Positions 1 through 64,000 of a stretch of DNA of 64,000 nucleotides are shown here, in pieces. Within the stretch, counting starts at the first letter, position 1. The number at the start of each line of letters is the position of its first letter. The translations under genes and the position numbers were made by a program. Origin of the DNA: Pseudomonas sp. P5_109 (GTDB lineage: Bacteria; Pseudomonadota; Gammaproteobacteria; Pseudomonadales; Pseudomonadaceae); contig NZ_CP125380.1 of the NCBI RefSeq assembly GCF_034009455.1, positions 4,291,501 to 4,355,500 on the forward strand, given 5' to 3'. The notes beneath the pieces were generated by a model. It was not told the origin of the DNA, did no database searches, and worked only from the letters and a program-made list of their open reading frames with translations.

Positions 1-543
1 AATGTCGGCGTGGTCCTGCAGGACAATGTGTTGTTCAGCGGCAGCATTCTCGACAACCTGCGCCTGGCCTCTCCCCACGCCGACGACGCGAGCCTGATTG
101 CGGCCGCCAGGGAGCTGGGCGCGGACGAAGTGCTGGAGCGGTTGCCGCACCAATACCAGACCGAAGTCGGACCACTGGGCGGGCACCTGAGCCATGGCCA
201 GCGACAATTGGTCTGCCTGGTGCGCGCCTACCTCGCGGACCCTGCGGTATTGGTGCTGGACGAGGCGACCTCGGCCGTCGACATCCATACCGAGCGCCGC
301 ATCCAGCGGGCGTTTCGCCGGCTTTGCGAAGGTCGCACGGCCATCATCATCGCCCATCGCCTGGCAACCATTCGCGATGCCGATCGCATTGCGGTCATCC
401 GCCACGGTCGCCTCGTCGAGCAAGGCCCTCACAGCCAATTGATCGATCAGGGTGGCGCTTATGCGGCGCTGTACCAGACCTACCTGCGCAGTGCCGAAGC
501 GGGCGCCTCGATTGACGACATCGTCGCCACGGCACCGGCGTAA
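1..543 (+). CDS. ABC exporter, C-terminal nucleotide-binding domain (5' truncated)
   Basis: The reading frame is open from base 1, so the gene begins outside the window. The 180 visible residues are the second half of an exporter-type ATPase domain: a Q-loop segment ([12 protein letters not shown]), the signature loop LSHGQRQL, where the usual LSGGQ has His at the third position, Walker [13 protein letters not shown], and the switch histidine in [10 protein letters not shown]. The Q-loop context and the 'DEATSAVD' form are typical of ABC exporters with fused membrane and ATPase domains (MsbA/lipid A or type I secretion style). The membrane part and Walker A lie upstream and cannot be seen, so the substrate cannot be named. 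A short Ala-rich tail follows the domain. The next 536 bases are non-coding REP sequence, so this gene ends its transcription unit. Confidence 0.85.
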
Positions 544-903
544 TCAAGACCGCCATCGCCCGTAGGAGCCGGCTTGCTGGCGATGGCAATCTCCAGAACA
601 CCATCAAAACCCGCCTGCCGCACCCCGAACAACCATTGGCTACATCGGCGTATTCAAAATCGCCATCGCCAGCAAGCCGGCTCCTACAGAATCGCGGACA
701 ATCCAGAACACCATCAAAACCCGCCTGCCGCACCCCGAACAACCATTGGCTACATTGGCGTATTCAAGATCGCCATCGCCAGCAAGCCGGCTCCTACAGA
801 ATCGCGGGCAACACACATCCCCTGTAGGAGCTGGCTTGCCAGCGATGGCAATCTCCAGAGCACAACCAAACCCGCCTGCTGCACCCCGAACAACCATTGC
901 TGA
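544..903. repeat. REP palindromes in a 110-bp tandem duplication
   Basis: This non-coding stretch carries four REP copies: 560-586 and 822-850 in direct orientation (core GTAGGAGC[C/T]GGCTTGC), 661-689 and 771-799 inverted. The segment starting CCAGAACACCATC at 593 repeats at 703 with few differences, giving a 110-bp period, and a diverged partial third copy lies at 853-900. Open frames here are by-products of the repeats. The rest of the gap to the next gene (904-998) shows nothing else. Confidence 0.85.
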
Positions 904-998
904 CGGACTGCTGCTACAGCAGCACCCCCGCCTTCACCCCCTCTCCCGTCCCCCGCCACTCCCCCGGCCCCGCTGGCCCAAACCCGGCGGGCCAACCA

Positions 999-1014
999 TG
1001 GCATGTCCGTTGCA
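999..1014 (+). promoter_or_regulatory. Sigma-54 (-24/-12) promoter for the monooxygenase gene
   Basis: The sequence TGGCATG-TCCG-TTGCA matches the consensus TGGCACG-N4-TTGCW at all but one position. The invariant GG (1000-1001) and GC (1012-1013) have the obligatory 12-base register. It lies about 65 bases before the start codon at 1080. Two comparable sites occur at 4739 and 9992, which makes chance unlikely. No sigma-54 activator gene is visible in the window. Confidence 0.75.
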
Positions 1015-1079
1015 ACCCCCCCTGACAAGACAGCCTCGCACCTGCGCGACGTACCGCGTACTTGAATCAGGAGCAACCC

Positions 1080-2240
1080 ATGAGCACTGAGTTTTTCTGG
1101 CGCCTGCCACTGGGCACCGACGGCCCGCAACTGACCACCGACAAACACAACCGCGGCAATCCGCACTATCGCCCGGGCAACATCGCCCCGGGACGACTGC
1201 CCAATGGCGAACCGGACGACTTCACCTACATCGACTACATTGCCCAGGTCGCGAAAGCCGCAGAACTGGCAGGTTTCGAAGGCGCCTTGTTGCCCACCGG
1301 CCCGGAGCCATGGATTGCCGCAGCGGCCCTGGCCCGTGAAACCCGTCGAATCAAATTCCTGATCGCGTTCCAGGCCACCTGGACCTTGCCGGCCTATGCC
1401 GCACAACAAGCGGCCATCCTGCAGAACCTCAGCCGCGGTCGCCTGGAGTGGAACATCATCACCGGTGGCAACCCGGCCAGTCAGCGCGCCAACGGCGATT
1501 TCCTCGGACATGATCTGCGCTACAAACGCACGGGTGAATTCCTCGACATCATCCAGGGCCTTTGGCAGAACGAACGCTTCTCCTACGAAGGCGATATCTA
1601 CCAACTGGAGAACGGTGCCCTGCCCCATGGCCTGCAGAACGAGCGCAAACCCGGCGTGTACTTTTCCGGGTTCTCTGACGCCGCCCTTGATGTAGCCGCC
1701 AAACACGCCGACGTCTACCTGAACTGGGCCGAGCCCATCGACAAGCTCAAGCCGCATATCGATCGGGTACGCGAACTGGCGGACAAGCAGGGTCGTAGCG
1801 TGCGCTTTGGTCTGCGTGTCGACCTGTTCGCCCGGGAAACCGAAGAGCTGGCGTGGAAAGATTTGCGTCGCCAGTTCGACAAACTTGAAGGCAAGAGCAG
1901 CGTGGTCGCCAAGGGTTTCACCAGCGGCTCCGATTCGGTAGGTGGCGCACGGCAAACCGCCTACCACCAGAACATCGACCGCTTCGACGACCTGATCATC
2001 GGCCCAAACCTGTGGGCCGGCTTCGCCAAAGCCAAGCCGGGGCCAACCGTGGGCCTGGTGGGCAGCCACCAGAACATCGCCGAACGCCTGGTGGAGTACC
2101 GCGATGCCGGTTTCTCGACCTTCATCCTGGCGGGCAATCCTCACCTGGAAGAAGCCCTGCGTATCGGCCAGGAGGTACTGCCACTGGTGCACCAACGTCC
2201 TGCCGTACAACCGGCAACTCATTTGAAGGCCAGCGCCTGA
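1080..2240 (+). CDS. SsuD-like FMNH2-dependent monooxygenase (LLM class)
   Basis: A 386-residue flavin-dependent oxidoreductase of the bacterial luciferase superfamily, closest in layout to alkanesulfonate monooxygenase SsuD. Matching blocks are FFWRLP at the N-terminus, GALLPTG near residue 65, RRIKFLIAF, LSRGRLEWNIITG, RFGLR, PNLWAG and NPHLEEALR near the end. Such enzymes use FMNH2 and O2 to cleave C-S bonds, releasing sulfite. ATG at 1080 is preferred over an upstream TTG at 1062 because an AGGAG-like ribosome site lies at 1068-1074. Compared with my recollection of E. coli SsuD, the Cys after PTG is absent, the His in the RFGIRLH block is Asp, and the active-site Arg of the PNLWAG block region is Lys. 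The natural substrate may therefore not be a simple alkanesulfonate. The gene leads an apparent operon with the two DszB-like genes (20- and 36-base gaps). No dedicated flavin reductase adjoins it. Confidence 0.85.
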   Translation: MSTEFFWRLPLGTDGPQLTTDKHNRGNPHYRPGNIAPGRLPNGEPDDFTYIDYIAQVAKAAELAGFEGALLPTGPEPWIAAAALARETRRIKFLIAFQATWTLPAYAAQQAAILQNLSRGRLEWNIITGGNPASQRANGDFLGHDLRYKRTGEFLDIIQGLWQNERFSYEGDIYQLENGALPHGLQNERKPGVYFSGFSDAALDVAAKHADVYLNWAEPIDKLKPHIDRVRELADKQGRSVRFGLRVDLFARETEELAWKDLRRQFDKLEGKSSVVAKGFTSGSDSVGGARQTAYHQNIDRFDDLIIGPNLWAGFAKAKPGPTVGLVGSHQNIAERLVEYRDAGFSTFILAGNPHLEEALRIGQEVLPLVHQRPAVQPATHLKASA

Positions 2241-2260
2241 GCGCTGCGGGAGAATCATTG

Positions 2261-3313
2261 ATGACTCAAGCTCTGGACACCCTTTGGTACACCCGCTGCC
2301 CGGTACCCACCGGGCTGGGCATTGCCGTGCAAAAAGGCTGGCTGCAAGACACCGTCGGCGCGTTGGGCACGCAAGTGCAGTCGCTGCGCGAATCCACCGA
2401 CAAGGCCGTGCGTGAATCGCACTTCGATCACACCCTGCGCAACTCGGTGCGCCACGGCGGCAACATCCCGGCCATCTGGGCCAGGGCCCAGGGCCGGGAG
2501 ACACGGGTGATTGGCCTGTCCTGGGCCGATGAAGTGCAACTGATCCTGACCCTTCCCGACAGCGGCATCAAAACCGTCAAGGACCTCAAGGGCCGTCGTT
2601 TCGGCTTGCCCGACTGGGCCGGCGCGCAAATCGACTTTACCCGCGCCCAGGCCCTGCGCGGGCTGGAAAACGCCCTGAGCCTGGAAGGCCTGCAAGTTGG
2701 CGATGTGCAGCTGGTGAATTTTCGCTATGAAGGTACGTTCAGCGACCCGCAGGTCAGCACCGTAAACGGCACGCCGGTCAGTGCGCAGCGAGTCGAGGGG
2801 CGCAACCTGGAACTGGTGGGTCTGCTGCGCGGCGAGGTCGATGCAATCTTCCTCAAAGGCGCCAGCGCCGCCCGGCAGGCCCATGAGTTCGGCCTGCACA
2901 CCGTCATCGACACCGGCTCGCACCCCGAGCCCCTGATTCGCAGCAACAATGGCACCCCGCGCACACTGGCCGTGGACCTGAACCTGCTGGATAACCATTT
3001 CGATGTCGCCACCGGCATTCTCGATTCCGTTCGACGCGCCGAACATTGGGCCCACACCCATCCGGAAGACACCCGCCGCTACCTGGCCCGGGAAACCAAC
3101 AGCAGCGAGTACTGGGTCAGCGCCGCCTATGGCAACGATGCCCATCTGCGCTTGCGCACCGAACTGGATGAGCAGGCCATCGACGCCCTGCAGGACTTCA
3201 CACACTTCCTGCATCGCTGGCGCTTCATCCCGAAAAGCTTCGACGTGCGCGACTGGATCGATCCTCGTCCGCTGGACGCGTTGCTGCAAACCCCTACCGC
3301 ACTGGCAGGCTAA
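2261..3313 (+). CDS. DszB-like sulfinate desulfinase homologue with intact Cys
   Basis: A 350-residue protein with the periplasmic-binding-protein fold of the SsuA/NMT1 type, but with no signal peptide: it starts MTQALDTLWYTRCPVPTG and has no hydrophobic N-terminus. It is therefore probably cytoplasmic. It aligns with DszB, 2-(2-hydroxyphenyl)benzenesulfinate desulfinase: the CPVP motif gives Cys13, and the H-F-x8-R-x-G-G block gives His54, Arg64 and Gly67, equivalent to DszB Cys27, His60, Arg70 and Gly73. Family knowledge: DszB releases sulfite from an aryl sulfinate using that Cys. Inference: this is a hydrolytic C-S bond-cleaving enzyme working after or beside the upstream SsuD-like monooxygenase. 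ATG at 2261 follows a GGGAG site. Automatic annotation would probably call it an ABC substrate-binding protein, which the missing signal peptide argues against. Confidence 0.7.
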   Translation: MTQALDTLWYTRCPVPTGLGIAVQKGWLQDTVGALGTQVQSLRESTDKAVRESHFDHTLRNSVRHGGNIPAIWARAQGRETRVIGLSWADEVQLILTLPDSGIKTVKDLKGRRFGLPDWAGAQIDFTRAQALRGLENALSLEGLQVGDVQLVNFRYEGTFSDPQVSTVNGTPVSAQRVEGRNLELVGLLRGEVDAIFLKGASAARQAHEFGLHTVIDTGSHPEPLIRSNNGTPRTLAVDLNLLDNHFDVATGILDSVRRAEHWAHTHPEDTRRYLARETNSSEYWVSAAYGNDAHLRLRTELDEQAIDALQDFTHFLHRWRFIPKSFDVRDWIDPRPLDALLQTPTALAG

Positions 3314-3349
3314 CCCGCCAGGCTTCATGGATCGGCACTGAAGGACTTT

Positions 3350-4408
3350 ATGAGCAAACCACTCGATACGCTTTGGTATACCCATAGCCCTGTTCCCACG
3401 GGGCTAGGCATCGCCGTGCAATCCGGTCGACTGGCGCAAGCCTTTGCGCCGTTCGGCACGAATATCCAATCCCTGCGCGAGTCCAGTGAGCGGGAAGTTC
3501 GCGAAGCCCATTACGACCATCACCTGAAAAACTCGGTGCGTCACGGCGGCAATATCCCGGCCATCTGGGCCTATGCCAGCGGCGTACAGACCCGCGTGCT
3601 GGGGCTGTCCTGGAGCGACGAGGTGCAGCTGATCCTGACCACCGCGGAATCCGGTGTGAAGAGCATTCGCGACTTGAAAAACCGCCGCTTCGGACTGCCG
3701 AAATGGGCCAACGTGCAGATCGACTTCACTCGCGCCCAGGCCCTGCGCGGCCTGGAAAATGCCCTCAAGCTCGAAGGCCTGGACGTGTCTGATGTCGAGT
3801 TGGTGGACTACCCCTATGGCGGCACCTACAGCGACGATCAGAAACAGCATGTCTACGGCTCGGAAGTCAGCCTCGACGTCACGCGCGTCAGCCGCCGCAA
3901 CAACGAACTGATCGGCTTGTTGCGCGGCGACATCGATGCGATTTTTCTCAAGGGCGCGCACGCCGTGCACCTGGCCAACGAATTCGGTTTGCAGGTGGTC
4001 GTCGATACCGGCTCTCACCCCGACCCGCTGATTCGCTCGAACAACGGCACGCCACGGACCCTGACCGTGGACACTCACCTGCTGCATGAGCATTTCGACG
4101 CCAGCGTGAACATCGTTGATACCGTGCTGCGCACCGAGCAATGGGCCTGGGCCAACCCAGACGAAACCCGGCGTTTTCTCGCACGGGAACTCAACACCAG
4201 CGAGTACTGGGTCGCCGCCGCGTACGGCGAAGACGCCCATCGGCGCTTGCGCACGACACTGGATGCACGATCCATTGAAGCGTTGCAGGATTTCACTGAT
4301 TTCCTGCATCGCTGGGACTTTATTCCGCGGCGTTTCGATGTGCGCGACTGGATCGATTTCAGCGTGCTGGAAAAGGTCATCGGCTCCACGTCACGATTGG
4401 CGGTTTGA
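3350..4408 (+). CDS. DszB-like paralogue with Ser in place of the catalytic Cys
   Basis: A 352-residue paralogue of the preceding gene, similar along its whole length (shared blocks include LDTLWYT, SVRHGGNIPAIW, IDFTRAQALRGLENAL, GLLRG-DAIFLKG and LIRSNNGTPRTL). It too lacks a signal peptide. His54 and Arg64 of the DszB-type site are kept, but position 13 is Ser (codon AGC, THSPVPTG) instead of Cys. It may be a catalytically altered enzyme, a regulatory or substrate-holding partner, or a heteromeric subunit of the Cys-containing protein. The start at 3350 follows a GAAGGA ribosome site. It ends the first sub-operon; REP sequence and a new sigma-54 promoter follow. Confidence 0.7.
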   Translation: MSKPLDTLWYTHSPVPTGLGIAVQSGRLAQAFAPFGTNIQSLRESSEREVREAHYDHHLKNSVRHGGNIPAIWAYASGVQTRVLGLSWSDEVQLILTTAESGVKSIRDLKNRRFGLPKWANVQIDFTRAQALRGLENALKLEGLDVSDVELVDYPYGGTYSDDQKQHVYGSEVSLDVTRVSRRNNELIGLLRGDIDAIFLKGAHAVHLANEFGLQVVVDTGSHPDPLIRSNNGTPRTLTVDTHLLHEHFDASVNIVDTVLRTEQWAWANPDETRRFLARELNTSEYWVAAAYGEDAHRRLRTTLDARSIEALQDFTDFLHRWDFIPRRFDVRDWIDFSVLEKVIGSTSRLAV

Positions 4409-4738
4409 GTTTTTCAGCGCCTGTCAGGACGTCATCGCCAGCAAGCCGGCTCCTACAATGTTTATTCCGTTTCAACGCAAAGCCTGTAGGAGCCGGCTTG
4501 CTGGCGATGGCGTCCGCAAGGCCAACGGATTGTTGGCCAGGCAACACTCCCTCACTCAACTCCTGCTGCTCCAGCAACACCCGCCAAGCAACTTCTGCTG
4601 AATGCCTGACAGGCACTTATCAGGAGACTGAATCCAACTAACAAACTCTAAAAAAATCCGCCGAACGCACAACTTATTCATACAATTAATCCTTTATTTT
4701 CAATACCTTGATAAAACTAACCACGCAAAAAAAGCACT
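4409..4738. repeat. REP pair and AT-rich upstream region
   Basis: An inverted REP pair occupies about 4432-4512 (CATCGCCAGCAAGCCGGCTC, then its reverse complement after a short spacer). From about 4620 the base composition becomes clearly AT-rich up to the sigma-54 promoter, as expected for an enhancer/IHF-type region, but I see no exact palindrome to call as an activator site. Confidence 0.7.
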
Positions 4739-4754
4739 TGGCACGATCTCTGCT
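4739..4754 (+). promoter_or_regulatory. Sigma-54 (-24/-12) promoter for the first TonB receptor
   Basis: TGGCACG-ATCT-CTGCT: the -24 element is a perfect consensus and the -12 element keeps GC at 4752-4753, with exact GG-to-GC spacing. The expected transcription start is about 4765, leaving a roughly 28-base leader with a strong GGGGGAGA ribosome site before ATG 4793. The region upstream is AT-rich. Confidence 0.8.
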
Positions 4755-4792
4755 CAACCCCCACTAGTGAAACTTTCCTGGGGGAGACTCAA

Positions 4793-7063
4793 ATGCATAA
4801 ACTTAATCCAATCACCAAAAGTATCTGGCTAACCTTGTTACTCGCCGGGGGCGGCGTCAGCGAGGGTTTGCTGGCAGCAGAAACCACAGAAACCGACAGC
4901 AGCAAATCGGCTGCGGAGCCTTCGCTGAAAACCGTGACCGTCACCGCGCAACACCGGGAGGAAACCCTGCAAGAGATTCCGGTGGCGGTGTCCGCGATCC
5001 AGGGCACCAGCCTGGTGGCCGACGGCGTGCGCAACATGGGCGACATCACCACCTTCGTTCCCAACACGTCGGCGAAAAACCCGGACGGCGATGGTCGCCC
5101 ACGTTGGTACATCCGTGGTCTCGGTACCGGTGATACCGGCGCAGCCACCGTTTTCCCGGTGGGGATCTACGCCGATGACGTCTACCTCAACGCACCGGTT
5201 GCCGGCGGCGGGCCTCTGTTCGACCTGGAGCGCATCGAAATCCTGCGCGGGCCGCAAGGTACCCTGTACGGCAAGAACACCACCGCGGGCGCGGTGAACG
5301 TCATCTCGAAAAAACCAACCTTCGACACTGACGGCTTCGGCACGATCGGGTTTGGCACCAAGAACGAACGCATCGTCAGCGGCGCTCTGGGGGGAGCGCT
5401 GGTGGATGAAAAACTCGCGGCACGGGTCTCGCTGTACTCCGAGGAGCGTGACGGTTTCCAGGAAAACCTGGTCGATGACAACACCTATGGCGACGTCAAC
5501 AAGAAAGCCGTCCGCCTGCAGTTTCTTGCTCAGATAAATGACGATCTCGAGGCACTGCTCAAGGTCCACAGCCGCGAATTCAAAGGCGACGGCAGCAACG
5601 GTTCGCTCGCGGTCGGGCGTTATTACAACGTTGGCTACGTAAGACCCAATGGACGCGATATCGCAATCAACGTCAATGAAGACTCCAAGCTCAATCACGA
5701 CGGCACTTCGCTGACCCTGAACTGGCACCTGGGTGACTACACCCTGACCTCCATCAGCGCCTATGACTACATTCGCAACCAGGCGACCAGCGACGCCGAC
5801 TACACGCCTTATGAAGTCAACGGCGCAGCGATTTCCGACAACAAATACGCTCAATACACCCAGGAGCTGCGCCTGGCATCGCCACAGCAGGAAACCCTGC
5901 GCTGGCTGCTGGGCGCGCATTACTTCCACGAAGACCTCGACAGCTCTGCCCAGCGCATTGTCACACCCGGCCCGACGCCTAACGGTACCGGCTCAAACCA
6001 GATCGGCGGCGTCACCGACTTCCGTGATCTGAGCTATGACCACAAGACCGACAGCTACGCGCTGTTCGGCAACCTGACCTACGACTTCACCGAAGATTTC
6101 AGCGTGACTGGCGGCCTGCGCTGGACCCAGGAAAAGAAAGACATCGACCTCGACCTGACGCAACTGACCCGCTTCACGGCCAACGGCCCGCTGGTGCCGC
6201 TGCCTGGCGTCGGCACCAACGGCAATCGTCAGGAAGACAAGACCTGGGAAGCCTGGACCTATGACCTGACGCCGGAATACCGGATCAACGATAACGTGCG
6301 GGTGTTCTTCCGTTACGCCCATGGCTTCCGTTCCGGCGGTTTCAATACCGGCCTGTCCACCAGCCTGTCGCAGCTGACCACGGTCGACCCGGAACAACTC
6401 GACGCCTACGAACTCGGCCTCAAATCCGAGTGGTTCGACCATCGCCTGACGGCCAACGCCAACATCTTCTACTACGACTATTCGGATATTCAGGTGAACC
6501 TGCTGACGGTCAACAACGGCGTGCTGACCACGGCGCTGACCAACGGCGCCAAGGGTACGGTCAAGGGCGCCGAACTGGAACTCGAAGCCCAGCCGACTGA
6601 CTACCTGCACCTGCGTGCCGCAGTATCGTTCCTCGACACCGAATACACCGACTTCAAGAACACCAACCCCAACACCGGGGTGGTCACGGGTGATTACAGC
6701 GGCAACAGTTTCGTGCGTTCACCGCGCAACGTGGTGGCGCTCGGTGGCGACTACACGTTCCCGCTGGAAGTCGGTGGCAAGCTGGTGGCTGGCGGCGATG
6801 TGAGTTTCCGCGACAAGGAATACTTCCTCGCCGATCGCCAGAGCAGTGCTGACAAGACCCTCAGCCAACCGCATTACACCCTGGCCAATACTCGCCTGAC
6901 CTGGTACAGCCCGGATGAAAAACTCAGCGTGACCGGGTTTGTGAACAACGTCACCGACCGTCGCTATCAGGTCCATGGTCGTCCGAACGGCACCCTGGGC
7001 CAATACGTGATCACCTACGGCGACCCGCGGACCGTCGGCCTGAGCGTGACCAGCCGCTTCTGA
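4793..7063 (+). CDS. TonB-dependent outer-membrane receptor
   Basis: 756 residues. A signal peptide ends near residue 29 (LLAGGGVSEGLLAAE), and a TonB-box-like stretch TVTVTA follows. The plug domain contains WYIRGLGTG, GIYADDVYLN, RIEILRGPQGTLYGKNT and GAVNVISKKP. The rest is a 22-stranded-type barrel ending in Phe (GLSVTSRF). It imports a scarce ligand across the outer membrane at the expense of the proton-motive force, coupled by TonB. The ligand is not evident from sequence; it sits under its own sigma-54 promoter between organosulfur enzymes and an SsuBC-like transporter, so a sulfonate- or sulfate-ester-like ligand is more likely than an iron siderophore. No siderophore synthesis or Fur-box context is visible. 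RBS GGGGGAGA. Confidence 0.9.
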   Translation: MHKLNPITKSIWLTLLLAGGGVSEGLLAAETTETDSSKSAAEPSLKTVTVTAQHREETLQEIPVAVSAIQGTSLVADGVRNMGDITTFVPNTSAKNPDGDGRPRWYIRGLGTGDTGAATVFPVGIYADDVYLNAPVAGGGPLFDLERIEILRGPQGTLYGKNTTAGAVNVISKKPTFDTDGFGTIGFGTKNERIVSGALGGALVDEKLAARVSLYSEERDGFQENLVDDNTYGDVNKKAVRLQFLAQINDDLEALLKVHSREFKGDGSNGSLAVGRYYNVGYVRPNGRDIAINVNEDSKLNHDGTSLTLNWHLGDYTLTSISAYDYIRNQATSDADYTPYEVNGAAISDNKYAQYTQELRLASPQQETLRWLLGAHYFHEDLDSSAQRIVTPGPTPNGTGSNQIGGVTDFRDLSYDHKTDSYALFGNLTYDFTEDFSVTGGLRWTQEKKDIDLDLTQLTRFTANGPLVPLPGVGTNGNRQEDKTWEAWTYDLTPEYRINDNVRVFFRYAHGFRSGGFNTGLSTSLSQLTTVDPEQLDAYELGLKSEWFDHRLTANANIFYYDYSDIQVNLLTVNNGVLTTALTNGAKGTVKGAELELEAQPTDYLHLRAAVSFLDTEYTDFKNTNPNTGVVTGDYSGNSFVRSPRNVVALGGDYTFPLEVGGKLVAGGDVSFRDKEYFLADRQSSADKTLSQPHYTLANTRLTWYSPDEKLSVTGFVNNVTDRRYQVHGRPNGTLGQYVITYGDPRTVGLSVTSRF

Positions 7064-7343
7064 CCTGAAACCTCCCCTTGCCGGCGATGGGGCCCGCATG
7101 CCTTGCATCGCCCTCTTGGCCGCCATCGCCAGCAAGCCGGCTCCTACAGAAAAATCATCGAATCCGGACTACCGGTACGCACCCATAAAACCATCGATTT
7201 CCGGACCTCCGGCATCCACACATCCACTGTAGGAGCCGGCTTGCCGGCGATGGGGCCCGCAAGCCTTGCATCGCATTGAAGGCCGCCATCGCTGGCAAGC
7301 CAGCTCCTACAGGGGTCTTCATTCGTCTGGAAGGAATTTATCC
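7064..7343. repeat. REP cluster between the two receptor genes
   Basis: Three REP copies in alternating orientation: about 7122-7150 (inverted), 7228-7258 (direct) and 7281-7312 (inverted). No promoter is obvious, so the second receptor may be read through from the sigma-54 promoter at 4739 or have an unrecognised promoter. Confidence 0.8.
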
Positions 7344-9806
<2,463 letters not shown>

Positions 9807-9991
9807 GTGGACTGCTGCCGGGGTGTTGCCCTGGCAGCAACGGGTGCTGATCAGGCATCAATTGCCGCGACAACGAGCCCTGTAGGAGCTGGCTTGCCAG
9901 CGATGCGGTCAGCACGATTTGTGTCGCCTGCACCGCCGCCATCGCCAGCAGGCCGGCTCCTACAGGGTTGTTTGGCGTGATCGGTGTTTGC
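9807..9991. repeat. REP pair upstream of the ABC permeases
   Basis: A direct and an inverted REP copy at about 9880-9906 and 9938-9965 can fold into one long hairpin. It may serve as a transcriptional punctuation mark between the receptor gene and the next promoter. Confidence 0.75.
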
Positions 9992-10007
9992 TGGCACAGC
10001 TCTTGCG
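9992..10007 (+). promoter_or_regulatory. Sigma-54 (-24/-12) promoter for the ABC transporter operon
   Basis: TGGCACA-GCTC-TTGCG has GG at 9993-9994 and GC at 10005-10006 in exact register, with a complete TTGC -12 element. It lies 37 bases before the permease start codon at 10044. It is the third such site in this island. Confidence 0.75.
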
Positions 10008-10043
10008 ATACCCCTTCGGTACTTCGCCGAAATAAGAACCGCC

Positions 10044-10805
10044 ATGCGTACTCAACGTCTGTTCTCAACCCTAAGCTGGCTCATCTCTCCTGTTGCCCTG
10101 TTGTTGCTGTGGGCGGTGGTCGCCGAGGCCGGGATTTTCCCGCGCAACCTGCTGGTCCCTCCCGCTCAGGTGTGGCGGACTTTCGAAGCGCTGTCGGCCA
10201 GTGGTGAGCTGCTCGAACACCTGCTTAACAGCCTGTCGCGCCTGGGGCTGGGGTTCGGCATTGGTTCACTGTGCGGGCTGGCGTTCGGCGTGCTCATGGC
10301 CTTGTCGAAAAACGTCGAGATCTACTGCTCGCCGCTGTTCCACACCTTGCGCCAGATTCCCAGCATCGCCTTGATCCCGATGTTCGTGCTGCTGTTCGGC
10401 ATCGATGAAACCTTCAAGATCATCATCGTTGCCAAAACCGCGTTCTTCCCGGTCGCGCTGGCCGCCAGCGAAGGCGTCAAGGCCATTCCGCGCAGCTACT
10501 TCGAGGTGGCTGACGTCTACCGCCTGCGCTGGCCGACACTGGTCCGGGAGATCGCCCTGCCCGCTGCCGCGCCCCCGATCATCACCGGTTTTCGTATCAG
10601 CCTGACCCGCGCCTGGGTGGTGCTGGTGGCCACCGAGTTGCTCGCTGCTGACAGTGGCCTGGGACAGATGATCGAAATGAGCCGGCAAATGTTGCGCATC
10701 GATGTGGTGATGGTCGGGATTGTCGTGACCGGTTTGATCGGTTTCACCCTGGATTTCAGCTTTCGCCAACTGGAACAGCGGCTGTTCCGCTGGCAGACCC
10801 GCTAG
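10044..10805 (+). CDS. ABC transporter permease, SsuC/TauC type (1)
   Basis: 253 residues with about six hydrophobic segments and the EAA-type cytoplasmic loop near residues 150-185 (ASEGVKAIPRSYFEVADVYR... ALPAAAPPIITGFRISL), typical of BPD-type permeases of the nitrate/sulfonate/taurine family. ATG 10044 is preferred to an upstream GTG at 9984, because that GTG would lie inside the sigma-54 promoter. The gene is separated by 9 bases from a second permease, so the inner-membrane channel is probably a heterodimer, whereas SsuC and TauC usually work as homodimers. No periplasmic binding protein with a signal peptide is encoded nearby. Confidence 0.9.
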   Translation: MRTQRLFSTLSWLISPVALLLLWAVVAEAGIFPRNLLVPPAQVWRTFEALSASGELLEHLLNSLSRLGLGFGIGSLCGLAFGVLMALSKNVEIYCSPLFHTLRQIPSIALIPMFVLLFGIDETFKIIIVAKTAFFPVALAASEGVKAIPRSYFEVADVYRLRWPTLVREIALPAAAPPIITGFRISLTRAWVVLVATELLAADSGLGQMIEMSRQMLRIDVVMVGIVVTGLIGFTLDFSFRQLEQRLFRWQTR

Positions 10806-10814
10806 GAGCCTTCG

Positions 10815-11576
10815 ATGTCTGGACTGATTGCCAAATCCCGTGGCCTGTTGCTGCCGCTGTTGTTGATCGGCGGCTGGGAATACCTGTCACGCCAGGACGC
10901 GGCGGGGGCTTACGCCTTTGTGCCGCTGTCGACCATCGGCGCCGCCTTGCTTGAGTTGCTGGCCAATGGCGAGTTGCTGGTGAACCTGTTGGCCAGTCTG
11001 GCGCGTACCAGCACCGGGCTGGCGCTGGGTATTTTCTTCGGTGTCCTGTTGGGCGTGTTGATGGCGCTGTCGGGACTCGCCAACCGGCTGATCGGGCCGC
11101 TGTTTCATTCGATCCGCCAGGTCCCCATGCTCGGCTGGATTCCGCTGATCGCCATGTGGTTCGGCAACGGCGAGTTCTCCAAGGTGCTGATCGTCAGCCT
11201 CGCGGCTTTCTACCCCATGGTGCTCAACACTTACCAGGGCTTCAGCCATGTCGAGCAGCGCTATCGCGAAGTCGGCCAGGTACTGGTGCTGAGCCGCTGG
11301 CAACGGTTTCGTCATGTGCTGCTACCGGCGGCGCTGCCGAGCATCGCCACCGGTGTGCTGCATGCGCTCGCGTTTGCCTGGGTCACGGCAGTGGGCAGCG
11401 AGTTGTTCCTGTCTTCGGGAGCCGGCCTGGGCAACCTGATGATGAACGCCGAAGCCGGCTCACGCATGGAAGTCATCGTCCTCAGCGTGTTGTGCATCGG
11501 TCTGTGCGGTTACCTGATGACCCTGCTATTCACCCTTCTGAGCCGCCATTTGCTGCGCTGGCGCAACATTCGTTGA
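10815..11576 (+). CDS. ABC transporter permease, SsuC/TauC type (2)
   Basis: 253 residues, the same family as the preceding gene but clearly diverged. It has an N-terminal membrane segment (GLLLPLLLIGGWEYLS), a core with GIFFGVLLGVLMALSG, FHSIRQVPMLGWIPLIAMWFG, and the EAA loop (NTYQGFSHVEQRYREVGQVLVLSRW... LPAALPSIATGV). The start at 10815 has a TAGGAG site 4-5 bases after the previous stop, indicating translational coupling. Together with the first permease and the ATPase at 11588 it forms one importer. Confidence 0.9.
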   Translation: MSGLIAKSRGLLLPLLLIGGWEYLSRQDAAGAYAFVPLSTIGAALLELLANGELLVNLLASLARTSTGLALGIFFGVLLGVLMALSGLANRLIGPLFHSIRQVPMLGWIPLIAMWFGNGEFSKVLIVSLAAFYPMVLNTYQGFSHVEQRYREVGQVLVLSRWQRFRHVLLPAALPSIATGVLHALAFAWVTAVGSELFLSSGAGLGNLMMNAEAGSRMEVIVLSVLCIGLCGYLMTLLFTLLSRHLLRWRNIR

Positions 11577-11587
11577 AAGGCCACTCC

Positions 11588-12382
11588 ATGAACGCAATTG
11601 CCCAACATGTCCTGCCCCACAGCACCCCGCTACAGTCCGGCGCCCTGCAAATCCGCGGCCTGAGCAAGGCCTATCGGATCGAAGGCCAGCCTCTGCCAGT
11701 GCTGCGCAACATCAACCTCGACGTTCGCCCCGGCGAGTTCGTCAGCATCGTGGGTGCCAGCGGCTGCGGGAAATCCACGCTGCTGCGGCTGATCGTCGGG
11801 CTGGAGGCCGACTATGAAGGTGACATCCTGCTCGATGGCAAACGGATCGTGGCCACCAGCCTGGAGCGCGGGATCGTGTTTCAGGATCACCGTTTGTTTC
11901 CGTGGATGACCCTGAGCCAGAACATTGCCCTGGCCTTGAAAAACCATCCACTGTCCCAGACGGAAAAAGACCGATTGGTGGCCGAACACATTGCCCTGGT
12001 CAACCTTGAGGGCTTCGAGAATGCCTACCCGCACCAGTTGTCCGGTGGCATGGCGCAACGAGCCGCCATTGCCCGGGCGCTGATCAACAAACCAAAAGTG
12101 CTGTTGCTCGACGAACCCCTCGGCGCGCTCGACGCGTTGACCCGGGTACGACTTCAACACGAACTGCAGCGCATCTGGGTGCAACAACGCTGCACCGTGA
12201 TCATGGTGACCCACGATATCGAAGAAGCCCTGTACCTGGGTGACCGGGTGATCGTCATGGACGCCCATCCGGGACGGATCAAGCACGAAATCAAGGTCGA
12301 CTTGCCCCATCCCCGGGATCGGGCTTCAACCGTGCTGCAAGGCTACAAGGAACAACTGCTGGAGGAGCTGGTGGGGCATTGA
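11588..12382 (+). CDS. ABC transporter ATP-binding protein, SsuB/TauB type
   Basis: 264 residues with a complete importer ATPase: Walker A GASGCGKST (about residues 56-64), Q-loop IVFQDHRLFPWMTL, signature LSGGMAQRAAIARAL, Walker B VLLLDEPLGALD and the switch His in VTHDIEEALYLGDRV. The DHRLFPWM and EEALYLGDR forms are characteristic of the nitrate/sulfonate/taurine branch. Start ATG 11588, 11 bases after the second permease; a much longer open frame upstream is an overlap with the permease gene. It energises import by the heterodimeric permease pair. Confidence 0.92.
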   Translation: MNAIAQHVLPHSTPLQSGALQIRGLSKAYRIEGQPLPVLRNINLDVRPGEFVSIVGASGCGKSTLLRLIVGLEADYEGDILLDGKRIVATSLERGIVFQDHRLFPWMTLSQNIALALKNHPLSQTEKDRLVAEHIALVNLEGFENAYPHQLSGGMAQRAAIARALINKPKVLLLDEPLGALDALTRVRLQHELQRIWVQQRCTVIMVTHDIEEALYLGDRVIVMDAHPGRIKHEIKVDLPHPRDRASTVLQGYKEQLLEELVGH

Positions 12383-12439
12383 AGCCCGGACCGGTCCGTC
12401 GAAGCGTGGAAAAACCACAGGATTCACAGGAGTAAACAA

Positions 12440-13252
12440 ATGGGCAATGTCCAAAGCCCCGCCAGTCTGCCGCAAGTGTTCCAGGGCCCGGGCCTCGGTG
12501 AGCTGCTCAACCTTGGCCGGGTATTTCGCGAACCCTTGGCACTGTCTCGCCTGCACCGCACACCGCAACGGCTGTTGAGTCGTCGCGAGGTGGTCTTGCT
12601 GGGGGTGTTGGCGCTGGTCCTGCATGGCGCGGTGATTGTCTGGGTCAACCAGGCACCCACGCCGCAACTGCCCGTAGTACCCCCGGAAATCCCGCCGATG
12701 ACCATCGAGTTCTCCCGGCCGGCGCCACCCGTTGTCGAACCACCTGCGCCCGAGCCGATTGCCCAACCCGTGGTGGAGCCACCTCCACCGGTGGAAGATG
12801 AATTGGCCGTGAAACCGCCACCGCCCAAGCCGATACCCAAGCCCAAGCCTGCTCTCAAGCCCGCGCCTAAACCGGTGGCCAAACCGGTGACAGCGCAACC
12901 TACCCCCGCCGTGACGCCGCAACCGGTGGCCGCGGCGCCCGCACCTGCGGCACCGCCTGCCCCTCAGCCCGTGACCCCGGCTTCGGCAACGGCCGGGTAC
13001 TTGCACAACCCGGCGCCGGAATACCCGTCCCAGGCCATGCGCCGGGGCTGGCAAGGCACGGTGTTGTTGCGCGTCCATGTGTTGGCCAGCGGCAAGCCCG
13101 GTGAAATCCAGATTCAAAAAAGCAGTGGCCGCGAATCGCTGGACGACGCCGCACTGGCCGCCGTGAAACGCTGGAGCTTCGTCCCGGCCAAGCAAGGCGA
13201 CACCGCGCTGGACGGCTGGGTCAGCGTGCCCATCGACTTCAAAATCAAGTAA
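12440..13252 (+). CDS. tonB: TonB energy-transducing protein
   Basis: 270 residues with classic TonB architecture: a roughly 50-residue cytoplasmic N-terminus, one membrane anchor at about residues 51-69 (VVLLGVLALVLHGAVIVWV), a long Pro/Lys/Val-rich periplasmic spacer to about residue 185 (repeated PKP and PPP units), and the C-terminal TonB domain (YLHNPAPEYPSQAMRRGWQG, then LRVHVLASG, WSFVPA). The extended N-terminal tail resembles the Pseudomonas TonB1/PopB-like forms. The ribosome site is CAGGAG. It lies 57 bases after the ATPase gene and just before exbB and exbD, so the island provides its own energiser for the two receptors. Confidence 0.92.
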   Translation: MGNVQSPASLPQVFQGPGLGELLNLGRVFREPLALSRLHRTPQRLLSRREVVLLGVLALVLHGAVIVWVNQAPTPQLPVVPPEIPPMTIEFSRPAPPVVEPPAPEPIAQPVVEPPPPVEDELAVKPPPPKPIPKPKPALKPAPKPVAKPVTAQPTPAVTPQPVAAAPAPAAPPAPQPVTPASATAGYLHNPAPEYPSQAMRRGWQGTVLLRVHVLASGKPGEIQIQKSSGRESLDDAALAAVKRWSFVPAKQGDTALDGWVSVPIDFKIK

Positions 13253-13336
13253 CTCAAACCTATCGAAACCCTGCGGGCTACCTGGCAAAAGGCGCATCGC
13301 TACAACTGATCTAATGCCTTGTTGGAGCACCCGACC

Positions 13337-14059
13337 ATGAGTCTACTCACCTCCCCCTTCGAATCCATCGAACACGCCGTCATCTGGCTGCTGATTGTCT
13401 TCTCCGTCGCGACTTGGGGCCTGGCCTTGCTCAAGGGCTTGCAGTTCATCCGGTTGAAGACGCAGGACCGAAAATTCCATCGGCAGTTCTGGGCCGCTTC
13501 GAGCCTTGAATCGGCCGCCGATTTCGCCAACAACCTGCCTGGCGCTGCAGCCCGCGTTGCGCTTGCCGGTTACAACGCGATCCAGATCAGTGACAGTCAG
13601 AACGCTGACCTCAGCCAGTCGATCAATCATCAGGACCGCCTTGAGCGTGCCTTGCGCCAGCAGATCGTGCGTGAACGGCGCTCGCTGGAAACAGGGCTAG
13701 CCATCCTTGCCAGTATCGGCAGCACCTCGCCCTTCATCGGCCTGTTCGGTACCGTCTGGGGGATCATGTCCGCGTTGAAAGGGATCAGTGCGGCGGGTTC
13801 GGCGAGCCTGGAAACCGTGGCGGGCCCCATCGGCGCCGCACTGGTCGCCACCGGTGTCGGTATTGCTGTCGCCGTGCCGGCGGTGCTGGTCTACAACTAT
13901 TTCCTGCGTCGCCTGAAGTTGACGGCAGCAGACCTGGATGACTTTGCGCACGACTTCTACAGCCTGGCGCAGAAACACGCGTTCCGTGTGCTGCTGAGCC
14001 CTGTCGCGGGTAAATCCGCCGCCAGCACCTCCGGGCAGAAAATCAAGGAGGCGTCCTGA
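13337..14059 (+). CDS. exbB: ExbB, MotA/TolQ/ExbB proton channel family
   Basis: 240 residues. There is an N-terminal membrane segment (AVIWLLIVFSVATWGLALL), a cytoplasmic loop with the ERALRQQIVRERRSLETGL stretch, and two C-terminal membrane segments containing the family signature SPFIGLFGTVWGIMSAL and GPIGAALVATGVGIAVAVPA. ExbB forms the pentameric proton channel that, with ExbD, drives TonB. ATG 13337 is chosen over TTG 13319 because of a TTGGAG ribosome site at 13322-13327. A single base separates its stop from exbD. Confidence 0.93.
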   Translation: MSLLTSPFESIEHAVIWLLIVFSVATWGLALLKGLQFIRLKTQDRKFHRQFWAASSLESAADFANNLPGAAARVALAGYNAIQISDSQNADLSQSINHQDRLERALRQQIVRERRSLETGLAILASIGSTSPFIGLFGTVWGIMSALKGISAAGSASLETVAGPIGAALVATGVGIAVAVPAVLVYNYFLRRLKLTAADLDDFAHDFYSLAQKHAFRVLLSPVAGKSAASTSGQKIKEAS

Positions 14060-14060
14060 T

Positions 14061-14462
14061 ATGGCCTTCTCTACACAAGACAGCGATGAAGTACTCAGCG
14101 AGATCAACGTCACGCCCCTGGTGGACGTGATGCTGGTGCTGTTGGTGGTGTTCATCGTCACGGCGCCGCTGCTGACCAATGCGATACCGATCAACTTGCC
14201 GAAGACCGAAGCCGTGGCGCCGGTGGAGCAGAAAGACCCATTGGTGGTGAGCATCGACGGCGCCGGCAAACTGTTCATCAACAAGGATGAAATCCAGCCG
14301 GATCTGCTGGAGTTCAACCTTAAGGCGGCGAAGGCCAAAGACCCGGAAGTGCGCGTGCAATTGCAGGCCGATGACGGCGTGAATTACGGCGAAGTGGCCC
14401 GCGCCATGGCGTCGATCGAGCGCGCGGGGATCAGCAAACTGTCGGTGATCACCGCGAGGTAA
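14061..14462 (+). CDS. exbD: ExbD, TonB-system proton channel subunit
   Basis: 133 residues. It contains the ExbD/TolR signature INVTPLVDVMLVLLVVFIVTA, which includes the protonatable Asp in the single membrane helix, followed by a periplasmic domain (VSIDGAGKLFINKDEI... VRVQLQADDGVNYGEVARAM). A strong AAGGAGG site lies 7 bases before ATG 14061 and overlaps the end of exbB, so the two are coupled. It is the last gene of the organosulfur/TonB island; REP sequence follows. Confidence 0.93.
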   Translation: MAFSTQDSDEVLSEINVTPLVDVMLVLLVVFIVTAPLLTNAIPINLPKTEAVAPVEQKDPLVVSIDGAGKLFINKDEIQPDLLEFNLKAAKAKDPEVRVQLQADDGVNYGEVARAMASIERAGISKLSVITAR

Positions 14463-14477
14463 ACCGCACGCGGTCAC

Positions 14478-14547
14478 TGTAGGAGCCCGGCTTGCCGGCG
14501 ATAGCGGTCTTCAGGGCCACATCGCTGGCAAGCCAGCGCCTACAGGT
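14478..14547. repeat. REP pair between exbD and iacG
   Basis: A direct copy (CTGTAGGAGCCCGGCTTGCCG, one base longer than the usual core) and an inverted copy end this convergent intergenic gap, where they may act as a bidirectional terminator-like hairpin. Confidence 0.75.
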
Positions 14548-14562
14548 ATGGGGGGTTGGATC

Positions 14563-15075
14563 TCAGCAATGCGCGCTGGCATGCTCAACGCGATGAAACA
14601 GGCGGTTGAAATACACCAGGCTGTCGCGCGGTTCGCGCACGCCGACCTTCGTCAGCTCGACGAACATCACCGAGTGCGAGCCCACTTCCTTGCACTCGCT
14701 GATCCGCCCTTCCAGCTGTACCAGGGCATCGCGCAGCACCGGCACATCGGCCGCGCCGTCGTCCCACAGGTCCCAGGCGAAGCGCTCGGCCATCGGCACC
14801 TGGGTCATGCCGGCGAAATGCCGGGCCAGTTCTTCCTGCTCGCCACACAGCACGTTGACGCACAGGTGGCCGTTGGTGCGGAACACGTCGTGGGTGGCGC
14901 TGTTGCGGTTGACGCACACCAGCACCGTGGGCGGCGAGTCGGTCACCGAGCACACGGCGCTGGCGGTGATGCCACAGCGCCCGCCCGGGCCGTTGGTGGT
15001 GATGATGTTCACCGCCGCCGGCAGCTGCGCCATGGCGTTGCGAAAGTCGATTTGCTGCTGGCTCAGGTCGGCCAT
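14563..15075 (-). CDS. iacG: Flavin reductase IacG (HpaC-like)
   Basis: 170 residues of the HpaC/flavin reductase-like FMN-binding family: FRNAMAQLPAAVNIITTNGPGGRCGIT, then SAVCSVTDSPPTVLVCVN, LCVNVLCGEQEELARHFAG, and YFNRLFH at the end. These enzymes reduce flavin with NADH and hand it to a partner oxygenase. In iac clusters this role belongs to iacG, which serves the IacA hydroxylase, and the rest of that cluster lies at 19.1-26.0 kb, so IacG is favoured over hpaC. It is divergent from the response regulator gene, sharing the 15076-15334 control region. It could also supply FMNH2 to the SsuD-like enzyme, but nothing in the sequence shows that. Confidence 0.8.
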   Translation of the reverse strand: MADLSQQQIDFRNAMAQLPAAVNIITTNGPGGRCGITASAVCSVTDSPPTVLVCVNRNSATHDVFRTNGHLCVNVLCGEQEELARHFAGMTQVPMAERFAWDLWDDGAADVPVLRDALVQLEGRISECKEVGSHSVMFVELTKVGVREPRDSLVYFNRLFHRVEHASAHC

Positions 15076-15334
15076 GTCGATGCCCCTTCCTTCTGGAGGA
15101 CCGGCGTTGCGCGGTCCGTAGGTGATGGAACAAGACTAAGGCCGTGGCTGCGCCGCAACCATTCTGACGATCCCCATGACGAGGTTGGGTTTCCGCTAGT
15201 CGACTAGGTGGTTTCTTTATCGCAAGGGCCGGCCACAGTGGGTATTCTGCTTACTGACTCGGCAAAGACGAGCCGATGCGTGCCGCGCGTTCGCGTGCGA
15301 AAACAATAATTAAAAAACTTTCGTGGCAGCCCCG

Positions 15335-15964
15335 ATGGAAACCCGTAAACCGATTGTTTATATCGTTGACGACGACAAGGACCTGCGCACTTCCCTGGCC
15401 TGGTTGCTGGAGTCGGTCAGCGTGCAGGCGCAGTGTTTTGCCGGCGCCGAAGAATTCCTCAGCCAATACGACCCCAAGCAGCCCGCCTGCCTGGTGCTCG
15501 ATGTGCGCATGCCCGAGACCAGCGGCTTCCAGTTGCAGGAAATCCTCAACCAGCGCGGCAGTACCTTGCCGACCATCTTCGTCTCGGCCCATGGCGATAT
15601 CCCGATGTCGGTCACGGCGATGAAGAACGGCGCGCTGGATTTCGTCGAGAAACCCTACAACCCGCAACAGATGATCGACCGCATCCAGGCCGCGCTGAAA
15701 ACCGCTGTGCATGCCCAGGCCGATCAGCAGCAGCGGCAGAACCTGCAAGGCAAGCTGGCGCTGCTGACCAGCCGCGAGCGCGAAGTGCTGATGCTGGTGA
15801 TCGATGGCAAGGCGAGCAAGGTGATCGCCCGGGAGCTGAACATCAGCGTGAAGACCGTTGACGTGCACCGCACCAAGATCAAGGAAAAGATGGGCGTGTC
15901 CAGCATCGCCATGCTGGTGCGCGAGGTGCTGCATTTGCCGGTGGATGAGCCGGTGCGGCACTGA
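15335..15964 (+). CDS. FixJ/NarL-type response regulator (putative iac regulator)
   Basis: 209 residues. The N-terminal receiver domain has acidic residues D12-D14, phospho-acceptor D56 (LVLDVRMP), the switch Thr/Ser region (IFVSAHGD) and conserved Lys in EKPYNP. The C-terminal LuxR-type helix-turn-helix begins LTSREREVLMLV and continues with ISVKTVDVHRTKIKEKM. The FixJ-like output suggests activation from a sigma-70 promoter. ATG 15335 is preferred to GTG 15323. It sits beside iacG, while a soluble PAS kinase of the FixL kind lies at the other end of the iac cluster. They probably form one pair that has been separated by about 10 kb of catabolic genes and an insertion sequence. Confidence 0.88.
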   Translation: METRKPIVYIVDDDKDLRTSLAWLLESVSVQAQCFAGAEEFLSQYDPKQPACLVLDVRMPETSGFQLQEILNQRGSTLPTIFVSAHGDIPMSVTAMKNGALDFVEKPYNPQQMIDRIQAALKTAVHAQADQQQRQNLQGKLALLTSREREVLMLVIDGKASKVIARELNISVKTVDVHRTKIKEKMGVSSIAMLVREVLHLPVDEPVRH

Positions 15965-16038
15965 GGAATCTGCGGCGGTCATGAGGCCTGTTCGCGAGCA
16001 GGTGATCCCGGCCAGGCACAAATACAGTGTTCGCTGCA

Positions 16039-16453
16039 GATCCCTGTAGGAGCTGGCTTGCCAGCGATGAGGCCATTACATTCAATATTGATGGCGACTG
16101 ACACACCGCTTTCGCGAGCAAGCCCGCTCCCACAGTTTGATCTCGGCCGGACACAAATACTGTGTTCACTGAAGATCCCTGTAGGAGCTGGCTTGCCAGC
16201 GATGAGGCCATTACATTCAATATTGATGGCGACTGACACACCGCTTTCGCGAGCAAGCCCGCTCCCACAGTTTGATCCAGGCCAGACACAAATACAGTGT
16301 TCACCGGAGATCCCTGTAGGAGCTGGCTTGCCAGCGATGAGGCCATTACATTCAATATTGATGGCGACTGACACACCGCTTTCGCGAGCAAGCCCGCTCC
16401 CACAGTTTGATCTCGGCCAGGCACAAATACTGTGTTCACCGGAGATCCCTGTA
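16039..16453. repeat. Three 135-bp tandem repeats built around a REP pair
   Basis: GATCCCTGTAGGAGCTGG recurs at 16039, 16174 and 16309, exactly 135 bases apart, and its first part again at 16444. Each unit holds a GTAGGAGC-type REP, the spacer ATTACATTCAATATTGATGG, an inverted GTGGGAGC-type REP and an ACACAAATAC linker. The fourth unit is cut after GTA at 16453 by the insertion sequence and resumes with GGAGCTGG at 17891. Confidence 0.92.
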
Positions 16454-17890
16454 ATTGGATGGACTCGCCCAAGCCGAGGCGTCAATGCGCCACGGTGGCA
16501 GTCTAAACAGCCAACGACAGCGAGGGCGAGTCCATGAAAAATCATAGTTCGTTTGATCAATCCGTGTCTTCTTCCGATTTGTCGGCCTGCACAACCTTGG
16601 CGGTCGACTTGGCCAAACAGGTCTTTCAGGTCGCCGGTGAAGATATCCTCGGCCAGGTGCGCTACGAGCAGCGGATCAAGTCGCGCGAGGCGTTTTATGA
16701 TTTTCTCCGACAGTTGCCGGCGCATGTCGTGGTTTTGATGGAGACCGGTCCGGGTGCCCAGGCCTGGGCCCGGCAGCTGCAAGACAAGGCAATCCGGTGC
16801 GGATTCTTCCAGCCGGTTTGGTGGCCACACATCGCAGCGGGCCTAAAAATGATCGCAACGATGCGCTGGCGATTCTGCGGGCCAATCGCGATGAAAAAAT
16901 CTGCGCAGTACCGGTCAAAAGCGTTGCGGCGCTGGCAATGCAGGCGTTGCATCGTGCCCGCCAGGGCTATGTGCGTCGACGCACGGCCCTCAGTAATCAG
17001 ATGCGCGGCCTGCTGCTTGAGCACGGCGTAGCCTTGGCACAGGGCGATGTTGCGATCAGCCAGAAAATCCCGCGGGTGCTGGAAGATGCCACCCAACCGG
17101 TGCCGGGCCTGCTGCGTGAACTGATCGACGAACTGTTGGCCGAGTGGCGCCATTTGGGCGAGCGCATCAGCGTACTGACGGGACGCCTGGAAGTGGCCGC
17201 CAACGCTGACATGACGGCGAAGCGGCTAATGACTGTACGCGGCATCGGCCCGGTCACTGCCACGGCACTGGTGGCCAAAGGAAACCAAGCCTGAGCGATT
17301 TCCCAATGCCCGCAAGTTTGCCGCGTACTTTGGCATGGTGCCTGACCAGCACAGCAGCGGGGAGACGGTCCGGTTGGGGGGCATGACCAAGCGAGGTGAT
17401 GCTTATTTACGCAGCCTGATGATCCAGGGGCCCATGCGGTGCTGCAACAACTACGACCTGATTCCCAGCAACCCGATGACCGCCGCTTGTTGCACTGGAT
17501 GAGCCGGTTGGGCCGTAAGGAGGCTGCGATCAGGCTAGCCAACCGCAACCTGCGAATCGTCTGGGTGCTTCTACAGAATGACCAGACTTATCGTCGCCAC
17601 GCGGGTGATGGCCAGCCAGCGACGATGGGCCACTGAGCGACAGAGTTCTGCCACCGAGGTACTAACCGTCTGACCCTCTGCTGAAAAAAATTGACCCCAG
17701 GTAAGACCGGCGTGGATTGATGCCTAAGCTCCTACTGGCCTTCGAGGCCTGACTGTAATCGGCATACCACGAGCTTTTCCAATTTTGGCCAGAAGCCGAA
17801 GACGGCTTCCACGAATAGGCCTAATACATAGATGCAACGGGGCAGCGGTTTTTCAAAAGCGGGTAGACAGTGGGGGCGAGTCCATACATA
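16454..17890 (+). mobile_element. IS110-family insertion sequence (about 1437 bp) inside a REP
   Basis: The boundaries come from the interrupted repeat unit: CCCTGTA stops at 16453 and GGAGCTGG resumes at 17891, rejoining to the intact REP with no target duplication, as expected for IS110 members. The 12-mer ATGGACTCGCCC near the left end (16459-16470) is the reverse complement of GGGCGAGTCCAT, which appears both over the transposase start codon (16524-16535) and at the right end (17874-17885). Transposase remnants fill 16534-17636. The 17637-17873 stretch is non-coding and contains a GAAGCC/GGCTTC hairpin. Pseudomonas IS110/IS1111 elements such as ISPpu9 and ISPpu10 are known to target REPs. 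Confidence 0.88.
16534..17636 (+). pseudogene. IS110-family transposase, broken by at least two frameshifts
   Basis: The first frame (from ATG 16534) gives the DEDD-type RuvC-like start TTLAVDLAKQVFQ, then VVVLMETGPGAQAWARQL. Near 16790-16830 the homology moves to another frame, with VATHRSGPKNDRNDALAILR. Near 17280 it moves again, to PERFPNARKFAAYFGMVP and the transposase_20 block with MTKRGDAYLRSLMIQG. The last part continues in yet another frame to a stop at 17636 (AAIRLANRNLRIVWVLL). The pieces in order cover a normal full-length transposase, so the copy is recently but clearly dead unless the shifts are sequencing errors. Confidence 0.88.
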
Positions 17891-18060
17891 GGAGCTGGCT
17901 TGCCAGCGATGAGGCCATTACATCCAACATCAATCGCGACTGACACACCGCTTTCGCGAGCAAGCCCGCTCCCACAGTTTGATCCAAGCCGGACACAGAC
18001 TCTGTGTTCACCGGAGATTCAATGTGGGAGCGGGGTTGCTCGCGAAGAGGCCGGCACATT
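17891..18060. repeat. Remainder of the interrupted REP unit plus one more REP
   Basis: The fourth 135-bp unit resumes at 17891 (GGAGCTGGCTTGCCAGCGAT) with a few substitutions against the other units (for example ATCCAACATC for ATTCAATATT). It ends in GTGGGAGCGGGGTTGCTCGC at about 18024-18050, next to the stop codon of the AraC-family gene. Confidence 0.85.
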
Positions 18061-18078
18061 CAACATGGATGTTGGCGG

Positions 18079-18999
18079 TCAGTTCTGGCTATACCGCTTG
18101 CGATAAGCCCCCGGCGAAACACCAAAACGCGATTTGAACGCCGACGAGAAGTAGCTCGAATCGGAAAAGCCCCAGGCATAACACAGCGCCGAAAGCTTCT
18201 GCTCGACATCATGGCGGCGCAGGTTTTCGGCGCAGAAGTCCAGGCGGCGATGCTTGATGTACTGCGCCACCACCAGGCCGCGCTTGGAGAACATCCGGTA
18301 CAGGCCGCGCACGGAAATTCCCACTTCACGGGCGATCAGCTCGGGGCACAGTTCCTCGTCGCTGAGGTGTGCATCAATGAACGCGATGATCTTGCGGAAC
18401 TGCCGTTCATGGGGATCAGCCGCGCCGTCCCGGGCACTGATGCCCGGCAGCAGCAGGCTGGCCAGGGCATCGAGCACGGCCTCGCTCTCCTGCATCTCCA
18501 GCCCGTCCTGCTGGCGAGTCTCCAGCACCAGCTTGTTGGCCATTGCCGCCAGGGGACTGCTGGCCGCGATGCGCGTGGCGCAGTTGACGGCATTGAAGTG
18601 CGAGCCGCGCTCGACTACCTGGCGCGGCAAAATCAACGACAGCTGTCGGCAATCGTCGTTGTAGATCATGTCGCTCGGACGGCTGGCGTCGATCAGCGCG
18701 ATGTCGCCACAGCCCAATTGCGCGCGGTTGTCGCCCTGCTCCAGCTGTGAGCTGCCACGCATCTGGAACACTGCGTAGTAGTGGCCGTCGCTGCTGGTGC
18801 TGACGTCCTTGCTGGTGCGATATAAATGCACGTGCGCCATGTCGACCACACTGAGGTTGATCGCACCGCTGCGAAACTCCGCCAGTTCGCCGTAGAAATC
18901 AGTGTCCAGCGCCCGGGCATCGAAACGCCCACAGGCCTGGTTCACCTGGCTCAACCAACTTTCGAACGCCTCGTTGCGCACCGTCGATGCTGTAATCAT
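18079..18999 (-). CDS. AraC-family regulator, FeaR-like
   Basis: 306 residues. An N-terminal ligand-binding AraC_binding_2-like region (ARALDTDFYGELAEFRSGAI, HVHLYRTSKD, HYYAVFQMRG) is followed by a C-terminal double helix-turn-helix at about residues 205-306, with LIAREVGISVRGLYRMF, the linker, and CYAWGFSDSSYFSSAFKSRFG. The layout matches FeaR and related activators of aromatic amine/acid catabolism. It lies 154 bases downstream of iacF on the same strand. The MarR-type iacR of Pseudomonas putida 1290 occupies the equivalent place, so this gene probably replaces it as local regulator. Inducer unknown. Confidence 0.85.
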   Translation of the reverse strand: MITASTVRNEAFESWLSQVNQACGRFDARALDTDFYGELAEFRSGAINLSVVDMAHVHLYRTSKDVSTSSDGHYYAVFQMRGSSQLEQGDNRAQLGCGDIALIDASRPSDMIYNDDCRQLSLILPRQVVERGSHFNAVNCATRIAASSPLAAMANKLVLETRQQDGLEMQESEAVLDALASLLLPGISARDGAADPHERQFRKIIAFIDAHLSDEELCPELIAREVGISVRGLYRMFSKRGLVVAQYIKHRRLDFCAENLRRHDVEQKLSALCYAWGFSDSSYFSSAFKSRFGVSPGAYRKRYSQN

Positions 19000-19152
19000 G
19001 TCCGCAAAGCCTCACGTTTTTTGTTGTTATTTTTCGACCGCTTCAGCGTGCGGTTCGGTAACACGGTTATTTCTGTCGCCATCGCCTCCCTCGATGGCCG
19101 CCGGGCGCCCATTCAACAGGCTCCGGCGCATGCTTTCCAGCTTTCCTTAGTC

Positions 19153-20103
19153 TTAGATGTCCAATACCAGACGAGCGGAAAGCGCCCGGGAAACACAGGC
19201 GCAGATCTGCTTGTTGGAGGCCTTTTCCTTGTTCGACAGGCAGTTGTCGCGATGCTCCGGCAAACCGTCCAGGACCTCGACGATGCAGGTGCCGCAGATG
19301 CCTTCGCGGCACTCGGTGTCGATGTCGCAGCCGTGGGCTTGCAGCACGTCGACCAGGCTGCTGTCGGCCGGCACGTGCAGCACCACGCCGGAACTGGCCA
19401 GTTCCACTTCGAAACCACCGGCCGGCGCGCTGTTGGCCGCCGGGTCCGCGGCGAAGTGTTCCAGGTGAATGGCGTCGTCCGCACGAGTGCGCGCGGCCAC
19501 TTCCACCACTTTGTTCATGAACGGTGCCGGGCCGCAGGTGTAGACATGGGCGGCGCTACCGGCGCGTTCCAGGCATTCGCTCAATGCGCCGTCCAGATCC
19601 GCAGGCTCCACGCCGTAGTGGAATTCCACGTGATCGGCAAAATTCGTCGCCAATAGCTCGGTAAAAGCTGCGTACTGCGCCGAACGGGCGAAATAATGCA
19701 GACGGTACGGCTCGCCACTTTCCGCCAGTCGATAAGCCATGCTCAGCAGTGGCGTGACGCCGATGCCGGCGGCGAACAGCACGTGTTCGCGGGCACTTTC
19801 ATCAAGACGGAACAGGTTGCGTGGCGCACCCATTTCCAGCTCCATGCCCTCTTGCACCTGCTCGTGCAGCGCGAGCGAGCCACCGCGCGACTGCGCTTCT
19901 TTCTTCACCGCGACCAGATAGGCGCGGCGATCCTGCGGCGGACTGCACAGCGAATACTGGCGGGTCACTCCGGTCGGCCCGGTGAGGTCGACGTGGGCAC
20001 CCGGTTCATAGGTGTCGAGCGGCTGGCCGTCACTGCGCACGAGGCGAAAGGAGCGGATATCCAGCGCTTCGTCGACGATCCTTTCGATCTTCACCTTCAT
20101 CAT
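19153..20103 (-). CDS. iacF: Ferredoxin reductase component IacF
   Basis: 316 residues of the phthalate dioxygenase reductase/VanB type. The FAD/FMN-binding half includes RQYSLCSPP; the NAD(P)H half includes LFAAGIGVTPLLSMAYRL and HVYTCGPAPFM. The C-terminal plant-type [2Fe-2S] domain has the CREGICGTC cluster motif and a final Cys in HRDNC. It passes electrons from NADH to the IacC/IacD ring-hydroxylating oxygenase. Position and strand follow the iacABIHCDEF order known from Pseudomonas putida 1290. A REP pair separates it from iacE, so the operon may be punctuated here. CAGGTG serves as a weak ribosome site. Confidence 0.88.
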   Translation of the reverse strand: MMKVKIERIVDEALDIRSFRLVRSDGQPLDTYEPGAHVDLTGPTGVTRQYSLCSPPQDRRAYLVAVKKEAQSRGGSLALHEQVQEGMELEMGAPRNLFRLDESAREHVLFAAGIGVTPLLSMAYRLAESGEPYRLHYFARSAQYAAFTELLATNFADHVEFHYGVEPADLDGALSECLERAGSAAHVYTCGPAPFMNKVVEVAARTRADDAIHLEHFAADPAANSAPAGGFEVELASSGVVLHVPADSSLVDVLQAHGCDIDTECREGICGTCIVEVLDGLPEHRDNCLSNKEKASNKQICACVSRALSARLVLDI

Positions 20104-20138
20104 TGCATCACCTGAATATATTTTTGTTTAACACAGCA

Positions 20139-20226
20139 CTTGTAGGAGCCGGCTTGCTGGCGAAGGCGCCCTGAAAGGCGATGCATGACTCAAGGCCGCC
20201 ATCGCCAGCAAGCCGGCTCCTACAAG
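20139..20226. repeat. REP pair between iacE and iacF
   Basis: Direct and inverted REP copies (TTGTAGGAGCCGGCTTGC and its complement) form a hairpin of about 25-bp arms in the 144-base gap of an otherwise tight operon. It could lower iacF expression or protect the upstream mRNA 3' end. Confidence 0.8.
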
Positions 20227-20247
20227 GGTTATTTTTCGGCGAGCCAA

Positions 20248-20988
20248 TCAGCGCATGAACAATCCGCCGTTGACGTCCAGGCACGCGCCCGTCACGGAAG
20301 TCGCGTTGTCGGCGATCAGCAGCAGCACGCTGTCGGCGATGAACCCCGGGTCACCGAGGGTGGCGGCCGGGATCATTTTCAAGATCTGCTCCAGACGCTC
20401 CGGCGCCACACTTTCACGCACTATCGGCAAGTCCAGCGGACCTGGCGAGATGCTGTTGACCGTCACCCCTTGCGGGGCCAGTTCACGGGCGAAGACCTTG
20501 GTCAGGGTCGCCACGCCGCCCTTGGCCGCCGCGTAATGCGCGCCGGTGGCAGTGCCGCCGTTCTGCCCGGCCAGGGACGCGATGTTGACGATGCGCCCGA
20601 AGCCGCGCTCGGCGAAGTGCGCGCCGAACACCTGGCAGGCGACGAAAGTGCCGCGCAGGTTGATCGCCATCGACTCGTCGAACTCTTCCGGCGTGATCTC
20701 CATCAGCGCCGCGACCTTCGACACACCGGCGTTGTTCACCAGGATGTCGGTGCCGCCCCAACGCTCGGCGAGCAGGTCACGGGCACGCTGGAAGTCGGCC
20801 TTGTTGCGCACATCCAGCTCGATGGCGACGGCGGTGGCGCCGCTGCCGTCGAGCTCGGCAACCAATTGCTGCACGCCGTCAAGCCGCACATCGGCCAGGG
20901 CGACGCGATAACCCGCCGCGTGCAGACGACGGGCGATGCACTCGCCCAGTCCACGCGAGGCACCCGTTACCAGAGCTACTCGACTCAT
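20248..20988 (-). CDS. iacE: Short-chain dehydrogenase IacE
   Basis: 246 residues, classical SDR: cofactor motif TGASRGLG (residues 8-15), NNAG, the catalytic Ser in NIASLAGQ and the YAAAK catalytic pair, and the PGPLDLP segment. An Asp at the end of strand beta-2 (LADVR) predicts preference for NAD(H). In the iac pathway IacE is reported to act on the early hydroxylated indole intermediate, reducing or oxidising it before ring cleavage. It starts 10 bases after iacD. Confidence 0.88.
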   Translation of the reverse strand: MSRVALVTGASRGLGECIARRLHAAGYRVALADVRLDGVQQLVAELDGSGATAVAIELDVRNKADFQRARDLLAERWGGTDILVNNAGVSKVAALMEITPEEFDESMAINLRGTFVACQVFGAHFAERGFGRIVNIASLAGQNGGTATGAHYAAAKGGVATLTKVFARELAPQGVTVNSISPGPLDLPIVRESVAPERLEQILKMIPAATLGDPGFIADSVLLLIADNATSVTGACLDVNGGLFMR

Positions 20989-20998
20989 GATGTTGCCC

Positions 20999-21499
20999 TC
21001 ACAAAAGGAAGCCGAGCGCGCTCAGGCTGTCGGTGGAGTTGATCAGGCGCACCACTTTGCGCTCCAGGCTCGGCACGCCGTCGGTGAAACGAATACGGTG
21101 GTTCAGGTCGGCCACGAACGGCGTGTGCACGCCACGCTTGTAGGCGTACAGCAACTGCGCGGAGTTCACTTCGACGACGTCGCCAGCCGCTTCCACCAGA
21201 CGGAAACGCGAGATCGTGCGGATGGTTTTCGCCGCGTCGACCGCCGACGGCGAGTAGCCGGCGGTCAGGCGTTCGATGCGCAGGTCACGCATGCGCGCAT
21301 CGTCGTAGGCGTAGTTGAGCGTCGCTTCGAAATCTTCGGTGTCCGGGTCGATCGGCACGATGTATTTGCCGCTTTCGCTCCACAGGGTCGCCCATTCGGC
21401 GTAGTTCTTGTGGTCGAGCAGTTCGGCTTCGCGCCAGATGAATTCGATGGCCTGGGCCAACGGGCCGGAAAAACCGTTCAGGGTGTCGTGATTGCTCAT
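20999..21499 (-). CDS. iacD: Ring-hydroxylating oxygenase small (beta) subunit IacD
   Basis: 166 residues with the NTF2-like fold of oxygenase beta subunits: FIWREAELLDHKNYAEWATLW near the N-terminus, then YAYDDARMRDLRIERLTAG and TISRFRLVEA. Such subunits give structure to the alpha3beta3 oxygenase and carry no cofactor. ATG 21499 overlaps the iacC stop by the ATGA arrangement, so translation is coupled; a longer frame starting at 21520 would overlap iacC more and has no better ribosome site. Confidence 0.88.
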   Translation of the reverse strand: MSNHDTLNGFSGPLAQAIEFIWREAELLDHKNYAEWATLWSESGKYIVPIDPDTEDFEATLNYAYDDARMRDLRIERLTAGYSPSAVDAAKTIRTISRFRLVEAAGDVVEVNSAQLLYAYKRGVHTPFVADLNHRIRFTDGVPSLERKVVRLINSTDSLSALGFLL

Positions 21500-22779
21500 T
21501 GGCTCATCATCCTTTTCCACATGTCGTAGGCACCGCGCATGCCGCCTTCGTCGGTGGCGTGGCTGACCTTGTCGCCGTTTTCAGCGGTGATTTCGCGGTT
21601 CAGGCCGCGGTTGACCAGGATCGGCGCGTCGACGCCGGCATACGAGCCGCGCTGCACGCGGTCCCAGGCCTCGGCATCGTCGGGGCTGCCGAAACCGAAC
21701 GGGCCCTGGAAGTGTTCGTGAATGCGCATGCGTTCGCGGTTGGCGATTTCCGGGCCGCCGTCCATGCCGAGGGCAACGTGGCGGATCTCGGTTTCGGTGA
21801 CCGACACCGGGCGCAGTACACGGAAGAACGACATCGACATGGCGACGTTGGGGAACAGGTTCAGGTTGAAACCGGCGCCGTGCAGCGAGCGCACGATGCG
21901 ACGGACCTGATCGGCCGGCAGGGTTTTCGACAGCTCTTCGGTGACGTGGGCAAAACGTTCCTGCAACTGCTCGGTGCCGTCGTCGTGATCGAGGTCGACG
22001 TGCTCCGGCACCATCACCATCACGCTGTGGCCGTTGCCCAGCGAGTGGGTCACGGCTTGCTCGTCAGTCATGAACGAAAGCATTTCCGAGGTTTCTTCAT
22101 CCACCGACGACATGAACGACTTGTGCACGATCGGGAAGTGGTAACCGTCGGTGGTGTTTTCCAGCTGGATCTTCCAGTTGCCCTTGAAGCTGAATTTGTG
22201 TTCGCCCTGGGTCTTGATCGGGTAGCCGGCGCCCTGCTTCATGAACAGGTCCATCCAGTGCTTGGCGCCGCCGAGGAAGTCTTCCAGCGGTTCGATTTCG
22301 TCGTTGTAGCTGGCGAAGACCATGCCGGCGTAGCTTTCGACGCGCAGGCTGGTCAGCGGCAGTTCGGACTTTTCCAGGATGCCTTCGTAGCCATCCGGAT
22401 ACGGCAGCGCACGCAGCTTGCCGTCCAGGCCATAGGACCAGCTGTGGTACGGGCAGGTGAAACCGGTGGCGTTGCCCTTGTGCTTCTCGCACACGGTGGC
22501 GCCACGGTGGCGGCAACGGTTTTCCAGGACGTTGATGTTGTTCTTCTTGTCGCGCACGACGATCACCGGGCGACGGCCGATGGTGGCGGTCTTGAAGTCG
22601 CCTGAGTTGCGCACTTCGCTCTCGTGGGCAACCCACACCCAGGTGCGGTAGAAAATCTTTTCCAGCTCGGCTTCGAACAGCGCCGGGTCGTTGTACAGCG
22701 AGACGTCGACGCGGTCATGCTGGACCAGGTCTTCGGGGCTTTTCGACGTCGCGATCAGCCGGTATTCATGAGTGCTCAT
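21496..22779 (-). CDS. iacC: Ring-hydroxylating oxygenase large (alpha) subunit IacC
   Basis: 427 residues. The Rieske centre is C89-x-H91 (NRCRHRGA) and C109-x2-H112 (TCPYHSWSYG). The mononuclear iron site is in the DGYHFPIVH stretch, with the bridging Asp just before the two His residues and a third acidic ligand expected in the C-terminal half. IacC with IacD dioxygenates the indole ring intermediate (dioxindole-3-acetate pathway), leading towards catechol. Electrons come from IacF. It follows iacH after 23 bases. Confidence 0.92.
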   Translation of the reverse strand: MSTHEYRLIATSKSPEDLVQHDRVDVSLYNDPALFEAELEKIFYRTWVWVAHESEVRNSGDFKTATIGRRPVIVVRDKKNNINVLENRCRHRGATVCEKHKGNATGFTCPYHSWSYGLDGKLRALPYPDGYEGILEKSELPLTSLRVESYAGMVFASYNDEIEPLEDFLGGAKHWMDLFMKQGAGYPIKTQGEHKFSFKGNWKIQLENTTDGYHFPIVHKSFMSSVDEETSEMLSFMTDEQAVTHSLGNGHSVMVMVPEHVDLDHDDGTEQLQERFAHVTEELSKTLPADQVRRIVRSLHGAGFNLNLFPNVAMSMSFFRVLRPVSVTETEIRHVALGMDGGPEIANRERMRIHEHFQGPFGFGSPDDAEAWDRVQRGSYAGVDAPILVNRGLNREITAENGDKVSHATDEGGMRGAYDMWKRMMSQ

Positions 22780-22802
22780 GCGGTTCTCCTCATGGCTTCT
22801 TT

Positions 22803-23951
22803 TTATGATTTGGTTTTAGCAGCCGGTCGTTGACCGGCCATGCTGAGTTGCAGCTGCGCACCGAAGGCGCAGACCCGTTCGTCCTGACCTTTTCGGCCAA
22901 CGATTTGCAGGCCGACTTTCAGCCCGCCGCAATCGAGTTCCACCGGCACCGTCAGCGCCGGGTGGCCGCTGAGGTTGAAAGGCCGAACCAGCGGGGTCAT
23001 GCCGGCCACGGCCTTGCTGCCGGCGCGGGCTTCGCTGAGGGTCGGCGGCAGGGTCGGCAACGTCGGCAACAGCAATACCGCAAAGTCTTCCAGCGCCGCG
23101 TCCACTTGTTGGGTGAACGCTGTGCGCACAGCTTCGGCCTGGGCCAGTTCTTCACGCGTGGTGCGGCTGGCCGCCAATAGGCGGGTCTCCACATCAGCGC
23201 CGATCAGGCCCTTGCCGGTCAGGTGACCGAAGGCCGCCCAGTTTTCAAAATTGATCACGGTCAGGCCGGCGGCGAAGGCTGCTTCGAACTCGCTGAGGTG
23301 CAGGTTGCCGCGCCGCCATCCGGCGCGGTCGGCGGCGGCACCCAGGCAGGCTTCCAGGTGCGGGTCGCAACCGACTTCGAGGAAGGCGACTTTGGTACCG
23401 GCGCTTGGCAGGCCCTGCACTTCAAAGCCCGGGCAGATCACCTGCATCGCCGCGATCAGGTCGTCCATGGATCGGGCGAACGGCCCGACGCAATCAAGGC
23501 TCGATTCCAACGGATGGGCACCGACGCGGCTGACACGGCCGTAAGTCGGCTTCAATCCTGCGATGCCGCAGCACGCTGCCGGCACTCGCACCGAACCACC
23601 GGTGTCGGTACCGATGGCGATGTCCGCCAGGCCGGCCGCGACCGCCGACGCCGAACCGCTGGACGAACCACCCGGCACGCGATCCGGCGCTTGCGGGTTG
23701 ATCGGCGTACCAGTGAAGTCGTTGATGCCGGTGACGCCGAACGCCAGTTCATGCAGGTTGGTCTTGCCGACGATCTGCCAGCCAGCGTCGAGGATCGCGT
23801 CGACCACTTCGGCGTTTTTCGTCGCGGCCGGGGCATCGGCAAAAGCACGGCTGCCCGAACGGGTCGGATAACCGGCGATGTCGATGGAGTCCTTGATGGC
23901 AACGCGTTTGCCGTTGCCACCGAGGAGGAACTCGCTGATGAAAGTACTCAT
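22803..23951 (-). CDS. iacH: Amidase-signature protein IacH
   Basis: 382 residues with the complete amidase triad: Lys20 in VAIKDSID, cis-Ser97 in PGGSSSGSA, and nucleophile Ser120 in TDTGGSVRVPA. It acts in the iac cluster with an uncertain, non-essential role, and has been proposed to process amide-linked auxin or a ring-cleavage product. ATG 23951 overlaps the iacI stop (ATGA); the frame open further upstream to 24335 merely overlaps iacI. At 382 residues it is shorter than typical 450-500 residue amidases, with the C-terminal region compact. Confidence 0.85.
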   Translation of the reverse strand: MSTFISEFLLGGNGKRVAIKDSIDIAGYPTRSGSRAFADAPAATKNAEVVDAILDAGWQIVGKTNLHELAFGVTGINDFTGTPINPQAPDRVPGGSSSGSASAVAAGLADIAIGTDTGGSVRVPAACCGIAGLKPTYGRVSRVGAHPLESSLDCVGPFARSMDDLIAAMQVICPGFEVQGLPSAGTKVAFLEVGCDPHLEACLGAAADRAGWRRGNLHLSEFEAAFAAGLTVINFENWAAFGHLTGKGLIGADVETRLLAASRTTREELAQAEAVRTAFTQQVDAALEDFAVLLLPTLPTLPPTLSEARAGSKAVAGMTPLVRPFNLSGHPALTVPVELDCGGLKVGLQIVGRKGQDERVCAFGAQLQLSMAGQRPAAKTKS

Positions 23952-24418
23952 GCACTCAGCTCCGTATTGAACAAGCGTTGCGTGCGGAAATGCGCGATCA
24001 GCCAGACGCCGTCGACACAACGAAAATCGATGTTCAGCCGCGTGCCGAACAGCTCGTTGCGGCCATCGGCATAGGTGGAAATCTGCTGCATGATCCACTG
24101 CCCCTGCGCCGCCTTGCCGTCGACCACGATCGACTCGCTGGTGAGGTAATGCAGGTTCAACTTGAAGTGATCGGACGGCGGCAGGTAACCGCCGACAAAC
24201 GTCGCCACCGCCGCACGTCCATGATGCTGGCCGAAGGTCTGTGCGGTCTGGGTGCCGAGGCCTTCCCAGATCGCATCCTCGGTGAACAACTGCGCCAACT
24301 GGCTCAGGTGAATCGGCGCCCGCGGCACATCGCACAGGTCCATGTAGCGCGCCATCAGGCGACGCACTGCGCTTTCCCCTTCGAGCGTCGCCAGACGCTG
24401 CAGCAAGGCCTCGTTCAT
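23948..24418 (-). CDS. iacI: SnoaL/NTF2-like protein IacI
   Basis: 156 residues of the nuclear transport factor 2-like fold (SnoaL_4 type): RRLMARYMDLCD, LAQLFTEDAIWEG, then HYLTSESIVVDG and WLIAHFRTQRLF. In Pseudomonas putida 1290 the gene between iacB and iacH is iacI, and this protein fits in place, size and fold. Its biochemical role is not settled; related proteins are isomerases or hydratases. It starts 3 bases after iacB and overlaps iacH. Confidence 0.85.
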   Translation of the reverse strand: MNEALLQRLATLEGESAVRRLMARYMDLCDVPRAPIHLSQLAQLFTEDAIWEGLGTQTAQTFGQHHGRAAVATFVGGYLPPSDHFKLNLHYLTSESIVVDGKAAQGQWIMQQISTYADGRNELFGTRLNIDFRCVDGVWLIAHFRTQRLFNTELSA

Positions 24419-24421
24419 GGC

Positions 24422-24793
24422 TTACACCTTGGCCGCGTCAGGAATGGTCAGCGGGCGACCGATGCGCGCTTCGATCTTGGCGTAGCGCCACAGGCTGTAT
24501 TGGCCGACCGGCGTGGTGCGGAACAGGTTGCAGGCATCGATCACCGACTGATGGCAGTCGACGTCGGCCATGATGTACACGGTCCAGGGCGAAGTAGTGG
24601 ACGGGCCGACCATCAGGCGGTCGTCGTCCATCGCGCCGAGCACGGTGATGCCGGGCATGGCGCCGAGGTCACCCATCATCTGGCTGAAGCCTTTCCACAC
24701 GCTCAGGCCTTCGCCGGTCGGCAGGTCGAAAAAGTTCTGGGTGATGCCGATGCAGAAGACGACGCGCAATGGCTCTTGAGTGGTTTGCGACAT
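24422..24793 (-). CDS. iacB: IacB, small protein of the auxin degradation cluster
   Basis: 123 residues, recognised mainly from position between iacA and iacI and from overall sequence character (VVFCIGITQNFF, PWTVYIMADVDCHQSVIDACN, YSLWRYAKIEARIG). It resembles dimeric alpha-beta barrel (EthD/antibiotic monooxygenase-like) proteins in size and pattern. No catalytic motif can be claimed. It is the second gene of the operon, 31 bases after iacA. Confidence 0.8.
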   Translation of the reverse strand: MSQTTQEPLRVVFCIGITQNFFDLPTGEGLSVWKGFSQMMGDLGAMPGITVLGAMDDDRLMVGPSTTSPWTVYIMADVDCHQSVIDACNLFRTTPVGQYSLWRYAKIEARIGRPLTIPDAAKV

Positions 24794-24824
24794 GGGTGCG
24801 ATTCCTTGAAAAAGTAATGGGGAT

Positions 24825-25988
24825 TCAGATGTAGCCCGGGAACGGCGGGACGCCGAGGAACACCGAGCCGGCGCCGTCGTACAGGCCTTCGCTGAGGAAG
24901 GCGTGCTGGGTCACCACCATCGAGTCACGCAGGTAGCGTTGCAGCGGATGGCGCAGGTAAATGGCGGTGGTGCCGGCCAGGCTGTAGGCGCTTTGCACCA
25001 CTTCGGCACCGGCCTGGGAAACATGGATCGCGGACAGGCGCAGCAGGCTGGTCTGCTCCGGCGTCACCGGGTGGCCGGCCAGGATCGAGTTCCACACCTG
25101 CTCGGTGGCGTTGTAGAAGAAACCGCGTGCGGCGCTGAGCTTGGCTTCAGCCTTGGCGATCTCGATGCGCACGTAAGCGCGGTCGGACAATTTCGGCGCG
25201 CCGGTGATGCCGCTGCCGCCCGCCATGCGGCTGATTTCGTCGAGGGCCGCACGGGCCAGGCCGAGGTTGACCACCGCCAGCACTTGCGCGGCGTAGGCGA
25301 TCGACGGGTAGCGGAACAGTGGTTCGTCGATGGTCGCGGCACCACCACGGATGAAGGTCCAGCGCTCCTCAACGCGTTTGTCGGTAACACGCAGGTCATG
25401 GCTGCCGGTGCCTTTGAGGCCGACCACTTCCCAGTTCTCGACGATGTCTACCTGCTCCGGGCGAAACACAGCGGTGCGCGGCTTACCGCCAGCGGCACCG
25501 ATGCCAACGCCCAACAGGTCTGCGCCTTTGCAGCCGCTGGCGAATTTCCAGGTGCCGTTGACCTGATAGCCGCCTTCGACTGCTTCGGCCGGCTGCAAGG
25601 GGAACAGGCCGCCGGCGAATACCAGGTCAGGGCTTTCGGCGTAGAGCTCAGCCAGGGTTTCGCGCGGCAAGGCTGCCAGGTAGACACCGGCGCTGCCGAA
25701 GCTGGCCACCCAGCCCGCCGAGCCGTCGGCTTCGGAGATGCGCTCGATCATTTGCAGAAACAGCGCCGGCGCCAGGGCATCACCGCCGAAGCATTTCGGC
25801 GTGGCGGCGCGGTAGATACCGACCTGTTTGAATCGCTCGATCATGTCCCGAGGCACGTGGGAGCCGGCGTCGAATTCCTCGCGGCGTTGACGGACCTCAT
25901 CCAGCACTTGCTGAAATAGCTGACTCTCGACCATTGGCACGACCGGGGCGGACACAGGGTCTTGTTGCGCGACAGCTGAACGCAGCAT
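24825..25988 (-). CDS. iacA: Indole-3-acetate hydroxylase IacA (acyl-CoA dehydrogenase fold)
   Basis: 387 residues of the acyl-CoA dehydrogenase/HpaH-type flavin monooxygenase family. The N-terminal helical part is residues 20-110 (RFKQVGIYRAATPKCFGG, ISEADGSAGWVASFG); the middle beta domain has GTWKFASGCKGADLLGVG and WEVVGLKGTGSHDLRV; the C-terminal helical part has HVSQAGAEVVQSAYSLAG. IacA uses reduced flavin from IacG to hydroxylate the indole ring of auxin, the first committed step. It heads the minus-strand operon; the 332-base region to the divergent kinase gene must contain its promoter, but a REP pair occupies part of it. Confidence 0.9.
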   Translation of the reverse strand: MLRSAVAQQDPVSAPVVPMVESQLFQQVLDEVRQRREEFDAGSHVPRDMIERFKQVGIYRAATPKCFGGDALAPALFLQMIERISEADGSAGWVASFGSAGVYLAALPRETLAELYAESPDLVFAGGLFPLQPAEAVEGGYQVNGTWKFASGCKGADLLGVGIGAAGGKPRTAVFRPEQVDIVENWEVVGLKGTGSHDLRVTDKRVEERWTFIRGGAATIDEPLFRYPSIAYAAQVLAVVNLGLARAALDEISRMAGGSGITGAPKLSDRAYVRIEIAKAEAKLSAARGFFYNATEQVWNSILAGHPVTPEQTSLLRLSAIHVSQAGAEVVQSAYSLAGTTAIYLRHPLQRYLRDSMVVTQHAFLSEGLYDGAGSVFLGVPPFPGYI

Positions 25989-26320
25989 GGGCTAGTTCTC
26001 CGTTGTGATTATTGTTAGTGGGCTGCACCGGTACCTGTAGGAGCGAGCTTGCTCGCGAAAAACGTCCGGACAACACAGTCATTCAGACGGGACGCGTTAT
26101 CGTTGGCGTCCATCGCGAGCGAGCTCGCTCCTACAAGGAGGGGCGTTGCCCTTGCATTGGGGTCCAGTGTAAAAACCGCATCCCTGCGCAACTATTGGTG
26201 CGTGCAGCCCCCTCGCTAAAGAAAACCCCTAGGCCCACGCCGGTTACCTCTGAGCGCATCCCGCTGTGCGAGCAGGTATAAAACGCCATACTGCAAATCT
26301 CTGCCGCCAGGGGCCGTGCG
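25989..26320. repeat. iacA-kinase divergent intergenic region with a REP pair
   Basis: A direct copy (CTGTAGGAGCGAGCTTGCTC, about 26034-26060) and an inverted copy (GAGCGAGCTCGCTCCTACAAG, about 26114-26138) bound a 50-base spacer. Outside them, 26141-26320 must hold the kinase promoter. I see no clear operator palindrome. Confidence 0.7.
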
Positions 26321-27811
26321 ATGTACTTGCCAAAACCGAACGATTTTTATGCGCTGATCGAAGCCATGCCGCTGTGCATCATTCTTCATGACGCGCACAC
26401 CAAGGAAATCCTCTGGGCCAACGCCGCCGCCCTGGCGGCGCTGGGCTTTACCCTGGAGGAGCTGACGCCGCTGAAAGCCCCGGACATGACCCGCGACGCC
26501 CCGAAATACCGGCGTTCCGTGGGTTTGCGCTGGCTCGAAGGTGCCGCGCGCACCGGCCAGCGGGCCATCGAGTGGTGCTACCGCTCCAAGCAAGGGGTGG
26601 AGATTCTTTCCGAGGCGGTGGCGACCCTGGTGCACCTGGACGGGCGCGATGTGTTGATGGTGCAGTTCCGCGACATTTCCAAGGAGGACAAGGTCAAGCG
26701 CGACCTCAAGCGTTTCGAGAGCCGGCTCAAGGCCTTCATGCAGGACCTGGCCGAGGGTGTGGCGGTGCTCGGTCCCGAGGGCGATATCGGTTTTATCAGC
26801 GACTCCGGCGCGCACCTGCTCAACAGCGAAGTGCACCAGCTGATGGGCAAGAACTTCCTGGCCTGGTGCGACGACGCATCCGGCCAGCGCCTGTTGCAAC
26901 AGCTTGCCCATGAGACGCCGGAGCACGCGCCGTTCAACGTGCATTACAAGATCCAGCGGCGCGATGGCGAATGGCGCTGGCATGACGCAACCTGTCGCTA
27001 CATCGAGATCGAGGACGATCTGGTTGGCCACCTGCTGCTGTTCCGCGACGTCACCGAACAGGTGCAGGCCGAAGAAGCGCGGCGGGTCAGCGAGCAGAAA
27101 CTCGAGTACCTGGCGCGCTACAACGCCATGGGTGAAATGGCCGTGGCCATCGCCCACGAATTGAGCCAGCCCCTGGCCGCGACGCGCAACTTCATTGAAG
27201 GAACAGTGATTCGCCTGGGCAACGTGGCCGATGCCGACCCCGCAGTCACCTGGGGTTTGCAGAGCGCCGTGCGGCAAATCGAGCATGCGTCGGTGATCAT
27301 CAAGAGCGTGCGCGACTACGTGGTCAAGCTGGAGCAAACCGAAGAACGGGTTGACCTCAATGAACTGCTGCACGAAACCCGCTACTTCATCAGCCTGCGG
27401 GCCGATCCAAGCCTGGTCCGCGTGGAAGTCGTCACCGCGCCCGAGCCGCTGCTGGTCAGTTGCGAGAAGGTACTGATCGGCCAGGTGATCCTCAACCTGG
27501 CCTTCAACGCCATCGAAGAAATGGCCGACCTGCCTGCCGAGCGGCGTCTGTTGCGTATCCATGCCAGCCGCGACAACGATGTGGCATTGGTGCGCATCGA
27601 AGACAGCGGCCGTGGCATTCAGGCCCAGGCGCAAGAGAAGCTGTTCGATGGCTTTTTCTCGTCCAAGGTCAGCGGCAACGGCATTGGCCTGGCGCTGTGC
27701 AAGAACATCATCGGCCGGCATCGGGGCGATATCTGGGCGCAAAACCTGGAGCCGTGTGGCGCCGTCTTCAGCTTTTCCCTTCCCCTTGCAACAACCCTCT
27801 GCCCCTCATAG
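26321..27811 (+). CDS. Soluble PAS-domain sensor histidine kinase (putative iac sensor)
   Basis: 496 residues without membrane segments. Two PAS-type domains (about residues 8-125, with IILHDAHTKEILWANAAAL, and about 130-255, with RDGEWRWHDATCRYIE) are followed by a coiled linker. The HisKA domain has phospho-acceptor His279 in AIAHELSQPLAATRNFI, and the HATPase domain has the N box LNLAFNAIEEM, G1 DSGRGI and G2 GNGIGLALCKNI. This is the FixL/DctB-like HPK4 type that pairs with FixJ-type regulators such as the one at 15335. Divergent from iacA, it probably detects auxin or a metabolite in the cytoplasm. Confidence 0.88.
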   Translation: MYLPKPNDFYALIEAMPLCIILHDAHTKEILWANAAALAALGFTLEELTPLKAPDMTRDAPKYRRSVGLRWLEGAARTGQRAIEWCYRSKQGVEILSEAVATLVHLDGRDVLMVQFRDISKEDKVKRDLKRFESRLKAFMQDLAEGVAVLGPEGDIGFISDSGAHLLNSEVHQLMGKNFLAWCDDASGQRLLQQLAHETPEHAPFNVHYKIQRRDGEWRWHDATCRYIEIEDDLVGHLLLFRDVTEQVQAEEARRVSEQKLEYLARYNAMGEMAVAIAHELSQPLAATRNFIEGTVIRLGNVADADPAVTWGLQSAVRQIEHASVIIKSVRDYVVKLEQTEERVDLNELLHETRYFISLRADPSLVRVEVVTAPEPLLVSCEKVLIGQVILNLAFNAIEEMADLPAERRLLRIHASRDNDVALVRIEDSGRGIQAQAQEKLFDGFFSSKVSGNGIGLALCKNIIGRHRGDIWAQNLEPCGAVFSFSLPLATTLCPS

Positions 27812-28234
27812 GAGCAAACCGGCGCTGGCAAGCGATAGTTGTGATGATTGGTGCCAAGGTGCAGGCGCTGGTGGATCGATACCTCGCAGCGATAGCCAAG
27901 ACGCAAGGTCCTGGCCTACACCCTGTACAGCTGAACCTTTCACATCACCTCTCGACTGAAACGGTTGCTGAATCAAGCCGGTTTGATGGTTGCGATATTG
28001 AGAGGGTCAGTGGCTCGCTTGATGTATTCCCACAATCGCAGCGAGTAATTTTTTGTTTCAATTTCTCGAATCCCTTACGTACTGGTGCTTTGCGGGGAAC
28101 TGTGCAACTTGTTGCACAGTTCCAGCGAACTATCATTGCGCGTCTCATGATCTGCCGCTCGCACTAAGCCCCACGCCTCATAAGTAAGCTCGGGTTTTAC
28201 GGAAGACCTACATAACGCCAAGGAGCAACATTGG
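27812..28234. other. Intergenic region before vgrG
   Basis: 423 bases without a convincing gene. The first 90 bases contain a degenerate REP (GGCGCTGGCAAGCGATAG). From about 27960 the base composition turns AT-richer. The notable element is the perfect palindrome at 28096-28123, described separately. The transcription start for the vgrG operon is expected here, but no clear -35/-10 pair stands out. Confidence 0.6.
28096..28123. promoter_or_regulatory. 28-bp perfect palindrome upstream of vgrG
   Basis: GGAACTGTGCAAC and GTTGCACAGTTCC are perfect 13-base arms around a TT centre, 112 bases before the VgrG start. There is no T-run after it, so it is less like a terminator than like an operator or an mRNA hairpin. 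Confidence 0.55.
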
Positions 28235-30595
28235 ATGTTCAGTCCCGCCAACCAAGCTCGTTTCAGTCTGACCATCGATGATCTAGAGCATGATCTTCAA
28301 GTACTTTCGTTTACCGGCACCGAGGCGATCAACACGCCCTATGCGTTTGATGTGGAACTGGTTAGCGAAAACCCCGACCTGGACCTGGAAACGCTGCTGC
28401 ACAAACAAGCGTTTCTGGCGTTCGACGCCAATGGCAGCGGCATTCACGGGCAGATCTACCGGATAGGCCAAGGTGATGCCGGTAAGCGCCTGACTCGTTA
28501 TACGTTGACGCTCGCGCCGCGACTCGCCTACCTGTGCCATCGCGTCAATCAGCGCATTTACCAGCAGATGTCGGCACCGAAGATCATCGCGTTGCTCCTT
28601 GAAGAACACGGCATCCAGGGCAACGCCTACCAATTCAGGATTGGCACCCCGTGTCCGGATCGTGAGTTCTGCGTGCAGTACGACGAATCCGATCTGCACT
28701 TCATCCAGCGTCTGTGCGAGGAGGAAGGTGTTCATTTTCACTTCCAGCACAGTACTGACGGCCACCAACTGGTGTTTGGTGATGATCAGACCGTGTTCCC
28801 GAAACTTGGCCAGCCGACAGCCTATGTACAAGGTAGCGGCATGGTCGCAGATGAACCGGTGATCAAAGGGTTCCAGTTGCGTATGGAGGCCCGAACCAAT
28901 CGTACCGCTCGCAGTGACTATGACTTCGAGAAGCCTCGACTGGCGCTGACAGCGGCCCATCGCGGCGAAGCTGAAAACGAGGAGCCGGATCTTGAAGATT
29001 ATGATTACCCGGGCCGTTTCACCGACCGTGCTCGCGGCAGGTTTCTCAGCCAGCGTGCCCTTGAACGTCATCGTGCCGATTATCGCCAGGCTGAGGGGCA
29101 TGGCGACCAGACCAGGCTCGTCAGCGGCCACTTCCTGGAGATCTCCGATCACCCCCGCACCGAGTGCAATGCCCTCTGGCTGCTGACCAAGGTCGTCCAC
29201 GAAGGCAGGCAGCCGCAAGTCCTCGAAGAGTCGGCGACCAGCAACACCACCGACAACAAGGATGACTTCCACCAGGGCTATCGCAACCGCTTTCTCGCGA
29301 CTCCATGGGACGTCTTTTACCGCCCACCACTGAAGCATCCGAAGCCCAGAGTGCTCGGCAGTCAGACCGCAATAGTCACCGGCCCCAAGGGCGAAGAAAT
29401 CCACTGCGACCAGTACGGTCGCGTGAAAGTGCAGTTCCACTGGGACCGCGAGGGACTGGCCGACGACAAGTCCAGTTGCTGGATACGCGTCTCCTCCAGT
29501 TGGGCTGGCGACCGCTACGGTGGCATCAGCATTCCACGTGTCGGTATGGAAGTGCTGGTGACCTTCCTCGAAGGCGATCCTGACCAGCCGCTGGTGACCG
29601 GTTGCCTGTACCACAAGGAAAATGTCGTTCCCTACGACCTGCCGGCGAACAAGACCCGCTCCGTGTTCAAAACCCTCAGTTCACCAGGCGGCGCTGGCTT
29701 CAACGAACTGCGCATCGAAGACAAGAAAGGCGCCGAACAGATCTTCCTCCACGCCCAACGCGACTGGGACGAAAACATCGAGCGCGACCAGAAAATCCGC
29801 GTCGGCAACGAACGCCACGACACCGTGGAAAAGAACGCCTACACCGAACTCAAAGCCGAAGAACATCGCACTACCCATGCTGACCGTAAAGTCGAAGTCA
29901 AAGCCGATGATCACCTGGTCGTTGGCCAGAATCAGCACATAAAGTTGGGCACCGCCCAGTTGTTGAATGCCGGTCGCGAGATTCATCTCAAGGCGGGCCA
30001 GAAGATGGTCATCGAGGCGGGTACGGAGCTCACTCTCAAAGCGGGCGGTAGTTTCATCAAGCTCGATGGGGGCGGTATCACGGCGCTGGGGCCAGTGGTC
30101 AAGGTCAACGCCGGCGGCGCGCCAGGTAAAGGCACTGAGATTTCCGCGTTATTGCCCGTTATTCCTTTATCTGCGGATGCAGACAAAGCGGGGGAACTAC
30201 TGGAGCGCGCCGTTTCGCAACCTGCTCCGGATGTGATCCACAAACTGAGCGCGGTGATCAGCCCGCTACCGGGACTGCCGGGCTACGAAGATGAGCCGTA
30301 CACCCTGTTTGCCGATGGCGCGCCTATTCAGGAGGGCCTGACCGGCGCCGACGGCGTGATCCGGTTCGAGCATGTTCCTGGCACTCAAGCCTATGCGGTG
30401 GAGTTGGTGAACGGCCATCGTTTCGAGATCGAACCCAAAGCACAAAGCACGGACGCCGTGTCGGCAAACCAGCAACTGGCGCGCCAAGGCCACCGCAATT
30501 ATCACGCGCAGACCGATCAGGTCGAACCGATGGGCTCGACGGATGATTACCGTAGCGCGGGCTTGAACCCGGCGAGCAAGCCGAAGAACCTCTGA
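28235..30595 (+). CDS. vgrG: VgrG (TssI) type VI secretion spike protein
   Basis: 786 residues. The N-terminal gp27/gp44-like part covers residues 1-380 (FSLTIDDLEHDLQVLSFTGTEAIN, ESDLHFIQRLCEEEGVHFHF, GHFLEISDH). The OB-fold gp5-like part is near 385-470 (DQYGRVKVQFHWDREG, SCWIRVSSSWAGDRYGG, GMEVLVTFLEGDPDQPLVTG). A beta-helix needle follows (residues 480-640, with ERDQKIRVGNERHDTVEKN). A C-terminal extension of about 140 residues starts after GAPGKGTEISALLP and contains a small beta domain with DGAPIQEGLTGADGVIRFEHVPG; this likely docks the downstream effector. The ribosome site is AAGGAG. The effector gene starts 17 bases after the stop, with no Tap/DUF4123 or PAAR gene between. Confidence 0.95.
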   Translation: MFSPANQARFSLTIDDLEHDLQVLSFTGTEAINTPYAFDVELVSENPDLDLETLLHKQAFLAFDANGSGIHGQIYRIGQGDAGKRLTRYTLTLAPRLAYLCHRVNQRIYQQMSAPKIIALLLEEHGIQGNAYQFRIGTPCPDREFCVQYDESDLHFIQRLCEEEGVHFHFQHSTDGHQLVFGDDQTVFPKLGQPTAYVQGSGMVADEPVIKGFQLRMEARTNRTARSDYDFEKPRLALTAAHRGEAENEEPDLEDYDYPGRFTDRARGRFLSQRALERHRADYRQAEGHGDQTRLVSGHFLEISDHPRTECNALWLLTKVVHEGRQPQVLEESATSNTTDNKDDFHQGYRNRFLATPWDVFYRPPLKHPKPRVLGSQTAIVTGPKGEEIHCDQYGRVKVQFHWDREGLADDKSSCWIRVSSSWAGDRYGGISIPRVGMEVLVTFLEGDPDQPLVTGCLYHKENVVPYDLPANKTRSVFKTLSSPGGAGFNELRIEDKKGAEQIFLHAQRDWDENIERDQKIRVGNERHDTVEKNAYTELKAEEHRTTHADRKVEVKADDHLVVGQNQHIKLGTAQLLNAGREIHLKAGQKMVIEAGTELTLKAGGSFIKLDGGGITALGPVVKVNAGGAPGKGTEISALLPVIPLSADADKAGELLERAVSQPAPDVIHKLSAVISPLPGLPGYEDEPYTLFADGAPIQEGLTGADGVIRFEHVPGTQAYAVELVNGHRFEIEPKAQSTDAVSANQQLARQGHRNYHAQTDQVEPMGSTDDYRSAGLNPASKPKNL

Positions 30596-30612
30596 GCGCA
30601 AGGAGCCATCGA

Positions 30613-32802
30613 ATGACGACTGATTACAGCAACGAAGTGATCCAGCTGACACCTGAGGAGCACAAGTCGATTTCCTTGACCATGGACTGGTTTGCGAAAA
30701 AAGCCATCTACCCACCACGCGGGGGGATTCAGGTCACCCCGCTGATCAACGGCGAGAAGGCCTTTGGCGCGGTACACGAGGCCATCGAGGCGGCGCAAAA
30801 AAGTGTCGAAATCATCAGTTGGGGATTCGACCCGGCGATGCGTTTCAAACCCGGCAGCGATCGCATCGGTGAACTGCTGGATATTCGCGGTCGCCATGGC
30901 ATCAAGACCCGTGTGCTGATCTGGAAAAACGTGCTGGCCAACTTTGTTGAAAACACCATCATCGGCGATGGCTTCGCCGGCTCCGGCGGGACTGCCGCAG
31001 GGTCCGGCATTGCCAAGGGGCGGGCGGCGTCCAACCGCTTGATCGAAGACCGCCAGCGCCTGGAATACCGCAGCACCATTCACCAGCATGAATTGGCAAA
31101 ACTGCGCGCAGGCGAACTACCTTTTTACGGCACCAGCGGCTACCGCTACGAACAACGCGAAAAGGAATTGCTGGCCATTCTGGTTGATGTGGAAAACCAA
31201 CTGGCCGGGCAAGGTGGCTACAACAAACTCAGAGGTTCGGGAGCCCCTGCGTATTCGCCTGAAGATGAGGAGTACACGCGAGAGTGGTTCAGCCGCATCC
31301 ACGATGGGCGAATGCAGAACGTCGAGTTTCGTACCCGAGATTTCTCCATTGAAACGCCGCTGAACGCGCTCCTGCGCGGGCCGCAGATGCTCAAGGAAAA
31401 AGGGCGTCTGGCGACCCTGTACCGATTGATGCAAGGAGAAGCCCCCGATACCAACTTTGCGCACATGCTGGCGCTGGCCCTTTTTGCCAGTCACCACCAG
31501 AAGATGGTCTTGGTGGACTATGAAGACACCGCGAACGCGGTGGGTTTCGTCATGGGCCACAACATGCACCGAAATTACTGGGATACCAACGCACACCTGT
31601 ATGACGACAAAGCCGCGCGGCGTAGTCCGGGCTTCGGTCCATGGCAGGATTTGTCCATGAAAGTACAGGGCCCTGCCCTGCACGACCTGAACCACAACTT
31701 CAGCACCGCCTGGGATCGGGAAACCTTTTGGGTCAAAAAATGGTTTCACGATGGTCTGCGTGAACAGCGACAGGCCATCAAGCCGGACCATTTCAAAGCC
31801 GCCGGTTCAACCATGGCTCAGATTTGCCGTACGCAACCGCAAGAAGGTGCGGAGACCTCGATTCTGGAGCTTTATCACAACGCCTTGGGTAACGTGCGCA
31901 ACTACGCCTATTTTGAAAACCAGTATTTCCGCTATCCAGCGTTTGCCAGGCAGTTGCGTGAGTTGGCGGCGGCTTACATCGCAAAGGGTAGAGACAAAGC
32001 CTTGTACCTGTTCGTGGTCACCAACAACCCGAACTCTGGTGACTTCTCCAGTACCACCTATGCGACCTTGCAGGAGCTGGGACAGGAGCAACTGATGCCG
32101 CAGGCCCAGCGCACGCTGGCGGAAGATATGCTGCGAAAACGCAGCCAGTTGGCGTATCTGGAGGCCAACCCACATAACGACGCCTACATGCAACGGGCCC
32201 AACTCAATCGAGCCGCGGTGCTGAAGCGTGAAATTACCGCGCTGGAAGAAAAAGGCGTCACTCCCGAGGTCGAAGAGCGTCTGGGTGGCCTCAAGCCAAA
32301 AGATATCCCTGAACTCGGCAAGCCGAAAGATGGCGCAGAGGAAGAGCCCAAGCCCTACACCCTCCAGGATTTACCCGGTCTGAAAGTGGTTATCGCAACG
32401 CTGACGACTTGCACGCCAGAGCCCGGAGGCAGGTTATCCGAGGGGCAGCAAGCTTATTTTCGAGACATCTATGTGCATTCCAAACTGTTGGTAGTGGACG
32501 ATGTTTTTAGTTTGCTCAGCTCTGCGAATATCAATACCCGTAGTTTGCACACCGACTCGGAGTTAGGTCTGGCGGCACCGGATGCTGAGTTGGCCAAGCA
32601 TTGGCGGGAAGAGTTATGGAAGTTGCACACGGGGGAGTCATTTAACGATGACAAGGGGCGTTGTGATGCAGAGGCCAACTTTAAAAACTGGAACGACGTG
32701 ATGGATAAAAATTGGGAGAATAAAAATAAAAATGAACCGTTAATCGCCCACTTGACACGTTTTTGGGATGTGGAGACGCCTTATGCCAGCGCCATTGACT
32801 AA
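30613..32802 (+). CDS. Phospholipase D-type T6SS effector (Tle5-like)
   Basis: 729 residues with two HKD motifs: H295-Q-K297-x4-D302 (SHHQKMVLVDYED) and H622-S-K624-x4-D629 (VHSKLLVVDD). These are the catalytic halves of phospholipase D, as in the PldA/PldB (Tle5) effectors that attack phosphatidylethanolamine of target membranes. No signal peptide is present, consistent with delivery on VgrG. The N-terminal part (residues 1-70) is specific to this full-length copy. RBS AAGGAG. Its 3' end overlaps the immunity gene by 20 bases. Pieces of a second copy follow downstream. Confidence 0.92.
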   Translation: MTTDYSNEVIQLTPEEHKSISLTMDWFAKKAIYPPRGGIQVTPLINGEKAFGAVHEAIEAAQKSVEIISWGFDPAMRFKPGSDRIGELLDIRGRHGIKTRVLIWKNVLANFVENTIIGDGFAGSGGTAAGSGIAKGRAASNRLIEDRQRLEYRSTIHQHELAKLRAGELPFYGTSGYRYEQREKELLAILVDVENQLAGQGGYNKLRGSGAPAYSPEDEEYTREWFSRIHDGRMQNVEFRTRDFSIETPLNALLRGPQMLKEKGRLATLYRLMQGEAPDTNFAHMLALALFASHHQKMVLVDYEDTANAVGFVMGHNMHRNYWDTNAHLYDDKAARRSPGFGPWQDLSMKVQGPALHDLNHNFSTAWDRETFWVKKWFHDGLREQRQAIKPDHFKAAGSTMAQICRTQPQEGAETSILELYHNALGNVRNYAYFENQYFRYPAFARQLRELAAAYIAKGRDKALYLFVVTNNPNSGDFSSTTYATLQELGQEQLMPQAQRTLAEDMLRKRSQLAYLEANPHNDAYMQRAQLNRAAVLKREITALEEKGVTPEVEERLGGLKPKDIPELGKPKDGAEEEPKPYTLQDLPGLKVVIATLTTCTPEPGGRLSEGQQAYFRDIYVHSKLLVVDDVFSLLSSANINTRSLHTDSELGLAAPDAELAKHWREELWKLHTGESFNDDKGRCDAEANFKNWNDVMDKNWENKNKNEPLIAHLTRFWDVETPYASAID

Positions 32803-33694
32803 ATACATCTCTCTTTGTGTCCTTATTTTTTCTATCTTATTGAGCGGAGCTCCGGCCATGGCCTACCCAATTTTTACCTGTGCTTACGAAAAAGACAATA
32901 ACCCACCGCTGGATGCAGAGGCCGAGCGGTGGTTTCAACAGGCACGCGCACTGGAGAAAGTACGAGGGGTCAAAGACTGGCGAACCATCGTCGGGTTTTA
33001 CGAAAAAGCCATCGCTAAAAATCATTGGAAGGCGATGCATAACCTGGCGGGACTTTATCGCACGGGATGGCCAGGACAGCCTGGTGTTGAACAGGACACC
33101 AGCAAGATGCTCGACCTTTACGAACGCATGGTAAAGCTTAAGGTTCCGCTGGGTTATTATAACTGGGCCGTGGTAGCCGAAAATGGACGGGGAGTATTGA
33201 AGTCGGACCGGATGGCCAGCTCTTATATGTTTCAGGCAGCGCAATTGGGCAGTCCATTGGCCCAGGTTCGAATCGGCCAATACTTCGCTTTTGCGCTCCC
33301 AAGGGATAAGCAGGACGATGACATGGCTGAGCGCTATTACCGATGTGCGGGCGCTCAGGACAATTCTTACGCCATAGAGAAAACCGCAAGTTTTTATGAT
33401 ACAGCTAGAAAAAACAAACCACGTTCGCTGTTCTATTATCAGAGGGCAGCATCGCTGGGCAGCTTTACTGGATTAAACAATTTAAAAGGAGCTTTCGAAG
33501 CTATACCTCGACCAATACATAACTTCGGATACCAGCCAAACCCAACGCTTCATGACTTCTACTCCGGTCTATTAGGGCAACTCCGCGCCGACCCAAATCT
33601 GCGTTTCCCCAACCTCATGAAAGACCATCCACTTCCCGCTCATCCCGAACAAGGCTTTGATGCAGAGCATCCGGATCGCAGACCTGAGATATGA
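32783..33694 (+). CDS. Sel1-repeat periplasmic immunity protein (copy 1)
   Basis: 303 residues starting MPAPLTKYIS with a signal peptide cleaved after PAMA (about residue 27). Sel1/TPR-like repeats follow: AIAKNHWKAMHNLAGLYRTG, GYYNWAVVAENGRGV, SSYMFQAAQLGSPLAQVRIGQY, ERYYRCAGAQDN. Such proteins are the known immunity partners of Tle5 phospholipases and act in the periplasm, where incoming toxin would attack. The ATG at 32783 lies inside the toxin gene (20-base overlap), coupling toxin to immunity. Base composition is more AT-rich than neighbouring housekeeping genes, which suggests transfer. Confidence 0.85.
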   Translation: MPAPLTKYISLCVLIFSILLSGAPAMAYPIFTCAYEKDNNPPLDAEAERWFQQARALEKVRGVKDWRTIVGFYEKAIAKNHWKAMHNLAGLYRTGWPGQPGVEQDTSKMLDLYERMVKLKVPLGYYNWAVVAENGRGVLKSDRMASSYMFQAAQLGSPLAQVRIGQYFAFALPRDKQDDDMAERYYRCAGAQDNSYAIEKTASFYDTARKNKPRSLFYYQRAASLGSFTGLNNLKGAFEAIPRPIHNFGYQPNPTLHDFYSGLLGQLRADPNLRFPNLMKDHPLPAHPEQGFDAEHPDRRPEI

Positions 33695-35055
33695 GTCATC
33701 TCACCAAACCAGAAAATCGTAGATTCCTGCCTGGACAAGCCAGTCACCACCAGAAGATAGTCTTGGTGGACTATGAAGACACCGCGAACGCGGTGGGTTT
33801 CGTCATGGGCCACAACATGCACCGAAATTACTGGGATACCAACGCACACCTGTATGACGACAAAGCCGCGCGGCGTAGTCCGGGCTTCGGTCCATGGCAG
33901 GATTTGTCCATGAAAGTACAGGGCCCTGCCCTGCACGACCTGAACCACAACTTCAGCACCGTCTGGGATCGGGAAACCTTTTGGGTCAAAAAATGGTTTG
34001 ACGACGGTCTGCGTGAACAGCGCCAGGCCATCAAGCCGGACCATTTCAAAGCCGCCGGTTCAACCATGGCGCAGATTTGCCGTACGCAACCGCAAGAAGG
34101 TGCGGAGACCTCGATTCTGGAGCTGTACCACAAGGCTTTGGGCAACGTGCGCAACTACGCCTATTTTGAAAACCAGTATTTCCGCTACCCGGCGTTTGCC
34201 AGGCAATTGCGTGAATTGGCGGCGGCTTACCGAAGCAAAAAACGTAAAAAACCTCTCTATTTGTTCGTGGTCACCAACAACCCGAACTCTGGTGACTTCT
34301 CCAGTACCACCTATGCGACCTTGCAGGAGCTGGGACAGGAGCAACTGATGCCGCAGGCGCAACGCACGCTGGCGGAGAACATGCTGCGAAAACGCAGCCA
34401 GTTGGCGTATCTGGAGGCCAACCCGCACAACGACGCCTATATGCAACGGGCCCAGCTCAATCGAGCCGCGGTGCTGAAGCGCGAAATTACCGCGCTGGAA
34501 GAAAAAGGCGTCACTCCCGAGGTCGAAGAGCGTCTGGGTGGCCTCAAGCCAAAAGATATCCCTGAACTCGGCAATCCGAAAGATGGCGCAGAGGAAGAGC
34601 CCAAGCCCTACACCCTCCAGGATTTACCCGGTCTGAAAGTGGTTATCGCAACGCTGACGACTTGCACGCCAGAGCCCGGAGGCAGGTTGTCCGAGGGGCA
34701 GCAAGCTTATTTTCGAGACATCTATGTGCATTCCAAACTGTTGGTGGTGGACGATGTTTTTAGTTTGCTCAGTTCTGCGAATATTAATACTCGTAGTTTG
34801 CATACCGACTCGGAGTTGGGTTTGGCTGCACCAGATGGGGAGTTGGCCAAACATTGGCGGGAAGAGTTGTGGAAATTGCATGTGGGGGAGTCATTTAACG
34901 ATGATAAGGGGCGCTGCGATGCAGAGGCCAACTTCGATGCATGGAATAAAGTGATGGATGAGAACTGGAAAAAAAAGGAGCAGAACAAACCTCTAATCAG
35001 GCATTTAACTCGTTTCTGGGACGTGGAGACGCCATATGCTAAAGCCATTGACTAG
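33691..35055 (+). CDS. Second phospholipase D effector copy, lacking the N-terminal 291 residues
   Basis: 454 codons. The first 16 residues (MSHLTKPENRRFLPGQ) are unrelated to the first copy. From 33739 on the DNA is almost identical to 31486-32802, so it encodes residues 292-729, with both HKD motifs (H20-x-K22-x4-D27 and VHSKLLVVDD). Its ATG overlaps the stop of immunity gene 1 by ATGA. It either is a dead remnant or encodes a shortened product that starts right at the first catalytic motif. Since the region before the motif supplies fold elements of the first PLD lobe, activity is doubtful. Differences from copy 1 cluster in a few places (for example RSKKRKKPLYL for IAKGRDKALYL). Confidence 0.8.
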   Translation: MSHLTKPENRRFLPGQASHHQKIVLVDYEDTANAVGFVMGHNMHRNYWDTNAHLYDDKAARRSPGFGPWQDLSMKVQGPALHDLNHNFSTVWDRETFWVKKWFDDGLREQRQAIKPDHFKAAGSTMAQICRTQPQEGAETSILELYHKALGNVRNYAYFENQYFRYPAFARQLRELAAAYRSKKRKKPLYLFVVTNNPNSGDFSSTTYATLQELGQEQLMPQAQRTLAENMLRKRSQLAYLEANPHNDAYMQRAQLNRAAVLKREITALEEKGVTPEVEERLGGLKPKDIPELGNPKDGAEEEPKPYTLQDLPGLKVVIATLTTCTPEPGGRLSEGQQAYFRDIYVHSKLLVVDDVFSLLSSANINTRSLHTDSELGLAAPDGELAKHWREELWKLHVGESFNDDKGRCDAEANFDAWNKVMDENWKKKEQNKPLIRHLTRFWDVETPYAKAID

Positions 35056-35950
35056 AGCGATCTCACTTTGTGCCCTTATTTTTTTTATCTTGTTGAGCGG
35101 AGCTCCGGCTATGGCCTATCCCACTTTTACCTGTGCTTACGAAAAAGATAACAACCCACCGCTGGATACGGAGGCCGATCAATGGTTTAAACGAGCTCGT
35201 TATCTAGAGGAAGAATTGGGGCATTGGCCCGAGGTAGTAGCGCTTTATGAAAAAGCCATTGCTAAAGATCATTGGAAGGCGATGCATAATCTGGCGCGGC
35301 TTTATCGTGTCGGTGAACCGGGAACCGAAAAAAACCCCGGAATAGAAGTCGACACCAGCAAGATGCTCGACCTTTACGAACGCATGGTAAAGCTTAAGGT
35401 TCCGCTGGGCTATTACAACTGGGCCGTGGTGTCCGAAAATGGACGAGGAGTGTTGAAGTCGGACCGAATGGCCAGCTCTTATATGTTTCAGGCAGCGCAA
35501 TTGGGCAGTCCATTGGCCCAGGTTCGAATCGGCCAATACTTCGCTTTTGCGCTCCCAAGGGATAAGCAGGACGATGACATGGCTGAGCGCTATTACCGAT
35601 GTGCGGGCGCTCAGGACAATTTTGATGCCATAGAGAAAACCGCAAGTTTTTATGATACAGCTAGAAAAAATAAACCACGTTCGCTGTTCTATTATCAGAG
35701 GGCAGCATCGCTGGGCAGTTTTACGGGGTTAAGCAATTTAAAAGGAGCTTTCGAAGCTATACCTCGACCAATACATAACTTCGGATACCAGCCAAACCCA
35801 ACGCTTCATGACTTCTACTCCGGTCTATTAGGGCAACTCCGCGCCGACCCAAATCTGCGTTTCCCCAATCTCATAAAAGACCATCCATTACCCCCTCACC
35901 CGATACAAGGTTTTGATGCAGAACATCCGGATCGAAGACCGGAGCTATGA
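35036..35950 (+). CDS. Sel1-repeat periplasmic immunity protein (copy 2)
   Basis: 304 residues, paralogue of the protein at 32783. The signal peptide (MLKPLTRAISLCALIFFILL...AMA) and the C-terminal two thirds, from about residue 110 (MLDLYERMVKLKVPLGYYNW), are nearly identical. Residues about 40-105 differ markedly (for example YLEEELGHWPEVVALYEKAI and GEPGTEKNPGIEVDTS in place of the corresponding copy 1 segments). This variable N-terminal repeat may be the specificity surface. It overlaps the truncated effector by 20 bases, repeating the toxin-immunity arrangement of copy 1. Confidence 0.85.
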   Translation: MLKPLTRAISLCALIFFILLSGAPAMAYPTFTCAYEKDNNPPLDTEADQWFKRARYLEEELGHWPEVVALYEKAIAKDHWKAMHNLARLYRVGEPGTEKNPGIEVDTSKMLDLYERMVKLKVPLGYYNWAVVSENGRGVLKSDRMASSYMFQAAQLGSPLAQVRIGQYFAFALPRDKQDDDMAERYYRCAGAQDNFDAIEKTASFYDTARKNKPRSLFYYQRAASLGSFTGLSNLKGAFEAIPRPIHNFGYQPNPTLHDFYSGLLGQLRADPNLRFPNLIKDHPLPPHPIQGFDAEHPDRRPEL

Positions 35951-36728
35951 GTCAGTTTATCCCGCGACTCCACCCGGCGATGCGTTTCAAATCCGGTAGC
36001 GATCGCATCGGTGAACTGCTGGATGTTCGCGGTCGCCACGGCATCAAGACTCGCGTGCTGATCTGGAAAAACGCGCTGGCCAACTTTGTTGAAAACACCA
36101 TCATCGGCGATGCCTGGCTGGGTCCCGCGGGACTGCCGCAGGGTCCGGCATTGCCAAGGGACGGGCGGCGTCCAACCGCTTGATCGAAGATCGCCAGCGA
36201 CTGGAGTACCGTCGCTCCGTTCACCAACATGAATTGGCAAAACTGCGCGCAGGCGAACTGCCTTTTTACGGCGCCAGTGGCTACCGCTATGAGCAACGTA
36301 AAAAGGAATTGCTGACCATTCTGGTTGAAGTGGAAAACCAACTGACCAGCCAAGGTGGCTACAACAAACTCAAAGGTTCGGGCGCCCCTGCGTATTCGCC
36401 TGAAGATGAGGAATACACGCGGGAATGGTTCAACCGCGTCCACGATGGACGCATGCAGAACGTCGAGTTTCGTACCCGCGACTTCTCCATTGAAACGCCG
36501 CTGAACGCGCTCCTGCGCGGACCGCAAATGCTCACGGAGAAAGGGTGTCTGGCGACCCTATATCGATTGATGCAAGGGGAAGCGCCCGATACCAACTTTG
36601 CACACATGCTGGCGCTGGCCCTTCAGTCAGACCGAATCGCCCGGATTTACGGCGGCTTCGCCACCGAACGGGGGCAAGCCCCCTCGCCACAGGTGCAGCC
36701 TCGCACCTCCTCTCTCTGGCGCCATTAA
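35947..36728 (+). pseudogene. Displaced N-terminal segment of a phospholipase D effector, frameshifted
   Basis: From about 35972 to 36623 the DNA matches 30830-31482 of the intact effector, that is residues about 73-290. A one-base loss near 36108-36130 (compare ...GGCGATGGCTTCGCC with ...GGCGATGCCTGGCTG) breaks the frame: codons 35947-36183 continue in another frame from 36180. The match stops at GGCGCTGGCCCTT, within 4 bases of where the truncated second copy begins. Foreign sequence with a half REP follows up to the stop at 36728. The ATG overlaps the immunity 2 stop, using the same TATGAGTCA junction as copy 2. Confidence 0.85.
36661..36700. repeat. Single half REP of the GGGGGCAAGCCCCCTCGCCAC class
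   Basis: CGAACGGGGGCAAGCCCCCTC at about 36667-36690 belongs to the same class as the large pair at 47412-47566. Only one half is present, immediately past the end of the effector homology, so it may mark a rearrangement breakpoint. Confidence 0.65.
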
Positions 36729-36812
36729 AGCCCCCGCCTTATCAGCTAGTGCAACCCGTTTCATGACACTGGCACAGACACACAAACACTTGGCAGGCAG
36801 GGCAATTCTCCC

Positions 36813-36867
36813 GATCGCGGGGCACGGCAGAATCAAAGGGTAAAAATCTGCCAAAGCACCCGCGATC
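36813..36867. promoter_or_regulatory. Interrupted inverted repeat before aauB
   Basis: GATCGCGGG (36813-36821) and CCCGCGATC (36859-36867) are 9-base arms 37 bases apart, 32 bases before the aauB start. It could be a looping operator or chance. No sigma-54 site with correct spacing was found here. Confidence 0.3.
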
Positions 36868-36898
36868 CGCGTTACCAACAATTCAGGAAGTTCCCCTT

Positions 36899-38047
36899 AT
36901 GCGAACAAACAGGATCTCCGTACAGTCAGCGCTAGGCCTGAGCCTGCTTGTACTCGGTTTGAACAGTGCCCGCGCGGATTTGCCCGCCGGTACGATTGGC
37001 CAGACCGTTCTGGCGTTTCCACCCGAAGCTCACCGCGCGTTTGTCATCGACGTCGAGTTCGACAGCTTCGTGGCTGGCCGCGTGACCGTGGTCGACCCGG
37101 ACCAGAAGCGCATCCTCGGCATGGTGCCGACCGGTTTTGCTGCGCCGTCGACCCTCAGCCATGACAAAAAGACTCTCTACAGTGCAGACATCTGGTACTC
37201 CCGTGGTACCCGTGGCACTCGTACCGACGTGCTGACCGCCTGGGACAGCTCGACCCTGTCGCCGGCCTGGGAAGTGCTGATTCCGAACAAGCGCGCCGAA
37301 TCGCTGACCCAGCGTTATTCGCTCAAGCCAAGCGGCGACGACAAGTTCGTCTACGTCTACAACTTCACCCCGTCGACCTCGGTCACTGTGGTCGACACCC
37401 AGGCCAAGGCCGTTGCCACGGAAATCGCCATCCCCGGTTGCGTACTCAACTACCCGGTCGGCAACCGCCGCTTCGCCTCGCTGTGCGGCGACGGCAGCCT
37501 GCAAGTGGTGACCCTCAACGACCAGGGCCAGGAAACCGCGCGCAGCCGCACGCCGTTCTTTGATCCGAACGCGGAAAAACTGGTAGAGCGCGCGGTCAAC
37601 GTCGGCGACACCTACTACTTCACCACCACGACCGGCACCGTGCGCCCGGTGGATTTCGCCGGCGATGCGCCGAAGATCCTGCCGTCCTGGTCACTGGTTT
37701 CCGACGAAGACAAGAAGGCCGGTTGGGCGCCGGGTGGCTGGCAGTTGATGGCCGTGGCACCGAAGCTGGATCGTCTGTACGTGCTGATGCACGACGCCCA
37801 CGAAGCCATGAAGTGGGAAGACCCAAGCCCGCTGATCTGGGCGTTTGACCTCAAGACCCACAAGAAGGTAGCGACCCTGGAAGCCCCGGTTCCGGTGTGG
37901 AGCATGCAGGCCACTGGCGACGACAAGCCGCTGTTGCTGGGTGCGGACGTGGAAGGCGGTTTGCAGATTTTCGATCTGAAGACCAACAAGCTCACCGGCA
38001 GTATGCCGAAAGTCGCGAAGACCGCGACTCAGGTCCTGAGCTACTAA
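36899..38047 (+). CDS. aauB: Aromatic amine dehydrogenase heavy (alpha) subunit
   Basis: 382 residues. A signal peptide (SALGLSLLVLGLNSARA) is followed by a seven-bladed beta-propeller of the methylamine/aromatic amine dehydrogenase heavy-chain family (FVIDVEFDSFVAGRVTVVDP, GMVPTGFAAPSTLSHDKKTLY, YSLKPSGDDKFVYVYNFTPS, PGGWQLMAVAPKLDRLYVLMH, VWSMQATGDDKPLLL). It forms the periplasmic alpha2beta2 enzyme that oxidises primary amines to aldehydes. The gene order heavy-MauE-MauD-light matches the aau cluster of Alcaligenes faecalis. Identification as aromatic rather than methylamine enzyme rests on overall resemblance and on the lack of other mau genes. Confidence 0.85.
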   Translation: MRTNRISVQSALGLSLLVLGLNSARADLPAGTIGQTVLAFPPEAHRAFVIDVEFDSFVAGRVTVVDPDQKRILGMVPTGFAAPSTLSHDKKTLYSADIWYSRGTRGTRTDVLTAWDSSTLSPAWEVLIPNKRAESLTQRYSLKPSGDDKFVYVYNFTPSTSVTVVDTQAKAVATEIAIPGCVLNYPVGNRRFASLCGDGSLQVVTLNDQGQETARSRTPFFDPNAEKLVERAVNVGDTYYFTTTTGTVRPVDFAGDAPKILPSWSLVSDEDKKAGWAPGGWQLMAVAPKLDRLYVLMHDAHEAMKWEDPSPLIWAFDLKTHKKVATLEAPVPVWSMQATGDDKPLLLGADVEGGLQIFDLKTNKLTGSMPKVAKTATQVLSY

Positions 38048-38058
38048 GAGGTTCGGCC

Positions 38059-38598
38059 ATGCACACAGATCCGATCTTCATCATTGCCAGCGCCATCGCC
38101 ATCGCGGTGTTGCTGGCCAGTGCCGCGACCCACAAGTTGCGCGCACCGGCCCGCTTCACCCGGCAACTGGCGGACTACCAATTGCTGCCCGATGCGCTGG
38201 TGCGCCCAACGGCACGCCTGGTTCCGCTGCTGGAACTGGCCATCGCCTTTGCCCTGCTGGTACCGGCAAGCCGTGGCGACGCCGCGTTCAGTGCCGCCAG
38301 CCTGTTGGCGCTGTACGCCGCCGCCATCGGCATCAACCTGTGGCGTGGTCGTGCGGACATCGACTGCGGTTGCGCCGGTCCCGACCAGGCGCAACCACTG
38401 CGCCCGGTACTGCTGGCACGCAACAGTGCACTGGTAGCCCTGGCGTTGGTGGCCAGCGTGGCGCCGGTGGCCCGCGACCTCAACCTGTTCGATGGTTTCG
38501 TGACCCTGGCCGCCGCCGCTGTCGCGCTGCTCATCTACGCCGCTGCCGATGGCTTGCTGGCGAATTCCCCTCTTCTGCTCAAATTGATTGGTAGGTAA
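38059..38598 (+). CDS. mauE: MauE-type membrane protein for dehydrogenase maturation
   Basis: 179 residues from ATG 38059 (a longer frame upstream overlaps aauB). At least four hydrophobic segments (FIIASAIAIAVLLASAAT, LVPLLELAIAFALLVPA, AASLLALYAAAIGINLW, LVALALVASVAPVA) and a CGCAGP motif in the periplasm-facing loop. MauE works with MauD in transport, disulfide formation and stability of the light subunit, which has six disulfides. It starts 11 bases after aauB and is followed 5 bases later by mauD. Confidence 0.85.
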   Translation: MHTDPIFIIASAIAIAVLLASAATHKLRAPARFTRQLADYQLLPDALVRPTARLVPLLELAIAFALLVPASRGDAAFSAASLLALYAAAIGINLWRGRADIDCGCAGPDQAQPLRPVLLARNSALVALALVASVAPVARDLNLFDGFVTLAAAAVALLIYAAADGLLANSPLLLKLIGR

Positions 38599-38603
38599 TC
38601 CAA

Positions 38604-39230
38604 ATGGAAGGCTTGATTGTTTCCAACGTTCTGCTCTGGGTGCTGCTGGTGGCCGTGGCGTTTGTCGTCATGGGCCTGGTGCGGCAGATTGGCGTGCTGC
38701 ACGGTCGCCTGGCCCCGGCTGGCGCGCTGATGGTTGACAAAGGTGTGGCGGTCAATGAAGCCGCACCACAAATCACCGCCTCCGACCGTCACGGTCGCCC
38801 GGTGAACTTCGGTTATGCCGGCGAGAAATCGCAACTGCTGTTCTTCCTCTCGCCGACCTGCCCGATCTGCAAGTCGCTGCTGCCGGCGATCAAATCCATC
38901 GCCAAGGAACAAGCAGGCAACCTCGACGTGGTGTTCGTCAGCGACGGCGACATGGACGCCCAGCAAGCGCTGATCCGCGAACACAAACTGGAAGACGCGA
39001 CTTATGTGGTCGGCCCGGAAGTCGGCATGACCTACCAGATCGGCAAGCTGCCGTACGCCGCGCTGATCGACAAGGCCGGCACCCTGCGCGCCAAAGGCCT
39101 GGTCAACTCCCGCGAGCACCTGGACAGCCTGTTCGAGGTCGAGCACCTCAAGCACGCGACGCTACAGCAGTACCTCAATGCCCAGCCGCACACCCACGAT
39201 CACGACCACAGCCACGGCCATAGCCACTGA
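38604..39230 (+). CDS. mauD: MauD, membrane-anchored thioredoxin-like disulfide protein
   Basis: 208 residues. There is an N-terminal membrane anchor (VLLWVLLVAVAFVVMGLV), then a thioredoxin-like domain with the redox motif CPICK in FFLSPTCPICKSLLPAIK and the cis-Pro region KLPYAALID. The C-terminus is a His-rich tail (HTHDHDHSHGHSH), unusual and suggestive of metal binding. MauD helps form the many disulfides of the quinoprotein light subunit in the periplasm. It sits between mauE and aauA in one operon. Confidence 0.88.
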   Translation: MEGLIVSNVLLWVLLVAVAFVVMGLVRQIGVLHGRLAPAGALMVDKGVAVNEAAPQITASDRHGRPVNFGYAGEKSQLLFFLSPTCPICKSLLPAIKSIAKEQAGNLDVVFVSDGDMDAQQALIREHKLEDATYVVGPEVGMTYQIGKLPYAALIDKAGTLRAKGLVNSREHLDSLFEVEHLKHATLQQYLNAQPHTHDHDHSHGHSH

Positions 39231-39248
39231 TAAGGCAGGGAGACCTTT

Positions 39249-39770
39249 ATGAAACTGCTGGATCTGTTGTTTGAGCGTTCGACCCGTCGCGTGGCCGACA
39301 CCACGTCGCGCCGTAAATTGCTGTCGCGCATGGGTTCGCTGATGGTGGCCGGTGCCGCCCTGCCCCTGCTGCTGCCCCTGGACCGCACCAGCAAGGCCCT
39401 GGCCGCGGAGCCCGCGCAAGCTGGCGACCCGGGTGATCCGAACAGCTGCGACTACTGGCGCTATTGCTCCATCGACGGCTTTCTGTGCAGCTGCTGCGGC
39501 GGGTCGGTGACGTCCTGCCCTCCGGGCACCGAAGCCTCGCAAGTGACCTGGATCGGCACCTGCCGCAACCCGGCCGATGGCAAGGACTACATCATTTCCT
39601 ATAACGACTGCTGCGGTAAGCAAAGCTGCGCCCAGTGCGCCTGCACCCGTAACGACAGTGAAGAACCGGCTTACCGCCCGTTCAACAACAACGATGTGAA
39701 CTGGTGCCTGGCCGCCAAATCGCACATCTACCACTGCACCGTTTCGGTTATCCGCGGCGTCGCCGTCTAA
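39249..39770 (+). CDS. aauA: Aromatic amine dehydrogenase light (beta) subunit, TTQ-bearing
   Basis: 173 residues. A twin-arginine export signal (SRRKLLSRMG, then a hydrophobic stretch ending ALAA near residue 53) is followed by a Cys-rich mature domain with the family blocks CDYWRYCSIDGFLCSCCGG, YNDCCGKQSCAQCAC and NDVNWCLA. Trp101 (VTWIGTC) and Trp152 (VNWCLA) are the two residues expected to cross-link into tryptophan tryptophylquinone. The AGGGAGA ribosome site is clear. The gene is followed by a strong terminator at 39783. Confidence 0.92.
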   Translation: MKLLDLLFERSTRRVADTTSRRKLLSRMGSLMVAGAALPLLLPLDRTSKALAAEPAQAGDPGDPNSCDYWRYCSIDGFLCSCCGGSVTSCPPGTEASQVTWIGTCRNPADGKDYIISYNDCCGKQSCAQCACTRNDSEEPAYRPFNNNDVNWCLAAKSHIYHCTVSVIRGVAV

Positions 39771-39782
39771 ACGCGCTCTTTG

Positions 39783-39814
39783 CGCCGGTTGCTCGCGCAA
39801 CCGGCGGTTTTTTT
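39783..39814 (+). terminator. Rho-independent terminator after aauA
   Basis: Stem CGCCGGTTGC / GCAACCGGCG (39783-39792 and 39797-39806) with a TCGC loop, followed by GGTTTTTTT. It separates the dehydrogenase operon from the cytochrome gene. Confidence 0.9.
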
Positions 39815-39854
39815 CCTGTGGCTGCTTTTCTTTTTTTACTGCTTTGTGTGTGTA

Positions 39855-39960
39855 CCTGTAGGAGCGAGCCTGCTCGCGAAGAACTCAAGGGCGACGCGTT
39901 AAACCAGATAGCCCGCGTTATCGTTGACGTCCTTCGCGAGCAGGCTCGCTCCTACAGGTG
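39855..39960. repeat. REP pair (GTAGGAGCGAGCCTGCTCGC class)
   Basis: A direct copy at about 39857-39882 and an inverted copy at about 39933-39959 enclose a 50-base spacer (REPIN-like). It lies between the terminator and the cytochrome gene. Confidence 0.85.
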
Positions 39961-39990
39961 CCAAACCGGTCATCAGCGGAGTTGGGTTAC

Positions 39991-40512
39991 ATGCGTAGTT
40001 TGATATTGCTCAGTCTCGTCTGCGCCTTGAGCGCCCCGCTCGCCCAGGCACGGGCCATTCCCGATCCGAACCAGCATCACGCGCCGGGCAATGAATCAGC
40101 GCAAACCCCGATAGCCCAGGCCGGGTACAGCGTCGGCGTGAACTACCAGTTGCAATGCGCCGGTTGCCACCTGGGCGACGGCACGGGTTCCGCCGCCAAC
40201 GACACACCACGGATGAAGGGCTTTGTCGGCAACTTCCTGAAAGTCCCCGGTGGCCGCGAATTCCTCGTGCGGGTACCGGGCATGTCGCAGTCGGCGTTGA
40301 ACAACGCGCAACTGGCGGACTTGCTCAACTGGCTGATGCGCGAGGACGGCATGGCTGGCAAAAGCGTGCCGGCCGACTATCAGCCTTACACCGCCGAAGA
40401 AGTCACGGCGTTGCGCGCCAAGACCATGCTCAACCTGCCCGGCACCCGTGGCGAGTTGATCAAGGCCATGCGAGCCCAGGGCATCGCGATCGATGACGGG
40501 ATGAACTACTGA
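39991..40512 (+). CDS. Monoheme cytochrome c, probable electron acceptor
   Basis: 173 residues from ATG 39991 (GCGGAG site; an upstream in-frame start at 39958 lies in REP sequence). The signal peptide is MRSLILLSLVCALSAPLAQA. There is one heme attachment motif CAGCH in NYQLQCAGCHLGDGTG, and methionines that could be the sixth ligand in GMSQSALNN and GKSVP surroundings. The only heme motif rules out a di-heme MauG maturation factor. Next to the quinoprotein genes it may carry electrons away from the amine dehydrogenase, although it has its own transcription unit. Confidence 0.8.
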   Translation: MRSLILLSLVCALSAPLAQARAIPDPNQHHAPGNESAQTPIAQAGYSVGVNYQLQCAGCHLGDGTGSAANDTPRMKGFVGNFLKVPGGREFLVRVPGMSQSALNNAQLADLLNWLMREDGMAGKSVPADYQPYTAEEVTALRAKTMLNLPGTRGELIKAMRAQGIAIDDGMNY

Positions 40513-40622
40513 GAACAACGTGCTCCAGGTTCGACCACTCGGACGGTGGACGCGTTGACGGCAAATAAGTAACGTAATCGGCGCTGCATTCGAACTCACA
40601 ATTTGGAAAGGGAGTTTGCATC

Positions 40623-40841
40623 GTGACCGAAGAGACAAAAACCAAAGGACCGGCTTCGTATTTCCCGTCTATTGAAAAAAAGTATGGGCAGCCGATCAGC
40701 CATTGGCTGGACCTGCTCAAAGCCATCACTGACAAGAAACATATGGAACTGGTGGCCTGGCTCAAAACCGAACACGGCATGGGTCATGGCCACGCCAATG
40801 CGCTGGTTGCCTATCATCTGGCCGCCAGCAAAAGCGCCTAG
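40623..40841 (+). CDS. DUF4287 domain protein
   Basis: 72 residues starting with GTG at 40623 after an AAAGGGAG ribosome site. It matches the DUF4287 pattern (YFPSIEKKYGQPISHWLDLL, HMELVAWLKTEHGMGHGHANALV). Function unknown; such small proteins occur as single genes in many soil bacteria. It stands alone, with 111 bases on each side. Confidence 0.75.
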   Translation: MTEETKTKGPASYFPSIEKKYGQPISHWLDLLKAITDKKHMELVAWLKTEHGMGHGHANALVAYHLAASKSA

Positions 40842-40952
40842 CCACGCGTCCATCCTTGTCTGCGCTGTCGGTGGTGCCGGGTAACACCGGCTCCACCGTT
40901 AATCTTCTGTTGCCCTATCCTTTCATCCAACCCATTTCGCCGGACATCGACC

Positions 40953-41627
40953 ATGTCAGCCTCCGAATCCACCCTCCTCGACAGCTGGCACCACAACGCC
41001 CAGGCCTGGATCGACGCCATCCGCACGGGCTCCATCGAAAGCCGCCTGAAGGTCACCGACCAGGCCATCCTGCTGGCGGTACTCGGCCGCCAGCCCGAGC
41101 GTGTGCTCGACCTGGGTTGCGGCGAAGGCTGGCTGTTGCGTGCATTGGCTGACCGCGCCATCGATGCGGTCGGTGTGGATGGCGATCCGACGCTGGTCGA
41201 GGCGGCGCGGGCGGCGGGTTCTTCGCCGGTGCATGTGGCGAGTTATGAAGCGCTGGCAGAAGCGCAAGTCGACATCGGCCGCGACTACAACCTGATCTGC
41301 GCGAATTTCGCCCTGCTGCAACAGGACATCATCCCCCTGCTCGGCGCCATGAACACCCTGCTCGCCCCCGGTGGCGCGCTGGTGATCCAGACACTGCATC
41401 CGTGGACGGCTGCGGCAGGTGACTATCAGGATGGCTGGCGGGAAGAAACCTTCGCCGGGTTCAAGGGGCAGTGGCAGCCGATGCCGTGGTATTTCCGTAC
41501 CCTGTCCAGTTGGCTCAATGCCCTGGACATGGCCGGTTTTACCCTGGCCGGCTTGCAGGAACCGCAGCACCCGCAAAGCCCCGTGCCACAGTCATTGCTG
41601 TTGGTGGCCGAGCCACGGCGCCTGTAG
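40953..41627 (+). CDS. Class I SAM-dependent methyltransferase
   Basis: 224 residues. SAM-binding motif I is VLDLGCGEGWLLRALA (about residues 47-62), motif II acidic residue in VGVDGDPTLVEAARA, and motif III in LLAPGGALVIQTLHPW. The target is not apparent. It is an isolated gene followed by a long REP array. Confidence 0.82.
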   Translation: MSASESTLLDSWHHNAQAWIDAIRTGSIESRLKVTDQAILLAVLGRQPERVLDLGCGEGWLLRALADRAIDAVGVDGDPTLVEAARAAGSSPVHVASYEALAEAQVDIGRDYNLICANFALLQQDIIPLLGAMNTLLAPGGALVIQTLHPWTAAAGDYQDGWREETFAGFKGQWQPMPWYFRTLSSWLNALDMAGFTLAGLQEPQHPQSPVPQSLLLVAEPRRL

Positions 41628-42035
41628 GAGGCACATTCAACATTGATGTCGCCTGACATCAAGCCTTCGCGAGCAAGCCCGCTCCCACAGGTTCGGTGGC
41701 TGTACGCAAAAACCGCGAACGGCCCAAATCATTGTGGGAGCGGGCTTGCTCGCGAAGAGGCCGGCACATCCAGCATTGATGTCACAGACACACCGCTATC
41801 GCTGGCAAGCCAGCTCCCACAGGTTCGGTGGCTGTACGCAAAATCTGCGAACGGCCCAAATCATTGTGGGAGCGGGCTTGCTCGCGAAGAGGCCGGCACA
41901 TCCAGCATTGATGTCACAGACACACCGCTATCGCTGGCAAGCCAGCTCCTACAGGGGGCGGGGTGTAAGCAGGCTTTGCGTGTACGCAGTTCAACTGTAG
42001 GAGCTGGCTTGCCAGCGATGACGTCGGCACAGCCA
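41628..42035. repeat. REP array with a 132-bp tandem duplication
   Basis: CAGGTTCGGTGGCTGTACGC starts copies at 41688 and 41820 (132-base period). Each unit carries a direct GTGGGAGCGGGCTTGCTCGC and an inverted GCTGGCAAGCCAGCTCC REP. Further REP halves lie at about 41659-41690 and 41995-42022. Nothing else is found in this 462-base gap apart from the metE terminator. Confidence 0.9.
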
Positions 42036-42069
42036 ACAAAAAAACCGGAGCACAGTGAAGTGCTCCGGT
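42036..42069 (-). terminator. Rho-independent terminator of metE
   Basis: On the minus strand the stem ACCGGAGCAC / GTGCTCCGGT (42069-42060 and 42053-42044) with a 6-base loop is followed by TTTTTTTG. It lies 21 bases past the metE stop codon. Confidence 0.9.
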
Positions 42070-42089
42070 CGGGGCATGCCGCTTTTACG

Positions 42090-44378
42090 TCAGGCCCATT
42101 CTTTACGCAGTTGGCGCGCCGCATTGACCATGTGCACCAGCGCCGCTTCGGTTTCCGGCCAGCCACGGGTTTTCAGGCCGCAGTCCGGGTTGACCCATAG
42201 GCGGTGGGCGGGAATGCGTTTGGCTGCCTTGCGCAGCAGGTTGGCCATTTCCGCGGAGTCCGGCACCCGTGGCGAGTGGATGTCGTACACGCCCGGGCCG
42301 ATTTCGTTCGGGTAGGCGAAGGCTTCGAACGCGTCCAGCAGTTCCATGTCCGAGCGCGAGGTTTCCATGGTGATCACGTCGGCATCCATGGCGGCGATGG
42401 ACTCGATCACATCGTTGAACTCGCTGTAGCACATGTGGGTGTGGATCTGGGTCTCGTCGCGCACGCCAGAGGCGCACAGGCGGAACACTTCGGTCGCCCA
42501 GTCCAGGTAGTGCTGCCACTGCGCCTGGCGCAATGGCAGGCCTTCGCGGAATGCAGCCTCGTCGATCTGCACGATCTTGATGCCGGCGGCTTCGAGGTCG
42601 ACCACTTCGTCGCGAATCGCCAGGGCCAGTTGGCGGGCCTGCACTTCGCGGCTCACGTCTTCACGCGGGAACGACCACATCAGCATGGTCACGGGGCCGG
42701 TCAGCATGCCCTTCATCACTTTGTCGGTGAGGCCTTGGGCGTAGCGGATCCACTCCACGGTCATGGCTTTCGCACGGCTCAGGTCGCCGAAGATCACCGC
42801 CGGTTTCACGCAGCGCGAACCGTAGCTCTGGACCCAGCCGAAACGGCTGAACACGTAGCCGTCGAGTTGCTCGGCGAAGTATTCGACCATGTCGTTACGC
42901 TCGGCTTCACCGTGCACCAGCACGTCCAGGCCCAGGCGTTCCTGCACCAGCACGGCGTGACGGATCTCGCTGTGCATCGCCTCGGTGTATTCGGCTTCGG
43001 TCAGCTTGCCTTGCTTGAACGATTGGCGAGCCAGACGGATCGACGCGGTTTGCGGGAACGAACCGATAGTGGTGGTCGGAAACAGCGGCAGGTTCAAGCC
43101 GGCGCGTTGTTTCTCGATACGCCGGGCAAATGGCGAGTGACGTTGGCTGTCCTTGGTGGTGATCGCCGCAACCCGAGCCTGAACGGCCGGCTTGTGGATG
43201 CGTGGCGATGCAGCACGGCTGGCCTGCACGGCACGGCTTTGAGTCAGCGCTTCAAGCACCTTCGGCGCTTCCGGCTCGTTGACGGCCTGGGCCAGCACCG
43301 CCACTTCCTCACACTTCTGCACGGCAAACGCCAGCCAGCTTTTCAGTTCGGCATCGAGCTTGTCTTCACGCCCCAGGTCGACCGGACTGTGCAGCAGCGA
43401 GCAGGACGGCGCGACCCACAGGCGATCACCCAGACGCTCATGAGCGTGCTGCAAGGTGGCCAGGGCGTTTTCCAGATCGCAACGCCAGACGTTACGGCCA
43501 TTCACCACGCCCAGCGACAGCACTTTGTAGGCGGGCAGGCGGTCGAGGATGGTCGGGAACTGCTCAGGTGCGCGGACCAGGTCGATGTGCAATCCGTCCA
43601 CTGGCAGGTTGGCGGCCAGGCCCAGGTTTTCTTCAAGGCCACCAAAGTAAGTGGCGACCAGTTTCTTCAGCGGGTCACGCTGAATCAGGTTGTAGGCGCG
43701 TTCGAAGGCGTTTTTCCACTCTTGCGGCAGATCGAGCACCAGGATCGGCTCGTCGATTTGCACCCATTCAACGCCTTGTGCCGCCAGGCGCTGGAAGATC
43801 TGGCCGTACAGCGGCAGCAGGCGATCGAGCAGTTCGAGCTTGTCGAATTCGGCGCCCTTGGCCTTGCCCAACCACAGGTAAGTCAGCGGGCCGATGATCA
43901 CCGGCTTGACGTCGTGCCCCATTGCGCGGGCCTCTTCGACTTCTTCGAACAGCTGATCCCAACCGAGCTTGAACTGCTGGTCGGCGCTGAATTCAGGCAC
44001 GAGGTAGTGATAGTTGGTGTCGAACCACTTGGTCATTTCCTGGGCGTGGGCGCCGCCGCAGCAGCTGTCGCTGACACCGCGTGCCATGCCGAACAGGGTT
44101 TGCAGGCTGGCCTTGCCATCGTGCGGGCGGAATCGCTCTGGGATCACACCGAACATCAACGAGTGAGTCAGGACCTGGTCGTACCAGGCGAAGTCGCCGA
44201 CCGGCAACAGTTCGATCCCGACTTTTTTCTGCAAGTCCCAGTGGCTCTTGCGCAGGTCACGGCCCACGGCACGCAGACCGGCTTCGTCGAGTTCGCCTTT
44301 CCAGAACGCCTCTTGAGCTTTTTTCAGTTCGCGGTCGCGACCGATGCGCGGAAATCCAAGGGAATGGGCCAATGCCAT
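42090..44378 (-). CDS. metE: Cobalamin-independent methionine synthase
   Basis: 762 residues, the normal MetE length. It transfers the methyl group of 5-methyltetrahydropteroyltri-L-glutamate to homocysteine. Landmarks: N-terminal [33 protein letters not shown], then the C-terminal catalytic half with [32 protein letters not shown], the Zn/homocysteine region [23 protein letters not shown] and [11 protein letters not shown] with the zinc Cys. Start ATG 44378 is preferred to the upstream GTG-type extension to 44411. There is no divergent metR gene beside it, unlike in many gammaproteobacteria. Confidence 0.96.
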
Positions 44379-44450
44379 GACAATAAAACTCCATATAGTT
44401 AATGGAGCCATTGTCGGTAGTTGAGCCTTGGTGAGACAAACTCATTTTAA

Positions 44451-44465
44451 TCGTGATGATCACGA
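44451..44465. promoter_or_regulatory. Palindrome upstream of metE
   Basis: TCGTGAT-G-ATCACGA has perfect 7-base arms, 73 bases upstream of the metE start, in the gap shared with the divergent ABC transporter. It could be an operator for either gene. It is not the TGAA-N5-TTCA form of MetR. Confidence 0.45.
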
Positions 44466-44653
44466 GTTATCCTCATGATCAATCAACACTGGTTGCAAGT
44501 TGACCGACCATGACCTGTGCGTAAGCCGGATGTCGATGGCATCATCACCCGCTACGAATAATTCGATGATCGCCGCCCTCTGATCGGCCAAGGAATAATC
44601 CCGATGCGTATCAAGACACTGTCGGCCCGGGCCCGGACCGCCGGGATCAACCC

Positions 44654-45691
44654 ATGACGGCCATTTTTCGGCCGCGTCCCACCTTGATCTTTTTGTTGCT
44701 GTTACTGGTGCTGGTATTCTGGTTGTCCCTGGCCCTCGGGCCGGTCAGCCTGCCGCTGGGCGATACCCTGCTGGCCGGGATGCGTCTGCTCGGGTTGCCG
44801 CTGAACGGTGGCGACACGCAACAGGCGGAATTGATCCTCGGGCAGATTCGCCTGCCACGCAGCCTGCTCGGCATCGCCGTCGGTTCGGTACTGGCGTTGT
44901 CCGGCGTGGCCATGCAGGGGTTGTTCCGCAACCCCTTGGCCGATCCGGGCCTGGTCGGCGTTTCCGGCGGTGCGGCACTCGGTGCCGCCCTCGCCATCGT
45001 CGGCGGCAGCCTGCTCGGCGGCGTGCCACCGGCCATCGAGCCTTATCTGCTGTCGCTCTGCGCCTTCGGCGGTGGCTTGATCGTCACGGCGGTGGTGTAT
45101 CGCTTCGGCCGCCGCAACGGGCAAACCGACGTTGCCACCATGCTCCTGGCGGGCGTGGCGATGACGGCCATGGCCGGTGCCGGCGTGGGGCTGTTCACCT
45201 ACCTGGCCGATGACGCGACCTTGCGCACCCTGACGTTCTGGAACCTGGGCAGCCTCAACGGTGCCAGTTACCCGCGCCTGTGGCCTTTGTTGATCGTCAC
45301 CGTGGGCGTGGCGTTGTGGTTGCCACGTCGCGCGGCGGCGCTCAATGCCATGCTGCTGGGCGAATCCGAGGCCCGTCACCTTGGCTTCGACATCGAGCGG
45401 ATCAAGCTTGAACTGGTGTTGTGCACGGCGCTCGGCGTCGGCGCGGCCGTCGCGGCGGCCGGCCTGATCGGTTTTATCGGCCTGGTAGTGCCGCACCTGA
45501 TGCGCCTGCTGGTCGGCCCGGATCACCGGGTGTTGCTGCCCGCTTCGTTGCTGGCAGGTGCCAGCCTGTTGCTATTGGCCGATCTGGCCGCGCGCCTGGT
45601 GTTGGCGCCGGCTGAATTGCCCATCGGCATCGTCACGGCATTGATCGGCGCGCCGTTCTTTCTCTATCTGCTGGTACGAGGGCGTTCCTGA
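44654..45691 (+). CDS. hmuU: FecCD-family ABC permease, heme/iron type
   Basis: 345 residues with about ten hydrophobic segments and FecCD family blocks: [45 protein letters not shown] (shown in pieces RLPRSLLGI and [14 protein letters not shown]), [12 protein letters not shown], and [13 protein letters not shown] with the L-loop that contacts the ATPase. The overlap of its stop with the ATPase ATG shows one unit. It is named after HmuU/PhuU because of the HmuV-like ATPase and ChaN-like lipoprotein that follow; a cobalamin role (BtuC) cannot be excluded. The expected binding-protein gene (phuT/hmuT) is missing upstream. Confidence 0.8.
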
Positions 45692-46458
45692 TGCTGCGGG
45701 CAAACAACCTGCTGGTACGTCGGGGCAACCGCACGGTACTGGCCAATATCGATGTCCAATTGCGCCCGGGTGAAGTGCTCGGTGTGCTGGGGCCGAACGG
45801 CGCGGGCAAAAGCACCCTGCTCGCCGCACTGTGCGGCGAACTGGCGAGCAGCGAAGGCACGGTCAGCCTCGACGAGCGTCCGCTCGCCGACTGGCCGGGT
45901 CAGGAGCGGGCCAAACGCCTGGCCGTGCTGCCGCAGAGCTCGAGCCTGAACTTTGCCTTCTCGGTCAACGAAGTCGTCGGCATGGGGCGCTTGCCTCACG
46001 CCAGCGGTCGTGTGCGCGATGGCGAATTTGTCGCCGAGGCGCTGCGCTGCGCCGACGCCCTGCACCTGGCCGAACGCAGCTATCTGGCCCTGTCCGGCGG
46101 TGAGCGCCAGCGCGTGCATCTGGCGCGGGTGCTGGCTCAGCTCTGGCCGGGTGCCGAAGGGCAAACCCTGCTGCTCGATGAACCGACGTCGATGCTCGAT
46201 CCGCTGCACCAGCACACCATTTTGCAAGCCGTGCGCGACTTTGCCGAGCGCGGGGCCGCCGTGCTGGTGATTCTGCACGACCTCAACCTGGCCGCGCGCT
46301 ACTGCGATCAACTGCTGTTGTTGCAACAAGGCCTGCCCCACGCCTATGGCCCTCCGGCAGACGTGCTGACCGCCGAAGCGCTGGCGGCGGTGTATGGCCT
46401 GGAGGTGCTGATTCACCAGCATCCGGAGCGCGGCCACCCGTTGATCATCGCGCGCTGA
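45691..46458 (+). CDS. hmuV: HmuV-like heme ABC transporter ATPase
   Basis: 255 residues: Walker [10 protein letters not shown] (about residues 37-45), a Q-loop [14 protein letters not shown], signature [20 protein letters not shown], Walker [12 protein letters not shown], switch His in [14 protein letters not shown]. The LWP insertion after the signature helix is typical of HmuV proteins. It energises the FecCD permease encoded just upstream, with ATGA-type overlap. Confidence 0.88.
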
Positions 46459-46462
46459 TTCC

Positions 46463-46489
46463 GCCCCCCTCCGTCCTTGATCGGGGGGC
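46463..46489 (+). terminator. GC hairpin after hmuV
   Basis: GCCCCCC and GGGGGGC (46463-46469 and 46483-46489) form a hairpin 4 bases past the hmuV stop. Only a weak T-run (TTCCATCTATTT) follows, so it may attenuate rather than stop transcription into the lipoprotein gene. Confidence 0.45.
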
Positions 46490-46512
46490 TTCCATCTATT
46501 TAAGGAAAACCG

Positions 46513-47397
46513 ATGCGCTTTCTGTTGCTGTGTGCGTTCAGCCTGCTGGCTGGCTGCCAAACCCATTCTGTAACGCCGCCCCCGGCACCGATTGCCCCGC
46601 AAGGGCGCGATCACGCCGACCTTGGCGTCATCCGCGAACTCGCCAGCGGTCGCACGCTGACCCCGCAGGAACTGGTCGAGCGCCTGGCCGCCGCGCCGCG
46701 GGTTCTAGTCGGTGAACAGCACGACAATCCGGACCACCACGCCCTGCAATTGTGGTTGCTGCGCGAGCTGGCGGCACAACGCCCCCAGGGCAGCCTGCTG
46801 ATGGAAATGCTCAACCCCGATCAACAGGCCAGGGTCGATGCCGCGCAAACTCAAACCCGCGCCGGCCAGCCACCGGCCGATGCGTTCAAGGCGCTGGCCT
46901 GGCAGGCCAATTGGGATTGGAGCGTCTATGGCGCCCTCGTCACCTACGCGTTGCGCCAACCCTATCCACTGCTGGCGGCGAACCTGGATCGCGCGCAGAT
47001 CATGCAGATCTACAAACAGCGTCCGCTGCTCACGGGTGAAGCGTCCACCACCCAACAGGTGCAGGCGACCTTGCTCGACGACATCCGCGAATCCCATTGC
47101 GGGCTGTTGCCCGAAGCACAGATGCCGGCCATGCTCGCCGTGCAGCAACAGCGTGACCGGCGCATGGCCGAACGCCTGATGGCCGCGCCAACGCCTGCGT
47201 TGCTGCTGGCCGGCGCCTTCCACGTACGCAAGGATCTGGGAGTGCCGCTGCACCTCAAGGACCTGGGTGCCGGTGAAGGCAATGCGGTGCTGATCCTCGC
47301 CGAAGCGGGCAAGACCGTGACCGCCGACAGCGCGGATTACGTGTGGTACACCGCCGCACAGCCGGAACAGGATCATTGCGCGAAGCTGCGTCGTTAA
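46513..47397 (+). CDS. ChaN-family (heme-regulated) lipoprotein, PhuW-like
   Basis: 294 residues. The lipobox LLAGC gives lipidated Cys16. The ChaN/EreA-like fold shows in RVLVGEQHDNPDHHALQLWLL, GSLLMEMLNPDQQ, WDWSVYGALVTYALRQPYPLLAANLDR and LLLAGAFHVRKDLGVP. ChaN proteins bind stacked heme at the outer membrane in Campylobacter, and an equivalent gene (phuW) ends the Pseudomonas heme uptake operon. That context supports heme uptake for the two ABC genes upstream. Confidence 0.82.
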   Translation: MRFLLLCAFSLLAGCQTHSVTPPPAPIAPQGRDHADLGVIRELASGRTLTPQELVERLAAAPRVLVGEQHDNPDHHALQLWLLRELAAQRPQGSLLMEMLNPDQQARVDAAQTQTRAGQPPADAFKALAWQANWDWSVYGALVTYALRQPYPLLAANLDRAQIMQIYKQRPLLTGEASTTQQVQATLLDDIRESHCGLLPEAQMPAMLAVQQQRDRRMAERLMAAPTPALLLAGAFHVRKDLGVPLHLKDLGAGEGNAVLILAEAGKTVTADSADYVWYTAAQPEQDHCAKLRR

Positions 47398-47411
47398 AGC
47401 CAGACGAAACA

Positions 47412-47566
47412 TTGTGGCGAGGGGGCTTGCCTGTGGCGAGGGGGCTTGCCCCCGTTCGGCCGCGAAGCGGTCGCGAAACAGATGAATGCGGTTTACCTGA
47501 CAAACCGCATTGTCTGTATTTGGGACTACTTCGTAGTCCAACGGGGGCAAGCCCCCTCGCCACAAG
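47412..47566. repeat. Large REP pair of the GGGGGCTTGCC class
   Basis: TGTGGCGAGGGGGCTTGCC occurs twice in direct orientation (about 47411-47429 and 47430-47452), and its inverse GGGGGCAAGCCCCCTCGCCACA at about 47541-47565. The arms are 110 bases apart, with a second small hairpin (GACTACTTCGTAGTC) inside. The remainder of this 337-base gap holds the hairpin at 47582. Confidence 0.85.
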
Positions 47567-47581
47567 AGCGCAGCCAGCCCC

Positions 47582-47612
47582 GCTGCGGCGCGACACTATG
47601 TCGCGCCGCAGC
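47582..47612. terminator. 14-bp perfect hairpin, terminator-like
   Basis: GCTGCGGCGCGACA / TGTCGCGCCGCAGC with a CTA loop. The only short T-run is on the minus strand (TTT). It probably ends transcription from the lipoprotein gene or insulates the copper operon, but no classic poly-T tail supports that. Confidence 0.5.
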
Positions 47613-47734
47613 AAAGGTCCAATGGTCGCATCCGCCCCTCAGGCACCGGCACAGTTTGTTAACATCCCCGCGATTTTTTCGTCTGTACAGCCACCACGCT
47701 GTCAGTTCAGCCTGTTCAACAGGATGCTTTTTTC

Positions 47735-48340
47735 ATGAGTACTTTGTATACCCGCCGAACCGTCTTGCAAGGCATGGGCCTGTTGAGCCTGGGCCTGCTC
47801 GCCGGTTGCGACGACAGCAGCAAGCTGTCGTTCAAGTACGGCAAAGACCTCAGCGACAAGATCATGGGGCGCAACTTCAAGCTCACGGACACCCAGGGCG
47901 AAACCCGGATGCTGGGCAGCTATCGTGGCTTGATGCCGATGGTGTTCTTCGGTTTCACCCAATGCCCGGCCGTGTGCCCGACCACCCTGGCCCGTGCCGC
48001 GCAGGCCAAGAAGCTGATGGGTCGCGATGGCGAAAGGCTGCAGGTGGTCTTCATCACCCTGGACCCCGAGCGCGACACCCCGGAGCTGCTCGACAAGTAC
48101 GTCAAGGCATTCGACCCGAGTTTCGAAGCGCTGTACGGCACCCTGGAAGAAACCGCCGCCACCGCCAAGGAATTCGGCGTGTTCTTCGAGAAAGTACCGA
48201 GCGGCGATACCTATACCCTCTCCCATACCGCGACCAGCTATGTCTTCGACTCCCGGGGCAATCTGCGCCTGGGACTGTCCGCGTCCCTGACGGCCCAAGA
48301 GTGCGCAGAAGACCTGCTCACCGTGATGGAGGTTTGCTGA
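47735..48340 (+). CDS. SCO1/SenC family copper chaperone lipoprotein
   Basis: 201 residues. The lipobox LLAGC gives Cys25. The thioredoxin-like domain has the copper-binding pair C77 and C81 (QCPAVC) and the distal His in LSHTATSYV. SCO proteins deliver or reduce the CuA site of cytochrome c oxidase in the periplasm. The gene overlaps nothing but lies a single base before the PCuAC gene, its usual partner. Confidence 0.92.
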   Translation: MSTLYTRRTVLQGMGLLSLGLLAGCDDSSKLSFKYGKDLSDKIMGRNFKLTDTQGETRMLGSYRGLMPMVFFGFTQCPAVCPTTLARAAQAKKLMGRDGERLQVVFITLDPERDTPELLDKYVKAFDPSFEALYGTLEETAATAKEFGVFFEKVPSGDTYTLSHTATSYVFDSRGNLRLGLSASLTAQECAEDLLTVMEVC

Positions 48341-48341
48341 A

Positions 48342-48851
48342 ATGAATGCACCGCAGGCTAGAAACCGTTTCGCACAACGTTGCAGGCAACTGGCGCTGGG
48401 CTTGTCCCTGGTTGGCCTGGCCCTTCAGGCGTCGGCACAAACCGAGGTCAAGGACGCCTGGGTCCGCGCCACCGTGGCCGGCCAGCCGTCGAGCGGCGCC
48501 TTCATGACCGTCACTGCGAGCAGCGACAGCAAACTGCTAAGCGTGCAAACGCCGGTTGCCGAGCTAGTACAGATCCATGAAATGAGCATGAAAGACGATG
48601 TGATGAAAATGCAGCAGGTGCAGTCCGTTGCGTTGCCGGCCGGAGAAGCAGTGAGCTTCGATCCCAACGGCTACCACATCATGCTCATGAACCTGACGGG
48701 CCAGATCAAGGAAGGCGACAAGGTGCCGCTGACCCTGACCGTGGAAGACGCCAAGGGTGCGAAAGAGTCGATTCAGGTTGAAGCCGTTACCAAGGCGATC
48801 GGTACCATGGATCACAGTGCGATGACGCATGATCACAGCAAGATGAATTGA
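48342..48851 (+). CDS. PCuAC periplasmic copper chaperone
   Basis: 169 residues. There is an N-terminal export signal (residues about 10-32, ending ASAQ), then DUF461/PCuAC domain DAWVRATVAGQPSSGAFMTV with the copper ligands H-x-M (QIHEMSM), M (DVMKMQQV) and the second H-x-M (YHIMLM). The C-terminus has a Met/His-rich tail (TMDHSAMTHDHSKMN), common in PCuAC proteins. It supplies Cu(I) to cytochrome oxidase together with SCO1; co-transcription is clear from the 1-base spacing. Confidence 0.92.
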   Translation: MNAPQARNRFAQRCRQLALGLSLVGLALQASAQTEVKDAWVRATVAGQPSSGAFMTVTASSDSKLLSVQTPVAELVQIHEMSMKDDVMKMQQVQSVALPAGEAVSFDPNGYHIMLMNLTGQIKEGDKVPLTLTVEDAKGAKESIQVEAVTKAIGTMDHSAMTHDHSKMN

Positions 48852-48873
48852 TCGCTCCATCCGTTAAAACTCA

Positions 48874-49390
48874 GAACCTGTGGGAGCGGCGGTGCGGCGA
48901 TCCGACTTGCTCGCGAAGGCGGTTTGCCAGGCAACATCGATGTTGAATGTGCCTGCCTCTTCGCGAGCAAGCCCGCTCCCACGGTGATTTGGGTAGTTCG
49001 CGGATATTGCGTACAGCCATCGAACCTGTGGGAGCGGGCTTGCTCGCGAAGGCGGCATGTCAGGCAACATCGATGCTGAATGTGCCGGCCTCTTCGCGAG
49101 CAAGCCCGCTCCCACGGTGATTTGGGTAGTTCGCGGATATTGCGTACAGCCACCGAACCTGTGGGAGCGGGCTTGCTCGCGAAGGCGGCATGTCAGGCAA
49201 CATCGATGCTGAATGTGCCGGCCTCTTTCGCGAGCAAGCCCGCCCCACGGTGATTTGGGTAGTTCGCGGATATTGCGTACAGCCACCGAACCTGTGGGAG
49301 CGGGCTTGCTCGCGAAGGCGGCATGTCAGGCAACATCGATGCTGAATGTGCCGGCCTCTTCGCGAGCAAGCCCGCTCCCACAGTTTGATC
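48874..49390. repeat. REP array: near-identical tandem units of about 133 bp
   Basis: GAACCTGTGGGAGCG begins units at 48874, 49022, 49155 and 49288. The last two intervals are 133 bases; the first is longer because of an insertion near 48890-48905. Each unit has a direct GTGGGAGCGGGCTTGCTCGC REP, an ACATCGATG(C/T)TGAATGTG spacer and the inverted REP, followed by a GTGATTTGGGTAGTTCGCGG linker. The array fills the 596-base gap before ohr. Confidence 0.93.
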
Positions 49391-49447
49391 TTCAGTGAAT
49401 GTGAGTCCTGCGGCCGGCCACATATTGGTGGGAACGAGCCCGTCGAC

Positions 49448-49864
49448 TCAAACCAGCTTGAGCACGACGTTGATGTTGTTGCGCGTGGCTTTCGAGTACG
49501 GGCAGTACTGGTGCCCGGTGTCGACGATTTTCTGCGCGGTCTCGCGATCCAGCCCCGGCAGACTGACATTGAGTCGCGCCTGGAGCAGATAGCCGCCTTC
49601 GTTGGTGCCCAGGTCGACTTCGGCATCGACGGCCACATCCTTGGGCAACGCCACTTTCATTTCCCTGGCGGCCACTTGCATGGCGCCGATGAAACAGGCT
49701 GACCATCCGGCAGCGAACAGTTGCTCGGGGTTGGTTCCGCCACCGCCCGCACCTGGCGACGACAGCTTCACATCGAGGATCCCGTCGGAACTGCGGGACG
49801 CGCCATCGCGCCCGCCGGTGGTGTGGGTCTTGGCGGTGTACAACACTTTATCGATCTGGCTCAT
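49448..49864 (-). CDS. ohr: Organic hydroperoxide resistance protein
   Basis: 138 residues of the Ohr/OsmC family, with the two redox Cys at C57 (AAGWSACFIGAM) and C121 (GHQYCPYSKATR). It reduces organic hydroperoxides using lipoyl-bound thiols in the cytoplasm. Start ATG 49864 has an AGGAGG site; the longer frame to 49930 has no support. The OhrR repressor is not adjacent. Confidence 0.94.
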   Translation of the reverse strand: MSQIDKVLYTAKTHTTGGRDGASRSSDGILDVKLSSPGAGGGGTNPEQLFAAGWSACFIGAMQVAAREMKVALPKDVAVDAEVDLGTNEGGYLLQARLNVSLPGLDRETAQKIVDTGHQYCPYSKATRNNINVVLKLV

Positions 49865-49985
49865 GGTGACCTCCTGATTGAGTTGTAAGAAACCGGTCTT
49901 AACACCCCATCCGGTCGCTGGGATGGTCAATCAATATAGACGTCACAGCGCCACACCGTGATCTATCCGACCGACGCCCGCTTCT

Positions 49986-50315
49986 TCATTTACGCGCCAA
50001 CTTGTACCTGACGCAGTCGTCATAAAAGCTCTGCCGTACGGCCGTCGGCTTGAATCGCGACGGACTGTCATAAGTTTGTTCTGTAATGCCTAGCGCCATC
50101 ATGCGCATCCAGCTTTTGGCGAACTTGTAGACCTGGATTTTCTGGCGGGCGGCATACAAGGAAACGCCAGAAAGCTTTAGTTCCTGTGCCCTTGCAGCGG
50201 TGCCCGCGCCCCAACTGCACATGTACTGATCATTGGCGGCGAGTTCTTTTGCTTGAGCCGAGTTGGCTATGCCCGTAACTATTAGCGGGATTAATGCGAT
50301 CCATATCTTGCGCAT
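49986..50315 (-). CDS. Small exported protein of unknown function
   Basis: 109 residues with a signal peptide (MRKIWIALIPLIVTGIANSAQA). The mature part is basic, with two Cys (YMCSWGAG and YDDCVRYKLARK) that could form a disulfide. I recognise no family. AT-richer than its surroundings. It lies between ohr and the divergent potE gene and probably has its own promoter. Confidence 0.65.
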   Translation of the reverse strand: MRKIWIALIPLIVTGIANSAQAKELAANDQYMCSWGAGTAARAQELKLSGVSLYAARQKIQVYKFAKSWMRMMALGITEQTYDSPSRFKPTAVRQSFYDDCVRYKLARK

Positions 50316-50435
50316 TTCGACCTATCTAACCAATTGAAAACCAAGTAATTTTGAAGAGAACTTTGAAACTTGGGGGCCAGCATCCTGCCTTTTCTGCAAA
50401 TAAATGAAAAAGCCGGATGTGGGGTCGTCAATTTC

Positions 50436-50463
50436 TTGCGAGTTTTCAAACCTTTGCTATAGC
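50436..50463 (+). promoter_or_regulatory. Candidate sigma-70 promoter of potE
   Basis: TTGCGA, a 16-base spacer and TATAGC, 37 bases before the potE start. The -10 box is close to consensus, and the fit is moderate overall. Confidence 0.45.
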
Positions 50464-50499
50464 TAAGGTTCTCAATCGCCAACTAAGTGAGGCAACGGA

Positions 50500-51909
50500 A
50501 TGTCAGTCGCAAAGAAAATGAGTGTGGGGCAACTGACAATGTTGACCGCCGTCAACATGTTGGGCTCAGGAATCATCCTGCTACCGACGAAACTCGCGGA
50601 AGTCGGTGCAATTTCAATCCTCTCCTGGCTGATCACGGCCACCGGCTCCCTCGCTCTGGCCTACGCCTTTGCGCGATGCGGGATGCTCAGCCGAAAGACC
50701 GGCGGCATGGGCGGTTACGCCGAATACACCTTCGGTAAAGCAGGTAACTACATCACCAACTACACCTACGGCCTCTCGCTGCTGATTGCCAACGTGGCGA
50801 TCAGTATTACCGCGGTCGGCTATATCCAGGTGTTGTTCGGGATAAAACTTGATTCGCTGCAAGTCGGCCTGGCGACTATTGCTCTGTTGTGGATCACCAC
50901 CTTCGCCAACTTTGGCGGTGCGAGCATTACCGGCCGGATCGGTGCGGTCACGGTCTGGGGTGTGATTGCACCGGTGGTATTGGTGTCCACGGTGGGCTGG
51001 TTCTGGTTCGACAGCAGCGTCTACGCCGCTGGCTGGAACCCCCACGACAAAGGCTGGTTCGAAGCGGCAGGCGCCTCGGTGGCCATTACCCTGTGGGCCT
51101 TCCTCGGCCTGGAATCGGCTTGCGCCAACACCGACGCGGTGGAAAACCCTGAGCGCAACGTACCGATCGCGGTGCTGGGCGGCACCTTGGGTGCAGCGGT
51201 GATCTATATCGTTTCCACCAACGTGATCTTCGGTATCGTCGGCAACGAAGAACTGGTCGCGTCCACCGCGCCGTTCGGCCTGGTGTTCGCCAAGATGTTC
51301 ACCCCGATGGTCGGCGACATCGTGATGGCGGCCATGGTGCTCGCCTGCATCGGTTCACTGCTGGGTTGGCAGTTCACGATTGCCCAGGTGTACAAAAGCT
51401 CGGCCGACACCGGTTACTTTCTGTCGATCTTCGCCAAGGGCAACAAAGCGGGAACGCCCATTGTCGGCATGCTGGTGCTGCTGGCGGCGCAGACCGCGCT
51501 GGCCCTGCTCACCATCAGTCCCGACTTGAGCAAGCAGTTCGATACCTTGGTCAACCTCGCGGTGGTGACCAACCTGGTGCCGTACATCCTGTCCATGGCC
51601 GCGCTGATGACCATGCAGAAAGTCTCCAACGTGCCGGAAGGCAAGGCACTGGCGACCAACGTCATTGCGTTGATCGCAGCGGCCTACAGTTACCTGGCGC
51701 TCTACAGCTCCGGCGAGCAGGCCCTGATGCTGGGCGGCGTGGCCACTATCGTTGGTTACACCCTGTTCGGCTTCGTCAACAACCGTCTGATCCGCCTCGA
51801 AGCACTCAACAACAGCGTACCGACGCAAACCGTCAGCGCGCAGCACCTCACTGCAGATCCAGTGCCGGTGAACAATCTGAATAAAGCCACTCTGGAGGTT
51901 CAAGCATGA
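50500..51909 (+). CDS. potE: Putrescine/ornithine-type antiporter
   Basis: 469 residues, about twelve membrane segments, APC superfamily. It follows E. coli PotE nearly block for block: VNMLGSGIILLPTKLAEVG, RKTGGMGGYAEYTFGK, WAFLGLESACANTDAVENPE, GGTLGAAVIYIVSTNV, GSLLGWQFTIAQVYKSS, LVNLAVVTNLVPYILSMAAL. It exchanges an amino acid for its decarboxylation product, here with the decarboxylase encoded by the overlapping next gene (ATGA). The C-terminal 45-residue tail is longer than in PotE. Confidence 0.9.
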   Translation: MSVAKKMSVGQLTMLTAVNMLGSGIILLPTKLAEVGAISILSWLITATGSLALAYAFARCGMLSRKTGGMGGYAEYTFGKAGNYITNYTYGLSLLIANVAISITAVGYIQVLFGIKLDSLQVGLATIALLWITTFANFGGASITGRIGAVTVWGVIAPVVLVSTVGWFWFDSSVYAAGWNPHDKGWFEAAGASVAITLWAFLGLESACANTDAVENPERNVPIAVLGGTLGAAVIYIVSTNVIFGIVGNEELVASTAPFGLVFAKMFTPMVGDIVMAAMVLACIGSLLGWQFTIAQVYKSSADTGYFLSIFAKGNKAGTPIVGMLVLLAAQTALALLTISPDLSKQFDTLVNLAVVTNLVPYILSMAALMTMQKVSNVPEGKALATNVIALIAAAYSYLALYSSGEQALMLGGVATIVGYTLFGFVNNRLIRLEALNNSVPTQTVSAQHLTADPVPVNNLNKATLEVQA

Positions 51910-54191
51910 CGGAATATAAACACTCGCTGGGCATGCTGGCGCTATTGGTCAGCAGTCCGCCGGACAAGCGAACGGTGTTCGGCCGTGCCCTGGACCAACT
52001 GGTCCACGACGTAGAGGGACGGGGCGTCAGTGTACTGGCCTCGGAAAGTCTCACCGATGCCGCATCGATCCTGCGCTCGGACCCGGCCATTCAATGCGTG
52101 CTCATCCGCTGGGAAATGGACACCAGCGAAGGCCACGCCGACTGCACCAAACTGCTGGTCAAACTGCGTGAGCGCAACACCCGCGTACCGGTGTTCCTGA
52201 TCAGCGACCGCACCACCGCGTCGAGCATTCCGTTGCTGGTCATGCAACACGCCGACGACTTCATCTGGTTGCCCGAGGACACCTCCCGGTTCCTCAGCGG
52301 CCGCATCCTGGCGGCCATCGAACGCTATCGCCAGGCCGCCCTGCCGCCGATGTTCGGCGCGCTGGTGAAGTTTGCCCGCAACTATGAATACTCCTGGCAC
52401 ACCCCAGGCCATGCCGGCGGCACCGCGTTCCTGAAGAGCACCGCAGGCCGGGCCTTCTACGAGTTCTTCGGCGAGAACCTGCTGCGTTCCGACCTGTCGA
52501 TCTCGGTCGGCGAACTCGGTTCGCTGCTCGATCACAGCGGCCCCATCGGCCAAGGCGAGCGTTATGCCGCCAAGGTCTTCGGCGCCCACCGCACCTACTA
52601 CGTGACCAACGGTTCGTCGATGTCCAACCGCGTCATCCTCATGGCCAGCGTCACGCGCAACCAGATCGCCCTGTGCGACCGCAATTGCCACAAGTCCGCC
52701 GAGCATGCGATGACCCTGTCCGGGGCGATTCCGACCTACCTGGTGCCGACCCGCAACCGCTACGGCATCATCGGCCCGATCCTGCCGCAGACCCTGAGCG
52801 CCGAAGGCGTGAAAGCCGCCATCGCCAACAACCCGCTGGTCAAGAAAGGCATCGACCCGACGCCGGTGCACGCGATTGTCACCAACTCCACCTACGACGG
52901 CCTGACCTACAACGTCACCCGTGTTGAAGACCTGCTGGGCGAGAGCGTCGACCGCCTGCACTTCGACGAAGCCTGGTATGGCTATGCGCGCTTCAACCCG
53001 CTGTACACCGGGCGCCATGCCATGCACGGCAACCCGGCCGATCACGACAAGTCCAAGCCGACCGTGTTCGCCACCCAGTCGACCCACAAGTTGCTGGCTG
53101 CCCTGTCCCAGGCCTCGATGATCCACGTGCGCGACGGCCGTAACCCGATCGAACACGCACGCTTCAACGAGTCGTACATGATGCACGCCTCGACCTCGCC
53201 GAACTACGCGATCATGGCGTCCTGCGACGTCAGCTCGGCCATGATGGAAGCACCGAGCGGGCAGATCCTCACCAGCGAGTCGATCGAAGAAGCGATCAGC
53301 TTCCGCCAGGTGCTCTCGCGCATGCACAACGAGATGCTCAGCAAGGACAACTGGTTCTTCACCTGCTGGCAGCCGCCGACCGTACAGGTGGGCGCAGCGA
53401 CCGTACCGTTCCATGAAGTCGACCCTGTCACGCTGAAAACCGACCCGAACTGCTGGGTCCTGCACCCGAACGCGGTATGGCACGGCTTCGGCGACATCGA
53501 AGAAGGCTACTGCATGCTGGACCCGATCAAGGTCTCGGTGCTGAGCCCCGGCATGGGCGACGACGGCACCCTGCTCGCCTCCGGTATCCCGGCCTGTGTG
53601 GTCACGGCGTACCTGGGTCGCCAGGGTATCGTGGTCGAGAAGACCACCGACTTCACCATCCTGTTCCTGTTCTCCATCGGCATCACCAAAGGCAAGTGGG
53701 GCACGCTGCTCAACGCCCTGCTCGATTTCAAGCGCGACTACGACGACAACGCAGAGCTCGAGCTGTGCCTGCCGGACCTGTACAGCGCTCATCAGCAACG
53801 CTATGCCGGCATGGGCCTGAAGGACCTGGCCGACGAAATCTTCGCCGCCATGAAGAAACACAAGACCACCGCCAACATGTCCCAGGCTTTCGGCACCCTG
53901 CCACAAGCCGAGTTCAGCCCGGTGGAGGCCTACGAAAAACTGGTGCGCAACGACATCGAACTGGTCACCCTCGACGAGGCCGCCGGACGCCTCGCGGCAA
54001 CCGGTATCGTGCCGTACCCGCCAGGTATCCCGTTGCTCATGCCAGGTGAGAACGCAGGCCCTGCGGACGGCCCGTTGCTGGCGTATCTCAAGGCACTGGA
54101 AGCCTTCGACAGATCCTTCCCAGGCTTCACCCATGACACCCACGGGATCGAAGTCGAAGACGGCGTTTGTCGGATGCTGGTCCTGAAGTGA
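51906..54191 (+). CDS. Inducible-type ornithine/lysine/arginine decarboxylase
   Basis: 761 residues, a fold type I PLP decarboxylase with an N-terminal response-regulator-like wing domain (residues 1-130), as in SpeF, CadA and AdiA. The PLP lysine is Lys395 in TQSTHKLLAALSQ; other blocks are SWHTPGHAGGTAFLKS, LRSDLSISVGELGSLLDHSG, HFDEAWYGYARFNPLY, KGKWGTLLNALLDFKRDY and GIVPYPPGIPLLMPGE. The preferred amino acid cannot be read with certainty; the coupled PotE-like antiporter favours ornithine (putrescine formation, acid tolerance), while Pseudomonas LdcA shows that lysine is possible. Confidence 0.88.
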   Translation: MTEYKHSLGMLALLVSSPPDKRTVFGRALDQLVHDVEGRGVSVLASESLTDAASILRSDPAIQCVLIRWEMDTSEGHADCTKLLVKLRERNTRVPVFLISDRTTASSIPLLVMQHADDFIWLPEDTSRFLSGRILAAIERYRQAALPPMFGALVKFARNYEYSWHTPGHAGGTAFLKSTAGRAFYEFFGENLLRSDLSISVGELGSLLDHSGPIGQGERYAAKVFGAHRTYYVTNGSSMSNRVILMASVTRNQIALCDRNCHKSAEHAMTLSGAIPTYLVPTRNRYGIIGPILPQTLSAEGVKAAIANNPLVKKGIDPTPVHAIVTNSTYDGLTYNVTRVEDLLGESVDRLHFDEAWYGYARFNPLYTGRHAMHGNPADHDKSKPTVFATQSTHKLLAALSQASMIHVRDGRNPIEHARFNESYMMHASTSPNYAIMASCDVSSAMMEAPSGQILTSESIEEAISFRQVLSRMHNEMLSKDNWFFTCWQPPTVQVGAATVPFHEVDPVTLKTDPNCWVLHPNAVWHGFGDIEEGYCMLDPIKVSVLSPGMGDDGTLLASGIPACVVTAYLGRQGIVVEKTTDFTILFLFSIGITKGKWGTLLNALLDFKRDYDDNAELELCLPDLYSAHQQRYAGMGLKDLADEIFAAMKKHKTTANMSQAFGTLPQAEFSPVEAYEKLVRNDIELVTLDEAAGRLAATGIVPYPPGIPLLMPGENAGPADGPLLAYLKALEAFDRSFPGFTHDTHGIEVEDGVCRMLVLK

Positions 54192-54223
54192 GGTAAGCGA
54201 GGCTCACTGTAAACGCAGTACTC

Positions 54224-54316
54224 ATGTGGGAGCGGGCTTGCTCGCGAAGGCGTAGTGTCAGTCGACGTAATTGTCGATTGACAGGACGCCTTCGCGAGCA
54301 AGCCCGCTCCCACATT
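54224..54316. repeat. REPIN: REP pair of the GTGGGAGCGGGCTTGCTCGC class
   Basis: Direct copy at 54224-54249 and inverted copy at about 54291-54316 around a spacer that itself contains GTCAGTCGAC/GTCGATTGAC. The whole unit can form one long hairpin after the decarboxylase gene. Confidence 0.88.
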
Positions 54317-54382
54317 TTTAGATCGCCTTAACGCCAAATCCCTATGGGCAAACTCAATCACAGCGCTCTATGATTGATCCCC

Positions 54383-54784
54383 ATGACCACCACCGCTGCG
54401 ATCCGCTCACCCTGCCCGCCCGGCGCCTGCGACTGCGGGCGTGACCCGTTGCTGGAAACACCAGGGGCGGACCTGCGCATTCTGTTTCTGACCCGCAACG
54501 AAGAAAAACGCCTGATCGAGCGCCTGGAAAACCTGCAGAGCCTGAGCGATCTTGCGCTCGTGCAGCGGCGCATGTTCGAGCAGTTGGGCATTCGCGTAGA
54601 CATCGCCCCCGGCTTCAATGAAGTGCGCACCATGCGCGGCATCGGCATCCAGGTTGGCGAGCTGCCAGGACTGTGCCGCAAGACCCGCGCCAGCATCCCC
54701 GCCGCGATTCGCCGCGCCATGGAGAAACGCCCGGAGATTGCCTACGAGCTGCTCAATGCCAACGACCTGTTGCGTGACGCCTGA
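54383..54784 (+). CDS. Unknown protein with N-terminal Cys-x-Cys motif
   Basis: 133 residues from ATG 54383 (a TTG at 54374 is an alternative start). The N-terminus has Cys residues in PCPPGACDCGRDPLL, possibly a metal or Fe-S ligand set, followed by a mostly helical region (RNEEKRLIERLENLQSLSDL, VQRRMFEQLG) and a second Cys in GLCRKTRAS. I do not recognise the family. Its stop overlaps the start of the HD-domain gene by one base, so the two are likely to act together. Confidence 0.7.
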   Translation: MTTTAAIRSPCPPGACDCGRDPLLETPGADLRILFLTRNEEKRLIERLENLQSLSDLALVQRRMFEQLGIRVDIAPGFNEVRTMRGIGIQVGELPGLCRKTRASIPAAIRRAMEKRPEIAYELLNANDLLRDA

Positions 54785-55323
54785 TGAAACCCATTCTCGA
54801 GTTTCCCCTCACCGACGAGATTCTCACCTCGTTCGCCCTGGCCATCGGTGCCGACCTGCAGGGCTACCGCAACCACATTTACCGGGTGCTGAATTTCCAT
54901 GGAGCCCTCAGTGGCATCGAAGGCCTGCCCCCGGACGCCGTACAAATCGCGGCGGCGTTTCATGACCTGGGTATCTGGACCGATGACACCCTTGACTACC
55001 TGCCGCCCTCCATCGCCCTGGCCACTGAATACCTCGACAGCCATCGACGAGCGGAGCTGAAGGATGAAGTCAGTGCGTTGATACTTGAGCATCACAAGCT
55101 GCGCCGGTATCGCGGCGCTTGCGCCGACAGCGTCGAACTCTTTCGCCAGGCCGACCTGGTGGATGTGTCCCTGGGCCTGGTGCGTTTCGGCTTGCCCCGC
55201 AGCTTCGTCCGAACCGTGCAATCGACCTTTCCCGATCATGGTTTCCACTCGATGCTGATGAAGCTTTCCGCCCGGCAATTGATCCGCACGCCACTGCGGC
55301 CGTTGCCCATGTTTCGCTGGTAA
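54784..55323 (+). CDS. HD-domain phosphohydrolase-like protein
   Basis: 179 residues. Metal-binding His and His-Asp pair appear as YRNHIYRVLNFH and AAFHDLGIWTDD, a further His pair as LILEHHKLRRY, and the distal Asp in FRQADLVDVSLG. This matches the HD superfamily of metal-dependent phosphohydrolases, with substrate unknown. It is coupled to the preceding Cys-rich protein. Confidence 0.78.
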   Translation: MKPILEFPLTDEILTSFALAIGADLQGYRNHIYRVLNFHGALSGIEGLPPDAVQIAAAFHDLGIWTDDTLDYLPPSIALATEYLDSHRRAELKDEVSALILEHHKLRRYRGACADSVELFRQADLVDVSLGLVRFGLPRSFVRTVQSTFPDHGFHSMLMKLSARQLIRTPLRPLPMFRW

Positions 55324-55371
55324 TACCGGCGGATGTATTGCTCTGTGACAGCGCTGTTTGCATAACGCCAT

Positions 55372-55392
55372 TTCCAGGAAAAGTGCCTGGAA
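55372..55392. promoter_or_regulatory. Inverted repeat upstream of the sulfatase gene
   Basis: TTCCAGG-AAAAGTG-CCTGGAA has 7-base perfect arms. It lies 131 bases before the sulfatase start and 48 bases after the HD-gene stop, so it may be an operator, or a weak terminator hairpin without a T-run. Confidence 0.4.
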
Positions 55393-55523
55393 CACTTACT
55401 TTCTGACTATCCATTACTGGATATTTCGCAATTCAAACCTACGCTCTTCGCGGGGGTTACGAAATTCAACGACGGTTAGGGGGCTCGTCTCGATGTACTC
55501 ACGCTAGTACGCAGGAGCTCGAC

Positions 55524-57137
55524 ATGAACCGGACAACCTTATCGACGATATTTGCAGTCCCTCTATTGCTGTCTGCAATGGCGCTTCCCGGCCTGGTCCT
55601 GGCCGCCGACAAAGTCCCCAATATCCTGGTGATCATGGGCGACGATATTGGCTGGTCGAATATTGGCGTCTACAACCAGGGCATGATGGCCGGCAGAACG
55701 CCCAACCTTGATCAATTGGCGAATGAAGGCATGCGTTTCACCGATTACTACGCCGAGGCCAGTTGCACCGCCGGGCGTGCCAACTTCATCACCGGCGAAT
55801 TGCCGATTCGTACCGGCATGACCACCGTCGGCCAGGCCGGCTCGCCGGTGGGTATTCCCGCCGAAGCCGTGACCATTGCCACCGCACTCAAAGCCATGGG
55901 TTATGCCACCGGCCAATTCGGCAAGAACCACTTGGGCGACCTCAACCAGTTCCTGCCCACCGTCCACGGTTTCGACGAATTCTTCGGCTACCTCTACCAT
56001 CTCGACGCCATGGAAGACCCGGCGCACCCCAATTATCCGAAGGAGCTGTTGGAATCCGTCGGCCCGCGCAACATGGTCCACAGCTGGGCCACCAGCACCG
56101 ATGACCCGACCGTGATGCCGCGCTGGGGCAAGGTCGGCAAGCAGAAAATCGAAGACGCCGGCACGCTCTATCCGGACCGGATGAAAACCGTCGACGACGA
56201 GATTCGCGACAAGGCCTTCTCGTTCATCGACAAGGCCAAGCAGGACAACAAACCCTTCTTCGTCTGGCTCAACCCGACCCGCATGCACATCGTCACGCAC
56301 CTGTCCGACAAGTATGAAGCCATGCGCAACTCGGAGAATGGCTGGTCGGAACAGGAAGCCGGCATGGCGCAACTCGATGACGTCGTTGGCGATGTCCTGG
56401 CGAAGCTGAAAAAAGACGGCATGGACGACAACACCATCGTGATCTTCACCACCGACAACGGTGCCGAGAACTTCACCTGGCCTGATGGCGGCACCACCCC
56501 GTTCGCCATGGGCAAAGGCACGGTCATGGAGGGTGGCTTCCGGGTACCGGCGATCATTCGCTGGCCGGGCAAGGTACCGGCCAACCAGATCGCCAACGGC
56601 ATCATGTCCGGCATGGACTGGTTCCCGACCCTGGTCGCGGCGGCGGGCAACCCGAACATCACCGCCGAACTGCTCAAAGGCAAGCAATTGGGCGACACCA
56701 CCTACAAAGTTCACCTGGACGGCTATGATCAAACGCCAATGATCACCGGAAAAGGTCCGTCGAACCGGCATGAAATCTTCTACTTTGGAGAGAGTGCCCT
56801 GGGTGCAGTGCGCATAGACGACTACAAATATCGCTTCATTGACCAACCGGGTGGCTGGTTGGGGGCTAAAGTTGATGTGGACGTGCCGATCCTGACCAAT
56901 CTTCGACTCGACCCGTTCGAGCGCATGGGCTGGCCGGAAAACCAGGCCGCGCAGGGATCGCAACAATACTTCGACTGGTTCAAATTCCAGTTCTGGCGCT
57001 TTGTGTTCGTCCAGCAACAGGTGGCCAAACTGGCTGAAACAGCGATCGAGTTCCCGCCGATGCAAAAAGGCGCGAGTTTCAACCTCGACTCGGTCAAAGC
57101 CAAGATCGCCAAGGCTCGAGCAGAGATGGCCAAGTAA
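55524..57137 (+). CDS. Periplasmic sulfatase, formylglycine-dependent
   Basis: 537 residues. Signal peptide residues 1-28 (VPLLLSAMALPGLVLAA). The alkaline phosphatase-superfamily sulfatase fold shows metal ligands Asp40-Asp41 in VIMGDDIGWSNIG, the modification site C81-T-A-G-R85 (EASCTAGRANFITG), HMHIV-type and IVIFTTDNGAE blocks, and WPGKVPANQ. Cys81 should be converted to formylglycine by a maturation enzyme, which is not encoded here. The Ala at +2 departs from the standard Cys-x-Pro-x-Arg. It releases sulfate from a sulfate ester, which the following FadL-type porin may help to take up. Confidence 0.9.
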   Translation: MNRTTLSTIFAVPLLLSAMALPGLVLAADKVPNILVIMGDDIGWSNIGVYNQGMMAGRTPNLDQLANEGMRFTDYYAEASCTAGRANFITGELPIRTGMTTVGQAGSPVGIPAEAVTIATALKAMGYATGQFGKNHLGDLNQFLPTVHGFDEFFGYLYHLDAMEDPAHPNYPKELLESVGPRNMVHSWATSTDDPTVMPRWGKVGKQKIEDAGTLYPDRMKTVDDEIRDKAFSFIDKAKQDNKPFFVWLNPTRMHIVTHLSDKYEAMRNSENGWSEQEAGMAQLDDVVGDVLAKLKKDGMDDNTIVIFTTDNGAENFTWPDGGTTPFAMGKGTVMEGGFRVPAIIRWPGKVPANQIANGIMSGMDWFPTLVAAAGNPNITAELLKGKQLGDTTYKVHLDGYDQTPMITGKGPSNRHEIFYFGESALGAVRIDDYKYRFIDQPGGWLGAKVDVDVPILTNLRLDPFERMGWPENQAAQGSQQYFDWFKFQFWRFVFVQQQVAKLAETAIEFPPMQKGASFNLDSVKAKIAKARAEMAK

Positions 57138-57205
57138 CAGCCGAATCCACGGGTGGCTGGTGCAGTCCACCCGTATTCGAAATGGACAATTGCTGAGGGA
57201 TTTCA

Positions 57206-58474
57206 ATGCGAATAAAAACAGCTGCCCTGCCCACCTCTGCGCTACTTGCCCTGTGCTGTCAGCAAGCCTGGGCCGGCGGCATCATGCTCTATGAAATCGG
57301 CACCGATAACGCCGGCCTGGCCAACGCCGGCGCCGCCGCCCGTGCCCAAGGCCCCTCGACCATCGCCAGCAATCCTGCAGGCATGAGCTTTCTGCCCGGT
57401 ACACAAATCACCGCCGGCCTGCAGGTCCTGTACGGTGACCTGAGCTTCGACCGCGACGCCGGTACCAACACCCCGGGCAGCGGCAGTGGCAATGCCCTTG
57501 ACCCAATGCCCGGTGGCAGCTTCTTCATCAGCCATGAACTGGACGAGCACTGGAGCGTCGGTTTCGGCCAGTACGGTGACTTCGGCCTGGCGCTCAATTA
57601 CGACAACGACTGGTCCGGCCGCTACTTCACACAGAACTCCAGCCTGCTCGGCTTGTCACTGGTACCCAGCGTGGCGTATCGCTTCAACGAGCAGTGGTCG
57701 GTCGGCCTGGGCATCAAGGCCATGTACGGCATGTTGAAGGCAGACACCGCCATCGACCGTTCTCCTTTCGGCTTCACTGACCGCGCTGACGGCCAATACA
57801 AGTACCGCGACAACGACTGGGGCTATGGCGCCAACGTCGGCGTGATCTACGCCCCGCAACCCGGCACGCGCATCGGCCTGACCTACACCAGCCAGGTCGA
57901 CCTGGACTTCGAGGACCGTCTCGATGTGAAGGGCGACGGACGTCTGCTCGATAGGGTCAACAACACCAACACCGAACTCGACATGAAGGTGCCGCAAACC
58001 GTGACCCTGAGCCTGTTCCAGCAACTGGACCGGCAATGGGCGCTGCTGGCCTCGGTCAACTGGCAGGACTGGTCGGAATTTGGCGACATCGCCGTAGAGG
58101 TCGACACCACCGCGCTTGGCTCGCAATCAAAAACCGTCGACGCCGGCTTCAAGGACACCTGGCACCTTTCCCTTGGCACCCAATACCAGGCCACCGAACA
58201 GTTGTTGTGGAACTTCGGCGTGGCCTACGACAGCAGCGCCGTCTCGGACAGCAATCGCAGTGTGGTGGTGCCGATGAACGAATCCTGGCGCATTGCCACG
58301 GGAGCCACCTATGCTCTGAACAAGGACACCGATGTCAACGTCAGTTGGGCCATGGTCTGGCTTGGCGACATGCCGGTCGAGCAAACGAAATCCGTATCGG
58401 GCAATCAAATTTCCGGAGAATTCGACAATGCCTGGATTCAAGCTATAACCGGAAACATGACTTGGCGATTCTAA
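57206..58474 (+). CDS. OmpP1/FadL-family outer-membrane transporter
   Basis: 422 residues. Signal peptide to about residue 26 (ending QAWAGG), then the FadL hallmark N-terminal region GIMLYEIGTDNAGLANAGAA and NPAGMSFLPGTQITAG, a 14-strand-type barrel, and C-terminal Phe (ITGNMTWRF). FadL proteins let hydrophobic molecules diffuse sideways through the barrel wall. Placed 68 bases after the sulfatase, it probably imports the hydrophobic alcohol or the sulfate ester itself. Confidence 0.88.
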   Translation: MRIKTAALPTSALLALCCQQAWAGGIMLYEIGTDNAGLANAGAAARAQGPSTIASNPAGMSFLPGTQITAGLQVLYGDLSFDRDAGTNTPGSGSGNALDPMPGGSFFISHELDEHWSVGFGQYGDFGLALNYDNDWSGRYFTQNSSLLGLSLVPSVAYRFNEQWSVGLGIKAMYGMLKADTAIDRSPFGFTDRADGQYKYRDNDWGYGANVGVIYAPQPGTRIGLTYTSQVDLDFEDRLDVKGDGRLLDRVNNTNTELDMKVPQTVTLSLFQQLDRQWALLASVNWQDWSEFGDIAVEVDTTALGSQSKTVDAGFKDTWHLSLGTQYQATEQLLWNFGVAYDSSAVSDSNRSVVVPMNESWRIATGATYALNKDTDVNVSWAMVWLGDMPVEQTKSVSGNQISGEFDNAWIQAITGNMTWRF

Positions 58475-58521
58475 TGCCTGGCTCAAAAAAAGACGCTTTC
58501 ATCCAAGGAGTAAACACCACT

Positions 58522-59196
58522 ATGAATCTATCCCGAAAACTGCTCGTCGGCACCGCGCTGGCCAGTCTGTTGCTTGGCGGTTGCACCTCGAAAGTGACTG
58601 ATAAGGAGCAATACTCAGGTTACCTGTCCAACTACAACAACCTGCAGGAAGTCGAAACGCCGAGCGGCGGCACCGCGATGCGCTGGGTCAGCCCTTCGTG
58701 GAACCCGAATGCCTATGACACTGTGGTGTTCAACAAACTGGAGCTCTACCCTGCCCCCAAGCCCAATGAGCGGGTCAACCAGCAGACGCTGGACGACATC
58801 CAGAACTACATGACCAGCAAAGCCAAGGCCACACTGGGTCAGAAGTACCGCGTAGTGACCAACACCTCTGCCGCGCCTGCGGGCTCGCGCCCGCTGATCA
58901 TGCGTGCGGCGATTACCGGGGTTAACGCCGAAAACGAAGGCATGAAGTGGTATGAAGTGGTCCCCATCGCCGCCGTAGTCGGTGCAACCCAGGCCGCCAC
59001 CGGTCACCGTGACCAGGAAACCATTCTGTTCATCGAAGCCGAGTTCGTCGACGCGAAGAGCAATCAGACCGTGGCCAAAGTGGTGCGCAAAGTGTTTGGC
59101 ACCGAGCTGAAAAACGAGAGCCAGAAGGTGACTGCCAAGGACTTCAAAGCTGCGATCGACAAGATGGGCAGCGACTTCCAGGCATTCCTGAAGTAA
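58522..59196 (+). CDS. DUF3313 lipoprotein
   Basis: 224 residues with lipobox LLLGGC (lipidated Cys22). It fits the DUF3313 pattern (YSGYLSNYNNLQ, MRWVSPSWNPNAYDTVVF, VPIAAVVGATQAATGHRD, FIEAEFVDAKSNQTVAKVVRK). The family function is unknown. ATG 58522 has an AAGGAG site; a longer frame from 58036 only overlaps the porin gene. It is third in the sulfatase-porin-lipoprotein unit. Confidence 0.82.
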   Translation: MNLSRKLLVGTALASLLLGGCTSKVTDKEQYSGYLSNYNNLQEVETPSGGTAMRWVSPSWNPNAYDTVVFNKLELYPAPKPNERVNQQTLDDIQNYMTSKAKATLGQKYRVVTNTSAAPAGSRPLIMRAAITGVNAENEGMKWYEVVPIAAVVGATQAATGHRDQETILFIEAEFVDAKSNQTVAKVVRKVFGTELKNESQKVTAKDFKAAIDKMGSDFQAFLK

Positions 59197-59210
59197 CACC
59201 CTGCCCTTGT

Positions 59211-59322
59211 GGCGAGCGAGCTTGCTCGCGCCGGGTTGCGTAGCAGCCCCAAAATCCGGTCGACAATGACCATTTTGCGACTGCTGCGCAGTCGGGCGCG
59301 AGCAAGCTCCCTCGCCACAGGT
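59211..59322. repeat. REP-like pair between the DUF3313 and ligD genes
   Basis: TGTGGCGAGCGAGCTTGCTCGC (about 59210-59231) and GCGCGAGCAAGCTCCCTCGCCACAG (about 59296-59321) form the arms; a second hairpin (GCGACTGCTGCGCAGTCG) lies inside. It separates two convergent genes and may act as bidirectional terminator. Confidence 0.8.
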
Positions 59323-59337
59323 GGTCGTCGTTTGCGG

Positions 59338-61293
59338 TCACTTCTTCATTCCGACCCGCCTACGCATTTCGGCGGTGATCGCCTGCCGGGTTCCGGGCAT
59401 CTGCGCCCATGGCGCGTCCCCCACTTCTGAAAGGCGTTCGTGCACGTTGTGCACGTTCCAATGATTCCCCCCCTTCAACTCGGCCACCTCCTCACGAAAG
59501 ATCGGCACTGACACCGGCAATCCCTCACGGGTGCGCGCGGCGTAGGCACAAATGGTGGTCGCCCCCAGACCGTTGCGCAGGTAATCGATGAAGATCCGGC
59601 CGACCCGGTTCTTCGGTCCCGACACCGCCGAAAAACGCTCGGGCAACAGATTGGCCATGTGGCTGACAATGGCATGGCTGAAATCCTTGACCTCATCCCA
59701 ACCGAGCTTGCGGGTCAGCGGCACCACCACGTGAATGCCCTTGCCGCCGCTGGTTTTCAGAAACGCCTTGAGCCCCAGTTCATCCAGCACCGACAGCGTC
59801 AGTTGCGTGGCCTCGACCATGCGCTTCCACGGCAACGCCGGGTCCGGGTCAAGGTCGAGGACAAAACGATCCGGCTTGTCGAGTTTGTCAGACGTAGCAT
59901 TCCAGGTATGCAGCTCCACGGTACCCATCTGCACCGCGCCAATCAGCGCCTCGGCGTTGTTGATCAGCATGATCGGCTGGCCGGTAAGTTGTTTGTCGAG
60001 GGTGGTGATGCCGGGGATCGCCAGGTGCTCGGCATTCTTCTGGAAAAACAGTTCGCCGCCGATGCCGTCCGGCGCACGCACCAGCGCCACCGGGCGATCC
60101 TTGAGTTCGGGCAGGATCCACTCGGCGACACTCGCGTAGTACTGCGCCAGCTGCAGTTTGGTGGTGCCGCTGTCGGGGTCGATCACCCGGTCCGGGTGAG
60201 TGATGCGCACCTTGCCCTCCTCCAGGCCGATTTGTGACGGTGCGGGCGCGGTGTTCTTGGGCGTGGTTTTTTTCGCAGTGGAGGTCTTCACGGTTTTCGC
60301 GCGCTCCTCGGTGATGGCATGTGCCGGTTTATCATTGCGCAGGCCATGGAACACGGCATGCCGCACCGAGCCGTCCCTGGTCATTTCGGCGAAGGCCACT
60401 TCGGCCAGCAATCGGGGTTTGAGCCAGTGCACATCCCTGGCCTCGGAACCGCCGGGTGGATTGACCACCGGCGGTTTTTTCACCTGCAACGGCTTGAGCT
60501 GCTCATGGATGCTGCGCAGGGTCGCCTCGTTGAACCCGGTGCCGACCTTGCCCGCGTAACGCAACTCGCCGCTATCGCGGTCATGCAGCCCCAGCAGCAG
60601 TGCGCCGAAGGCATGGCGCGAGCCTTTCGGTTCGGTGAAACCGACGATGACGAACTCCTGGCGATGCTGGCATTTGAGCTTGATCCAGTCGCTGCTGCGC
60701 CGGGACACATAAGGCGAGCCCAGGCGCTTGCCGATCAGCCCTTCCATGCGCATCTGGCAGGCGCTGTTGAGCAAGGCCTGTGGCTCCTCGCCAAATGACT
60801 CGGAGAAGCGCAGCAACGGCTGGTCATTGCCGTTGAGCACCGTTGAAAGCGCGGTCCGGCGCTCTTCGACCGGCACTTCGCGCAAGTCCACGCCGTTGAG
60901 GTACGGCAGATCGAACAGGTAGTAGAGAATGCCGTCGCTGCGATCCATCTCGAAAGCGTTTTGCAGCGCCTGAAAGTCCGCTACACCCTGGTCGTCGGCC
61001 ACCACCATTTCACCATCGAGCCACGCCGATTCCAGGCCCAGTGCGGCCAGGGCTTGGGCCTGCCGGGGTAGTTTGTGGGTCCAGTCGTGGCCATTGCGGG
61101 TGATGAGTTTCACCTCGCCGTGGTCGATGCGCGCCATGATCCGGTAGCCGTCGAACTTGATTTCGTAACGCCATGGGCCGTCCGGGACTTTTTCCACCAG
61201 CGTTGCCAGCTGAGGCTTGAGCAGGTCCGGCAGCCTGGCTTTGCGCGCACCCGTCAGTGGCGATGATTTTTCCTTGCTTGAGCTTCGGGGCAT
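59338..61293 (-). CDS. ligD: DNA ligase D lacking the N-terminal phosphoesterase domain
   Basis: 651 residues. The ATP-dependent ligase domain comes first (residues about 20-310): nucleotidyl Lys46 in EIKFDGYR, ESAWLDGEMVV, GLIGKRLGSPY, and the OB-fold RYAGKVGTGFNEATL. After a linker (residues 330-360, TAKKTTPKNTAP) comes the primase-like polymerase domain (residues 362-650) with HPDRVIDPDSGTTKLQLA, catalytic Asp in VLDLDPDPALPW and TSGGKGIHVVVPL. LigD does non-homologous end joining with Ku. Pseudomonas LigD normally begins with a 3'-phosphoesterase domain of about 190 residues, which is absent here; upstream DNA (61294-61561) shows no trace. ku is not in the window. Confidence 0.88.
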   Translation of the reverse strand: MPRSSSKEKSSPLTGARKARLPDLLKPQLATLVEKVPDGPWRYEIKFDGYRIMARIDHGEVKLITRNGHDWTHKLPRQAQALAALGLESAWLDGEMVVADDQGVADFQALQNAFEMDRSDGILYYLFDLPYLNGVDLREVPVEERRTALSTVLNGNDQPLLRFSESFGEEPQALLNSACQMRMEGLIGKRLGSPYVSRRSSDWIKLKCQHRQEFVIVGFTEPKGSRHAFGALLLGLHDRDSGELRYAGKVGTGFNEATLRSIHEQLKPLQVKKPPVVNPPGGSEARDVHWLKPRLLAEVAFAEMTRDGSVRHAVFHGLRNDKPAHAITEERAKTVKTSTAKKTTPKNTAPAPSQIGLEEGKVRITHPDRVIDPDSGTTKLQLAQYYASVAEWILPELKDRPVALVRAPDGIGGELFFQKNAEHLAIPGITTLDKQLTGQPIMLINNAEALIGAVQMGTVELHTWNATSDKLDKPDRFVLDLDPDPALPWKRMVEATQLTLSVLDELGLKAFLKTSGGKGIHVVVPLTRKLGWDEVKDFSHAIVSHMANLLPERFSAVSGPKNRVGRIFIDYLRNGLGATTICAYAARTREGLPVSVPIFREEVAELKGGNHWNVHNVHERLSEVGDAPWAQMPGTRQAITAEMRRRVGMKK

Positions 61294-61456
61294 GGCTCAC
61301 CTGCTTCGCGCCAGGACGTTGAATGCAAACGTCTCCTAACCCAGCAGAGCCAGCGAGCGGGGCAATAATTCAATTGGCGTTGAGAATGCCCGGACGGACG
61401 GGCTTGTGACGTGGGGTACGGCCGGTGTTTCAGCAGGTTGACCGTGTCATCGTTCT

Positions 61457-61552
61457 TCGCGAGCAAGCCCGCTCCCACAGGGGATCTCGGCCAGACACAA
61501 ATGCCAGGATCGCCCAATAACCTGTGGGAGCGGGCTTGCTCGCGAAGCTTTG
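61457..61552. repeat. REP pair upstream of ligD
   Basis: Inverted copy at about 61457-61481 (CTTCGCGAGCAAGCCCGCTC) and direct copy at about 61524-61547 (TGTGGGAGCGGGCTTGCTCG), with the ACACAAATGCCAGGATCGCC spacer also seen in variant form at 16150. The ligD promoter must lie in 61294-61456 or beyond. Confidence 0.85.
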
Positions 61553-61561
61553 CTTATGGGG

Positions 61562-62284
61562 TCAGGCAGCGCCCTTGGCCTGCTGTTCCAGATGCACTTG
61601 CAACTCTGGGTCGATCTGCAACGCCGCGGCCAGTTGATCCAGATAGTTACGCTCGGCGTCCTGCTGATCGTCCACCAGCATCACGCTGGCCAGGTACATC
61701 TCCGAGGCGATGGCCGGGTCGGTGGCCGACTGCGCGACTTCATTGGCGTCCAATGGCTTGGCGACCTCATCGTCCAGCCATTGCTGCAATTGCGGATCGT
61801 CGGTGTGACGGCCGATTTCAGTTCTGATCATCTGCTTCTCGGCGTCATCGATTCGGCCATCGGCCTTGGCCGCCGCGATCAATGCCCGCAGGATCGCATG
61901 GCTGTGCTCCTCGGCCTCCGGGCCGGCGAGCAAGTCCACGGTGCGTGGTGCTTCCTGCGGTGCCGACGCCTGGCTGCGCTGCCAGGTCTGGTACGCCTGG
62001 AACGCCATCATGCCGAGGGACGCCAGCGCCGCATAATTAGTACCGCCTCCGGAACGACTTTGTGGCGCGCCGCCCATCGGTGAACCGCCACCCAGCAAAC
62101 CACCGAGCAAACCGCCCAATCCTGCACCACCACCGCCAGCACCGGCGCCACCGCCCAACAACCCGCCGAGCAATCCACCCAGGTCGCCGAGCCCGCCTTG
62201 GGCGGACGCGCCACCGCCACCCTGTTGCGCCATCGAGCCCTGGCCGGCACGCAATAATTGTTCGAGCAGATCGCTGGTGTTCAT
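61562..62284 (-). CDS. DUF533/TerB-like protein with Gly-rich linker
   Basis: 240 residues. A short N-terminal helix (TSDLLEQLLRAG) leads to a Gly-rich low-complexity stretch of about 75 residues (GGLLGGLLGG repeats). The DUF533/TerB-like helical domain is at about residues 110-235, with HSHAILRALIAAAKADGRIDDAEKQMI (motif ADGxIxxxE), which often binds divalent metal. Found in many Pseudomonas; role unknown, possibly at the membrane or envelope. Confidence 0.8.
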   Translation of the reverse strand: MNTSDLLEQLLRAGQGSMAQQGGGGASAQGGLGDLGGLLGGLLGGGAGAGGGGAGLGGLLGGLLGGGSPMGGAPQSRSGGGTNYAALASLGMMAFQAYQTWQRSQASAPQEAPRTVDLLAGPEAEEHSHAILRALIAAAKADGRIDDAEKQMIRTEIGRHTDDPQLQQWLDDEVAKPLDANEVAQSATDPAIASEMYLASVMLVDDQQDAERNYLDQLAAALQIDPELQVHLEQQAKGAA

Positions 62285-62541
62285 GACGCAGTCCTCTTTG
62301 TCAGGTGTTTATCCAGTCAGGCAACGATAGCCCCCGCAGGCGAATGTGCCAGCACCGTTGGGCTGACGTACCCACGCCAGCGCGGATTTGTCCGGGGTAT
62401 TTCTTCGCGGCGCAACTAAGATTCATGAGTGGTGAACCTTATTCGCGGATACCCGGTCGATACCTGCAACCCGACCCGGTTTGCCACCGCCCCGTAACCG
62501 GGGTAACAACTGGCTTGCTTCATTCACTGGAGAACGCCCCT

Positions 62542-63264
62542 GTGATTTCAACCCTCTACATCGCCAGACTCAAAGCCTGGGGCGCCCATGGTTTTACCGC
62601 CACTGGCGTGGTCACCGCCTTCCTCGCCACCCTGTCCCTGCTGGATAACCAGCCGACCCATTGCCTGTTATGGCTGGGTGTCGCCCTGATCGTCGACGGC
62701 CTGGACGGCGCGCTGGCACGCAAGGTCAATGTGCAGTCGGTGCTGCCGAGCTTCGATGGCTCGATCCTCGACCTGGTGATCGATTACCTGACGTATGTGT
62801 TTATCCCTGCCCTGTTCATCTACCGCTACATCCCGTTGCCGGACTACACCTTGCTGCTGAGCGTGTCGCTGATTCTGGTGTCGTCGCTGTTCTGTTTCTG
62901 CAACGTCAACATGAAAAGCAAGGACAACTACTTCCAGGGCTTCCCCGCCGCCTGGAACGTGGTTGCCCTGTGCCTGTACATCATCGCCCCATCAGCGTGG
63001 ATCACCTTCCTCACGATCATTGGCCTGGCCTTGCTGACCGTGACCCGGATGAAATTCCTGCATCCGTTCCGCGTGCGCCGGTTCATGCCGATCAACATTG
63101 CGGTGACGGCCATCTGGTTGCTGTGCAGTTTGTCGCTGGTGCTCAACCATCCCGTCATCAACCCGTTGGTGATGGGGCTTTGGCTACTGATGTCGGCGTA
63201 CTTCCTGGGCATCTGCCTGTGGCGCACGGCGCTGGAGTGGCTCGACGAATCGCGGCTCAAGTAG
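62542..63264 (+). CDS. pcs: Phosphatidylcholine synthase
   Basis: 240 residues starting at GTG 62542, after a CTGGAGA site 8 bases upstream; the open frame reaches back to 62305, but 62305-62541 carries no good ribosome site. The CDP-alcohol phosphotransferase motif is recognisable as VDGLDGALARKVNV followed by FDGSILDLVIDYLTY, with the conserved Asp residues. Around seven membrane segments. Pcs condenses CDP-diacylglycerol with choline to give phosphatidylcholine directly, which is typical of bacteria associated with eukaryotes. Confidence 0.88.
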   Translation: MISTLYIARLKAWGAHGFTATGVVTAFLATLSLLDNQPTHCLLWLGVALIVDGLDGALARKVNVQSVLPSFDGSILDLVIDYLTYVFIPALFIYRYIPLPDYTLLLSVSLILVSSLFCFCNVNMKSKDNYFQGFPAAWNVVALCLYIIAPSAWITFLTIIGLALLTVTRMKFLHPFRVRRFMPINIAVTAIWLLCSLSLVLNHPVINPLVMGLWLLMSAYFLGICLWRTALEWLDESRLK

Positions 63265-63307
63265 CCATGCCGGCGAAAGTCATTTAGCAGGCATCACACT
63301 ACCCCCT

Positions 63308-63412
63308 TGTAGGAGCGAGCCTGCTCGCGATGGTCGATAACGATTACGCGTGTTTTCTGGATGCACGCGGTGTTTTCGAGTCCATCGCGAGCAGGCTCGC
63401 TCCTACAAGGGC
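63308..63412. repeat. REP pair (GTAGGAGCGAGCCTGCTCGC class)
   Basis: Direct copy at about 63308-63333 and inverted copy at about 63383-63411, spaced by 50 bases, the same class as 39855-39960. It occupies the gap between two convergent genes. Confidence 0.85.
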
Positions 63413-63414
63413 CA

Positions 63415-64000
63415 TTAGCGCCGCGTAATCACCACCTCCAGGTATTCACTCGGCACCACCAGCGACTTGTCTCCCGCCCGGTTCATCCGGTTGATCAGCT
63501 CGGTCAGGTCCGCTTCCAGCGCCTTGGCGCCGTCCTCGGGCAGTGCGGCGAAGGCCTTGTGCATCGGCCCGTACCAGCGGCGGAAGGTGTCGATGAAATG
63601 CGCCGTCGAGCGATAGCGGAAATTGAAGGTGCGGCACGTCACCTGGAGCAAGAACTCCCGTTCGTCGAAGTGCTCGTGCAACCAGGCTTCGGTGCCCCAG
63701 CGCGAGGGCGGATTCGCTCCCGGCGCGGGTGGCAGGTGCTGGCCAAGGGTCTTGAACATCTGGCCGACAAAACCTTCCGGCGTCCAGTTGGCCAGGCCGA
63801 TCCGCCCGCCCGGGCGGCAAACCCGCGCCAGCTCCGCGGCGGCCTTGGGCTGGTCCGGCGTGAACATCACGCCGAAGGTCGACAGCACGGCATCAAAACT
63901 GCCGTCGGCAAAGGGCAAGGCTTCGGCATCGGCGACCTGGAAGGAGACTATCAGGTGCTCTGCCCGGGCCCGCTCTTCGCCGCGCTCCAGCAAGGCCGCG
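63415..64000 (-). CDS. Class I SAM-dependent methyltransferase (5' truncated by window end)
   Basis: The frame runs off the right edge; about 195 C-terminal residues are seen. It starts in the region just after SAM motif I, with VADAEALPFADGSFDAVLSTFGVMFTPD (motif II and III), then ARVCRPGGRIGLANWTPEGF, typical of ubiquinone/menaquinone-methyltransferase-like (Methyltransf_11/25) enzymes. Its substrate is not evident. Confidence 0.8.
   Translation of the reverse strand, partial: AALLERGEERARAEHLIVSFQVADAEALPFADGSFDAVLSTFGVMFTPDQPKAAAELARVCRPGGRIGLANWTPEGFVGQMFKTLGQHLPPAPGANPPSRWGTEAWLHEHFDEREFLLQVTCRTFNFRYRSTAHFIDTFRRWYGPMHKAFAALPEDGAKALEADLTELINRMNRAGDKSLVVPSEYLEVVITRR

Follow-up and report, generated by a model that had tools for sequence, protein, structure and literature searches.

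What does the run of genes at positions 999-14462 of the window (the whole 64,000-nucleotide stretch of DNA analyzed here) do, and is it complete in itself? The earlier note took it for a self-contained organosulfur scavenging system of ten genes on one strand, with energized outer-membrane uptake, import and two-step C-S cleavage. ORF calls and a profile search of the window confirmed that the gene cluster is real. Every part that had been named, including the two TonB receptors and the importer of two permeases plus ATPase, is found on the + strand between 999 and 14462, although the count comes to 11 genes rather than ten. The features are as follows; percentages for the importer refer to L121, an ats/sft-type locus of the same genome, or to its AtsB-type fused permease.

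10-543, + strand: C-terminal end of ABCx2 (one member of an ABC-exporter-fold pair), whose body is upstream of the window
909-930, + strand: enhancer-like motif TGCTGCTNCAGCAGCACCCGCC, upstream of LLM1 (2 mismatches)
999-1014, + strand: sigma-54-type promoter TGGCATGTCCGTTGCA of LLM1-dszBa-dszBb (1 mismatch)
1080-2240, + strand: LLM1, FMNH2-dependent luciferase-like monooxygenase, SsuD-like, under the SsuD and SfnG equivalog cut-offs (ORF opens at TTG 1062; ATG 1080 is preceded by GGAG)
2264-3313, + strand: DszBa, predicted cytoplasmic DszB-like desulfinase (Cys-His-Arg)
3350-4408, + strand: DszBb, DszBa paralog with Ser at the catalytic Cys
4564-4585, + strand: enhancer-like motif, upstream of TBDR1 (1 mismatch)
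4739-4754, + strand: sigma-54-type promoter TGGCACGATCTCTGCT of TBDR1 (1 mismatch)
4793-7063, + strand: TBDR1, TonB-dependent receptor, 755 aa
~7344-9806, + strand: TBDR2, TonB-dependent receptor, 819 aa (ORF open from 7266)
10044-10805, + strand: permease 1, 37% to the first half of the AtsB-type fused permease (ORF open from 9984)
10815-11576, + strand: permease 2, 36% to the second half
11588-12382, + strand: AtsC-like ABC ATPase, 54% to the L121 ATPase
12440-13252, + strand: TonB, TonB2-type, 74% to the ats-linked copy
13337-14059, + strand: ExbB, 84% to the copy at G000:C1:203249
14061-14462, + strand: ExbD, 98% to the ats-linked copy

The cluster forms the right-hand portion of an organosulfur island of ~38 kb whose start lies beyond the window. 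No periplasmic binding protein was seen inside 999-14462. Upstream of the window lie an SsuA-type binding protein (G000:4267878-4269020) and a sigma-54 activator, ~24 kb and ~24-26 kb from LLM1, together with a third DszB paralog (DszBc) and an SfnB/DszC-type monooxygenase (DszC), the last two genes flanking one common intergenic region. The description as self-contained is thus not supported. The binding protein, which fits the importer, has an apparent signal peptide and scores 93.6 bits against TIGR01728, under the cut-off of 163.5. In sphingomonads (loci L096 and L098, for example), the gene directly after DszBa is an ABCx2 ortholog. For the pair of ABCx1 and ABCx2 a siderophore-type importer was considered as well; the solved-structure matches of ABCx2 carry mostly exporter-type names among those listed (60 of 573).

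A flavin reductase at 14563-15075, beside ExbD, was considered as the system's own. It is likely unrelated because it lies on the opposite strand and contains 6.5% Cys+Met; in the annotated stretch we noticed no flavin reductase of sulfur-sparing composition. The system nonetheless requires a flavin reductase.

Sulfur-poor proteins and sigma-54-type promoters

LLM1 and DszBb contain no cysteine and no internal methionine, and DszBa has no internal methionine and a single cysteine, at the catalytic place. The two receptors, each with one methionine and no cysteine, are the most sulfur-poor among 18 receptors. The permeases and the ATPase, at 2.3-4.0%, are not sulfur-poor.

A sigma-54-type promoter, TGGCATG-N4-TTGCA, begins at position 999. 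At no more than two mismatches this site occurs in 61/62 LLM1 upstream regions (0.006 in shuffles that preserved base content only), and the TBDR1 site in 36/36. The enhancer-like motif, which was derived from the island's own promoters and then counted in those promoters, recurs at up to four mismatches in 34/62 LLM1 upstream regions (0.003 in shuffles of the same kind) and in 33/36 TBDR1 upstream regions. This promoter/enhancer code is common to LLM1, TBDR1, DszBc, DszC and, weakly, the binding-protein operon. A separate sigma-54 site for TBDR2 is present in only 3/31 upstream regions, and none precedes this gene in the window. By consensus and conservation these are predicted -24/-12 promoters of a sigma-54/SfnR-type regulon. 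The activator upstream is of the short enhancer-binding type (371 aa; PF00158, 237 bits; G000:4266440-4267555) and is 62% to an activator beside MsuE-MsuD-MsuC-like genes. Because near-total loss of Cys and Met coincides with sigma-54 promoters and an enhancer-like motif that recur in relatives, use of the island under sulfur starvation is, as a prediction from sequence, well supported.

LLM1 orthologs (at least 82%) occur in 33 of 199 genomes of the genus, the window's own included, or about one sixth. A wider distribution was rejected, as only 7 of 398 genomes in a phylum sample qualify, five of them from the window's own family and its own genome among them. In 32 of the 33 genomes LLM1 has a DszB paralog no more than 7 kb away, and in 28 no more than 1.4 kb away; the lone exception (G032) has a decayed locus. 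This grouping is therefore more than chance, and the LLM1-DszB core is conserved. Together, the composition, the conserved promoters and motif, and the genus-wide LLM1-DszB linkage support the part of the earlier interpretation that proposed organosulfur scavenging through energized outer-membrane uptake, import and flavin-dependent C-S chemistry.

LLM1 and the two DszB-like proteins

The monooxygenase had been called SsuD-like. In profile searches it scores 295.3 bits against the SsuD equivalog, whose cut-off of 518.2 two other genes in the same genome exceed. Its 147.6 bits against the SfnG equivalog (cut-off 382.95) led us to reject it as an SfnG dimethylsulfone monooxygenase, and its 89.5 bits against TIGR03860, the DszA-type NtaA/DmoA family, are also below the cut-off (279.7). 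Two sphingomonad relatives, L096 and L098, have a monooxygenase of that family instead. The GRSCED loop is missing from LLM1, and at the positions of the SsuD residues H, Y and R, which we take to be catalytic, it has D, N and K. An SsuD/SfnG-like luciferase-type gene is thus present, but with several SsuD motif residues missing; judged by its sequence, LLM1 is no true SsuD.

DszBa and DszBb both start at the mature fold, with no signal peptide by eye. Alignment of DszBa to DszB gives Cys27-His60-Arg70 and the RxGG motif, and in its ortholog set, window included, Cys is kept in 72/72, His in 69/72, and Arg and the checked Gly in 72/72. Its predicted fold is closest to DszB, with an identity of only 24% over the structural match. 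Fold and catalytic residues point to DszBa as a predicted DszB-type desulfinase.

The second cytoplasmic DszB-like protein, DszBb, is present as the earlier note had it and is 65% identical to DszBa, but it has serine at the catalytic Cys27 position in 66/66 copies, window included. The C27S mutant of DszB is inactive, according to an excerpt of PMC6100217. Decay as the cause of this serine is disfavored by dN/dS, which indicates stronger purifying selection on DszBb than on DszBa. With the cut-offs applied, only four columns are fixed differently between the paralogs: R12H, C13S, W27R and S53A. DszBb is found in 62/62 LLM1-bearing Pseudomonas loci, a set fetched through a DszB query, and is retained in the 10/62 in which DszBa is missing beside LLM1; the Cys enzyme is therefore not obligatory there.

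We tentatively raise the possibility that DszBb represents a new functional class within the DszB/SsuA fold, as a constant partner of LLM1 through a changed desulfinase active site. One duplication, seen here in Pseudomonas loci only, would then lie behind the altered site, and LLM1-DszBb would be an undescribed C-S cleavage pair fed by sulfur-dedicated TonB uptake. DszBb would act, for instance, as a Ser/His-based enzyme or as a cytoplasmic carrier of sulfinate or substrate for LLM1. If true, this would suggest that the DszB family has a natural class of substrates imported through TonB. In itself, a desulfinase paralog that occurs naturally, is conserved with Ser in place of Cys and evolves under purifying selection offers a clean case of enzyme function change.

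A model of the island and its alternatives

The island's TonB-ExbB-ExbD genes are close paralogs of the ats-linked TonB2 set of this genome, which we take to be the ortholog of PA0197-99. A private TonB, as first proposed, does exist here, but only 5 of the 33 LLM1-bearing genomes, this one included, have an ExbB gene within 20 kb of LLM1, so we reject the idea that TonB always accompanies the cluster. TonB is found in 9/62 LLM1 loci (partial matches and loci ending early included) and in 0/10 of those with at least 9.9 kb of sequence downstream of DszBb. Scattering of the genes in relatives, named beforehand as evidence against the scavenging reading, thus holds for TonB-ExbB-ExbD but not for the LLM1-DszB core. 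Organosulfur uptake through such an island is a suggested function of the pseudomonads' second TonB system.

We consider it fairly probable that this is a sulfur-starvation organosulfur island with TonB uptake, AtsBC-like import, cleavage by LLM1 and DszBa, and DszBb as a partner. For the substrate, direction of transport, order of reactions and control by the island activator, we infer the following. The SfnR-type activator would bind the enhancer-like motifs and switch on the sigma-54 promoters. TBDR1 and TBDR2 would import an organosulfur compound, powered by the local or the ats-linked TonB-ExbB-ExbD, and the AtsBC-like importer would receive it from the SsuA-type binding protein. In the cytoplasm, the upstream SfnB/DszC-type enzyme and LLM1, with FMNH2 from elsewhere, would oxidize the compound and cut one C-S bond to yield a sulfinate, from which DszBa would free sulfite. 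DszBb would act as a distinct LLM1 partner, either binding sulfinate or substrate or catalyzing other chemistry at its altered active site.

If the locus were instead a variant of ssu, LLM1 would be a one-step sulfite-releasing alkanesulfonate monooxygenase and the DszB-like proteins non-catalytic, SsuA-like importer binding proteins. This we judge unlikely, given the SsuD score (295 vs 518, a threshold that two other genes of the genome pass), the missing loop and the D, N and K replacements. DszBa and DszBb also start directly with the mature fold, DszBa has its one Cys at the catalytic place, and upstream there is a binding protein that has an apparent signal peptide and is 45-50% identical to the permease-adjacent ones of L096 and L103. 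An iron or siderophore locus, in which the receptors and TonB-ExbB-ExbD import a metal chelate, with the oxidoreductases as bystanders, would agree with the best receptor profiles (siderophore and haem types, all under cut-off) and with the nearest solved structures, mostly siderophore receptors and, for TBDR2, B12 receptors too, although these structures gave no useful match for the receptor substrate. We regard it as highly improbable: the sulfur-poverty of TBDR1 and TBDR2 is the most extreme of the 18 receptors, and the sigma-54/enhancer pair of LLM1 recurs upstream of TBDR1. Moreover, the part of PMC3377617 used here describes PA0197-99 as strongly induced by sulfate starvation and not known as iron-regulated, and its Pf-5 ortholog as down in iron-limited cells.

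A further reading has ats/sft-type uptake of a sulfate ester or sulfonate, with LLM1 and the DszB proteins acting on another pathway's product and the 38-kb stretch being a hotspot of unrelated sulfur modules. The importer, receptor (TBDR1 is 29% to that of L121) and TonB set do resemble the ats-like locus; relatives, many of whose loci end at a contig or flank, differ in whether they have the receptors, importer, exporters and DszBc; and the stretch also houses several LLM-type enzymes and a Dpp-type operon. We nevertheless find this doubtful, since one promoter/enhancer code spans LLM1, TBDR1, DszBc, DszC and, weakly, the binding-protein operon, the complete locus is contiguous in one relative (G128), and LLM1 and DszBb stay together throughout the DszB-query set, the decayed locus being the exception.

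Comparison with known systems

To our knowledge, DszB-type desulfinases have no known natural substrate, and DBT is a fossil-fuel compound. The DszB family is here tied to a regulon-like island in 33/199 Pseudomonas genomes and to energized outer-membrane uptake, and the natural-substrate question therefore becomes testable in harmless soil strains. The present host is a soil-type Pseudomonas. Much of soil sulfur is organic, as cited in a section of PMC8079746.

Known loci had been held to lack such a combination of genes, and in titles and abstract openings of the open-licence literature we found no description of it. The arylsulfonate locus asf has an AsfA/AsfB reductase-ferredoxin and AsfC. 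The dsz (4S) operon of Rhodococcus (DszA-DszB-DszC) shares with the island a DszB-type desulfinase with Cys, His and RxGG, a flavin monooxygenase partner and a sulfur-sparing composition; Rhodococcus DszB has one Cys and no Met (PMC8557817, in excerpt). Unlike dsz, the island has an SsuD/SfnG-like LLM1 rather than the NtaA/DmoA (DszA) type, its S-oxidizing enzyme is nearer SfnB and lies outside the operon, and it adds receptors, an importer, TonB and a Ser paralog of DszB.

Two loci show that the claim of novelty was only partly right. L121 likewise combines a TonB receptor, an AtsBC-like ABC importer and a TonB2-type TonB-ExbB-ExbD, but its catabolic genes are sulfatase-like and TauD/AtsK-like rather than LLM/DszB, its permease is fused, its binding protein lies within the locus, and the enhancer motif has no match there within 5 mismatches. 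In the portion of PMC8557817 drawn on here, chromosomal peg4799-4806 of Rhodococcus qingshengii IGTS8 are listed with sulfur-acquisition proteins as SsuA, SsuB, 'SsuA/DszB', SsuD and SsuA. Compared by that listing, a DszB-like gene is numbered between sulfonate importer and SsuD-like genes, as in the island, but in a Gram-positive without TonB uptake. Finally, the Pseudomonas msu/sfn genes (sfnG, msuC, msuD, msuE, sfnR) share with the island a related sigma-54 activator and FMNH2-dependent monooxygenases. As outlined in the excerpted text of PMC8234197, SfnG converts a sulfone to a sulfinate, which is then oxidized by MsuC and cut by MsuD, whereas the island has a DszB-type desulfinase and also contains uptake genes.

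Gene content and extent of the island

The window (G000:C1:4291501-4355500) lies in a single-contig genome of 6.96 Mb, and its closest named loci, with 99% DszBa identity, are those of Pseudomonas sp. PB101 and P. laurylsulfativorans. ORF and family scans recover the genes that the earlier note had listed at 999-14462, as 11 genes all on the plus strand. The system it described is real, and its support as a sulfur-starvation island is better than a sequence-only reading could know. It is not the self-contained system that had been proposed: the activator, a binding protein, a third DszB paralog (DszBc) and an SfnB/DszC-family enzyme lie upstream, outside the cluster, in an island of about 38 kb whose bounds were set by reading annotation and composition.

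Genes of the island, in order
4266440-4267555, minus: sigma-54 activator
4267878-4269020: SsuA-type binding protein that seems to carry a signal sequence
upstream, next: secretory-lipase-like hydrolase
upstream, next: SsuD-like luciferase-type monooxygenase (LLM)
upstream, next: DppA-type binding protein
upstream, next: further receptor
upstream, next: another LLM
upstream, next: Dpp-type ABC operon, then LLM2
upstream, next: class-II-aldolase-like protein
upstream, next: DszBc, 41% to DszBa
upstream, next: SfnB/DszC-family enzyme (SfnB, 391.5 of 430.9 bits; DszC, 198.5 of 850)
upstream, last: exporter-fold ABC pair
window 999-14462, plus: the SsuD/SfnG-like LLM1; two DszB-like proteins (DszBa, DszBb); two TonB-dependent receptors (TBDR1, TBDR2); two permeases; ATPase; TonB; ExbB; ExbD

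The SsuA-type binding protein is 50% identical to a counterpart adjoining permease orthologs in Silvimonas and 45% to one in Sphingomonas, and therefore is probably the importer's missing partner. In one genome (G128), a single stretch holds a receptor, a binding protein, LLM1, the exporter pair, both DszB proteins, the importer, an activator and TonB-ExbB-ExbD.

At the island's right edge is a Cys/Met-rich HpaC/RutF-type flavin reductase (14563-15075, minus; TIGR02296, 225 bits). The same type of reductase is the next matched gene past the ATPase in locus L050, and in L052 a partial ExbB match lies between the two, suggestive of a loss of TonB-ExbB-ExbD at that locus. Beyond it, a LuxR-type response regulator (15323-15964, plus) and a PAS histidine kinase (26321-27811, plus) flank an apparent inserted block. 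Between them lie repeated units, seen by eye, with a transposase-like ORF lacking a Pfam match (15979-17294), and genes for an AraC regulator, Fer2 protein, SDR, ring-hydroxylating dioxygenase alpha/beta, SnoaL-like, amidase and acyl-CoA-dehydrogenase-like proteins (18079-25988, minus), which resemble a catabolic operon and lack the low-sulfur signature. Positions 28235-30595 (plus) encode a VgrG-like protein, of a type VI secretion system or of a phage tail.

Sulfur-poor proteins and shared putative promoters

Beyond the initiator, LLM1 and DszBb contain neither Cys nor Met; in DszBa the only such residue is one Cys, and TBDR1 and TBDR2 have one Met each across 755-819 residues. The background averages 3.8% Cys+Met (33 ORFs from window 18-64 kb, some of which may be false). 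In family-matched comparisons, TBDR1 and TBDR2 rank below all others in Cys/Met among 18 same-genome receptors (TBDR0, an additional island receptor, has 0.47%), and LLM1 is lowest among 12 LLMs, tied by LLM2 if the latter starts at MAVKILW. Relatives share the pattern: 56 of 63 LLM1 lack Cys/Met (not counting the first 12 residues), 47 of 69 DszBa carry a single Cys and lack Met, and 40 of 64 DszBb are free of both. The permeases and ATPase (2.3-4.0%) and ExbD (1.5%) are not sulfur-poor. Sulfur sparing has been reported for Dsz enzymes (PMC8557817).

The 99 kb contain five sites that differ from TGGCACG-N4-TTGCW at no more than one position, three of them directly 5' of LLM1 (window 999), TBDR1 (4739) and DszBc. 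With at most two mismatches, this sigma-54-type site occurs in relatives upstream of LLM1 (61/62), TBDR1 (36/36), DszBc (36/39) and DszC (28/34), against 0.1-0.9% in base-shuffled controls; it is rare before TBDR2 (3/31) and permease 1 (5/45), and none was found in relatives' regions upstream of the aldolase-like gene, LLM2, the ATPase or the first exporter gene. A second motif, TGCTGCTNCAGCAGCACCCGCC, sits upstream of the LLM1, TBDR1 and DszBc/DszC promoters. All matches in 99 kb with at most four mismatches lie before LLM1 or TBDR1 or within the DszBc/DszC intergenic region, although these G000 sites are not independent because the motif was derived from those same promoters; one five-mismatch site is 5' of the binding protein. 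In relatives, at up to four mismatches, it precedes LLM1 in 34/62, TBDR1 in 33/36, DszC in 23/34, DszBc in 28/39 and permease 1 in 12/45. A weaker pair precedes TonB itself in G128 and G126 (sigma-54 site, two mismatches; TGCTGCTNCAGCAGCACCCGCC, four and five). The island activator is 62% identical to a same-genome activator adjoining MsuE/MsuD/MsuC-like genes, which, judged from its position, would be SfnR.

Linkage to LLM1 and the serine paralog

Of 199 genus genomes, 33 carry an LLM1 ortholog (at least 82%), G000 included, and 32 of these have DszB paralogs, all within 7 kb. There are two DszB matches in 29; the single match in G009, G130 and G127 is 64-67% identical to DszBa, as expected if it is DszBb. 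In the sole exception, G032, LLM1 adjoins a truncated TBDR1. The 65 Pseudomonas loci, all fetched via a DszB query, comprise 52 with LLM1+DszBa+DszBb, 10 with LLM1+DszBb and three with DszBa+DszBb; the phylum sample gave 7 of 398 genomes. One locus on a contig titled Pedobacter MAG, perhaps a binning error, has DszBa (71%), a receptor and ABC genes that elsewhere turned up in Proteobacteria. Directly upstream of a DszB relative from another family of the phylum (L146, G304) is an LLM-like ORF, seen by eye.

The most interesting part of the island is DszBb, in which Ser replaces the catalytic Cys. Ser-His-Arg is present in 66/66 DszBb; by a quick method, with some long branches, a tree with the catalytic column masked gives one DszBb clade (SH-aLRT 100) and a single Cys/Ser change. 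Only four columns are fixed differently between DszBa and DszBb under the cut-offs used (R12H, C13S, W27R and S53A): column 13 is the catalytic position, 12 adjoins it, and 53 precedes the catalytic His. PMC6100217 reports that C27S inactivates DszB. A decaying copy is unlikely: median dN/dS between the window and 11 loci is 0.060 for DszBb, 0.075 for LLM1 and 0.169 for DszBa, and DszBb is retained in 10 of 62 LLM1 loci where DszBa was not seen beside LLM1. DszBb likely has a function other than that of a DszB desulfinase.

The TonB-ExbB-ExbD set

The cluster's own TonB is not a constant part: ExbB of its subfamily is listed in 32 of 33 LLM1-bearing genomes, yet lies within 20 kb of LLM1 in just 5. 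Such proximity in 5/33 has a chance probability of about 3e-6, a value that ignores relatedness and counts in G000, the genome of the original finding. A second TonB set of G000 lies in L121, an ats-like locus ordered sulfatase-like, AtsC/AtsB-like importer, SsuA-type protein, LysR-like, TauD-type, receptor, TonB-ExbB-ExbD; the names ats, sft, AtsK and SftP are in use for genes of this type. Sulfur genes like these occur in 12 of 19 ExbB neighbourhoods (L121-L139, chosen by hand, some owing to nearby DszB matches), and one more has a weak match. A sulfur-linked TonB2 is already in print; the window shows a second TonB2-type copy, beside an LLM/DszB operon.
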